Positions 1 through 41,486 of a DNA stretch of 41,486 nucleotides are shown one piece after another. Both the position numbers and the translations under genes were made by a program. Position 1 is the first letter of the stretch. Every line of letters starts with the position of its first letter. The notes below the pieces were generated by a model. That model saw only the letters and a list, made by a program, of their open reading frames with translations. It did not search any database and was not told the origin of the DNA. Source of the stretch: Bacteroidota bacterium (GTDB taxonomy: Bacteria; Bacteroidota; Bacteroidia; NS11-12g; UBA9320); assembly GCA_016124755.1 (NCBI GenBank), contig WGNA01000019.1, forward strand, positions 1 through 41,486, given 5' to 3'.

Positions 1-117
1 TGCTACTTCAGGAATAGTGATTTGAACAGTGTGATTGTCGTCTTCGTCGTCTTGAGCGAAAGTGGTTGAGGCAAATGCAACTCCTAGAATTGCAAGAGCA
101 AAGATTTTTCTTTTCAT
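1..117 (-). CDS. Exported protein of unknown function, N-terminal part only
   Basis: The reverse strand opens with ATG at 117 and runs without a stop to the window edge (39 codons). The start is MKRKIFALAILGVAFA, a typical signal peptide with a short basic n-region, a hydrophobic core and a cleavage site near TFA|Q (residues 20-22). An acidic stretch (DDEDD, residues 23-27) follows, then a beta-type segment. The mature domain lies outside the window, so no function can be given. An overlapping longer reading frame (8-202) is not preferred because it lacks a signal peptide and is rich in Cys, Arg and Ser, as shadow frames often are. Confidence 0.6.
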   Translation of the reverse strand, partial: MKRKIFALAILGVAFASTTFAQDDEDDNHTVQITIPEVA

Positions 118-271
118 CAATAATAAAGCTAGTAGTAAAGTAGTTCGCCCGCCGGTTTGAACAGTTGTTCTCACCTTTGAGCATTACAAATGAAATCCAC
201 ATTTTTGAAAGTCACAACCACACCCGAAATGTTTTTTGATAACCGGTGCCTGCTGCCGTTTATAAACGAAA

Positions 272-290
272 TGTCACAAAATTGGTGACA
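272..290. promoter_or_regulatory. Candidate operator dyad TGTCAC-N7-GTGACA
   Basis: A perfect 6-bp inverted repeat (TGTCAC at 272-277, GTGACA at 285-290) lies in the divergent intergenic region between the exported protein (start 117, minus) and the acyltransferase (start 391, plus). The geometry, half-sites one helical turn apart, fits a dimeric helix-turn-helix repressor. A third partial TGACA follows at 297-301. The regulator is unknown. Confidence 0.3.
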
Positions 291-352
291 AAACGATGAC
301 ATTAAATGTGGATAAGGTGTGAATAAGGCGGGTTGAATTCAAGGGCCGGATG

Positions 353-383
353 TTTCAGTCTATGTATTCTGATGATATTTTTG
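353..383 (+). promoter_or_regulatory. Candidate Bacteroidota promoter for the acyltransferase gene
   Basis: TATTTTTG at 376-383 matches the TAnnTTTG -7 element; TTTC at 353-356 is an imperfect -33 element with a 19-bp spacer. The predicted transcription start falls close to the ATG at 391, so the message would have almost no leader. That makes this assignment tentative. Confidence 0.3.
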
Positions 384-390
384 ATACCGT

Positions 391-1734
391 ATGTTGTACG
401 ACTTCCTTCGAACTGTATTCACCTATACCATTCATCAGTATTTTTCGGAGATACAGGTATTGAACGAAGAACAAATACCCGTTGATAAACCGGTTATTCT
501 TCTTCCCAATCACCGGAGTGCCTTTATGGATCCGATTGTTGTTGCGACTATATTAAAACCGGAAATGCACTTTCTTACCCGGGGTGAATCTTTCCGCAAT
601 AAAACATTAGCCCGCGTATTCCGGAGCCTGAACATGATTCCGATTTACCGTAAATCTTTTTCACCCGACGAGGTTCACAAGAATGAAGAAGTATTTACGT
701 ATTGCTATGACCTTCTCGAAAGAAACGGCGCATTGATGATTTTTCCGGAAGGACTTTGTCAGACGCGTTTTGAACTTGCCCCTTTAAAAACCGGAACGGC
801 TCGAATTGCGCTCGGAGCAGAAAATAAAAACGACTGGGAACTCGACATACATTTGATTCCTGTTGGAATTAATTATTCGCACCCGCATCATTTCAGAAGC
901 CGGTTGGTATTAAATGTTGGAAAACCAATCCGGCTATCACAATATCAGAAAGAGTACGAAAACAATCCATCCCAAACGGTTCATGAACTTACCTCAGCCA
1001 TTGAAGAGGAGTTGCGCAGCCTCATTATTATTCTTCACAATCAGGAAGATTCGGAGCTGATCCGAAATACAGAGTTGGTTTTTAAAAGTGAAAACCGGGA
1101 AGTACGGAGTTGGTTCGACGATCGCAAACTGATTACAGATGGAATTAATTTTTTCCGCCATCACGATCATACCGGATTAGATAATTTCGATCAAAGAGTG
1201 AGAATGTATCTGAAAAACCTGAAACGACTTTATCCTGAAAAGGCACTGAATTTAGACACAAGCAAACAATTGGAAGTGGAGAATCTGTATCTGAAAATTA
1301 TTATTCTGATACTCACATTTCCGGGCTATCTACTTGGGCTGGCTACTCATCTTCCTCCATTTTTAATTACAGCAGTTATTGCGAAAAAGGTGGTAAAACG
1401 CTCTGATTTTACGGGCTCGGTGCTGTTGTTTTTAGGACTTATTATCTTCACATTGTTCGCCAGTGGTGAGTCATATCTCATTCAGAATTGGCTGCATAAC
1501 CGGATCATCACCGCAACCTTCTTTCTTCTTTGGACTACACTTGGTATTTTCACGTATTTATATCATATAACGGCGAGACTAATCGTTGCCAAATTATGGA
1601 GCCGACTAACTCTCCCCGATATTAAAGGTTTACAATCCTGGCTGGAAAACGAAAAACTGGAACTTCAAACCATCCTGGAAAATGCTTACAAAAAATACGA
1701 AAGAGAAAAGGAAAAAACAGAGCCGATTGCCTGA
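391..1734 (+). CDS. PlsC-family glycerolipid acyltransferase with C-terminal membrane segments
   Basis: Predicted 1-acylglycerol-3-phosphate/glycerol-3-phosphate acyltransferase acting at the inner membrane in phospholipid synthesis. The block NHRSAFMDP (residues 40-48) is the catalytic His-Asp motif, here spaced HX5D (H41, D47) rather than the classic HX4D; I recall the longer spacing from Bacteroidota acyltransferases. FPEG at 118-121 is the glycerol-phosphate-binding motif, and PVGINY follows at about 155. The C-terminal third (about 300-410) has three or more hydrophobic segments, then a charged tail. The final 53 bases overlap the downstream M23 peptidase gene, so the two are probably co-transcribed. 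The substrate cannot be assigned from sequence. Confidence 0.85.
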   Translation: MLYDFLRTVFTYTIHQYFSEIQVLNEEQIPVDKPVILLPNHRSAFMDPIVVATILKPEMHFLTRGESFRNKTLARVFRSLNMIPIYRKSFSPDEVHKNEEVFTYCYDLLERNGALMIFPEGLCQTRFELAPLKTGTARIALGAENKNDWELDIHLIPVGINYSHPHHFRSRLVLNVGKPIRLSQYQKEYENNPSQTVHELTSAIEEELRSLIIILHNQEDSELIRNTELVFKSENREVRSWFDDRKLITDGINFFRHHDHTGLDNFDQRVRMYLKNLKRLYPEKALNLDTSKQLEVENLYLKIIILILTFPGYLLGLATHLPPFLITAVIAKKVVKRSDFTGSVLLFLGLIIFTLFASGESYLIQNWLHNRIITATFFLLWTTLGIFTYLYHITARLIVAKLWSRLTLPDIKGLQSWLENEKLELQTILENAYKKYEREKEKTEPIA

Positions 1735-2347
1735 ACGATTGCTAATCACACTCGCCTTCCTATTATTAATTAATGTGTGTTCAAAAGCTCAGGACAGCGA
1801 TTCAATTTCCCCGGAGTTGCAGAAAACCCAATTCACCACCGACACTTCTTTTATCTATCAGATTCCGTTTGAAACCGAACACAGTCACATGCTGGTTCAG
1901 GGATCTCATTCGATGTTTTCACACCACAACCAATATGCTTCCGACTTTTATGTAAAACCCGGAACACCGGTTTGTGCATCGCGCTCAGGTGTTGTGATTG
2001 ATGTAAAATCAGATTCGAAAGTGCATGGATTGCGAAAGAAATTTCTGAGCAAAGGGAATCACATTATTATAATGCATGCCGACAGCACCTTTGCTGCGTA
2101 TTGGCATTTAAAACACGATGGCTCAACTGTAACCGAAGGCGATACGGTTCAGGTCGGTGATATTATTGGATACAGCGGAAACACGGGATACTCGGCATTT
2201 CCACATCTGCATTTTATGGTTTTCCGAAAAAATGAAAACAACAAGAGAATTACCATGCCTGTCCGGTTCAGAACCCAGAAGGGAATTTGTTATTTAAAAC
2301 CGGGTCATAAATATTGTCGTCCGAAACGAAAGAATGCTCAGAGATAA
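1682..2347 (+). CDS. M23 (LytM-type) metallopeptidase, exported
   Basis: Predicted zinc endopeptidase acting on peptidoglycan cross-bridges in the periplasm. A basic N-terminus and hydrophobic stretch (about 20-32) form a signal peptide with a site near SKAQ. The catalytic domain (about 65-185) contains the H82..D88 zinc pair, H142 and the PHLHF motif with H175 and H177, preceded by the typical GYSGNTGYS loop. The protein is short (221 aa) and has no LysM, SH3 or coiled-coil module, so it is a bare catalytic domain. The ATG at 1682 lies inside the upstream acyltransferase gene and gives an unusually long n-region; a TTG further in could be the real start. The 3' end overlaps the convergent BamA-like gene by 10 bases. 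Confidence 0.88.
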   Translation: MLTKNTKEKRKKQSRLPERLLITLAFLLLINVCSKAQDSDSISPELQKTQFTTDTSFIYQIPFETEHSHMLVQGSHSMFSHHNQYASDFYVKPGTPVCASRSGVVIDVKSDSKVHGLRKKFLSKGNHIIIMHADSTFAAYWHLKHDGSTVTEGDTVQVGDIIGYSGNTGYSAFPHLHFMVFRKNENNKRITMPVRFRTQKGICYLKPGHKYCRPKRKNAQR

Positions 2348-4122
2348 TTAATTATTCCGAAGTGAATTTTTGCATTGCTTATTTTGATCGGGTTTCCTTG
2401 TTCTCTTCCTAAAGCATAGGCAAGAGAGAGAATTCCGGATTTTACTTCCAGATTTACACCCGCTCCAAATCCAAGTGGCCAATCGCTTTTAACAGAATTT
2501 CCGGAGGCATTAAAGGTTCTTGCGCCGTTAAAGAATAATTGAAAGTACGAATTCTCACTAAAGAGATACCGGTATTCGAGAGTGCCGATTGTAAAAGAAC
2601 TGGCTAAAAGTGAATTTTCATTAAAACCTCGTAGCGATTTCATTCCACCATAGCGGTACAAATCGTTTAAAAATATTTTTTGCGCTAACAAGTATTTGCC
2701 GGAAACCGAAGGAACGATTGCACTTTGTTTGAAAACCGGAATAAAAAAATTGGCAGTGTATTCCAGCATTCCCTGTGTTGTATTTAACTTAATAGAATCG
2801 TATAATGTGAAATAGCTGCCGGAACTTTCGGTAAATTTCAACTGACTGATTCGTGCGTCTTTCTGAATGGTGCGGGTACCGATATTTCCGTTTAAACTCA
2901 ATTGAATTCCTCTTCTCGGGTTATTTATATAATCTACCTTGTTTAACGATAATTCAATTCCGTAACTTCTCACTTTTACGGGATTGCTCGAAGGAAGTGA
3001 TTTTGTAACCCGGATCTGATTCGTGTCAACCGAAATTAAAGATGTGTAATTATTCTGATAATAAAACTGGAGATAATTGGTACCTCCAAAGAAATACCGG
3101 ACTCCGGCGGTGGATTGCAGTTTGAAAAATAATGTGTCGTATTTAAGGTATTCAAGTCGCACGTCAACACCAACCGGTTTTTGAAAAATATACGGCACTG
3201 TTGAACCCAGTTTTAATTCCTGTGAACGTTGCTGAAAACTCTTCCAATGCATGGAATATCCGATTCCTCTTCGCAGAATGTTTTTCAGATCCATATTCAC
3301 TTCACCGGTTATCAGCAATTTGTTGTCGGTTGTGGAATTAGGCGCAAAACCTACAATACCGTCGAGTTGGTCGGTTCGTTTTTCTTTTAATTCTAAAACG
3401 ACATGCACCCGGTTACCAATAAAATAAACCCGGTTGTTCATGCGCGAATCCAGAAAAGGAAGTTTGCGAAGTTTCGAATTCATTTTGCTGATGAGACTTT
3501 CATTGTATGGTTCATCTTTTTCGAGACCCAGATATCCCGCTAAAAAATTCTTGGAAACTTTTGCATCTCCCCGAATTTCTAATGTGTCCATTACAAACAA
3601 ACGGTTTTTATTCAGCACTAAAGCCGCTGATACCCCGGCATCCGAAATTTCAATACTGTCTAATTTTATTTCGGCAAACGGATATCCGTGATTTTCTGCA
3701 AAGCGCATCAGATTGCTAATCATGGATTGATATTGATCCGGGTTTAGTTTTTCGTGATCGAGCATGCCGTTTTTCCAATGCAGTTCGGTGAGCCAGTCTT
3801 GTGCGATGGTGTTTAACCTGAGCTCAACCCATTGAAATTGCGGCCCGGCATACATTTTCACATGCACCGAAACCGAATCCGTATTAATGGAATCTGCCGA
3901 CGCAGCCAGATATCCGTCACGTCGCCAACCGGAAATTGTGTTTTGAATATAATCTAAAGCCGAACGGTGATCCCGGAATTCCGCATCTGCTTTTTTAATT
4001 AATCTTTCCGATTGATCATCCTGAGTTTGATATATGACGCGAATATTTTGAGCCTGAATTTTTAAAATCACAGCACAGAACACCAACAGAAAAACGGAAA
4101 CATGTCGTTGGTTTCTGCTCAT
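2338..4122 (-). CDS. BamA/TamA-like outer-membrane protein (POTRA plus Omp85 barrel)
   Basis: Outer-membrane barrel protein of the Omp85 superfamily, which inserts or translocates proteins at the outer membrane. A signal peptide ends near KIQA|Q (residue 24). The N-terminal half carries POTRA-like repeats; the clearest begins at about residue 177 (TLEIRGDAKVS) and ends in the PFLDSR strand. Residues about 260-594 form the D15/Omp85 barrel, including the SLRGFNE motif of loop 6 near residue 495. At 594 aa it is shorter than BamA (roughly 800), with fewer POTRA domains, so it is more likely a TamA-like or accessory homologue than the essential BamA. It follows tsaB by 6 bases and is probably in the same transcript. 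Confidence 0.82.
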   Translation of the reverse strand: MSRNQRHVSVFLLVFCAVILKIQAQNIRVIYQTQDDQSERLIKKADAEFRDHRSALDYIQNTISGWRRDGYLAASADSINTDSVSVHVKMYAGPQFQWVELRLNTIAQDWLTELHWKNGMLDHEKLNPDQYQSMISNLMRFAENHGYPFAEIKLDSIEISDAGVSAALVLNKNRLFVMDTLEIRGDAKVSKNFLAGYLGLEKDEPYNESLISKMNSKLRKLPFLDSRMNNRVYFIGNRVHVVLELKEKRTDQLDGIVGFAPNSTTDNKLLITGEVNMDLKNILRRGIGYSMHWKSFQQRSQELKLGSTVPYIFQKPVGVDVRLEYLKYDTLFFKLQSTAGVRYFFGGTNYLQFYYQNNYTSLISVDTNQIRVTKSLPSSNPVKVRSYGIELSLNKVDYINNPRRGIQLSLNGNIGTRTIQKDARISQLKFTESSGSYFTLYDSIKLNTTQGMLEYTANFFIPVFKQSAIVPSVSGKYLLAQKIFLNDLYRYGGMKSLRGFNENSLLASSFTIGTLEYRYLFSENSYFQLFFNGARTFNASGNSVKSDWPLGFGAGVNLEVKSGILSLAYALGREQGNPIKISNAKIHFGIINYL

Positions 4123-4128
4123 TAGGAT

Positions 4129-4809
4129 TCAGGATTTTTTTTGAGTAAAATGAAAATCCTTAACGTAATTCGGTTCATAATAGGCCGTATCAACAAAATT
4201 GCCGGACTTCCATTTTTCGAACGCAGGAATTCCCATGCTTTTAGCTTCGGGCAACGCCACATTATCGTAAATAGAAAAAGTTGTGTCTGTTAAAATCTCT
4301 CTACACTTTGTTGCTCCAGTGCCGAATACATGCAATTTTCCGGTTGGATTCAATTTTTGAAAAGATTCTCTTTCGACAATTAACGGAGCATCTTCCGATA
4401 TACGATGTGACTGAGCATTAAAAACAGCGTGATAAACTTCCATCCTCCGGGCATCGATCATGGGAATTAACAAGTCTTGGTTTTGAATAAAATTCCGGTG
4501 TGAATTAATGAAAATGTTTGCCATTAATTCTAAAGTGGAAATGGCAATAATGGGAATACCAAAACCAAATGCCAATCCTTTCGCAGCCGAAACACCGATC
4601 CGCAAACCCGTGTAAGATCCCGGACCGCCGCTCACGGCAATTGCATCTAATCGAATACGGTGTTGAGTCAACAGATCTTCAATTCCCGTGTGCAGATATT
4701 CGGCATGGCTGTTCGGTTTTTCGTATGAGCGTTCAGCAATGAGCTGTTCATTTTCAAAAAGAGCAATAGAACAAATCTCACCGGAAGTTTCAAGACACAG
4801 ACAAATCAT
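4129..4809 (-). CDS. tsaB: tRNA threonylcarbamoyladenosine biosynthesis protein TsaB
   Basis: TsaB (YeaZ) pairs with TsaD and TsaE to make the universal t6A37 modification on ANN-decoding tRNAs in the cytoplasm; it is an ASKHA-fold protein without catalytic residues of its own. Diagnostic features are the N-terminal CLCLETSGEICSIAL strand-turn, the SHAEYL segment, and the hallmark GGPGSYTGLRIG (GPGSYTG at residues 62-68), followed by AKGLAFG. At 226 aa it has the usual length. I chose the ATG at 4809; a GTG two codons upstream (4815) is an alternative. It is first in a two-gene minus-strand unit with the BamA-like gene and divergent from the rhomboid gene. Confidence 0.93.
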   Translation of the reverse strand: MICLCLETSGEICSIALFENEQLIAERSYEKPNSHAEYLHTGIEDLLTQHRIRLDAIAVSGGPGSYTGLRIGVSAAKGLAFGFGIPIIAISTLELMANIFINSHRNFIQNQDLLIPMIDARRMEVYHAVFNAQSHRISEDAPLIVERESFQKLNPTGKLHVFGTGATKCREILTDTTFSIYDNVALPEAKSMGIPAFEKWKSGNFVDTAYYEPNYVKDFHFTQKKS

Positions 4810-4874
4810 CGGCACAAATATCTCAATACGTTTTTGAATCGGTCTATATCATCTACAATTCGGATATTCGCCCG

Positions 4875-6248
4875 ATGTCTGAAAACGAGCAAGTCGATCA
4901 ATCGGTGAATAAAGCCATGATGGCCGCGGCTTTTCAGGTTTTATCGGAAGATGACTGGATCATAAGCGCCATTAGTGAAACCGGCATCCGGGCTATGCGA
5001 ACAACAGAATCGGGCATTTCAGAAGGTTGCGATTTGGTGATGTCGGATGGAGCCTTGTCGTGTTTCTCAACTTCTTTGGACGACGAACAGGCAAGATTGC
5101 TTGTTCAGAAAGTGCTGGATAAATTCAGAACATCCGATTTTAATTTATTGCAACAGGCTTTTATAAAATTCGTACAACACATTAGCGATCACCCGGAATT
5201 TAAAAATCCTTACACGTTTGTGCTGTTTAAAACGCATCGGGTAACAACCACATTAATTCTGATCAACACATTGGTCTTTATATTAATGCTGATAAAGGGT
5301 GTTCATTTTTTCGATCCGGATACCGAAGATATTATTCATTGGGGAGGTAACTGGGGACCATTGGTTTTGGGGGAACATCAGTATTGGAGATTGATTACCA
5401 GTGTATTTGTTCATATCGGAATTCTGCACATCGCCATGAACATGTACGCACTCTATTTTATCGGGTTGCTGCTCGAAGAGTTCGTGGGTTCGAAATGGTT
5501 TCTTGCTTCTTATCTAATTTGCGGAATCGGTGCCAGTGCTGCGAGTTCTTTTATGCATTCTGATTTGGTGAGTGCCGGTGCATCGGGCGCGATTTTCGGC
5601 ATGTTCGGTTTATTTCTTTCCCTCTTATTAATTAAAGCTGTAGACAAAAGTGTTTCACAAACCATGTTAAAAACCATAGCTATATATATCGGCTACAGCT
5701 TGCTAATGGGTTTGCGCGGCGGGGTTGATAATGCAGCTCATGTGGGCGGATTAATTTGTGGGATTTTGTTGGGATTAAGCTGGAAGTCGCTGAACCCGCT
5801 CGTGTTGGATATCCGAAAATTTCTTCCGCGGTTTGCCGGAGTATCACTGTTCATTCTTTTGCTTTCCGGATTTCTAATTGAAAGTGCGCCTCAGGCAAAT
5901 TCTGTATGGATTAACACGTACGAGAAATTTAGCGAACTCGAAATGGAAGCGATGCATTTGTACGATTATCCGAAAGAAACGGACGGTTCTGTTTATGTTC
6001 AATTTATTCAGGATACCGGTTTGCCGGATTGGAGATTAGCTCAAAAATTACTGTTGGAAACCGATACAATTGAATTGAATAACGACCAGCTTTTGGTTCG
6101 CCGGCAACTCCTGCGATACACCGATTTGCGAATCGAAAGCTACGAAAAAATGATTCTGGCCTTTATCGAAGATTCCGACGACAAATGGGCAGAAGTTGAA
6201 AATATTAATTTACGAATTGAAGAAAAATTAAAAGAGATAAATCAATGA
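4875..6248 (+). CDS. Rhomboid-family intramembrane serine protease with extra N- and C-terminal domains
   Basis: Predicted membrane-embedded serine protease that cleaves transmembrane segments. The six-helix core spans about residues 120-310. The HxxxN oxyanion motif is in LHIAMNMY (H185, N189), the nucleophile in GASGAIFG (S237), and the catalytic His in NAAHVGG (H289), so the Ser-His dyad is intact. Residues 1-115 form a soluble cytoplasmic domain, and residues about 330-457 a soluble tail with charged helices, neither of which I can name. The stop codon overlaps the start of the downstream oligopeptidase gene (ATGA), which points to translational coupling of two proteases. Confidence 0.9.
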   Translation: MSENEQVDQSVNKAMMAAAFQVLSEDDWIISAISETGIRAMRTTESGISEGCDLVMSDGALSCFSTSLDDEQARLLVQKVLDKFRTSDFNLLQQAFIKFVQHISDHPEFKNPYTFVLFKTHRVTTTLILINTLVFILMLIKGVHFFDPDTEDIIHWGGNWGPLVLGEHQYWRLITSVFVHIGILHIAMNMYALYFIGLLLEEFVGSKWFLASYLICGIGASAASSFMHSDLVSAGASGAIFGMFGLFLSLLLIKAVDKSVSQTMLKTIAIYIGYSLLMGLRGGVDNAAHVGGLICGILLGLSWKSLNPLVLDIRKFLPRFAGVSLFILLLSGFLIESAPQANSVWINTYEKFSELEMEAMHLYDYPKETDGSVYVQFIQDTGLPDWRLAQKLLLETDTIELNNDQLLVRRQLLRYTDLRIESYEKMILAFIEDSDDKWAEVENINLRIEEKLKEINQ

Positions 6249-8308
6249 TAAAAACCCAAATCACGCCGCCGGTATGTGCTAAGAAACCACATGAAATGGA
6301 AATTCACGGCGATGTGCGAACAGACAATTATTACTGGTTAAATGATCGTGAAAACGAGGAGGTGATTCAATACCTCAAAGATGAAAATGCCTACACGGAT
6401 GCTGTGATGGCCGACACCAAAACGTTTCAGGAAGATCTGTTTAAGGAAATGAAATCGCGGATAAAAGAAGACGATTCCTCAGTTCCCTATTTTTTAAATG
6501 GCTTTTGGTATTACACGCGTTTTGAAACCGGAAAAGAATATCCGGTGTATTGCCGGAAAAAAGATTCTTTGGAAAGCGAAGAACTCATTTTGCTCGATGT
6601 GAATGATATTGCAGAAGGGCTTTCATATTGTCATGTCGGTGGTTTAAGTGTGAGTCCCGATAACCAATGGCTGAGCTTCGGAGTTGATCGTGTGAGTCGG
6701 CGCATTTACACTATTCATTTTAAAAATCTGACGACCGGAGAAATTCTGGAAACCCAAATTGAAAATACAACCGGAGGGGCAACCTGGGCAAATGATAACG
6801 ACACAGTTTTCTTTACAACGCGCGACGAAAAAACCTTGCGATCAGACCGGGTTCATCGTTTCCGGAGATCGGATCAAAGCCGGCAAGAAGTTTTTTTCGA
6901 AGCCGATGAAACCTTTAATACCGGAGTTTCAAAAACCAAATCGAAAGCCTATTTAATAATTGTTTCATCGAGTACATTAACCACCGAATACCGGTATTTA
7001 GATGCATCGAATCCAAACGGGGAATTCAAAATATTTCAGCGTCGTATTCGCGGAATGGAATACGGAATTGCGCATTATAAAAATATCTGGTACGTAGTCA
7101 CAAACTGGGACGCAAAAAATTTCCGGTTGATGAAATGCGGTCTTGAAAACACCGAACGAGGATTGTGGATTGAGGTGGTTGCGCACAGGGAGGATACTTT
7201 GTTGGAGGGAATCGAATTGTTTAATGACTTTCTGGTTTTAGAAGAGCGATGTAAAGGTTTAAACCGGATTACAATTAATCAATTAAGCACGGGTGAAAGC
7301 CATATTATTTCAACCGACGAACCTGCATATACATTGGGAACCGGAATTAATCCGGAATACGAAACAACTAAACTGCGATACGGTTATACGAGCATGGTAA
7401 CGCCAAGCACTACGTATGAATACGACATGGTGAGCCGGGAGAGAACTGTTCTGAAGCAACAGGAAGTAGTGGGTGGTTACGACAAATCGCAATATGCTTC
7501 AGAGCGATTGATGATTGCTGTTCGCGACGGAATTGATGTTCCCGTTTCACTGGTTTATAAAAAGGATTTTATAAAAAACGGAAATGCTCCGCTTCTTTTA
7601 TACGGTTACGGAAGTTACGGACATTCAATTGATCCGACATTCAGTTCGGTGCGTCTGTCTCTTTTGGATCGCGGATTTGTTTTCGCCATTGCACACATCC
7701 GGGGGGGAGAAGAGATGGGGCGTTACTGGTATGATGAAGGAAAATTATTAAAAAAGAAAAATACTTTTTACGATTTTATTGACTGCGGAAAATATTTGGT
7801 AATTGAAAAATATACTTCATCCAAACATTTATATGCGATGGGTGGAAGTGCCGGTGGTTTGTTGATGGGAGCCGTAATTAATATGGAGCCCAAACTCTTT
7901 AACGGAGCCATAGCCGCTGTGCCGTTTGTGGATGTGGTTACTACGATGCTCGATGAATCTATTCCGCTCACAACGGGCGAATTTGATGAATGGGGAAATC
8001 CTAAAAACGAAGAGTATTATCACTATATAAAATCGTATTCGCCGTATGATAATATTGAAGCGAAAGAATATCCGAATTTATTAGTTACAACGGGATTGCA
8101 CGACAGTCAGGTTCAGTACTGGGAACCGGCGAAATGGGTTGCAAAACTTCGGGAATTAAAGACAGATAATAATGTGTTGTTGTTGCAAACCGAAATGGAT
8201 TTCGGACACGGAGGAGCCAGCGGAAGATTTGAACAATTAAAAGAAATCGCATTGGAATATACGTTTTTGCTAATGCTGGAAAATAGGATGATCCAACTAC
8301 GCTTTTAG
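6245..8308 (+). CDS. ptrB: S9A serine peptidase, oligopeptidase B type
   Basis: Prolyl-oligopeptidase-family enzyme, closest in pattern to oligopeptidase B, which cleaves short peptides after basic residues. The N-terminal PPVCAKKPHEMEIHGDVR and NYYWLNDREN blocks are typical of the family, and residues about 75-420 correspond to the seven-bladed propeller gating the active site. The catalytic domain contains GGSAGGLLMG (nucleophile S535), the Asp of GLHDSQVQYWEP (D620) and the His of DFGHGG (H655). No signal peptide is visible, so it is probably cytoplasmic. Its ATG overlaps the rhomboid stop by 4 bases. The symbol reflects family similarity; basic-residue specificity is inferred. Confidence 0.88.
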   Translation: MIKTQITPPVCAKKPHEMEIHGDVRTDNYYWLNDRENEEVIQYLKDENAYTDAVMADTKTFQEDLFKEMKSRIKEDDSSVPYFLNGFWYYTRFETGKEYPVYCRKKDSLESEELILLDVNDIAEGLSYCHVGGLSVSPDNQWLSFGVDRVSRRIYTIHFKNLTTGEILETQIENTTGGATWANDNDTVFFTTRDEKTLRSDRVHRFRRSDQSRQEVFFEADETFNTGVSKTKSKAYLIIVSSSTLTTEYRYLDASNPNGEFKIFQRRIRGMEYGIAHYKNIWYVVTNWDAKNFRLMKCGLENTERGLWIEVVAHREDTLLEGIELFNDFLVLEERCKGLNRITINQLSTGESHIISTDEPAYTLGTGINPEYETTKLRYGYTSMVTPSTTYEYDMVSRERTVLKQQEVVGGYDKSQYASERLMIAVRDGIDVPVSLVYKKDFIKNGNAPLLLYGYGSYGHSIDPTFSSVRLSLLDRGFVFAIAHIRGGEEMGRYWYDEGKLLKKKNTFYDFIDCGKYLVIEKYTSSKHLYAMGGSAGGLLMGAVINMEPKLFNGAIAAVPFVDVVTTMLDESIPLTTGEFDEWGNPKNEEYYHYIKSYSPYDNIEAKEYPNLLVTTGLHDSQVQYWEPAKWVAKLRELKTDNNVLLLQTEMDFGHGGASGRFEQLKEIALEYTFLLMLENRMIQLRF

Positions 8309-8330
8309 CTACGGCAGAAGAAAAAGCGAA

Positions 8331-8552
8331 AATCGAAAAACGAAAATCGAAGGGTTCGTGGATGCCGTTATCTGTTTGATCAGGCGGATAATCCTCCTAC
8401 GCAATTGCTTCGGCGGATGAAAAAAAAACTGGGAAACTTTGTGTGACATTGCGGTTAAATAAAAAATCGAAGAACGAAAATCGAAAAACGAAGGGTTCGT
8501 CGATGCCGTTATCTGTTTGATTTTGCTTGCTCTTACGCAATAGCCTCGGCGG
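8331..8552. repeat. Two direct copies of an intergenic repeat, 141-bp period
   Basis: The segment GAAGGGTTCGT(g/c)GATGCCGTTATC plus following bases occurs at 8349 and again at 8490, each preceded by short AAAATCGAA-type units and each ending about 60 bases later in an ACGCAAT..CGGCGG block (8400-8416 and 8536-8552). This fills most of the 8309-8642 gap between the oligopeptidase and the next gene. A reading frame of 90 codons across it on the reverse strand encodes the same duplication and is not considered a gene. Confidence 0.7.
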
Positions 8553-8642
8553 TTAAATAAAAAAAGCACGTACGAGGTCATCGCAAATAAATAGGATGAC
8601 TATCGGTAAAGTAATCCGCGATCAATCGTAAAACCCACCCTC

Positions 8643-8672
8643 TTGCTTTTTACAAACAATATCTTAGATTTG
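8643..8672 (+). promoter_or_regulatory. Bacteroidota-type promoter for the 8691 gene
   Basis: TTG at 8643-8645, a 19-bp spacer and TAGATTTG at 8665-8672 match the -33/-7 architecture (TTG, about 19-21 bp, TAnnTTTG) of Bacteroidota housekeeping promoters. The predicted start of transcription, near 8679, leaves a leader of about a dozen bases before the ATG at 8691. This also argues for the 8691 start over the upstream in-frame start at 8643. Confidence 0.5.
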
Positions 8673-8690
8673 ATCAAAGTTAAACCACAC

Positions 8691-9320
8691 ATGAAGTTCA
8701 GAGCATTTATACTTTTCGAAGTTGGAGTATTGTTTTTTGGAAATTCTGTTGCAGGAAATCCTTTCGTACAAAAAAATTATATCGGTATTAATGTCGCCGG
8801 AATGCGTCCGTTAATCGGCTCGCATCCCGAGCAAACCTCATTTCTCAATCGCGATAATTGGTTCGCTCCAAGAGGGATATCTTATCTGCACGTTGCCGGA
8901 AAATATTCACTGAAAGCGAACATCGGAATCCTGAGGAAGGAATGGTCTGCAATTATTGTGGATGGCGGTTCTGAAGGTACGCTGAGTGGAGTGGATGTGA
9001 TGATCGGGTTTAATCGTAATCTGTATTTAAACAAAACGATCATAACAGCCGGAGCCGGATTGTATTATCTCCAGGCAAACAGAAAAGGAGTGTCAAATAG
9101 CATTGCCGGACCGAATGAATTTAATTTTAATTCATTTTGTGCCGGTGTAAATCCAACACTGGGAGTTTCGCGACCGATTGGCAAACACATCCTGGTTTCT
9201 TTGGAGGCCGGTGCGTACATGGGATACAACGGTCAATTTAACACTCCTTTGGTTTTTTGGGGTTTGACCGATCTTTCATTTAATCCGGTTCAATCCCTTT
9301 CGGTTTATTGGGGATTTTAA
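8691..9320 (+). CDS. Exported outer-membrane beta-barrel-like protein of unknown function
   Basis: The protein starts MKFRAFILFEVGVLFFGNSVAG, a signal peptide with a likely site after VAG. The mature part (about 185 aa) is rich in alternating hydrophobic/polar strands and Gly/Asn turns and ends in SVYWGF, an aromatic C-terminus typical of small outer-membrane barrels. No catalytic motif is seen. It is a single gene: its promoter is at 8643-8672 and it ends 6 bases before the convergent DUF2202 gene. A role as a surface porin or adhesin-like barrel is inference from composition only. Confidence 0.6.
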   Translation: MKFRAFILFEVGVLFFGNSVAGNPFVQKNYIGINVAGMRPLIGSHPEQTSFLNRDNWFAPRGISYLHVAGKYSLKANIGILRKEWSAIIVDGGSEGTLSGVDVMIGFNRNLYLNKTIITAGAGLYYLQANRKGVSNSIAGPNEFNFNSFCAGVNPTLGVSRPIGKHILVSLEAGAYMGYNGQFNTPLVFWGLTDLSFNPVQSLSVYWGF

Positions 9321-9326
9321 ATTGCA

Positions 9327-9956
9327 TTAATTACACGACTCGTGTGAACCGGCGAGAATTTCTTCGTATTCAGCAACGCTCAGGAATTGTGGTGTGTAAT
9401 CCGAATTATTGCTCTGCAATTGTGAAACAAATGAGCGGATGTGATTCCGGGAACCGCATTGTAATTTGGTAAAAGCACTTTGAATGGAAGAGTTGGTTAC
9501 CCATTTCAGATAATCTCTTAAATCAACAATGTCGAGATCTTCGATAGTTGCTCCTATTTTTAATGCCTGAACCAAACTATCATCGCCCTGATCAACAAAC
9601 GATTCGTAGTAATTCCTGAGTTCTTCGTTGGCAAACACTCCCGGATCTTCAATTGTATATTCAATTCCGAATTGTTTTAGCAGATCTTCCACCGTGTTCA
9701 TGTGTGTTTGTTCACTTTGCGAAATGTTGTCGAACACTTTTACATTCCAGATTGAATAAAGATGTTTATACGTATCGCGAGCCAACTTTTCCTCTTCCAG
9801 CATTTTCAAGAGGGCTTGTTTTTCGGTTTCCGAAACCGAGGTGGTGTTATCGACCGGGGTAACCTTATCATCTTTTTTGCAGGCGGCAATTCCAACAGAG
9901 AAAAGCAATACAAAGAGAAAGATAGAGGAATTGGGATATTTAGTTTTTAATTTCAT
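9327..9956 (-). CDS. DUF2202 ferritin-like domain lipoprotein
   Basis: A lipoprotein signal ends in the lipobox GIAAC followed by KKDDK, so the protein is anchored to a membrane. From about residue 45 to the end it matches DUF2202: the EEEKLARDTYKHLY helix, the FDNISQSEQTHMNTVEDLL helix with the ExxH pair, and the later CGSRNHIRSF helix with a second His. The spacing suggests a four-helix ferritin-like bundle with potential metal ligands; the biochemical role of this family is unknown to me. I chose the ATG at 9956 because the in-frame TTG at 9980 would put an unnecessary extension before the signal peptide. Confidence 0.85.
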   Translation of the reverse strand: MKLKTKYPNSSIFLFVLLFSVGIAACKKDDKVTPVDNTTSVSETEKQALLKMLEEEKLARDTYKHLYSIWNVKVFDNISQSEQTHMNTVEDLLKQFGIEYTIEDPGVFANEELRNYYESFVDQGDDSLVQALKIGATIEDLDIVDLRDYLKWVTNSSIQSAFTKLQCGSRNHIRSFVSQLQSNNSDYTPQFLSVAEYEEILAGSHESCN

Positions 9957-9977
9957 ATACAGGGCTTTTTCTTTGTT

Positions 9978-9985
9978 CAAAGGTA
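9978..9985 (-). promoter_or_regulatory. Candidate -7 element for the DUF2202 gene
   Basis: TACCTTTG on the minus strand fits TAnnTTTG and lies 21 bases upstream of the ATG at 9956. No good -33 TTG is present at the standard distance (the nearest is about 26 bp away), so support is partial. Confidence 0.3.
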
Positions 9986-10050
9986 ATTTGAAGGTTTTCG
10001 GCGCCGTGTAACAAAGGCAACACAGCAGTTTGAAAATTTTTAATAAATGT

Positions 10051-10084
10051 CTTGACTCTTACCCTACGTGATGGATTTCATTTG
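10051..10084 (+). promoter_or_regulatory. Candidate MerR-type promoter/operator upstream of the TipA-like regulator
   Basis: TTGAC at 10052-10056 and the -7-like TTCATTTG at 10077-10084 are separated by a long spacer holding an imperfect dyad (CTTGAC ... GTGATGG, 10051-10073). MerR proteins typically bind a dyad inside an overlong spacer of their own promoter, so autoregulation is plausible. The dyad is poorly conserved, so this is tentative. Confidence 0.3.
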
Positions 10085-10102
10085 CATTTGTAAATAGATC
10101 AG

Positions 10103-10873
10103 ATGAAGAAATATACGGTTAAAGAAGTGGCCGGTTTTGCAGGAATCACTATACGAACTCTCCATCATTACGATGAAATCGGGTTGTTGGTTCCCTCTGA
10201 AAGAAGTGAAACCAATTACCGGTATTATTCGGAAAATGATCTTTTACTGTTGCAACAAATTCTTTTTTATAAGGATTTGGGAATTGCATTAAACGAAATA
10301 AAAGACATAATTCAGAATCCCGGATTTGATGTTGTCGGTGCGTTGATTCAACACCGGGAAACGATTCTTAAAAGACAAGACCATCTTAAGGCTCTTTTAA
10401 TCACCATCGACAAAACATTAAATAATCTCAATAATAAAATTATGAAACCAGAAGAATTGTATGAGGGTTTGCCCAAAGAGTTTGCAAATGAATACCGGAC
10501 TGAAGCCATGGAAATATATGGTGAACAGTCGGTTTTGCAATCTGAAAAGGAATTATTAAAAATGGGTAAAGCAGATTTTGAGCAATTAAAATCGGAGCAA
10601 AAACAAATTAATGAAAAGTTGTTTTCGCTAATGGGTGAAGATCCAGCGTCCGAATCAGTTCAGACAGAAATACAAAAGCACTATGTTGTGATCAGAAAGT
10701 TTTGGGGAGCATCAAATCAGGTTGATCCGCAGTGGGAGGCGTATGCAGGTCTTGGTGACTTGTATGTTTCGGATGAACGTTTCACCAGTATTAATGGAAA
10801 TGCACAACCCGACTTTGCAGCTTTTCTGAATGCAGCTATGAAGCAATTTGTAATGAGAAAAAAGGGAGGATAG
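10103..10873 (+). CDS. MerR-family transcriptional regulator with TipAS ligand-binding domain
   Basis: Residues 1-70 form the winged helix-turn-helix of the MerR family (TVKEVAGFAGITIRTLHHYDEIGLL, then the NYRYYSENDLLLLQQI wing). Residues about 75-112 are the antiparallel coiled-coil dimerisation helix, and about 115-253 match the TipAS antibiotic-recognition domain (EELYEGLP near its start). In TipA-type regulators this domain binds thiopeptides or other bulky ligands and activates transcription of multidrug-response genes. No drug-efflux gene is adjacent, so the target may be its own promoter or a distant locus. It is a monocistronic-looking gene followed by a 209-bp gap. Confidence 0.9.
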   Translation: MKKYTVKEVAGFAGITIRTLHHYDEIGLLVPSERSETNYRYYSENDLLLLQQILFYKDLGIALNEIKDIIQNPGFDVVGALIQHRETILKRQDHLKALLITIDKTLNNLNNKIMKPEELYEGLPKEFANEYRTEAMEIYGEQSVLQSEKELLKMGKADFEQLKSEQKQINEKLFSLMGEDPASESVQTEIQKHYVVIRKFWGASNQVDPQWEAYAGLGDLYVSDERFTSINGNAQPDFAAFLNAAMKQFVMRKKGG

Positions 10874-11037
10874 ATTTTTTCATAAAGCTGTAGATTAGCG
10901 TAACCGGAATAAGTTCCATAGCTTTTGATTCTCAGGGAATGAAAACCAAAAATTAATTAATATCTCTCCGCAACATCGCTGATTGTCATGCGATTGTTGG
11001 ATTATTCAATTTTTCTATTAGCTTGCACATAATTGCC

Positions 11038-11064
11038 GGGTTCATGAAGAATTTCTGCGAACCC
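11038..11064 (+). other. Hairpin in the leader of the 11083 operon
   Basis: GGGTTC (11038-11043) pairs with GAACCC (11059-11064), and an inner AGAA/TTCT pairing sits in the loop. It lies 18 bases before the GTG start of the first operon gene, so in RNA it could affect initiation. Too small to be called a riboswitch. Confidence 0.3.
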
Positions 11065-11082
11065 CGATGAAACAGGTTTTAC

Positions 11083-12117
11083 GTGCAGATTAATCGATTT
11101 ACCATATTATTATTTCTGATTTTCGGCGGTATAGCCGGAGTAGATGCTCAGGTTGCAAAAGAATATTCAGACGTGGTTGAAAGGGCCGGTCTGTTGTACG
11201 ATCAGGGAAAGCTTCAGGAATGTCTTACTCTTTGCCGTACCGTAAATCTCGACAGTGCAGATGTTGGTGCGCAATGGAAAGTAAACCGTTTGATGGCGAT
11301 CGTATTTCTGGCCAATCAGCAAAACGACAGCGCAAAAAAGTACGCTGAAAAAATGCTGGATATCAATCCGACGTACACCCCGAGTTATCTCAAGGATCCG
11401 ACGGATTTGATCAAGTTGCTCGGCACGATTGAGGTAATTCCGAAGTTTAGTCTGGGCGGGGCGGTTTCTCTTGGTTCGACCACTACATTTCCAATAATAA
11501 AAACCGGTTATGTAATTTCGGATTATACCAAAACATATCAATCCAAAAACAGTTTCCAATTTGGTTTGTCGGGTGAATATTTATTGAAATCGAAATTGGG
11601 ATTGAACCTGAGTTTGCTGGCATCTCAAAAGTCTTTTCAAATTAATTACGATTTTGATAACTGGAAAAATCAGGCTCAGGAAAAACTCACCTATATAGAT
11701 TTGCCTGTTGCCGTGAGCTATTATTTACGTTCAAACCGAAAAGTAAAGGTCTATTTTCAGGGAGGTATTTTCGGCGGATGTCTGCTCTTTTCCAATAATA
11801 ATTTTACCTCAGAATATCTGCCGGATCACAGTATTAGCGAGTATCATGGATTGGATGCCACCAACCGCAGATACCGGTTAAATTTCGGCATGGTCGGAGG
11901 TGCAGGAGTTTCGATTCTCGGAAAGAAGAAGAAGGGTCATGTGTTTCTTCAGGCGAGTTATTTCCATTCGTTTGCTCCATTGGTAAAATCGGATACGCGC
12001 TATAAATATTCAGAATTGTTGTATTCTCATTTTTATGTGGATGATGATTTTAAGTTGGATAATTTGTCGGTTTGTATCGGTTATTCCTTTCACTTAAATT
12101 ATAAGGTACTCAGATGA
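11083..12117 (+). CDS. Exported TPR-like/outer-membrane barrel protein, paralogue A
   Basis: The product starts at GTG 11083 and has a signal peptide ending near VDAQ (residue 23). Residues about 25-115 are helical and resemble tetratricopeptide pairs (KEYSDVVERAGLLYDQGKLQECL and VFLANQQNDSAKKYAEKML), ending in a DPTDLIKLL segment; residues about 118-344 have the alternating strand pattern of an outer-membrane barrel with a C-terminal SFHLNYKVLR. The function is unknown. I recall the same TPR-plus-barrel plan from other Bacteroidota. It overlaps the next gene, a paralogue of the same plan, by 4 bases. No ATG in frame offers a better start. Confidence 0.72.
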   Translation: MQINRFTILLFLIFGGIAGVDAQVAKEYSDVVERAGLLYDQGKLQECLTLCRTVNLDSADVGAQWKVNRLMAIVFLANQQNDSAKKYAEKMLDINPTYTPSYLKDPTDLIKLLGTIEVIPKFSLGGAVSLGSTTTFPIIKTGYVISDYTKTYQSKNSFQFGLSGEYLLKSKLGLNLSLLASQKSFQINYDFDNWKNQAQEKLTYIDLPVAVSYYLRSNRKVKVYFQGGIFGGCLLFSNNNFTSEYLPDHSISEYHGLDATNRRYRLNFGMVGGAGVSILGKKKKGHVFLQASYFHSFAPLVKSDTRYKYSELLYSHFYVDDDFKLDNLSVCIGYSFHLNYKVLR

Positions 12118-13226
12118 TGAACCATTCTGAAGAAAAAAAACGGAGGTTTAAAAACTCTGCGGAATTGCAGCAAAAGGTTTGGCGAACTTCTGATTTTGCT
12201 TCGCTTTGGATTTTGGTTTTATGGTTAGCGGCAACGGTTAATCTGAAAGCTCAGGATTGTTCGGATGCTATTTACCGGGCCGATAAAATGTATGCAAACG
12301 GACAAATCAGTCAGGTGATAGAAAGTTTAGAGCCCTGTGTTTCCGGATCGTTAAATGCCGATGAAAGATTTGAGGCATACCGGCTTCTCGCTTTGGCATA
12401 TCTCAACAATCAGGATCAGGAAAAGGCGGATGAGTATATCCGGAAGCTTTTGATGATAAAACCTCAGTATCAAAAATACCCGAACAACGATCCGCTGGAG
12501 CTTACCAGGCGCATTAATCAATTTGATGTTTCTGCCAAATATTCGGTTGGATTTGATGTGGGATTTAATCTGAACTCGGTTAAACTCATAAAGAGTTATT
12601 CTGTTTATTCCTCACCGCAATCGTATGTTACATCTCCGGGTTACCAGTTCGGGGGTTCTTTTAATTATGCGTTTATAAAAAACTGGAGTGTTGAAGCCGG
12701 CGTTTTTTATTACGGATTATTTATAAAACATCAAATAGATAATGCAGGCGGTCAAAAGCAAATTTATAAAGAAACGCAGCAGTTTTTTTCTCCCGGGCTA
12801 AACCTCACGTACAACCGGAAAGTACATGGAAGCATTGAGTTATACGCAGGAGTTGGTTTCGGTAATGCATTTTTAACATCGTCGAATGTTTTTTTTACAT
12901 CGGAAAATATTGAATCAAAAAATATTCGTCTGGCCACGCGAAATTCATTCGACGACCGCACAAAATCTATTGTTTATACTTCTGAAAAAATAGGAGTTAG
13001 TATTCCTTTTAATATCGGTCGGTTGCATCTCGAGTGTATGTGGTTACAGTATCAGTCGAATGCGGTAATTGCAAACCGCCGAATGTCTGACCGTGCTTTT
13101 ATTTATTCTAATCAATACATAAACGATGATTTTAAAAATCGTCCGATGATGGTAAATGCCGGAATAAGCTGGCCCGTGAAATATCAGGTGAAAAAGGCAA
13201 CCCCAAAAAAATCAGACTCAAATTGA
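12114..13226 (+). CDS. Exported TPR-like/outer-membrane barrel protein, paralogue B
   Basis: Same architecture as the preceding gene: a signal-anchor-like region (about 28-47, ending LKAQ), a helical TPR-like segment (about 50-125, with the Cys pair C49 and C75 and the DPLELTRRI block equivalent to DPTDLIKLL of paralogue A), and a barrel (about 135-370) ending in SWPVKYQVKK plus a Lys/Ser tail. The N-terminal extension before the signal (about 27 charged residues) is unusual; a downstream non-ATG start would give a normal signal peptide. ATGATGA at the junction gives two candidate starts (12114 or 12117) and a 4-base overlap with paralogue A, so the pair is translationally coupled. Confidence 0.72.
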   Translation: MMNHSEEKKRRFKNSAELQQKVWRTSDFASLWILVLWLAATVNLKAQDCSDAIYRADKMYANGQISQVIESLEPCVSGSLNADERFEAYRLLALAYLNNQDQEKADEYIRKLLMIKPQYQKYPNNDPLELTRRINQFDVSAKYSVGFDVGFNLNSVKLIKSYSVYSSPQSYVTSPGYQFGGSFNYAFIKNWSVEAGVFYYGLFIKHQIDNAGGQKQIYKETQQFFSPGLNLTYNRKVHGSIELYAGVGFGNAFLTSSNVFFTSENIESKNIRLATRNSFDDRTKSIVYTSEKIGVSIPFNIGRLHLECMWLQYQSNAVIANRRMSDRAFIYSNQYINDDFKNRPMMVNAGISWPVKYQVKKATPKKSDSN

Positions 13227-13234
13227 AATAGGAC

Positions 13235-14560
13235 ATGAACAATATCAAAATTAGTAAGTCTGTTTTGTGCGCTTTGTTTTTGTTTGGGACGACAATATCC
13301 TGTAAACGGGAAGTGGAAATAAATGCGGAAAGTCAATCATCGGTTCATTATTATACTGGTGGAGATGAAGACAAGGTTCAGGGTGTGGTTTCGACAGACG
13401 ACGGTGGTGCTGTATATGTTGGAAAAGCCGGATCTAATGCTTTTATGATGAAGGTTGATGCCGACGGAAAGCAACTTTGGTACAGACAATATGGCGGAGA
13501 GAATATTGAAGAATTTAAATCGGCCATTGCAACATCCGACGGCGGATATCTTGCCATTGGAAGAAATAATACAATTGACAACGGACAGTCGCTCGGTGCG
13601 GCTATCGATTATGTGGTTAAAACAGATGCCAATGGAAACATGCTTTGGCAAAATTCTTATCTCGCTAATTTTAGTTATCTGGAGTCGGTTATTGAATCCG
13701 ATTCCGGGGATTTTTTAATTACCGGAAGTGTTTATTCGATTCAATCGGGCGGTAGCTGGGATGTGATTTTATTTTCTGTTGCACCGGATGGATCTTTCAA
13801 ATGGGGCTATGCTTACTCCGACCAGTATCTAAAGACCATACCGCCATTTTATGCATCGAAGTCTTATTACCAGCAGTTTGCAAGTGATATGTTTTTCGCC
13901 CCAAACGGTGATTTAATTATTGCCGGCACGATGAGTCCTTCCATTATTTCTGTGGAAGCCAACAAGTTTGTGACATTCTTTATGGTTATTGATCCGACAA
14001 CATACAGTATTAAAAATCTGTATCCTTATTATGATTATCAAAGAGGCTGGAATTGGTACCGTTTGAAAAACAGAGACGAACGTTTTAATGTGCGGGTAAT
14101 AACGGGATCAGACGGGTATTACGTGGCCACAACTGTTGAAGACGATAATTCGCTGATGAGGGTGCAATTATTAAAAACGGATTTTTCAGCAAATCTTTCT
14201 TCACCGTTGTGGGTGAAAGAATATTCAGGACTTGGAAATGCGATTATGTATGATTTTGCTGATAACGGAGATGGAACTTATTTGATTTCCGGAACGAGTA
14301 CGGATAAGTATCTGACACTTTCATTCCCGGAACTTTTCGATGGTCTGCAAAACATGGTGATGAAGGTGGACAGGGAAGGAAATGCCTTGTGGTCTCATTA
14401 TGAAGGAAGCGAACACGATGCGAATATTGGATTGCAGATTCAGAAATCGGGGAGCGGTTATGCGGTTGGTGGTTTTACGTCGCTCAATCGTTCCGGCTAT
14501 CATAAGATGTACCGGATGGAATTGAATTCAGATGGGGAATTACTGGGATCTAAAAAATGA
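13235..14560 (+). CDS. Repeat lipoprotein (propeller-like), paralogue A
   Basis: A lipoprotein signal ends at the lipobox TISC (Cys at about residue 23). The mature part is built of repeats of the form DGGxxxxG...VKTDANGNxLW, for example TSDGGYLAIG and VKTDANGNMLWQNSY, recurring about every 45-60 residues. This pattern is common in beta-propeller lipoproteins of Bacteroidota. No enzymatic motif is visible; a ligand-binding or scaffolding role at the outer membrane is inference. It sits 8 bases after paralogue B of the barrel pair and overlaps the next lipoprotein gene by 4 bases. Confidence 0.72.
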   Translation: MNNIKISKSVLCALFLFGTTISCKREVEINAESQSSVHYYTGGDEDKVQGVVSTDDGGAVYVGKAGSNAFMMKVDADGKQLWYRQYGGENIEEFKSAIATSDGGYLAIGRNNTIDNGQSLGAAIDYVVKTDANGNMLWQNSYLANFSYLESVIESDSGDFLITGSVYSIQSGGSWDVILFSVAPDGSFKWGYAYSDQYLKTIPPFYASKSYYQQFASDMFFAPNGDLIIAGTMSPSIISVEANKFVTFFMVIDPTTYSIKNLYPYYDYQRGWNWYRLKNRDERFNVRVITGSDGYYVATTVEDDNSLMRVQLLKTDFSANLSSPLWVKEYSGLGNAIMYDFADNGDGTYLISGTSTDKYLTLSFPELFDGLQNMVMKVDREGNALWSHYEGSEHDANIGLQIQKSGSGYAVGGFTSLNRSGYHKMYRMELNSDGELLGSKK

Positions 14561-15822
14561 GGTTACTTATGAAAATTGAACAGAAGAGTAATTTTTTATC
14601 ACTTTTCATTTTAATGATTTCGGTGGTTTTGTTCACCAATGGTTGCAAACGCGATGTTCCGGAATCCAAATTAGAAACCAGTAATTTTTTTAAAGGATAT
14701 GCCGAGCCGGAGAATCAGTATGGCTTGATGATTCAGGAGGCCGAAAATGGTAATCTGGTTTTGTATTGTTTGCAGGATTTGCTGTTGGGTGACGGACAAA
14801 TTCTTACCATAGTTAAAACGGATGCCAGTGGAAATATTCTTTCAAAAAAGGTTTATGAAAATGATTCTTTGGGAGGATATTCTTCAACCGCTCCTGATGG
14901 CGGAATTTTAATCTGTTCGAATGATTACAAAGGAACTCTTTTGAAATTCGATAAGAATGGCAATGAGGTTTTTAAAACATTATTTGCCCGGTCGAAGGCT
15001 TTGTATTATTCGTTTCCGTACGAGATTGCGGAAGGAAGCAGTGCGGGTGAATTTTTTGTTGCGGCATCAGATGGTGGTAACACTGGAAATCCGTCGACAA
15101 ACCGGTTGTTTAGATTTACTACAGATGGCGGCTACAACAGTTATTATACTTTTCCGGATGAATTGTTCGACGGGAAAGTTCTTTGGTGGAGCGTAATTGG
15201 ATACGAGGATCCGCAGGTTTATTATTTACACGGAATTTATTTTGATAAATCTCCCTGGAGTTGGGCCGATGCAGCCCATCATTTTGTTGTACGGATGGAA
15301 TTTTCCGGAACCGATCTGGTGTCGAAAAAAATGATAACTCCCGATTACCAAAACGATGCTGTATCTGCCAATAATTACATTGTGCCCGCAAAGTTTTCGG
15401 AGGGGAAGCTTACGGTGGCGTATGATAAATTAGATAATTACAAGGATCTTCAGACTGCCGTTGTGGTTCAATATGATAAAAACCTCAATGTGTTGTGGGA
15501 AGTTGATATGCCCTTTGGAACGAGTAACGGAAGAATAGAAGCGATTGATAATTGTTCAGACGGAGGGATAATCGTTACGGGGAGTCATCGCACAAGTGAT
15601 TCAAAAAATTTAAATCCGTTTTTATGTAAAATCAGCGCATCCGGAGAATTGTTGTGGTTTAAAAAATACGATGCAACAAATGAGACAACCTGTAGAAGTG
15701 CAATTGAAACCCGCGACGGGAAGTTTTTAATGATCGGTACAACCGTGAGTTTTGGTGACGGGAAAAACGATGAAGATGTATTTGTTATAAAGACTAATAA
15801 GTACGGGGAGTTGGATAAATAG
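14557..15822 (+). CDS. Repeat lipoprotein (propeller-like), paralogue B
   Basis: A lipoprotein signal with the Cys in FTNGC (about residue 30) is followed by the same DGGxxxxG / KTDASGNIL repeat pattern as the preceding gene (for example VKTDASGNILSKKVY near 87-101, FDKNGNEVFKTLF, and a final VIKTNKYGEL). The two lipoproteins are clearly related to each other, as the two upstream barrel proteins are. The start is ATG 14557, with ATG 14569 an alternative giving a shorter n-region. This is the last gene of the four-gene operon, followed by the repeat array. Confidence 0.72.
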   Translation: MRLLMKIEQKSNFLSLFILMISVVLFTNGCKRDVPESKLETSNFFKGYAEPENQYGLMIQEAENGNLVLYCLQDLLLGDGQILTIVKTDASGNILSKKVYENDSLGGYSSTAPDGGILICSNDYKGTLLKFDKNGNEVFKTLFARSKALYYSFPYEIAEGSSAGEFFVAASDGGNTGNPSTNRLFRFTTDGGYNSYYTFPDELFDGKVLWWSVIGYEDPQVYYLHGIYFDKSPWSWADAAHHFVVRMEFSGTDLVSKKMITPDYQNDAVSANNYIVPAKFSEGKLTVAYDKLDNYKDLQTAVVVQYDKNLNVLWEVDMPFGTSNGRIEAIDNCSDGGIIVTGSHRTSDSKNLNPFLCKISASGELLWFKKYDATNETTCRSAIETRDGKFLMIGTTVSFGDGKNDEDVFVIKTNKYGELDK

Positions 15823-15845
15823 AAACCAGTTTTAAATTTTTTACA

Positions 15846-16203
15846 TTAAATGTTTCTCCGTTTGGATGCACCAAGATTGTAGATCGGTTAGGGTTCGATA
15901 CGCAATCTCATTTCTTCTTACTTTTTTCTTGATAAAAAAGTAAGCAAAAAATCAAGTCGGATAGAAAGCTGCCCAAGCGCCCTTTATCATTTGTTGAAAA
16001 TCTGGTGAAAGAAGTGATAAGCACTTTCCCCGATTTTCTACCAAATGACAAATTCCCGCCGGGGCTATCCCGCCTTTCCGACGACCCACCCACGCGTTCC
16101 TAAGCTTGTTTTAGATCCGCTTCGCACGATTCATTTTGTTTTTTTTAATACTAAAATTGAAGTGATTGGGAGGTCGGTGTATTTATGCGGAATACATTAA
16201 ATA
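15846..16203. repeat. Tandem intergenic repeat, unit 1 of 3
   Basis: First of three consecutive units of about 355 bp beginning TTAAATGTTTCTCCGTTTGG. Inside: an 11-bp perfect A/T-rich hairpin (CTTACTTTTTT 15917-15927 with AAAAAAGTAAG 15934-15944); an outer arm TCGGATAG (15957-15964, one mismatch) paired with CTTTCCGA (16074-16081); and between them a long hairpin at 15988-16047 (CATTTG, GAAAATC and GGTGAAAG pairing with CTTTCCCC, GATTTTC and CAAATG, one mismatch). Short reading frames on both strands vary between copies and do not look coding. Confidence 0.85.
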
Positions 16204-16556
16204 TTAAATGTTTCTCCGTTTGGATACACCAAGATTGTAAATTGTTTTAGCTATCGATAAACAATCTCTTTTCTCACTTTTTTCTTGATAAAAAAGTAAG
16301 CAAAAAATCAAGTCGGAAAGAAAGCTGGCAAGCGCCCTTTGTCATTTGTTGAAAATCTGAGAAAGAAGTGTCAAGCACTTTCCCGATTTTCTACCAAATG
16401 ACAAATTCTCTCCGGGGCTATCCCGCCTTTCCGACGACCCACCCACGCGTTCCTAAGCTTGTTTTAGATCCGCTTCGCACGATTCATTTTGTTTTTTTTA
16501 ATACTAAAATTGAAGTGATTGGGAGGTTGGTGTATTTATGCGGAATACATTAAATA
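16204..16556. repeat. Tandem intergenic repeat, unit 2 of 3
   Basis: Second unit, nearly identical to unit 1 through its 3' end (the GATCCGCTTCGCACGATTCA and GTGTATTTATGCGGAATACA stretches are shared). Here the outer arms TCGGAAAG (16313-16320) and CTTTCCGA (16427-16434) are perfectly complementary. The central hairpin at 16343-16400 has arms one base pair shorter on both sides (GAGAAAG with CTTTCCC, one mismatch). Confidence 0.85.
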
Positions 16557-16875
16557 TTAAATGTTTCTCCGTTTGGATACACCAAGATTGTAAATTGTTT
16601 TTGGTATCGATAAACAATCTCATTTCTCACTTTTTTCTTGATAAAAAAGTAAGCAAAAGATCAAGTCGGAAAGAAAGCTGCCCAAGCGCCCTTTATCATT
16701 TGTTGAAAATCTGGGGAAAGAAGTGACAAGCACTTTCCCCGATTTTCTACCAAATGAAAAATTCCCGCCGGGGCTATCCCGCCTTTCCGACTACCCACCC
16801 ACGCGTTCCTACACATACATTTTTCCCCGCTTCGCCTGATTTATTTTCATTATATCGTGATCTAAAATTGGTGTA
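16557..16875. repeat. Tandem intergenic repeat, unit 3 of 3 (3' end diverged)
   Basis: Third unit, well conserved to about 16811 and then degenerate (CCGCTTCGCCTGATTTATTTT and CTAAAATTG still align). The central hairpin (16697-16756) is perfect in its inner arms: GAAAATC/GATTTTC and GGGGAAAG/CTTTCCCC. The unit ends near 16875. Confidence 0.82.
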
Positions 16876-17194
16876 AGAAAGCGATGAAACGCGTAATTTT
16901 AATTCGATTTTCATTTGTTCGTTTTTCGCTTTTGAATTGGTTTCGGGCCGGGATTGAAGCGGTTACAAAGGCGGCCGGATGTTGACAAAGATGCCGTCGA
17001 CAAATTGCGACCGGCAGGAAGCGCATTTGGTGAAGAGCAGCTTGCAACAGCCGGACGGTGTGTTTGAGCGGAAAGCCCGGAAAGCCCCCAAATAATATTG
17101 ACAAACCGAATGAATAATCGTCCCTGATTTTCACATAACTGTTTGCGGCAATTCGCGGGCTTTTTGTTAATCTTGAATGAGTTTAATATTTCAC
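16876..17194. other. Non-coding stretch with a GC-rich segment before the C10 peptidase gene
   Basis: About 320 bases without a supported gene. Positions about 16940-17095 are noticeably richer in G and C than the rest and contain a direct repeat GGAAAGCCCGGAAAGCCCC (about 17070-17090). Overlapping open frames exist on the minus strand but look non-protein-like. TAATCTTG at about 17168-17175 resembles a -7 element and TTTG lies 22 bases upstream, so the peptidase promoter may be here. Confidence 0.4.
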
Positions 17195-19780
17195 ATGAAA
17201 AAATTACTAACCCTGATTTGTATTGCCGTTTTTTCGGTAACAAATATTTGGGCCAAACACGTTGATGTGGAAAAGGCCAAACAGGTCGGTTCTGCATTTC
17301 TGGCCTCCAAAATTAATCAGTCTCCTGCCCAGCTACAGTCGGGACTTACGTTGGCTTATACGTCGGCAAGTGCGGCAACGAGTGCAGTTAGCAATCGGAG
17401 TGACGTGGTTTATTTCTATGTTTTTAATCTGAATACTTCGGGTTTTGTAATGGTATCGGGCGACGATCAGGTAATGCCGGTTCCCGCCTATTCTGATGAA
17501 ACCACTTTTGATCCGGAGAACATTCCGTACAACACCAAAAAATGGCTTGAAGAATATAAGGAACAGATTCGGGATGCGATCGAAAATCAGGTTCAGGCGA
17601 CAGAGCAAATTACTGCCGACTGGAATTTATATCTGAGCGGATCATCTGCCAATCAGGCGACAAACGGCGCGGTGAGTCCATTGGTAAAAACCACATGGAA
17701 CCAATCTCCGTATTACAATTCCATGTGCCCGAGCAGTTCGGTAACCGGTTGTGTAGCAACGGCCATGGCGCAAATAATGAAATACTGGAATTATCCGGAG
17801 ACCGGTTCCGGGTTTCATTCCTACAAACATTCGACATACGGAACGCTGTCGGCCAATTTCGGAAGCACGACGTATAAATGGTCTTCGATGCCGAATTCTA
17901 TTTCGTCTTCCAACAGTTCCATTGCGACCCTGATGTATCACTGTGGTGTGAGTGTGGACATGGATTACAGTCCGCAGTCGAGCGGTGCTTATGTGATTTC
18001 GGATCGGAGTCCGGTTACCAATTGTGCCGAATACGCATTTAAAACCTATTTCGGATATAAGTCGTCGCTCGACGGAATTGAACGCGCGAACTACACGCAG
18101 ACTTCCTGGATAAATAAACTCAAAACAGAATTGGATGCAGGGCGTCCGATTTTATATGCCGGTTTTGGCAATGGTGGCGGACATGCTTTTGTGTGTGACG
18201 GTTACGACAACAGCGATTATTTCCATTTCAACTGGGGATGGGGCGGCGCATATAACGGTTACTTTTCCATTAATGCATTAAATCCGTCGGGAACCGGAAC
18301 CGGTGGCGGATCGGGAGGATACAATACCGGTCATCAGGCAATTATCGGAATTGAGCCGGTGACACCCGGAACCGATAAATCTGATCTAAAGTTGTACGAT
18401 TATGTTTCGGTTTACAACAGCACGATCGGGTACGGACAATCCTTTTACGTTAAAACCAATATCGTAAACCGTGGAACGGGAACCTTTAACGGAGACTATT
18501 GCGCAGCGGCTTTCGATCTGGATGGGAACTTTGTGGAATATGTAGAAATCGTTTCAGGCGCAACACTTCAGGGCGGATACGTTTATACCAACGGAATTAC
18601 ATTTACCAACGACGGTGCGCTTACCATTTTACCGGGTTCGTATAAAATTCACATTTTTTATCGTCCGACCGGCGGGCAGTGGGTGCAGATATCTGAAGAG
18701 GGCAGTTATGTAAATTCGGCGAATCTTACGGTTTACAATAACAATAATATTCAATTGAATTCGGCGATAACGGTAACACCTTCAACCTTGATTACAGGTG
18801 AAGCGTTTTCCGTTAATTTAAATATTGTAAATCAGGGAACATCGACATTCAAAGGGAGTTATGGTGTGGGTCTGTTTAATCTCGACGGCACCTTAGCACA
18901 AACAATTGATATTTATGATGAAACTACCGGTTTGCCTTCCGGTTATACGTACAAATCGCCCTATCTTACCTTTAGCAATAGTTCGGTTGATGTAGAACCG
19001 GGAACCTATTTATTGGCAGTGCAACACAACGGGGGTTCGGGTTGGCAGCTCACCGGGACGGGAACATTTCAGAATCCGATGAAGGTTACGGTTCAGGCAC
19101 CTTCGATTGATCCGGATATTTATGAGCAGAATAATTCGGTTGCAGAAGCCTATAAATTAAATCTCAGTTACTCCGGAAATAAAGCGACCAAAAGCACCGA
19201 CGGATCAACGCTGCACACCGGAACAGACATCGACTTTTACAAAGTGGAATTGCCTTCGGGATACGATTATTCCATTACCGCCACACTGTACGATGCCTAT
19301 AAAGACAAGGGAAGCACAGTGTTTACCTGCGATGCTTTGGTGTCGTATTCAACAAACGGAAGTGATTGGTCGGATACATACGACGATGTTATCAGCGGAA
19401 AGATTACGGTTACAGACGGCGGGACATTGTACTTTCAGGTAGCTCCTTATTTCGCCGGAGAAACGGGAGATTATTTATTGGAATTCAGTGTTATTCGAAC
19501 CGAGCATGTGGGAATTAAAAATGTGGAATTAACAAACCTGATTTCGATGTATCCGAATCCGGCGAATGATGTTGTGAATATTAATTATCCATCCGGAAAG
19601 ATGGAAATTAAATCTATTTATCTAACCGATATTAACGGAAAATCGATTGAGCAACCGACTGTGGTTTCGGGTGATGATAACATCGTTCTTCATACAGAAA
19701 AGTTGACTGCGGGAATGTACATGGTTCAGATTGAAACCGGAAAAGGAATATTAACACGAAAATTGGTAATCAGCAGATGA
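17195..19780 (+). CDS. C10-family (streptopain-like) cysteine peptidase with T9SS sorting domain
   Basis: Secreted cysteine protease made as a zymogen. A signal peptide (1-20, ending IWA|K) is followed by a Spi/C10 propeptide (about 20-150), then the peptidase domain (about 155-395). The nucleophile is in VTGCVATAMAQIMKYW (C186) and the general base in GGGHAFVCDGYD (H330), followed by the diagnostic HFNWGWGGAYNGYF block. Two immunoglobulin-like or CARDB-like repeats (about 400-620) and a pre-peptidase C-type domain (about 635-765) come next. The last 75 residues (SMYPNPANDVVNINY to KLVISR) are a type A T9SS sorting signal, so the protein is exported and attached to the surface or released. 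I prefer ATG 17195 to 17177 because it starts directly at the signal peptide. The stop overlaps the next start by 4 bases. Confidence 0.92.
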   Translation: MKKLLTLICIAVFSVTNIWAKHVDVEKAKQVGSAFLASKINQSPAQLQSGLTLAYTSASAATSAVSNRSDVVYFYVFNLNTSGFVMVSGDDQVMPVPAYSDETTFDPENIPYNTKKWLEEYKEQIRDAIENQVQATEQITADWNLYLSGSSANQATNGAVSPLVKTTWNQSPYYNSMCPSSSVTGCVATAMAQIMKYWNYPETGSGFHSYKHSTYGTLSANFGSTTYKWSSMPNSISSSNSSIATLMYHCGVSVDMDYSPQSSGAYVISDRSPVTNCAEYAFKTYFGYKSSLDGIERANYTQTSWINKLKTELDAGRPILYAGFGNGGGHAFVCDGYDNSDYFHFNWGWGGAYNGYFSINALNPSGTGTGGGSGGYNTGHQAIIGIEPVTPGTDKSDLKLYDYVSVYNSTIGYGQSFYVKTNIVNRGTGTFNGDYCAAAFDLDGNFVEYVEIVSGATLQGGYVYTNGITFTNDGALTILPGSYKIHIFYRPTGGQWVQISEEGSYVNSANLTVYNNNNIQLNSAITVTPSTLITGEAFSVNLNIVNQGTSTFKGSYGVGLFNLDGTLAQTIDIYDETTGLPSGYTYKSPYLTFSNSSVDVEPGTYLLAVQHNGGSGWQLTGTGTFQNPMKVTVQAPSIDPDIYEQNNSVAEAYKLNLSYSGNKATKSTDGSTLHTGTDIDFYKVELPSGYDYSITATLYDAYKDKGSTVFTCDALVSYSTNGSDWSDTYDDVISGKITVTDGGTLYFQVAPYFAGETGDYLLEFSVIRTEHVGIKNVELTNLISMYPNPANDVVNINYPSGKMEIKSIYLTDINGKSIEQPTVVSGDDNIVLHTEKLTAGMYMVQIETGKGILTRKLVISR

Positions 19781-20280
19781 GAGGAGTTGTTTTTTATCTT
19801 TTACTAATTGCTTTTTCGGGTTGCGGAATGTTTAATTCTAAAAATAAAAAAGAAGTGACATTTACGCCGGGAACAGCACCCGGTCCGCCAACAATGGTAT
19901 ATAAGACAAAAAAGAAGTATTACCATTTGGTGCCGGTTATTTTGTCGGATGATAAAAAAACAGTGGCTTCTTATCCGGATCCGAAGGATGTGATGACAGA
20001 CGGCAAACCGGCGTTGCCGACACCATTAAAAAAAGGATATTATCTCGATAACCGGGGAATCAATCTGAATGTGGCGTTTATCAATAAAACGTACGAGGAA
20101 TATTCCAAATTAACGGAATTGCCAACCCCGGAAGTGATGATGAGTTGGGTAATTGATAATGATCCGTTATCGGAGTTGTGCGATTGCGGAAACCGGAATG
20201 TCATTCCGGATGCAGAAAAACAGATGAATGAACTGATACAAGCCAAGAAGTTGAGGACTCTGTGTAAGGCTTTGAAGTGA
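19777..20280 (+). CDS. Small lipoprotein coupled to the C10 peptidase
   Basis: The start ATG overlaps the peptidase stop (ATGA), so the two genes are almost certainly translated together. A lipobox IAFSGC gives Cys at about residue 16. The mature protein has a low-complexity Lys-rich start, then TMVYKTKKKYYHLVPVILS, a YPDPKDV segment and a C-terminal CDCG pair. I do not recognise a named family, though similar YPDP-containing proteins are, from memory, widespread in Bacteroidota. Because C10 peptidases of streptococci and Bacteroides are often encoded beside dedicated inhibitors, an inhibitor or chaperone role is possible, but nothing in the sequence proves it. Confidence 0.75.
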   Translation: MRGVVFYLLLIAFSGCGMFNSKNKKEVTFTPGTAPGPPTMVYKTKKKYYHLVPVILSDDKKTVASYPDPKDVMTDGKPALPTPLKKGYYLDNRGINLNVAFINKTYEEYSKLTELPTPEVMMSWVIDNDPLSELCDCGNRNVIPDAEKQMNELIQAKKLRTLCKALK

Positions 20281-20465
20281 GTTTTTGATTTGTTCTTCAC
20301 TTGTGCTTTTTAGTTTTAAGGAAATACGAGATTTATTCTTTCTGCTGAATATTTTGTGTCGGTAATTCTTTGTGCCGTTGTGTGAAGCAATAGCTAATAT
20401 GCTATAAATGGTTGATGAAGAACTTCTGAAGTATGAGTATATTGTTCTTGAAATAAAATCATAGA

Positions 20466-20775
20466 TGCTTCTTCGTTTGGATGCACCAAGATTATGAATC
20501 AGTTGGGAATCGATGTACAATCTCTTTTCTCACTTTTTTCTTGATAAAAAAGTAAGCAAAAAATCAATTCGGAAAGAAAGCTGCCCGGGCTCCCTTTCTC
20601 ATTTGTTGAAAATCTGGGAAAGAAGTGTCAAGCACTTTCCCGATTTTCTACCAAATGAAAAATTCCCGCCGGGGCTATCCCGCCTTTCCGACGACCCACC
20701 CACGCGTTCCTATTCTTGTTGTGGGTTCCGCTTTGCACAATTCATTTTGTTCTGTTAATTCAAATCAACAGTTGA
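20466..20775. repeat. Dispersed fourth copy of the 355-bp intergenic repeat
   Basis: Same element as 15846-16875, alone between two unrelated genes. It keeps the A/T hairpin (about 20530-20556), an outer arm TCGGAAAG pairing with CTTTCCGA (ending 20691), and the central hairpin at 20600-20657, in which GGGAAAG/CTTTCCC is perfect and one pair shorter than in units 1 and 3. The 3' part diverges after about 20715. The surrounding gap (20281-20877) holds no gene I can support. Confidence 0.82.
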
Positions 20776-20877
20776 ATCAATAAAGCGGAGAAGCATTTAA
20801 TTTTTTAGCTGATGTGTGAAATCTAATTCTTCATGCAACCCTTTTCTTTTTTATCAGACTAAAAGAAAAATGACCAC

Positions 20878-23076
20878 ATGAAAACCTGCTATACTTTACT
20901 TTTTATTCTGGCCTTTTCCGCATCCGGATTTGCGCAGAATTATTACATATCGAATACGTCAGTCGGTGCGAATGATGCCAATCCCGGAACCATTGCGTCG
21001 CCCTGGAAGTCCTTTACACCACTCAATGCTTTGCTGAAAACGACCAATCCTATCGATACGATTTTTCTGCGATCCGGCGATGTATTCAGGGATCATATTG
21101 ATGTCGCAAACCGAAAGAATATTGTGATCACGTCGTATGGATCGGGAGCCAAACCGGTAATATCCGGAACCGAAAAAGTAAGTGGTTGGACGAGCTTTAA
21201 AAATTATTACCGGGCTGCAGTAACCGGATCGGTTTCACACTTTTTCTCACAGGGGCACGAACAGATTGTGGCGAGATATCAGGATCGGGGAGCTTATCTC
21301 ACGGTGGATATGGCCGATAATAATTCACTTCAGGATAATGATCTCAGCGCGATATCAACGGCTGTGTTGAACCGATCGCAGGTTTGCGTTCATACCGCGC
21401 AATGGTGTTGGGAGAAATCGAAGATTGCATCTGCAACTTCAAACCGGATCAATTACGCCACACCCACTTTGCGGGAACCCACGGCGGGATATGGATATTT
21501 CCTGTATGGTGATACTTCATTTTTAAATATCGATGGCGAATATGTCTGGGATTCAATTGGCGGTTATCTCTATTTTATGCCACCTGGCGGGATGAATCCG
21601 AATGCTCTCAATTGCGAGGTTTCGGTACGTGAATTTGGAATTTCGATGTTGACGTTCGCGCAAAACATTTCCATTTCCAATATTTCGTTTTTTGGTCAGT
21701 CGGAGGCGGGAATTACTGCACCTTTTTCGGGCAACACCGGACTGAAAGTAACGAATTGCGAATTTAAAGGTCAGTATAAATACGGAATTGAATTGCAATG
21801 CAAATACGCTGAAGTTTCGAATTGTTATTTCCGGGAAGTAGATGCGTTCGGAATATTCATGCACAATACCGCATTCGGATGCAAGATTCACCACAATACA
21901 TTTCGGAATAACGGAGCCATCCGGAACAGCGGCATCGGACAGGAAATTAATTTAACTTCCATTAAAGGTGCATTTGTAGATAGTTGTCATGTTCACCACA
22001 ACGATATCGACAGTGCGGGCTACTGTGGAATTTCCATGGATGGAAAATACAATCTGATTGAGCGGAATATTGTGAAACACGCCATGCTTTACAATAATGA
22101 CGGAGCGGCATTAAAGAGTTTTGGAATTGGGTCGGCGTACACTATTTTCCGAAATAACATCGTGAGTGAGAGCGATGGAAATACAGAGGGAACTCCAAAC
22201 GGTCCGCATTTCGTTACACCGGCTATTTATTTTGATTTCAGCACCAATCACTGCATCATTGAAAATAACACTATTTATAACATGTCGCAAAAAGGCATTT
22301 TTCTGAATGCGTCGACAAATAACAATACGGTCACCGGAAATGTAATTCACGGATTGAATTTTGGAATTGATTTTAACGGAGCTCCGAATCCGAATATCAT
22401 GAATTATCAGAACATGACCGGAATGCGGGTAACGGGCAACAGCATTTTCGCGGTATCTTCTTCATCCTATATTCTTCGAATGTTAGACAACACCGGAAAT
22501 TATTCGAATGGAACGATTGATTCGAATTACTACTTTCAACCATACGATGCGAATCACTACGTTCTGGAACCGCCGTCAACAAACGAAAGTTTTGATAGTT
22601 GGAAAAATGTTTCGGGTCACGATCTGCATACAAAATCAGCATTTGTACAATGGACCAATGGAACGCATTTCGATACGCTTTTTGTTAATCCGACCGACAA
22701 TGAAATAACGGTGAATCTGCCCAATTCACCGTACCGGTATCTCGATCTTGACAGCACGGAAATATGCGGATCTTTTGTTTTAAAACCCTACACCTCCCGA
22801 ATTTTATTATTGACGAATACTACGTGTGAAGTGGGTATTGAGCGAATTGAGGAATTCGGGAATTTGGTTGTTTATCCGAATCCGGCACACGAATCAATTC
22901 ACTGGAATAATGCCGGTGAATCGGTCGGTTACTTGATTTGTGACCTGTATGGAAGATTTTTAATAAACGGGAAATCCGATCGGGGATTGAACGTCGTATA
23001 TGTGGAAGATTTCGTACCGGGAATTTATTTCATCCGGTTTGAAAATGGGGGAGTGCAGAGGTTTTTGGTGAATTGA
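20878..23076 (+). CDS. Secreted right-handed beta-helix protein with T9SS sorting domain
   Basis: A signal peptide (ending SGFAQ, residue 20) is followed by a pectate-lyase-like opening (YYISNTSVGANDANPGT, the DAxxGxx start typical of parallel beta-helix proteins) and repeated N-x-[FI] strands with Asn ladders (about 250-500; ISNISFFGQ, VTNCEFKGQ, VSNCYFRE, IHHNTFRNN, IENNTIYN, VTGNVIHG). The C-terminus from about 655 (VVYPNPAHESIHW to RFLVN) is a T9SS type A sorting signal. Polysaccharide lyase or hydrolase activity is common for this fold, but no catalytic residues can be assigned. The gene follows the dispersed repeat copy by about 100 bases. Confidence 0.85.
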   Translation: MKTCYTLLFILAFSASGFAQNYYISNTSVGANDANPGTIASPWKSFTPLNALLKTTNPIDTIFLRSGDVFRDHIDVANRKNIVITSYGSGAKPVISGTEKVSGWTSFKNYYRAAVTGSVSHFFSQGHEQIVARYQDRGAYLTVDMADNNSLQDNDLSAISTAVLNRSQVCVHTAQWCWEKSKIASATSNRINYATPTLREPTAGYGYFLYGDTSFLNIDGEYVWDSIGGYLYFMPPGGMNPNALNCEVSVREFGISMLTFAQNISISNISFFGQSEAGITAPFSGNTGLKVTNCEFKGQYKYGIELQCKYAEVSNCYFREVDAFGIFMHNTAFGCKIHHNTFRNNGAIRNSGIGQEINLTSIKGAFVDSCHVHHNDIDSAGYCGISMDGKYNLIERNIVKHAMLYNNDGAALKSFGIGSAYTIFRNNIVSESDGNTEGTPNGPHFVTPAIYFDFSTNHCIIENNTIYNMSQKGIFLNASTNNNTVTGNVIHGLNFGIDFNGAPNPNIMNYQNMTGMRVTGNSIFAVSSSSYILRMLDNTGNYSNGTIDSNYYFQPYDANHYVLEPPSTNESFDSWKNVSGHDLHTKSAFVQWTNGTHFDTLFVNPTDNEITVNLPNSPYRYLDLDSTEICGSFVLKPYTSRILLLTNTTCEVGIERIEEFGNLVVYPNPAHESIHWNNAGESVGYLICDLYGRFLINGKSDRGLNVVYVEDFVPGIYFIRFENGGVQRFLVN

Positions 23077-23103
23077 TATTAATAGAAAACAAAAAGTCGC
23101 ATT

Positions 23104-23448
23104 ATGAAAGAGAGTATCACATTTGATTTTATGTTAAAAGCTTATCTGCTTGTATTGTTGGCATCATGGCTTATTGTGTATTTTTTCATCCAGGACAATT
23201 CGATTGAAATTGTTTTTGTTTTGCTGGCGAATCTGGCCGCCTGCGGTTATTTAGTTCGATCGGTCATCGACTTATCAAAGGGGCGATTCCGGCAGGCGAT
23301 AAACGGCATTCTGATCTTTACCTCTTTAAATCTTATTTGGTGGGTCACCTACGATTTCGGAGTTGTAAAAAGCATCAATGGATTATTGATGGTGATGATG
23401 TTGACCATGATTTTGATGCTGGGAGTTTTTAGGTGGGTGTTGAGGTGA
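23104..23448 (+). CDS. Small integral membrane protein of unknown function
   Basis: 114 residues with three to four hydrophobic segments (about 10-28, 34-50, 66-82 and 88-110), separated by short charged turns such as RSVIDLSKGRFRQ. No signal peptide or known motif. It lies 27 bases after the beta-helix gene on the same strand and is convergent with hsdR. Open frame, start and membrane pattern support a real gene; function unknown. Confidence 0.6.
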   Translation: MKESITFDFMLKAYLLVLLASWLIVYFFIQDNSIEIVFVLLANLAACGYLVRSVIDLSKGRFRQAINGILIFTSLNLIWWVTYDFGVVKSINGLLMVMMLTMILMLGVFRWVLR

Positions 23449-23506
23449 GGGGGGGAATGTGCTGAAGTCAGATAAGAAGCATTTTCCTGCTATTGTTGTA
23501 TTCCAA

Positions 23507-24253
23507 TTAACCCGTTATTCGGTTGTCAATCATCCTTTTCATCGTGTCGAACAAGGCCTGATAAAAAGACTCATCTTTTGCATAAAGTTTATACAGTTCC
23601 AATTCCTTTTTTCTTTGTTGACCCATTACTTCATCCAAAATCTTTTTAAATGCAAGATCCCGATTCTGCGGATCTGTATTGTCCGCTACCTTAGTTTGAT
23701 AATCAGGATGTGCCTGAATGTGCTTGCTTATAGAAATGAATTTCACTCGTTGATCTTCTGGTGTAGCATCCCAACCGTGGAACCATCTTTCGTTGAACGA
23801 TTTTATTATTTCATCCAAAGGGTTTTTTTCATCATCACCTCCGTGAGCACTTCTCGGGTTGGGATTCTGCGGATCTAATTCCGTTGCAGAATCATCCAAA
23901 CCAATTGATTGATTCAGTTTGGTTCGTTCCAAACCATAGGTCGAAAGGTCAACGGATTCTAAAAGCTCGTCGATTAATTCATTCTCTTTAGTTTTTACAA
24001 TCAGTTTTGGTATCAAAAATTTCAAATACCAAAACAACTTTTCCCATTCTAATACTTCATAAGGCATTATAGAAGCCATCTGGCCATAGATTTTTACGAA
24101 CTGTTTGGCTTTAATTTTAAAGTCAGCCTTTTCGTCGTCTTCCAGTTCCAGTTCTGCATTAAATCGATTGGCTGCTACATCTATAACCGGACTTAATTGT
24201 TGTGCGTCTTCACCCTTGAAATATTTTTTACAAAATCTTCTACTTCTTCCCAC
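23507..24253 (-). CDS. hsdR: Type I restriction subunit HsdR, C-terminal fragment (after frameshift)
   Basis: C-terminal part of HsdR, out of frame with the N-terminal part at 24193-26595. Coding begins in earnest at about 24223 (YFKGEDAQQLSPVIDVAANRF); the residues before that are a by-product of the shifted frame, so the nominal start at 24253 is artificial. The region is helical and acidic and contains the family block PYEVLEWEKLFWYLKFLIPKL and a C-terminal helix ending NRITG. Joined to the upstream piece by a -1 step the protein is 1,029 aa, a normal HsdR length. Convergent with the small membrane protein gene, with 58 bases between. Confidence 0.85.
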   Translation of the reverse strand: MGRSRRFCKKYFKGEDAQQLSPVIDVAANRFNAELELEDDEKADFKIKAKQFVKIYGQMASIMPYEVLEWEKLFWYLKFLIPKLIVKTKENELIDELLESVDLSTYGLERTKLNQSIGLDDSATELDPQNPNPRSAHGGDDEKNPLDEIIKSFNERWFHGWDATPEDQRVKFISISKHIQAHPDYQTKVADNTDPQNRDLAFKKILDEVMGQQRKKELELYKLYAKDESFYQALFDTMKRMIDNRITG

Positions 24254-26595
24254 TCATAAACACCTACCTCATCTAAGGTGCCTTTTAACTCGTGCAAAAC
24301 ATTTATATCAGTTGCTCCGCTCAATGAAGTTGAAGTATAGAAGGGGTCAAAAGATGCTTTGATGTCGTCTACTTGATTGAAAAAATCCAAGACAAATAAA
24401 TCTTCTGTCTTTTTGCCTAATTTATTCGCGGAACGGTTTAATCTGCTGAGCGCCTGAACTGCGAGAACACCTTGCAGTTTTTTGTCAACATACATAGTAC
24501 AAAGTTTTGGCTGATCAAAACCTGTCAGGTATTTATTGGCAACAACTAAGATACGATATTCGTCCATGTTAAAATATCTTGCAATCTTATCACTAAGATA
24601 CCCTGGATCACTTGGTTTTGCTGTGTCTATGTTAGCTGGGAAATCATTCAAATTCATTTCATCGTATTCAATCCCGTCAACCGTTTTCTTCCCGGAAAAT
24701 GCTACTGCGATCCTGAAAGGATTTCCTTTTTCTTTTAATATTTGCTTAATTATTAAATAATAGCGAATAGCAGATTCTATATTTTGGGTAACAACTATTG
24801 CCTTAGCTTTCCCTTTAAGCTTTTTCGTATTATACACCTTGGAAATAAAATGGTCCAACATTATTTCTGCTTTGGTGCCAATGGTTTGTTTATGTCTTTC
24901 TACGTATGCTCTGAGTTTCTTTTGCGCTTTCTTCGTGTCGAATAATGGATTTTCCTGAATGGACTTTTCAATTTCGTAATAGCTTTTATACGTAGTATAA
25001 TTTGCCAACACATCCAGAATAAATCCTTCTTCGATGGCTTGTTTCATGGAATACAGATGAAAAGGCTTGAAAGTGCCATCTTCCTGTTTGGTACCGAACC
25101 TTTCAAGTGTGGCGTTTTTAGGTGTTGCCGTAAAAGCCAGATAAGATGCATTACCTTTCATTTTTCGGGCTTGCATGGCTTTTAATATTTTGTCTTGCGT
25201 GTCTTCTTCGTCCTCTTCACTTTGCCCAACACCCATAGCCTGATTCATTTTACCCGCAGCGGTTCCGCTTTGTGAACTATGTGCCTCATCAATAATTACG
25301 GCAAATCGCTTTTCACTAAGGTCGGCAATCCCATCTACGATAAATGGAAATTTCTGAATGGTGGTAATGATGATTTTTTTGCCTTGTTCCAAACCATCTT
25401 TTAAATCTTTAGAAGAAAAAGCCGGAGATACAATATTTTTAACTTCTGAAAATTCTTTGATATTTTCTCTCAATTGTTTGTCGAGAAGTCTTCTGTCTGT
25501 TACCACAATCACAGAATCAAACAAAGGATTTTGAATACCTTTTGCGCCTGGTAAGCCTTCCCTTTCGGGATAGGTTTCAATTAATTGATAAGCAGCCCAT
25601 GTAATGGAATTGGATTTACCGGAGCCGGCTGAATGTTGAATCAGATAGGTGTGTCCAACGCCATTTTTTGAGGCATGATTCAGCAACCTTCTTACCACAT
25701 CAAGCTGGTGGTAACGAGGGAAATACAAAGTTCTTTTGCTCAGTGGGTCTGTTGCTTTTCCATCAAAGCGAACGAAGTGCTGAATGATGTTAGCCAGACT
25801 TTCGCGAGTAAATATTTCCTCCCACAGATAGGCGGATTTATGACCAAAAGGGTTTGGCGGATTTCCTTTTCCATTGTTATTGCCTTTGTTGAAGGGTAAA
25901 AAGAATGAGTTCGCGCCATCTAATCGGGTACACATATACACTTCATCTGTATCAACTGCAAAGTGCACCAGACAACGGCCAAAAGTTAACAAAGGCTGTT
26001 TTATGTCCCGATCGTATTTGTATTGCTTAATGCCATGCACTGTAGCGGTTTGACCTGTCCATGTATTTTTTAGTTCCAGTGTGGCAACGGGCAACCCATT
26101 TACAAATACCACCATGTCAATTTCTTCACGTTGGTTTTCGGTATTGTATCGAATCTGTCGTGTTACGCTAAATTCATTTTTTTCAAAATTTTCTTTTACT
26201 GCTTCACTGCTGCTTGCCATTGGTAGTTGGTAGAGTAAGGTAAAATGAGCATCCTCTACTTCCAGACCTTTGCGAAGCACTCGCAACAAACCATATTTCT
26301 TAATCATACGGTCGAGTCGTTCTGAAATCCTGAGTTTCCAGTCGGCAGAACGCTGAATTTTCTTTAGCTCTTCTTTTTGTGTGTTTTCTAAAAAATTCCA
26401 GAAACGCGATTCATCAATCGCATAGTGTGCATTAAAATCATTGGCATTACCGATATAAAAGCCATTGCCACCACGATAAACGTCCTGCGGTTCTGAAATT
26501 GGTTTCATGCCACTGCTCAGATTTTCTATGCAGGTACCTGTTAATTTTTTTTCTATGGCAGCTTCGAGGGCTTGTTCGTTAGTTTTAGATAGCAT
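24193..26595 (-). CDS. hsdR: Type I restriction subunit HsdR, N-terminal 790 residues (frameshifted)
   Basis: Motor and nuclease subunit of a type I restriction enzyme, which translocates DNA and cuts it remotely. The nuclease motif is D160 with E174-L-K176 (EEIDMVVF...ATLELKN). The SF2 motor has Walker A AGSGKS (323-328), DEAH (436-439), the TATPK motif III, and later motifs VVANKYLTGFDQP and ALSRLNR. After V789-K790 the frame runs through AAT ATT to a stop at codon 801, losing the C-terminal domain, which continues in the -1 frame. The junction is A_AAA_AAT at 24229-24223. Start ATG 26595 overlaps the 3' end of the upstream gene by 11 bases. Confidence 0.93.
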   Translation of the reverse strand: MLSKTNEQALEAAIEKKLTGTCIENLSSGMKPISEPQDVYRGGNGFYIGNANDFNAHYAIDESRFWNFLENTQKEELKKIQRSADWKLRISERLDRMIKKYGLLRVLRKGLEVEDAHFTLLYQLPMASSSEAVKENFEKNEFSVTRQIRYNTENQREEIDMVVFVNGLPVATLELKNTWTGQTATVHGIKQYKYDRDIKQPLLTFGRCLVHFAVDTDEVYMCTRLDGANSFFLPFNKGNNNGKGNPPNPFGHKSAYLWEEIFTRESLANIIQHFVRFDGKATDPLSKRTLYFPRYHQLDVVRRLLNHASKNGVGHTYLIQHSAGSGKSNSITWAAYQLIETYPEREGLPGAKGIQNPLFDSVIVVTDRRLLDKQLRENIKEFSEVKNIVSPAFSSKDLKDGLEQGKKIIITTIQKFPFIVDGIADLSEKRFAVIIDEAHSSQSGTAAGKMNQAMGVGQSEEDEEDTQDKILKAMQARKMKGNASYLAFTATPKNATLERFGTKQEDGTFKPFHLYSMKQAIEEGFILDVLANYTTYKSYYEIEKSIQENPLFDTKKAQKKLRAYVERHKQTIGTKAEIMLDHFISKVYNTKKLKGKAKAIVVTQNIESAIRYYLIIKQILKEKGNPFRIAVAFSGKKTVDGIEYDEMNLNDFPANIDTAKPSDPGYLSDKIARYFNMDEYRILVVANKYLTGFDQPKLCTMYVDKKLQGVLAVQALSRLNRSANKLGKKTEDLFVLDFFNQVDDIKASFDPFYTSTSLSGATDINVLHELKGTLDEVGVYEWEEVEDFVKNISRVKTHNN

Positions 26596-27328
26596 CTTGA
26601 AGCAGGTTTTCTAGCTTTTCATACATGTTGTTTATATCGTGAGATTGATTTGTAGAAGATTTGAATTTAATACCAATAAGGTAAACCTTGTCTGAGGTTT
26701 CGTGGAAATAGACTCGTAATGCAACAGGAGAATATACTCTAAGTTCCCAAACACTATGTTTGAATTTACTTTGAGTTACGTCTTTAGTAATCTTCGTGTC
26801 CGGGTAAAATGGGGTTACTAATTCACGGTCTTTAGCTCTTTGAAACAAATCAATTATTGCTTCTTGGCACTCTTCAGATAAGTTTAAAAACTCCTTTGAA
26901 AAATTACTAAACTTAACATTCGTTCCGACAACGCTGTCGAGCCGCTGCAGAGAGGATGAATGGTTAAAACTCCATAAGTCATAACTCATTTGATTAGTAA
27001 CAGCCTTTACCGTCGGTAGTTCACCAGAAGAAAAATCAATTCCTATAAAACCATTGATTGTGGACAGGCAATATGAATTTGCATCTTCTTCACTGATAAT
27101 GGTTTCTTCACAAGTTCTGAGTTGTTCAATGAACACCGCTAATAGCTGATTTTCCTGACTATACTGTTGATATAGATTTGCGTAGTTAAGGGAATTAATC
27201 GCATTCGGGCTTTTATTAAACTGATCAGAAGCAACCCGATCAATTGCACTCAATTCAACCATGCCTGACTTGTAATCCTCAAAACTGAGATGGTCTATCG
27301 TACTATCAGCGAGAAATAAATGTCTCAT
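26585..27328 (-). CDS. Unknown protein with a RelE/HigB-like C-terminal domain
   Basis: 247 residues, no signal peptide. Residues about 1-140 are not recognisable. Residues about 148-245 look like a RelE/HigB-type mRNA interferase fold: a helical pair (LSEECQEAIIDLFQRAKD), then the strands VWELRVYS, ALRVYFHE and KVYLIGIKFKSS, then a C-terminal helix. The WELR...ALRVYF...KVYLIGIKF order parallels the LWELR/RVFY/LLHGFxKK pattern of that superfamily. Whether it is active is unknown; the usual C-terminal basic residues are partly replaced (KFKSST). It overlaps the upstream ATPase gene by 4 bases and hsdR by 11. Confidence 0.75.
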   Translation of the reverse strand: MRHLFLADSTIDHLSFEDYKSGMVELSAIDRVASDQFNKSPNAINSLNYANLYQQYSQENQLLAVFIEQLRTCEETIISEEDANSYCLSTINGFIGIDFSSGELPTVKAVTNQMSYDLWSFNHSSSLQRLDSVVGTNVKFSNFSKEFLNLSEECQEAIIDLFQRAKDRELVTPFYPDTKITKDVTQSKFKHSVWELRVYSPVALRVYFHETSDKVYLIGIKFKSSTNQSHDINNMYEKLENLLQDAI

Positions 27329-28464
27329 TTTTTTCTAAGCTTATGAAGTTGCGCAAAGTCAACCTGTGTTTGATCAAAGAAACCTGACGGCCAATGAGAT
27401 AGTTCTCCTGTTTGGTTGAATTTAATCGTTTTGAGCTCAGGTTGAATATATGATGGGTTTTGGTCAAAAAAATTGATGTTTATCAATTCAGGGTTAATTT
27501 CTTTAGAGACGGACGCGACTTGTATGCCATTAATAATATGATCGCTATGAGTTTCAATAATAACCCTTACACCAGACTGAGCAATTACGGATAAAAATCT
27601 ACCAATTCTTGATTGAGCAGATGGGTGTAAATGAGCTTCTGGATTTTCAATAATCATATAACTCCCTTTCTTAGCAATTAATCCTGTAACTATTATTGGG
27701 AGAACGTAGCTAATCCCAAACCCAATATTAGTTGCATTCACCTGTTCACCTTTTGTATAAATATTCTCAACTGTAATTTGTGCAGACCCGGTATCAATAT
27801 CATAGTTGGCTTTTATTGTAACTCCGGCCATCAGATACCCAAGCCATGCATTTACCTGTTGCTCCAATCTTGGTGTTTGGACGTGATTAAACTTCCTTTT
27901 TTCATCAACCTTAAAACTATATGAGAATTCTGTATCCCCTAACAACTGAGCAACGAATTCACCTTTTGGCCCTGTGTTTGGGTATTCATAAAATTGAACA
28001 GATTGACGAATCCTAGGTCCAATACGTTCGGCATTTAAATAATAAAACTCTCGATAAAAAATACTAAATGTGGTATGAATATTATCTCCCTCAATAACCT
28101 CAGGTCTTAACATGAGTTCATTACTCTTTAACAAATAATGTACATGAAATTCGTCTCTAATACCCTTTATACCTAACTTTATTAATGGATCATCAGAACT
28201 TTTGTTGTTTAGATTGGAACTGTTCCCTAATGCTAACTCATAAGCACCATTTAGTCCAATTTTGATACCTTTATTTTTGATAAATTCGAATTCACCGTCT
28301 ACCCAAATAACAATGTTCTCAATGGTTCTTCTTAGCAATAGCATCGCTTGTATGGCTGTGCTTTTTCCATTGCCATTTGCACCGGCGAAAACCGTAAGTC
28401 CGTTTAGTGGAATTTCAATATGTGAGAAACACTTGAAATTTTGTATTTGTAGTATGTCAATCAT
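27325..28464 (-). CDS. AAA-type ATPase of the DUF3696 / SMC-like family
   Basis: ABC/SMC-type ATPase. Residues 1-10 open with LQIQNFKCF, the usual first strand. Walker A is GANGNGKST (28-36), the signature-like loop NIGFGISYVLP (246-256), Walker B IIENPEAHLHP (271-281) with catalytic E273, and the H-loop ETHSDH (304-309). The C-terminus GELSHWPSGFFDQ (353-365) fits DUF3696. There is no TOPRIM domain, so it is not a full OLD nuclease. Such ATPases act in several defence systems as sensors or switches for a partner effector. It overlaps both neighbours by 4 bases, so it is part of a coupled three-gene set. The partner is inferred to be the RelE-like or DUF262 protein. Confidence 0.9.
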   Translation of the reverse strand: MIDILQIQNFKCFSHIEIPLNGLTVFAGANGNGKSTAIQAMLLLRRTIENIVIWVDGEFEFIKNKGIKIGLNGAYELALGNSSNLNNKSSDDPLIKLGIKGIRDEFHVHYLLKSNELMLRPEVIEGDNIHTTFSIFYREFYYLNAERIGPRIRQSVQFYEYPNTGPKGEFVAQLLGDTEFSYSFKVDEKRKFNHVQTPRLEQQVNAWLGYLMAGVTIKANYDIDTGSAQITVENIYTKGEQVNATNIGFGISYVLPIIVTGLIAKKGSYMIIENPEAHLHPSAQSRIGRFLSVIAQSGVRVIIETHSDHIINGIQVASVSKEINPELININFFDQNPSYIQPELKTIKFNQTGELSHWPSGFFDQTQVDFAQLHKLRKK

Positions 28465-29834
28465 GGCAAAGTGATATTTTGGTTTATGAGTTCTTGGATT
28501 TTGTTAAACGTGTAAAGCAAATTATTGCGGCCATTGGTTCCATAAGATAGGTAGTTTAAAAAATCGCCATCATCTTCAATTGCTGATGCCAAAGGTTCTA
28601 ATAACTGTTTTTCCATATTATTGGCCCGTATATAATCATGATTATATTGAGATAGTACAACCGATAAGGAAACAAACAACGCCTTATTAATTAGTTGTTT
28701 GTGGGCATTAGGTTGTATGTCTTCTCTTCTTATTTTGCGAAAAGCATGTCTACTTCCTAATAAGTATTGAGCGTTAAGCATGGCGGTTGAAAAATCACTT
28801 ACAAAGTATTCTAGGTCATTTTGAGGTGTTTTATACAATTCATCAGTCAAGTTATCTAGTGTAACATCCATTGCGCCGTTGTATTCTTCAATTGTAGAGT
28901 TAATTAAAAATCGGCGAAAGAGTATAAAGCGTAATGACACTTCTTGGTCTTCCATTCTTGTTGGTCGAATGCTCCAATCCGTTGCTGTTTTAAACTCCGG
29001 TAGATTGGCCATAGATCTTAGTGTGTCACGTAATCCTTTTCCAGCCAAACAATTCCGTATTTCTTGATTATTTAGTGGTTTTCCTCCAGTATTTATTCTT
29101 CTAAAAATATCATATTTCACTTTGGGAGGAGAAGCAGGATCGATCACGTTAACAGAAAACTGTGTTTGGTTAAACCATCTGTGGTACTTCGGATCGAGAC
29201 CTTGCTTTATACCTTTGCTACTAAAATAGCGACCATTACAACTTTCATGAAGATATTCAAGGTTTCTTAATGGAAATTTGTTATCCATAAAGTCCTTAAT
29301 GGTTGTAATTCTTTGCAAACCATCAACTATAGTTATTCGTCCTTCATCATCTTCAGAAAAATAAAACATTGGCAATGGAATCCGTAACAAAATTGATTCT
29401 ATCAGGCGTGATTTTTGAAAATTGCTCCAAACAAAATTTCGTTGAAAATCTGGTGATAAATCAATGTCATTTTCATTTATCATATCGTAAATCAAGCGCA
29501 AACTAAATTGTTTTGCGTGAACTTTAATGTCCTCAGGATTAAATGGTTGTATGTCGGCAGGGTTGTTTGACGCATTGATTTCTGTACCGGACTGCTCTGC
29601 CTCAATAACCTTCACAACTAATTGATCAAGTTTAGTTCGTACATCATCCTCATCATCAATAATGCGGTCATCCTTTCGAGTAATGGTGAAAGAGTTGTTT
29701 TCTAATACTAATTCAACCCAAATATTTCCTGCATTATCCATCAATTGAAATTTATTCTCCTCAACGGAATCATCATTCCTGTATATGGACAATAAGATGA
29801 ATTCTTCTTCACCTATCGAAAATTCAATATTCAT
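28461..29834 (-). CDS. DUF262 (GmrS-like) protein
   Basis: DUF262 proteins have a ParB/Srx-like nucleotide-hydrolysing core and occur in GmrSD and other defence systems. The core here begins near residue 110. Diagnostic blocks are DFQRNFVW (129-136), SRLIESILLRIPLP (142-155), the active-site motif DGLQR (171-175, usually DGQQR) and FRRINTGGKPLNNQEIRN (244-261). The C-terminal half is helical and has no HNH (DUF1524) nuclease, so it is not a complete GmrSD. About 100 N-terminal residues form an extra, beta-rich domain that I cannot name. It follows hsdS by 15 bases and overlaps the ATPase gene by 4. Confidence 0.9.
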   Translation of the reverse strand: MNIEFSIGEEEFILLSIYRNDDSVEENKFQLMDNAGNIWVELVLENNSFTITRKDDRIIDDEDDVRTKLDQLVVKVIEAEQSGTEINASNNPADIQPFNPEDIKVHAKQFSLRLIYDMINENDIDLSPDFQRNFVWSNFQKSRLIESILLRIPLPMFYFSEDDEGRITIVDGLQRITTIKDFMDNKFPLRNLEYLHESCNGRYFSSKGIKQGLDPKYHRWFNQTQFSVNVIDPASPPKVKYDIFRRINTGGKPLNNQEIRNCLAGKGLRDTLRSMANLPEFKTATDWSIRPTRMEDQEVSLRFILFRRFLINSTIEEYNGAMDVTLDNLTDELYKTPQNDLEYFVSDFSTAMLNAQYLLGSRHAFRKIRREDIQPNAHKQLINKALFVSLSVVLSQYNHDYIRANNMEKQLLEPLASAIEDDGDFLNYLSYGTNGRNNLLYTFNKIQELINQNITLP

Positions 29835-29849
29835 ATTTTACATTTCAAT

Positions 29850-31202
29850 TTAACTTTCCAAAGTTACCTTTATTTTCCCCGTTACCGCACTATCAATCAG
29901 GGTGGATTTTAATTCCTTTAATTTCTCTATCTGCTGCTCTTGCAGTTTTATTGCCTTTTCGATTTTGACAGATTGGGTTTCGATGTGAACGATAATTGCG
30001 TTTTGTTCTTGCATTGGTGGTATTGCTAAAAATAACCTACTTAAATCTGTGCTGTTTATTGCAGGATAGCTCATGCCTTTGGAATCCATTGTAACTTGTT
30101 CGGTGAAAGCATTGCTTCGCAGAAAGTGAAATAGAAATTCATCTGCTAATCCTATTGGTTCCAATACAGCAAACCCTGTGGAATAAATAAATCCAGCTTT
30201 ATCTTCTGATATATAATCAATTGCTTTTAAATATGTCCTTACGGTAGAAATAACAGTATTCCCTTTTTTAGCTATTCGTCTCGCTCTAGAAGGGGCATTT
30301 TTAAATTCGAAGTATTCTGTGCGTTCAATGCCGTTTTCAAAACTGACGCTTCCTATATCAACATAATCAAAAGTAAACGACCAAGGAGTGTTTTCTGGCA
30401 AGGAGTTTATGTTGATTTTGGAAACATATTTCAGCCTCCTCACCTCCCAACCCTCCGGCACTTCCCCAATCCATTCCACACCGCTGTCTTTCATTTTGGC
30501 GTTGGGGTCAAGGCCTTTGGTTACGGCATTTTGAATGATAATTTGCTTGCGTTCTTTGAGCAAGGCTATCATCTTTTCTTTTTGGGCAATGGCACGGTCT
30601 ATTTTAGAGGTTTTGTCGTCTAAGAATGCGGCAATGGCGGTTTGTTCGGGGAGTGGTGGAAAAGCCAAAAGACTATTGGCAATATGATTAAAACTAATTG
30701 TTTGTCGAACGCCTGAACCAAGTAGTTTCATGTAAGCCACATCGTATCTATGAAGCAGATAATTGAAGTAGGATTTATTTAACTCTATTACATTTTTCAA
30801 AACAATGTATCCTGAGCTTACTACAACGTTGATTTGAGACAGACCAATTCTTAAACTTACTAAGTCATAATTCAAGTTCAGTGGGTTGATTAAAAACTCT
30901 CCTGCTAAAACCTCTTGATAGGAAGCTTTTGTTGACTCAGGAATTTTCTCATCATCCTTATATACCACTTTACCGTAACTAATGGAACCACATGGCAATT
31001 CAGGATTGTTTACTTTTTTCTTCTCTTGAAAAACGTGTTTCAACTTTTTCAATACCCAGTGTTTGGGAATCAGCCCCATCCAATATTCACCTGATTTCTT
31101 GTAAGCTGGATATTTCTTAAATGTGTTGTTGGTTGTCTGAATCACGGATTGGCTCGGATTTTTGGATGGCACGGATTTAATATTGGGTTTTGTGTTGGTC
31201 AT
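29850..31202 (-). CDS. hsdS: Type I restriction-modification specificity subunit HsdS
   Basis: DNA-recognition subunit that binds the M and R subunits. Two target-recognition domains (about 45-180 and 240-390) start with the family signatures WMGLIPKHWVLKKLKHV and WIGEVPEGWEVRRLKYV. Each is followed by a conserved coiled-coil spacer (PPLPEQTAIAAFLDDKTSKIDR at about 183-204 and PPMQEQNAIIVHIETQ at about 393-408). Both halves are complete, so the target should be a split sequence; which one cannot be read from here. It overlaps the GxxExxY gene by 4 bases. Confidence 0.93.
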   Translation of the reverse strand: MTNTKPNIKSVPSKNPSQSVIQTTNNTFKKYPAYKKSGEYWMGLIPKHWVLKKLKHVFQEKKKVNNPELPCGSISYGKVVYKDDEKIPESTKASYQEVLAGEFLINPLNLNYDLVSLRIGLSQINVVVSSGYIVLKNVIELNKSYFNYLLHRYDVAYMKLLGSGVRQTISFNHIANSLLAFPPLPEQTAIAAFLDDKTSKIDRAIAQKEKMIALLKERKQIIIQNAVTKGLDPNAKMKDSGVEWIGEVPEGWEVRRLKYVSKININSLPENTPWSFTFDYVDIGSVSFENGIERTEYFEFKNAPSRARRIAKKGNTVISTVRTYLKAIDYISEDKAGFIYSTGFAVLEPIGLADEFLFHFLRSNAFTEQVTMDSKGMSYPAINSTDLSRLFLAIPPMQEQNAIIVHIETQSVKIEKAIKLQEQQIEKLKELKSTLIDSAVTGKIKVTLES

Positions 31203-31591
31203 AATACGAGCCTTTTAAATGTTAATGATTTGCTGCCGAAGTTTATCAATAACCCAACTTCCAGTTTATAGGCTTTCAGGTAGTTTAGTGTTTGGGCAAG
31301 ATGCACGTCCTCCAATTGAATGATAGCTTTTAATTCTACCAATACTTTGTCTTCTACAATAAAGTCGGCTCGTCTGGTTCCTATGGGTTCCGGTAGTTCC
31401 TTATAATAGATATTCTGCTCAATTTCACGAGCGAAATCCAGATTTCGCTGGCCCATTTCCCACGCTAATGCCCGCTGATAAATCACTTCCTGAAAGCCAT
31501 TTCCTAAAAAGCTATGGACATCAAACGAAGCCCCGATTATTTTTTCGGTAATGTCTTTATATTTTAGTTTATCGTCCATCGGTGCCATCAT
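31199..31591 (-). CDS. GxxExxY protein (PD-(D/E)XK-like)
   Basis: 130 residues carrying the family-defining GFQEVIY (GxxExxY) motif near residue 34 and the nuclease-like pair RADFIVEDKVLVELKA (D..ExK). The family is widespread and of unknown function, often next to restriction or other accessory genes. The start is one of two adjacent ATGs (31591, 31588), with a third three codons on. It lies 21 bases after hsdM and overlaps hsdS by 4 bases, so it is an internal member of the type I operon. Confidence 0.88.
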   Translation of the reverse strand: MMAPMDDKLKYKDITEKIIGASFDVHSFLGNGFQEVIYQRALAWEMGQRNLDFAREIEQNIYYKELPEPIGTRRADFIVEDKVLVELKAIIQLEDVHLAQTLNYLKAYKLEVGLLINFGSKSLTFKRLVL

Positions 31592-31612
31592 TTAATCCCT
31601 GAAATCTGTGAT

Positions 31613-33289
31613 TCAGACAATGTTTAAAATATCCATAATTAAACCTTCGCTTTCTTCTTCCAAAGCTTTTATCTCACGGCTCACTTCATCAATACTCCGC
31701 AGCGGTTTGTGCTGGAAGAAGTATTTGTTAAAACTGATTTCATAGCCGATTTTGGTTTTGTCCAAATCAATCCATGCTTCGGGAACATGCGGTTTAACTT
31801 CTCTCAGGAAATAGTCGTGTATATTTTCGCTTAAGGGTACATTTTCACTATCCCGCAAATCGCTTTGGCTTTCGTAAATAATGTATTCGTCACCGCCTGA
31901 ACGGCCACTCGGTTTTTTACCTGTTGGGTAATAGCCAAAATCCGGGAGTTGATCCGCTGTGCAATTCAAATGCTGCAGCAGCTTTTGCAATTTATCACCA
32001 CTGATTTTTTCTGTTTTCTTTATCACCTTTTCAGCGGTTTCGTCATACCAACTTACCACACCGTAAATCTGATTTTTCTCACTGGCTGAAAGTTTTATCT
32101 TTTCGGCTTTAAGCACCGCATCTACTTTAGAATTGAATACATTAAAATCATTGTGTTCATCTATGCCTATTTTTTTTAAGAGCACGGTGGCGGTTTTTAG
32201 CAAGTCTTTTTGCTTACTCCATACATCTGCAGAAGTTAGCTCTTTTCGTTTTTTGGAATTGAGGTCCAATCCACTTTTTTCGCACCATTCCAGAATTTCT
32301 TTTTCGAGTGTTTTAATGTCGGTATAAACTTGTTCCCCAAACGTTTCATAGGCCCATTGCATGGGTTCTTTTAGTGATTTATCAAAGCGAAGTGTTTCAA
32401 TTCGTTCTTCGGTAAACTGTGCTTTCAATCGTGCCGGACGGTCAATAACCACTTTGTAATAACCGAAATCGGTGTTGTTAAAAACCTTTGCTGCCAGACC
32501 ATCTTCGGTATGTCGTTCAATATTATTAAAGTCAAGATAAGAATGTTGAATTTCTTTGACGTGTTCAGGTGTCAGTTCACAATTTTTAGCACCCAGATTT
32601 TTGCGAAGTTTGGCAAAGCGCTGAGAAGCGTCAATGAGTATTACTTTCCCTTTTCTGTTTATGGGTTTTTGGTTGGTTAAAAACCAGATGTACGTGGTAA
32701 TGCCGGTGTTGTAAAACAAATTATTAGGCAATTGAACAATGCAATCGAGCCAGTCTTTTTCAATGATATACCGGCGAATATTGCTTTCACCTCCACCGGC
32801 ATCGCCCGTAAACAAACTGGAACCATTGTGAACCGAAGCGATGCGCGAACCTTGCGCACTTTTGTTAAGTGGCTTCATTTTGTTTACCATTTCCATCAGA
32901 AAAAGTAATTGTCCATCTGATGAACGAGGCGTCGCGTCTACTTCCTCGGCGTTTCCCCAATAGTCGTTGAGCGTGACCACAAAACGGGGGTCAATAATAT
33001 CCTTTCCGTCTTTAATGTATTTCAAATCGGTTGACCATGATTTGCCATAGGGCGGATTCGACAGCATAAAGTCGAAAGCATTACCAGAAAATTCATCGGA
33101 AGAAAGGGTAGATCCAACCCGAATGTTTTCGGGATTGTTGCCCTTAATCATCATATCCGATTTACAGATAGCATAAGTCTCGTCATTAATTTCTTTGCCG
33201 TATAAATACACGTCACCCATTGCCCGAATGTCACCTTCTTCATCCTTAATAAAATTTTGAGATTCTGTGAGCATTCCTCCCGACCACAA
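31613..33289 (-). CDS. hsdM: Type I methyltransferase HsdM, C-terminal fragment (after frameshift)
   Basis: Catalytic and C-terminal part of HsdM. It begins in the shifted frame at SGGMLTESQNF, so the nominal start is artificial. The N6-adenine methyltransferase motif IV NPPYGKSW is intact at residues 78-85, as is the following DGKDIIDPRF region. The C-terminal extension (about 280-555) is helical and contains the HPDYQ-free S-subunit-binding type region PHVPEAWIDLDKTKIGYEISFNKYF, here read as a C-terminal contact segment by position only. Added to the N-terminal piece by a -1 step, the protein would be 789 aa. Confidence 0.85.
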   Translation of the reverse strand: MWSGGMLTESQNFIKDEEGDIRAMGDVYLYGKEINDETYAICKSDMMIKGNNPENIRVGSTLSSDEFSGNAFDFMLSNPPYGKSWSTDLKYIKDGKDIIDPRFVVTLNDYWGNAEEVDATPRSSDGQLLFLMEMVNKMKPLNKSAQGSRIASVHNGSSLFTGDAGGGESNIRRYIIEKDWLDCIVQLPNNLFYNTGITTYIWFLTNQKPINRKGKVILIDASQRFAKLRKNLGAKNCELTPEHVKEIQHSYLDFNNIERHTEDGLAAKVFNNTDFGYYKVVIDRPARLKAQFTEERIETLRFDKSLKEPMQWAYETFGEQVYTDIKTLEKEILEWCEKSGLDLNSKKRKELTSADVWSKQKDLLKTATVLLKKIGIDEHNDFNVFNSKVDAVLKAEKIKLSASEKNQIYGVVSWYDETAEKVIKKTEKISGDKLQKLLQHLNCTADQLPDFGYYPTGKKPSGRSGGDEYIIYESQSDLRDSENVPLSENIHDYFLREVKPHVPEAWIDLDKTKIGYEISFNKYFFQHKPLRSIDEVSREIKALEEESEGLIMDILNIV

Positions 33290-33981
33290 GCCGGGTCGTA
33301 TATGGTCATAACAGGTGGTAGATGGTCCTTGATGGGGACAAAAACGATATGCGTCATCAGATCAATTACTTCCCGAGGGGTGAAGTGTTCTCCGGCTTCT
33401 TCATTGTTTTCTTCGTTGAATTTCCGGATCAGCTCTTCAAATACGTAGCCCATTCCCAGATTAGAGAGTGGAGGTAATTTTCTGCCTTCCGGGTCTTCTT
33501 TTTCAAAAGGAGTAAGATTGATATAAGGCGAAGTAAATTTTTCCAATACATCCAACAAAACATCTTTGGATGCCATGTGCCGGATCTGGCTTTTCAGTTT
33601 AAATTTCTCAATAATCTCCTTCACATTGGGACTAAATCCATTCAGATAATCTTCAAAATTGGCTTGCAATATTTGCTGGCTGTTGGTTGCTGTGTCGTAA
33701 AGACGTTGCAAAGTCCATTCGCTGGTATTGTAAAAAACATAACCACTGGCATCTCTCAAACCCGTTTCATCCCATTCGGTGAAACCTGCCTCGTCTCTCT
33801 GAAAAGCGAGTTCTTCCATTACGGTTTCTTTGGTGGGTTCGAGCAAAGCATCTAATCTCCTTAAAACCACCATTGGGAGGATCACATCTCTGTATTTTCC
33901 TCTTACGTAAACATCCCTTAAACAATCGTCTGCTATAGACCAGATAAAGGATATTAATTTATTGTGTACGGATTGATTCAT
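33151..33981 (-). CDS. hsdM: Type I methyltransferase HsdM, N-terminal 233 residues (frameshifted)
   Basis: HsdM N6-adenine methyltransferase subunit. The N-terminal helical domain (about 1-165; KLISFIWSIADDCLRDVYVRGKYRDVILPM) and the start of the methyltransferase domain with EHFTPREVIDLM (198-209) are intact. At TIYDPACG (226-233) the frame breaks: the expected GSGGML continues in the -1 frame, so the SAM-binding motif I is split. After residue 233 the reading frame is out-of-frame sequence (REECSQ...) up to a stop at 33151. The start ATG at 33979-33981 follows a 650-bp intergenic region, so this is the first gene of the operon. Confidence 0.9.
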   Translation of the reverse strand: MNQSVHNKLISFIWSIADDCLRDVYVRGKYRDVILPMVVLRRLDALLEPTKETVMEELAFQRDEAGFTEWDETGLRDASGYVFYNTSEWTLQRLYDTATNSQQILQANFEDYLNGFSPNVKEIIEKFKLKSQIRHMASKDVLLDVLEKFTSPYINLTPFEKEDPEGRKLPPLSNLGMGYVFEELIRKFNEENNEEAGEHFTPREVIDLMTHIVFVPIKDHLPPVMTIYDPACGREECSQNLKILLRMKKVTFGQWVTCIYTAKKLMTRLMLSVNRI

Positions 33982-34633
33982 TCTTGTTTTTAAAATTCCA
34001 GTTTACTTTTTAGCAGGTAACTGTGAGGACAAAAATCATTTTTTTAAGCCAAAAGCTCGAGAGAATTCTGATCAGCTACCTTGTGAATGTATGCAGAAAA
34101 CGATAAGTGAAAAATATTAATGAGCAATTTGAGTCAAAGGAGAACACAGAAGTTCGTGGTCTGATGATATTTATTGAATTTGTTAAGGAACTTATGAGCA
34201 TGATTTTAAACCGATCAGCTTGAAAAGGAATTTGAACAGGGTGCCTAGGGATTAGAACCACACACTACCATGGCCGGGCTTTCTGGAATATAAGGGGATC
34301 AAATTTGGGAACTGTTTGAGAACATTTTGGTATACATGGATGTAATAATTTGATTCCTGGGGTGGCAGTATATAACTGGTGGGGAACCAGAAGTAAGGCA
34401 ATTATTAGGAGAAGCATAAATTGATCAAGTAACAATCGGATCCAATCTTAAGGACCTTTGATATTATGTGAATTTTAGTCACTTCGGAATGATTGAAATT
34501 AACCAGAACAAATACCTTGGTTTCATTCCGGTTAAAACTTTTTTAGATGAGTGCATGCAAAAAAGAATTGGACTTGTATATTTGAAGAGTGTTCATACTG
34601 AATGACTCTAATTTGGGTTAATCGTATATCAGT
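33982..34633 (+). other. 650-bp intergenic region, possibly with decayed coding remnants
   Basis: No intact gene. On the plus strand one frame from 34306 to 34605 reads protein-like with stops at 34351, 34417 and 34459 (for example GFIPVKTFLDECMQKRIGLV near its end). Another frame around 34245-34290 gives LPWPGFLEYKG and joins the first by a shift. This could be a degraded gene, but three stops in 100 codons is no better than chance for AT-rich DNA. The segment must also contain the divergent promoters of hsdM and of the 34634 gene. Confidence 0.25.
34577..34584 (+). promoter_or_regulatory. Candidate -7 element for the 702-aa nuclease-like gene
   Basis: TATATTTG matches TAnnTTTG and lies 49 bases upstream of the ATG at 34634. 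No clear -33 TTG is present at the standard distance, so this rests on one half-element. Confidence 0.28.
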
Positions 34634-36742
34634 ATGAAACATAAACATTCTATTAAACTTGCGGAAGACGCTTTAGTGGCATTTATTGAAAAGTTGTCTC
34701 TGTCTTCTTATAAAGGTCTTTGTCTGGCGATTTTAGGTCTAAAACCTCCTGATCGTATTCTGTTCTATGAGTCCATTGACTGTGAAAAGTTTCTCATTAA
34801 AACTGAACTTCAAATTGATATTCAAAGGCGATTAGGAAACTTATGTATTTTGAAATTGATAGGTCACACGCGGAGTGAGTTAGAACGCATTTACATGGAT
34901 AAGCTGCTTGTTTGTAGAGAAAATTTTTATTCCACTAAAGCAATTATGAATTCCTTGTTATTCACTATGAATTGGTGTGATTATCTTCAATTTGATGAGC
35001 GCATTCCATATTCCGTTGAAAGTGCCAAGGCCTTAACCCGATTGTGTAAAGATTTGAATAAGCACGAGTTGAACTCACATACTTCAAACATAAATATTAC
35101 TGTGGCGGAAACAGCTAGTTTACTTGGAAGAATTGGATATGATGTTGAGTTATTATTTAAGATGGAAGATCTACTTCTGGCGGATGAAGTATATGGTGAA
35201 TTGAATTCTTCAACAGGTCTTGATGATGGGATTATACTTTTTCCATTTAAGAAATCTCACAGATCAAAGTATGTTCAACGATTGTTAAAACTTCAAGTAG
35301 AAAGGATAAAACTGAAAGAGGAAGCGCAGAACATATATTTTACTTCCAGTGTATCTCAACCTGAATTATTTGTTTTTAAAACGTCAAGTGTTCAAACCAT
35401 ATCTAAAACAGACGGGGTCGAAGAGTTAGAATTGAATCTGCAAACTTTCAGAAAGCTAATTGGCAACAATCATCAAGAGCGGAAGGATGCATGGCAACAA
35501 ATTGAGAAAGAACTTTACCCGAAATTCTTTGAACTATTTGTAAATAAAAGCCATGAGTATAACTATATACAAAAAATTGCATCTGAATATCAGTCGAAAC
35601 AATTTAAAATTGGTAGAGCGCAGTTTAGTGGCAACGAAATACTATTAGCAACATGCGCTATTGTATCCTATGCGCAGATTATTTGGACTTTTAACAAAAT
35701 ATTCAATAAAGAATTCCTTAAAGGTCTATATTATGTATTGAAGAATGAGTATGGTAAAGAGTTCAAATTGGAAGCAGATTTTCAAGTATGGGCTTTGAGA
35801 TCAATTCAAGATGGTTGGCAAGAGTTGGTCTCTGTTGATGGTTTCGAGTTGACTGTAGTTAGAGAAGAAGCGGTATTAATATCTACCTTAAGACGAGTTC
35901 CAGAACTCAACATTTTAGATGACACAAAATTATCCAACCTGTTGCGACTTCTTTCAGGTCAAGAGGGAGGTCTTCTTGCCACCCCATTACTCCATTTGGG
36001 TAAGAATGAGTATTTAATTCCAATTAATAATTTCTTCTATACTAATTACCTTTCAACAGTTTATCAGGGATTCATTTCGAAACATATGTACGATTCCCGA
36101 AAAGGCCAAAACAAAAACAATGGTTTGGACAAGCTGAGGGAGCACCGAGTGCTTGAGCGTCTTGAGCAAAGGATACGGGAATTGGGAGCCAAAGTCTTAA
36201 TTAATCACACATTTGAAAAACAAATAGGTGGGGAATTTGATTTGATCTTTTCATTTCCAAAGGAAGAGATTCTGATCATCATAGAGCTGAAGTTAATCAA
36301 CTGTGAAAGTGAAAAGTTCAGTCGGGAACTTCATGCAGCTAATGAGGGATTTCTGAAAGGATTATCTCAGCTGGAGAGAGATCTTGAATATTTATTAGAA
36401 GCTGGCTCCTTCCAGATAAGAAAGAAACTTTGCTTACCCAAGGATTGGGTTTCGAAATGGGATACTCGTACATTTCTATTGTCAGATTCGTACACTGTTG
36501 ACAGGCGTACCGAGAAAATAAAGAAATGGGATAAGAAGGTGATTGCGATTAGTCTGTTTGAGTTTGATCAAATTGTTCAAGAATTAGCTACAGAGCAATC
36601 ATCAAACATTGGAGCCAGATTACTTCAGATGATTGATGAAAATATTTTTTGGTCTGGATGGCAGAAGAACATGAATCTCAACCTTGATCAAAAAACTATT
36701 TCTTTTCAAAATCGTTCTCTTGAACTTTCGCTTAGTTCATAG
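34634..36742 (+). CDS. Unknown 702-aa protein with a C-terminal PD-(D/E)XK nuclease signature
   Basis: No signal peptide or membrane segment. Residues 1-500 are mostly helical and give no family match I can name. The C-terminal part (about 510-640) contains a PD-(D/E)XK-like core: a helix (RVLERLEQRIRELGAKVLI), GGEFDLIF with D536, then IIIELKLIN with E551 and K553, as in Mrr-type and other restriction nucleases. It is transcribed divergently from the type I operon and shares its AT-rich composition, which suggests it arrived with it. A role as a DNA-cutting effector is inference; I cannot tell whether it works alone or with the neighbouring genes. Confidence 0.75.
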   Translation: MKHKHSIKLAEDALVAFIEKLSLSSYKGLCLAILGLKPPDRILFYESIDCEKFLIKTELQIDIQRRLGNLCILKLIGHTRSELERIYMDKLLVCRENFYSTKAIMNSLLFTMNWCDYLQFDERIPYSVESAKALTRLCKDLNKHELNSHTSNINITVAETASLLGRIGYDVELLFKMEDLLLADEVYGELNSSTGLDDGIILFPFKKSHRSKYVQRLLKLQVERIKLKEEAQNIYFTSSVSQPELFVFKTSSVQTISKTDGVEELELNLQTFRKLIGNNHQERKDAWQQIEKELYPKFFELFVNKSHEYNYIQKIASEYQSKQFKIGRAQFSGNEILLATCAIVSYAQIIWTFNKIFNKEFLKGLYYVLKNEYGKEFKLEADFQVWALRSIQDGWQELVSVDGFELTVVREEAVLISTLRRVPELNILDDTKLSNLLRLLSGQEGGLLATPLLHLGKNEYLIPINNFFYTNYLSTVYQGFISKHMYDSRKGQNKNNGLDKLREHRVLERLEQRIRELGAKVLINHTFEKQIGGEFDLIFSFPKEEILIIIELKLINCESEKFSRELHAANEGFLKGLSQLERDLEYLLEAGSFQIRKKLCLPKDWVSKWDTRTFLLSDSYTVDRRTEKIKKWDKKVIAISLFEFDQIVQELATEQSSNIGARLLQMIDENIFWSGWQKNMNLNLDQKTISFQNRSLELSLSS

Positions 36743-36830
36743 TTTCATGCTGCTTGGAGTGACCCTATTGGTTATGCGTATCTCCGAGCGCTTGGTGTGA
36801 GGATAATTCAAAGACGTAAAAATTAATGCA

Positions 36831-36941
36831 ATGTCTAAACCCAAACCATCTGGTGGTTGGCCAACTAAAAATGGTTCATCCAATTCATCCGGAAAAGGCA
36901 GGACCAACAATCCGCCTTCAAAACCGTCATCTAAAAAGTGA
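36831..36941 (+). CDS. Small Pro/Gly/Ser-rich ORF, 36 codons
   Basis: ATG at 36831 opens a frame encoding MSKPKPSGGWPTKNG, a Ser/Asn/Gly-rich middle and a Lys-rich end (NNPPSKPSSKK), stopping at 36941. Five bases after the stop is a strong intrinsic terminator, and the frame starts 89 bases after the nuclease-like gene on the same strand. The composition is strongly basic and disordered. Conservation of the PSGGWP block in other genomes would make it a real small protein; I cannot check that here. Confidence 0.5.
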   Translation: MSKPKPSGGWPTKNGSSNSSGKGRTNNPPSKPSSKK

Positions 36942-36945
36942 TTGG

Positions 36946-36968
36946 AAAGGGGCTTCGGCCCCTTTTTT
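36946..36968 (+). terminator. Intrinsic terminator with UUCG tetraloop
   Basis: AAAGGGGC (36946-36953), loop TTCG (36954-36957), GCCCC (36958-36962) and six Ts (36963-36968). The C(UUCG)G tetraloop is exceptionally stable. It ends the 34634/36831 transcript before the tRNA gene. Confidence 0.9.
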
Positions 36969-37018
36969 ATTTTCTGGTGATTGAAAGAATTAAGAAAGCT
37001 TAAATTATTAAACCTTAG

Positions 37019-37090
37019 TAGCCCCGCCAGGAGTCGAACCTGAATCTAAAGTTTAGGAAACTTCTATTCTATCCATTGAACTACAGGGCC
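37019..37090 (-). tRNA. tRNA-Arg (anticodon CCU)
   Basis: Read on the minus strand the 72-base segment folds as a cloverleaf: acceptor GGCCCTG with CGGGGCT (wobble pairs at both ends), T-arm CAGG-TTCGACT-CCTG, and anticodon stem GAAGT/ACTTT closing the loop TTCCTAA. The anticodon is CCT, so it decodes AGG. The discriminator is A and CCA is not encoded. The 3' end faces the restriction-modification region, the usual orientation for island insertion. Confidence 0.92.
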
Positions 37091-37173
37091 AAAATAATTT
37101 CGTTTCTTAATTCTACGAAAATCAAAACATGAGTGCGAATTTATCAGGGTTGAGTTAAAATGATTCGTCTCTA

Positions 37174-38955
37174 CTATTTATTCTCGTGAATCCATCGGTT
37201 TACATGTCGCTCCAGAACGCTCAGGGGCACACAGCCCGTTTCCAAAATGGTATTGTGAAATTTTCGGATGTCGAATTTATCACCGAGTTCTGTTTCCGCT
37301 TTTTTGCGCAATTCCCGGATTTTTAATTGTCCGATTTTATACGATAAAGCCTGACCCGGTCCGGCCATGTATCGTTCGATTTCCGGAATAATACTCGCTT
37401 TAGATTCGGCCTCGTGTTCCAGAGAATAGGCAATTGCCTGCTCTCGTGTCCAGCCTTTAATATGCATTCCCACATCTACAACCAGACGAATGGCACGGTG
37501 CATTTCGGCACTTAACATTCCGAAATACTGATACGGATCTTCGTACAAACCGAGTTCACTTCCCAATGATTCGGTGTACAATGCCCAACCTTCGCCATAC
37601 GAACTATACCACATGAGTTTTCGGAACATTGGGAGTTCATCGTTTTCCCGTTGCATACATTCCTGATAATGGTGACCTGGAATGGCTTCGTGTAAAAACA
37701 AATCTTCATCACTAAACATATTATAGTGTTTAACATCCGGAACCGGAACGTAGAATATTCCCGGACGAGTTCCGTCAACTGAGCCGGTTACATATTCGGC
37801 ACTGGCAGAAGCTTCCCGGAAACTTTCGGTTCTTCTCACCTCAAAAGCTGTCTTGGGCGTTTTATCAAACAGCTTCAACAGGTTCGGTTTCATCTTTCCA
37901 TAGATGGCGTAGAAATTATCGATTACCTGTTCGGGCATGGAAAAAGGCATCAACTCTTTTTTATTTCTGACGTGATCAAAAAAGGCTTTCAGGTCTCCTT
38001 CGAAACCTACCTTTTCCATTACTTTTTTCATTTCCGATTCGAGCCGCACAACTTCTTTTTCACCAAGATCAAATATTTCTTCCGGTGTCATTGCGGTAGT
38101 GGTGTAGTAGCGGATTCGCGACTGATACCATTGCGACCCGTGATCGAGCGAACCGATTCCGGATGTTTCTCTCGCTGCCGGCAAATATTCTTTTTCCATG
38201 AAGTCAGCCAGTTTCGCATACATCGGAATAATGCGATCAGCCACCATGGATTTATATGCGGTTGTAATCGAATCCCGGTTTTGAATTTCTTTCGGAAGAT
38301 TGAGAACCGGCTGGTAGAAAAGATGCTTTTCGGGAGAGCCGTGATCGAGTGCCCGGAGTTGCGGAATTACTTTTAACACGAGACTTTTCGGCAAGACAAT
38401 ACCTTTCTGCATTCCGACACGCATATTGGCAATTGCCGTGTCGCACCAATCCATATAATCATCCAGTCGTTTGAGCCAGTTGAAATAATCCTGCTCTGTT
38501 TTAAAAGGTTGTGATCCGCTTCCGGTTGCAAGCTGACCAATGGTTAACTGTTGCGTCCAGAACTGATCCATTGGCAGGAGGTGAGCCGGGAATCGAAGTT
38601 CCTCCAAACCCATATCACAGTTCCAGTTCATCACGTCGTAACTCAATCGCTGCTGAACTGAAAGTTTCGAAGTATCAACTTCTTTTAACGCGTTGAGATA
38701 ATGAGAATAATGCTCTTTTAATGTATTTCGGAAGTCGGCGGTAAGTTCATTCGGAAGCGTGTCGTTGTATCGGTTGTCACCTGCTGATGTTGCGCTCAAG
38801 GGATATAATCTGAGGTGATCCTCATGATAGGCATTCACCAAACTGTCGAAGTCGATCATGGTAAAAGAAGAAGTTGAATCCGTTGAATGATTCCGGACAC
38901 AATTACTCAGAAAGATGAGTGCGGCAATTCCGGTGATCCTGAAGTTTTTTTTCAT
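37174..38955 (-). CDS. DUF885 metallopeptidase-like lipoprotein
   Basis: A lipoprotein signal (Cys in FLSNC at about residue 19) is followed by a 570-residue DUF885 domain. The zinc-site motif is HEAIPGHHYQ with H422, E423 and H428, followed by the GEGWALYTE glutamate helix; this arrangement resembles the M32/M3-like gluzincins. Other family marks are YPLSATSAGDNRYN near the N-terminus and PGIFYVPV upstream of the zinc motif. The substrate is unknown, and I place it on the periplasmic face or outer membrane by its lipobox. It is transcribed toward the tRNA gene, and a 52-bp palindrome lies upstream. Confidence 0.88.
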   Translation of the reverse strand: MKKNFRITGIAALIFLSNCVRNHSTDSTSSFTMIDFDSLVNAYHEDHLRLYPLSATSAGDNRYNDTLPNELTADFRNTLKEHYSHYLNALKEVDTSKLSVQQRLSYDVMNWNCDMGLEELRFPAHLLPMDQFWTQQLTIGQLATGSGSQPFKTEQDYFNWLKRLDDYMDWCDTAIANMRVGMQKGIVLPKSLVLKVIPQLRALDHGSPEKHLFYQPVLNLPKEIQNRDSITTAYKSMVADRIIPMYAKLADFMEKEYLPAARETSGIGSLDHGSQWYQSRIRYYTTTAMTPEEIFDLGEKEVVRLESEMKKVMEKVGFEGDLKAFFDHVRNKKELMPFSMPEQVIDNFYAIYGKMKPNLLKLFDKTPKTAFEVRRTESFREASASAEYVTGSVDGTRPGIFYVPVPDVKHYNMFSDEDLFLHEAIPGHHYQECMQRENDELPMFRKLMWYSSYGEGWALYTESLGSELGLYEDPYQYFGMLSAEMHRAIRLVVDVGMHIKGWTREQAIAYSLEHEAESKASIIPEIERYMAGPGQALSYKIGQLKIRELRKKAETELGDKFDIRKFHNTILETGCVPLSVLERHVNRWIHENK

Positions 38956-39085
38956 ACAGGCCGAAATTATAGGCTAATGATTTTAAAACCGGAATGGATT
39001 TTAAAATTTTGGCAGAAAACAAACCGTGATTAGAAGAAATACAGTTTTCGTTGGATGGGTTGTAAGGTTGGTGTGATCGTGTGAA

Positions 39086-39137
39086 GGACTGCCAAATGAA
39101 GGGGTAAGGCATGCCTTACCCCTTCATTTGGCAGTCC
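39086..39137. repeat. 52-bp perfect palindrome
   Basis: Two 26-base arms match base for base with no loop: the centre is GGCATGCC (39108-39115), flanked by AAGGGGTAA on the left and TTACCCCTT on the right, and ending in GGACTGCCAAATG / CATTTGGCAGTCC. It lies between the stop of yjdM (39166) and the start of the DUF885 gene (38955), both minus-strand. No T-run follows, so it is not a standard terminator. It resembles the GGGGTAAGGC..GCCTTACCCC type of REP-like palindrome. Confidence 0.95.
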
Positions 39138-39165
39138 ACGGCAACACAATTTTAAAAGGAATCCA

Positions 39166-39507
39166 TCACGCCTTTTTTACGAACTCTGATTTCAGAGCCA
39201 TCGATCCGAATCCGTCAATTTTGCAATCAATGTTGTGATCGCCTTCCACGAGTTTTATGTTTTTTACTTTGGTTCCGATTTTAATGGAATTGGATGATCC
39301 TTTAACCGGAAGATTTTTTATCACAATAACCGAATCCCCGTCTTGCAGAATTTGTCCGTTTGAATCCTTTACCACCAAACCACCTGTGTCTTCTTGTTCA
39401 TTGGGATTCCATTCGAATCCGCATTCCGGACAAGCATATACATCATCGCTCATGGCATACGCATAAGGAGATTTGCATGCAGGGCAGGTTTTCATTTCTT
39501 CCGACAT
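39166..39507 (-). CDS. yjdM: Zinc-ribbon protein YjdM (PhnA family)
   Basis: 113 residues, the full length of the family. The N-terminal zinc ribbon has CPAC (C8, C11) and CPEC (C26, C29), and the C-terminal domain carries the family hallmarks [17 protein letters not shown] and [20 protein letters not shown]. The protein was named PhnA for proximity to phosphonate genes in E. coli, but it is not a phosphonoacetate hydrolase and its function is unclear. No phosphonate genes lie nearby. Its start ATG is at 39507; it is a single gene. Confidence 0.92.
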
Positions 39508-39614
39508 AGTGAAAATTTAGTGCGACAAAAATCCTGAATTTAATATCTAATACATCATGATATTTTTCATGTTATACATTAGGCGCAGATTGGTTTTTGG
39601 CAAATGGGCGTTTG

Positions 39615-40049
39615 TTATTTGTCTCTAATAATGTGAATATTTCTGATGGCACAGATGTCATAGAAGTCTTTTTCGTTATAAGAAATCAAGTATTCAATTT
39701 TTACGTTGACATCTTTCAAAATTTCCCTTAAGACTGCATCTACCAGACTAAAATTTTGTTCGTAGTGTTTTTTGTTCTTCGAAAATACCTGCTCCAAAGC
39801 TGACTCCCGATATTTTTCATCCCCAAATAATTGAATGTTATTTGCTCTGATCAATTGTTCAAAGTGAGCAAGTCTTTTTTTGTTTCGAATCAGTTTTGTA
39901 TTTAACGATTCATAAAGGCAAGGATAGGGTATTATAAGAATTGAATCCTGGATAATGTCTGAAATTGCCATTGATTCATTGTGGTATTGATCCGTAACAT
40001 CAAGAAGACCGATCCAAAAACAAGTATCTGTCAGAATGAAGTTATTCAT
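39615..40049 (-). CDS. PIN-domain protein (VapC-like)
   Basis: 144 residues with the PIN pattern of acidic residues: D8 in ILTDTCFWIG, E47 in CLYESLN, D104 in SLVDAVLREI and D128 in NEKDF. PIN domains are Mg-dependent RNases, usually toxins. Its start overlaps the 3' end of the upstream gene by 4 bases, so the two are translated together, as in toxin-antitoxin pairs. The partner is not a standard VapB-type DNA-binding antitoxin. Confidence 0.82.
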   Translation of the reverse strand: MNNFILTDTCFWIGLLDVTDQYHNESMAISDIIQDSILIIPYPCLYESLNTKLIRNKKRLAHFEQLIRANNIQLFGDEKYRESALEQVFSKNKKHYEQNFSLVDAVLREILKDVNVKIEYLISYNEKDFYDICAIRNIHIIRDK

Positions 40050-40384
40050 TCAAAAATATCAGCACTGCTGGGTTCCCTAATAAAGAAACCTTCCCATGGT
40101 GCGCGTTTTCTTGAGCCAAAAAGAAACTTACCCTTCATGTTGCCGTCTTCACCATCTTTCATTATCATATAAATTCGATCTGTTTTATCCAGAGTGATCT
40201 TTTCCTGAATTTCCGATTTAAGTTGGTTGTAAACCTGATCGAAAGATGTGTTATCAACGGAGTAAGTCAATGCTGCCAGTCCATTTCCACATTCCTTGGC
40301 ATTGTGTTCATCAAGCCATGAATAGAACCCGCTATAATCACCTTTTAGTCCGAAATCAAATGATATCACAATATGCACATTCAT
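40046..40384 (-). CDS. Small ferredoxin-fold protein resembling Cas2/VapD
   Basis: 112 residues from the ATG at 40384 (a TTG at 40408 would add eight basic residues). The start MNVHIVISFDFGLKGDYSGF, with D10 after the first strand, followed by a helix (FYSWLDEHNA), the central strand ALTYSV and the later strand RIYMIMKDG, resembles the SinR/VapD/Cas2 ribonuclease-like fold. The C-terminal SRKRAPWEGFF is characteristic of this particular subgroup. No CRISPR array or other cas gene is present, so it is not an adaptation gene here. Its tight coupling to the PIN gene suggests a two-component toxin-type or RNA-processing unit. Confidence 0.68.
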   Translation of the reverse strand: MNVHIVISFDFGLKGDYSGFYSWLDEHNAKECGNGLAALTYSVDNTSFDQVYNQLKSEIQEKITLDKTDRIYMIMKDGEDGNMKGKFLFGSRKRAPWEGFFIREPSSADIFE

Positions 40385-40491
40385 CTTTCTTTTGACGTTT
40401 AGACGCAAGTTAATAAAGAACCTTCAAATGGGTCTTCCCAATTTCTGGTAGTTTATTAAACGTAGTATAAAAGAAATTGACCGCTGATATT

Positions 40492-41486
40492 TCAACTCAC
40501 AGCCGATCCGTTTGCAACCACCTCATTGGGTCTTACGAATTTCAATTTACCATCGGCATCTTCCGCCATTAAAATCATTCCCTTGCTTTCAATGCCTTTC
40601 AGTTTTCGGGGAGCCAGATTGCAGACAACTGTAACCTGATTTCCAATAATTTCTTCAGGAGAAAAATGTTCGGCAATTCCGGAAACAACGGTGCGGATTT
40701 CAAATCCCAAGTCAACCGTTAATTGCAGCAACCGGTCGGCTTTCAGAACTTTTTGCGCTTCCGTGATGGTTCCTACCCGCAAATCCATTTTAGCAAAATC
40801 GTCGTAAACTATTTCTTCTTTTAATGGAGTGTGTTCCATGACAACGACTTCTTTATGTGTCTGATTTTTTCTGGCTTGTTCGGCCAATTTTTCTCTTTGT
40901 TTTTCGATATCCGAATCTTCGACACGCGTAAATAACAAACCAATGTCGTTAATTTTATTTCCGAAGTTCAAGCCATCCTGATCATTTAAAATTTGCGTAA
41001 TTCTATTAGCAGTATGGGGTAAAAACGGGAGAGAGGTGTCTCGGAAAATCCGGATTAATTCCAATGATTGAAACAGAATATCTTCAACTTTTTGTTGTCC
41101 GCCTTCTTCTTTAATTAAATGCCAGGGTGCCGTGTCCTGAAGGAATTTATTGCCGGTTCGGGCAATGTCCATCAACTGTTGTTGTGCATCCCGGAACTTA
41201 AACTGCTCCACAAATTGATGTACACCTTTTTGCAAATCGTGGGCTTCTTTTATTATTTCTGAATAATTGGAATTCGAAATTTTAGGGACAACTCCATTGC
41301 TATATTTATTCATTAAAACGACAACCCGATTCACCCAATTTCCAAGAATAGCGACTAGTTCATTATTAACCCTGGCCTGATAATCACTCCACGTAAAATC
41401 CGAATCCTTGGTCTCCGGCATTATCGCCGTTAGCACATATCGCAATTCATCTTCGCGGTTCGGAAAATCATTTAAATATTCGTGAA
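40492..41486 (-). CDS. metG: Methionyl-tRNA synthetase, C-terminal part (cut by the window edge)
   Basis: The minus-strand frame stays open from the TGA at 40492 to the window end, reading EYLNDFPNREDELRYVLTAIMPETKDSDFTW at the start of the visible part (the nominal ATG at 41445 is internal). It includes the end of the catalytic core, the anticodon-binding helical domain (about 41450-40900), and the C-terminal Trbp111-type tRNA-binding OB domain with FAKMDLRVGTITEAQ and VVCNLAPRKLKG. The catalytic HIGH and KMSKS motifs lie outside the window. MetRS charges initiator and elongator tRNA-Met. Confidence 0.95.
   Translation of the reverse strand, partial: HEYLNDFPNREDELRYVLTAIMPETKDSDFTWSDYQARVNNELVAILGNWVNRVVVLMNKYSNGVVPKISNSNYSEIIKEAHDLQKGVHQFVEQFKFRDAQQQLMDIARTGNKFLQDTAPWHLIKEEGGQQKVEDILFQSLELIRIFRDTSLPFLPHTANRITQILNDQDGLNFGNKINDIGLLFTRVEDSDIEKQREKLAEQARKNQTHKEVVVMEHTPLKEEIVYDDFAKMDLRVGTITEAQKVLKADRLLQLTVDLGFEIRTVVSGIAEHFSPEEIIGNQVTVVCNLAPRKLKGIESKGMILMAEDADGKLKFVRPNEVVANGSAVS

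Follow-up and report, generated by a model that had tools for sequence, protein, structure and literature searches.

Intergenic repeats of a Bacteroidota bacterium: a probable lineage-specific MITE shell around a structured cassette found across the phylum

Introduction

What kind of element is a noncoding repeat that folds elaborately, stands three times in tandem between genes and turns up once more a few kilobases away? The window considered here, the whole 41,486-nt stretch of DNA analysed, holds three such tandem units and a fourth, dispersed copy. From these letters alone the original prediction offered three answers: a structured RNA, a MITE-like mobile repeat or a REP-type element. The usual picture of a bacterial MITE is that of an empty shell whose decay is even along its length. 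In our reading, which we hold to be probable, the repeats consist of a MITE shell specific to this lineage, wrapped around a structured cassette that is found across the phylum.

Results

Anatomy of the repeats in the window

The three tandem units and the dispersed copy are as they were first described (Table 1), and the A/T hairpin, the 8-bp outer stem and the central hairpin of about 60 bp are present in all four. The outer stem pairs TCGGAAAG with CTTTCCGA; unit 1 has the variant TCGGATAG. The internal structure of the unit thus stands, but its terminal inverted repeats (TIRs) and target duplications had been overlooked, because the element reaches from about 70 bp in front of the A/T hairpin to about 100 bp past the outer stem. 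Unit 2 is flanked on both sides by the same 8 bp, AAATATTA.

Table 1. Coordinates of the repeat copies in the window and of their parts
Feature	Position	Strand	Basis
Element copy 1 (tandem unit 1), TIR to TIR	15849..16198	+	printed bases, aligned copies
Element copy 2 (tandem unit 2), TIR to TIR	16207..16551	+	printed bases, aligned copies
Element copy 3 (tandem unit 3), worn 3' TIR	16560..~16893	+	printed bases, aligned copies
Element copy 4, dispersed; flanking duplication unrecognisable now	~20464..~20797	+	printed bases, aligned copies
Unit 1, 5' TIR AATGTTTCTCCGTTTGGATGCACCAAGAT	15849..15877	+	copy alignment, printed bases
Unit 1, 3' TIR	16173..16198	+	copy alignment, printed bases
8-bp spacer AAATATTA between units 1 and 2, at the target-duplication position	16199..16206	none	printed bases; register from flank comparison
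8-bp spacer AAATATTA between units 2 and 3, same as the spacer before unit 2	16552..16559	none	printed bases; register from flank comparison
Unit 3, A/T hairpin S1, loop CTTGAT	16628..16653	+	printed bases, fold, cross-species covariation
Unit 3, ATCAAG, complement of the S1 loop, possible pseudoknot	16660..16665	+	printed bases, covariation
Unit 3, P2 outer stem, 5' arm TCGGAAAG	16666..16673	+	printed bases, fold
Unit 3, P2 outer stem, 3' arm CTTTCCGA	16783..16790	+	printed bases, fold
Unit 3, central hairpin (P3 and P4)	16696..16757	+	printed bases, fold

Is the fold more than a by-product of composition? The 169 nt of unit 3 from the A/T hairpin to past the outer stem fold at -57.3 kcal/mol on the + strand (z -5.96) and at -65.6 kcal/mol on the - strand (z -5.04), and no shuffle did equally well on either strand. 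This significance belongs to the whole fold; on its own, the 8-bp P2 in this genome falls short of significance (p 0.15). The lengths of the inner arms were said to covary, and they do so loosely: when 50 copies are sorted by the lengths of their 5' and 3' arms, 14 fall into class (5,4), 17 into (4,3), 19 into (5,3) and none into (4,4), an association with a Fisher p of 0.0018 in which the kinship of the copies is uncontrolled, and 38% of the copies break the rule. No compensatory double change was found in any pair of the consensus fold among the copies of this genome, whose core is too uniform for such changes to be informative.

Two other features of the window may be recorded here. A type I restriction-modification-like cluster lies on the - strand at 23507-33981, with R-like and M-like genes each in two overlapping frames; a frameshift, a pseudogene or an assembly error may account for the split. 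An unrelated intergenic direct repeat, two 60-bp copies that are 90% identical and 141 bp apart, occupies 8321-8521, directly after a gene ending at 8308.

A family of about 70 copies with target duplications

The source assembly is a 4.05-Mb draft in 39 contigs, one of them the window, and the stretches around the copies were read as sequence. It carries about 70 copies of the element, each of about 350 bp. BLAST gave 44 matches among the scored candidates listed, 42 of them near-full or large, and a search with a 21-mer from the core, allowing up to 3 mismatches, found 71 matches where its reversed control found 2; 70 core matches were recovered for analysis, two of which are one palindromic site. 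Aligned copies start with AATGYTTCTCCGTTTGGATACACCAA and finish with TTGGTGTAATTAAGCGGAGAAACATT, imperfect TIRs of about 29 bp that follow the pattern AATGYTTCTCCG..T...TACACCAA (3' end ...ACACCAA). TIR-like sites number 99 in the genome at up to 2 mismatches (control 1), and a longer TIR pattern, with up to 3 mismatches allowed, has 112 (control 0).

Immediately outside the TIRs lies a direct repeat of 8 bp: the flanks agree best at this length and in this register, with z about 12 relative to flanks that were re-paired. With the register fixed, the duplication in 44 copies is exact in 12 and has one mismatch in another 12; these 24 compare with a mean of 1.8 and a maximum of 7 after shuffling. 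Thirteen of the 44 differ at four or more positions and have no recognisable duplication. The duplicated sequence is AT-rich, and the consensus of the insertion site, TAATATTA, is palindrome-like. A 129-bp derivative without the interior (L240 3100-3228) keeps both TIRs and an exact duplication, AATCATTA.

The element holds no coding gene, its single open frame being shifted between copies by run-length indels and changes in the linkers. We considered a coding origin for the motif, which is open in one frame (FFLDKKVSKKS...), and rejected it, since 1-nt differences in linker length and run-length indels in P4 shift that frame.

It seems clear, then, that the repeats have the anatomy of a MITE, a non-autonomous transposon. 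Dispersed copies throughout the genome and target duplications at their edges, two of the things that had been proposed as checks, are both there, and with the TIRs, the deletion derivatives and a mostly intergenic placement they bear out the suggestion of a MITE-like mobile repeat.

The interior is restrained

How evenly have the copies decayed? Divergence from the consensus is 3.6% in the interior and 13.6% outside it, about fourfold lower within (p about 1e-31, only indicative as the alignment columns are non-independent). By part, the TIRs and linkers stand at 12-15%, the A/T hairpin at 1.8% and the region from outer stem to outer stem at 3.5%; the A/T hairpin served to find the copies, so that its own conservation is biased upward, which does not apply to the stem-to-stem part. 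Since the two copies of each target duplication start out identical, their divergence works as a clock. In the 31 copies with a recognisable duplication it amounts to 5.4% per copy (CI 3.6-7.5), against which A/T sites have changed by 2.0% per copy (1.4-2.7) in the interior and by 12.8% in the outer parts. The ends are equally different in copies with perfect duplications, and therefore the variation of the ends largely predates insertion. The restraint on the interior holds before insertion and after it alike.

Gene conversion could be an alternative source of this uniformity. An ordinary MITE with a passive interior kept uniform by conversion, the A/T hairpin that it shares with other Bacteroidota being old ancestral filler, would explain a conserved middle, as conversion is strongest away from the ends of a repeat. 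The TIRs and 8-bp duplications are complete without any function of the interior, the interior-less derivative still has a perfect duplication, and compensatory change within the genome is absent, all of which such an account would accommodate. One would not expect from it, however, that divergence on the left side drops as abruptly as it does, from 0.20 to 0.01 within about 30 columns, at the start of the hairpin; nor that the hairpin covaries in distant taxa, in elements that are without the shell. We regard this simpler account as unlikely, though it is the strongest of the rivals.

The hairpin recurs across Bacteroidota without the shell

The TIR shell is absent from 245 relatives save for two stray single hits. 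The hairpin is another matter. BLAST matches on and around the A/T hairpin (positions about 51-131 of 352) occur in 17 of 96 genomes besides this one, and an exact match to the structural pattern was obtained in 7 of the 295 other genomes sampled from the phylum, with zero in the control. An exact 27-mer, sought in a genome collection of 84,980 species, lies in 24 stretches, all in records with Bacteroidota names: Candidatus Cardinium, Fluviicola, Sphingobacterium, Sphingobacteriaceae, Pontibacter, Bacteroidales and unclassified Bacteroidota. Cultured carriers include Sphingobacterium psychroaquaticum DSM 22418 and Pontibacter ruber JC213. The distribution over the phylum is widespread but patchy. 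Outside cellular genomes, 3 of 2.9 million viral contigs carry the motif, a BLAST search of phages with the element gave no match, and a plasmid search gave one weak match of 45 bp. One of the viral contigs, IMG/VR 3300003320_001090, has the hairpin motif (L245 7590-7625) with phage-like genes on either side.

The hairpin, ACTTTTTnCTTGATnAAAAAGT, has a loop, CTTGAT, complementary to the ATCAAG just downstream. Between species its stem reads CTTTTTT..AAAAAAG, CTTTTTG..CAAAAAG or CTTTTTC..GAAAAAG, and further matched variants are TTAC..GTAA, CCAC..GTGG, CTAC..GTAG and TTC..GAA. Across 28 sequences 7 of the 11 pairs of the hairpin change on both sides. The covariation score of the whole named structure in these sequences is 0.223, against 0.113 +/- 0.011 when shuffled and at most 0.090 when slid, controls that leave some relatedness; in an ungapped count 301 of 330 cells are paired, the shuffled maximum being 274. 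The larger alignment that had been called for does show covariation, and with further copies present in the genome the prediction withstands both of these conditions set against it. In the loop-tail helix CTTGAC stands with GTCAAG twice. A pseudoknot between loop and tail is likely from these sequences, short of proof because no more than two pairs of this helix are compensated.

A long helix, P2, follows in many copies; it starts at the base after ATCAAG or within a few bases of it, and closes 120-290 nt. Its place is constant and its sequence varies with the species; 24 of 44 copies have it at p <=0.05 in a mononucleotide-shuffle control, and 20 of 44 lie above p 0.05. In several species the domain inside P2 holds AACTC, a hairpin and CTCAAACAG, in that order; the central hairpin of the present genome differs, and a strict search for the motif tail joined to this inner AACTC..CTCAAACAG module found it in 2 of 118 genomes, so that it is not universal.

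The idea of a structured RNA is borne out by half: the hairpin has compensatory changes across the phylum and the interior is constrained within the genome, but this would suit single-stranded DNA as well as RNA.

Gene context

Might the repeats be cis-acting RNA elements, such as terminators, attenuators or 3'-UTR structures, that have multiplied and are selected by the host site by site? The fold is strong on both strands, the interior changes more slowly than the target duplications, and copies are rare between divergent genes: by crude ORF calls, 23 lie between convergent, 34 between co-directional and only 7 of 64 between divergent genes. Against this, the orientation of the copies relative to co-directional genes is balanced, 19 against 15 on the same crude calls. 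Moreover the hairpins are not followed by a T-run, the copies sit within short AT-rich duplications typical of insertion, and the distribution is patchy over the phylum. An oriented cis-regulator fits the gene context less well than insertions that 3' regions tolerate. We consider this explanation improbable.

The mobilising enzyme

Several family relatives carry the motif as inverted pairs 200-280 bp apart. In two of them (G015 and G012; L134, L135, L160) the motif is inverted at both ends of symmetrical elements of about 250 bp with a different interior. Such pairs, and intergenic hairpin repeats in general, call to mind REP/REPIN systems, in which a Y1 (RAYT) transposase would recognise the hairpin and the repeats would be BIME-like. 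Y1/RAYT genes are indeed at hand: 26 matches over 13 genomes, with 9 of the 13 positive, the present genome included. But the motif was not found within 1.5 kb of any of these 26 matches, and four motif-bearing genomes among the 13 gave no Y1 match. Y1 transposition is not known to make a target duplication, and for that reason the TIRs and 8-bp duplications point to a DDE enzyme instead. As the element is also far longer than a REP, the suggestion of a REP-type repeat is not supported; we give a Y1-driven origin very little credence.

Where might such a DDE enzyme be encoded? An autonomous partner with these TIRs was not found in the genome, in a DDE search that covered one family (DDE_Tnp_1, PF01609). 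The only DDE_Tnp_1 match in the genome, at C23, has ends, AACGTGAATAATG, unrelated to the TIRs of the element. Three long copies were considered as parents and set aside. C20:89075-90535 (L121 1575-3035) is a 1.46-kb copy with TIRs and an exact 8-bp duplication, AAACTATA, yet its only ORF, of 227 aa, resembles the uracil-DNA glycosylase (UDG) superfamily, with a Pfam UDG score below the cut-off; judged by its sequence, it is possibly a case of gene capture by the element. At C21:69611-71678 the far TIR has no matching duplication, and because an exact one lies about 250 bp downstream of the core, this is a copy of normal length with a worn 3' end. At C9:47970/48843 the common 8-mer may be chance. 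The missing partner may have been lost, may lie in an assembly gap or may have worn ends; in known MITE families the autonomous partner is often lost.

Discussion

How does the element compare with what is already described? At the gathering score Rfam 15 recognises only a tRNA in the window, and below threshold its best match over the array, 21 bits (E = 0.11), is not credible. A search of the open-access literature for motif strings and named repeats, with most subscription papers and ISfinder outside its scope, yielded nothing on the motif, a negative that falls short of proving novelty. Several DDE families of insertion sequences make 8-bp target duplications, and the present element is like them in that length; it differs in that no transposase with these TIRs was found (PF01609 searched). 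Another parallel is MITECca01 of Cardinium, also of the Bacteroidota, a 240-bp element with 169 copies that derives from an IS982-family element and is reported to be absent from other sequenced Cardinium strains (PMC9769881). Both are short and noncoding, have TIRs and many mostly intergenic copies, and are mobilised in trans, as we suppose for ours. For the present element, however, no parental IS was found, the interior is steadier than the ends and the hairpin is phylum-wide. The motif itself occurs in another Cardinium strain, cBcalN2. REPs, described in one account as palindromes of 20-40 bp (PMC3733652), share with our element an intergenic hairpin and, in some relatives, the inverted pairing of the motif (PMC3733652, PMC3116915); they differ from an element of about 350 bp with TIRs and 8-bp duplications, beside which no linked Y1 gene was found. 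We class the shell as a new member of the MITEs, and it is the conserved folded cassette with its phylum-wide hairpin that sets the whole apart.

What course of events might account for these features? The scenario that we favour is that a DDE-type transposase, acting in trans, recognised the TIRs of about 29 bp and inserted the element into AT-rich, palindrome-like intergenic sites, duplicating 8 bp. The tandem array, with its single 8-bp spacers, would probably have arisen by unequal recombination or by insertion beside an existing copy. Inside the shell lies a cassette composed of the hairpin, with a loop able to pair with ATCAAG, and at once thereafter P2, closing a rod-like domain. The hairpin recurs in other Bacteroidota that are without the shell, and so, in many copies, does the position of P2; the cassette would be older than the shell. 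The cassette stays nearly constant as the ends and linkers drift. On this scenario the folded form, whether single-stranded DNA or RNA, is likely needed for the element's own spread or for some function of the host or the transposon.

A bolder proposal goes further: the cassette, in several species capped by AACTC..CTCAAACAG, might represent an undescribed class of structured mobile cassette common to Bacteroidota, moving by a mechanism of its own in some lineages and packaged here into a DDE-type MITE, its fold being under selection either as RNA or as single-stranded DNA. We put this forward tentatively, and would sooner bet against it than for it.

Unlike MITEs as they are usually seen, this one has a constant interior and drifting ends, and its lead hairpin recurs, with compensatory changes, in other Bacteroidota that are without the shell. 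If our preferred reading of a lineage-specific shell around an older cassette is true, a structured cassette passes from one mobile-element chassis to another, and throughout a phylum there is a folded element without a match in the RNA library and the open-access papers searched. The family would offer a concrete model for tracing the mobilising enzyme, and for testing in which form, RNA or single-stranded DNA, the fold acts.
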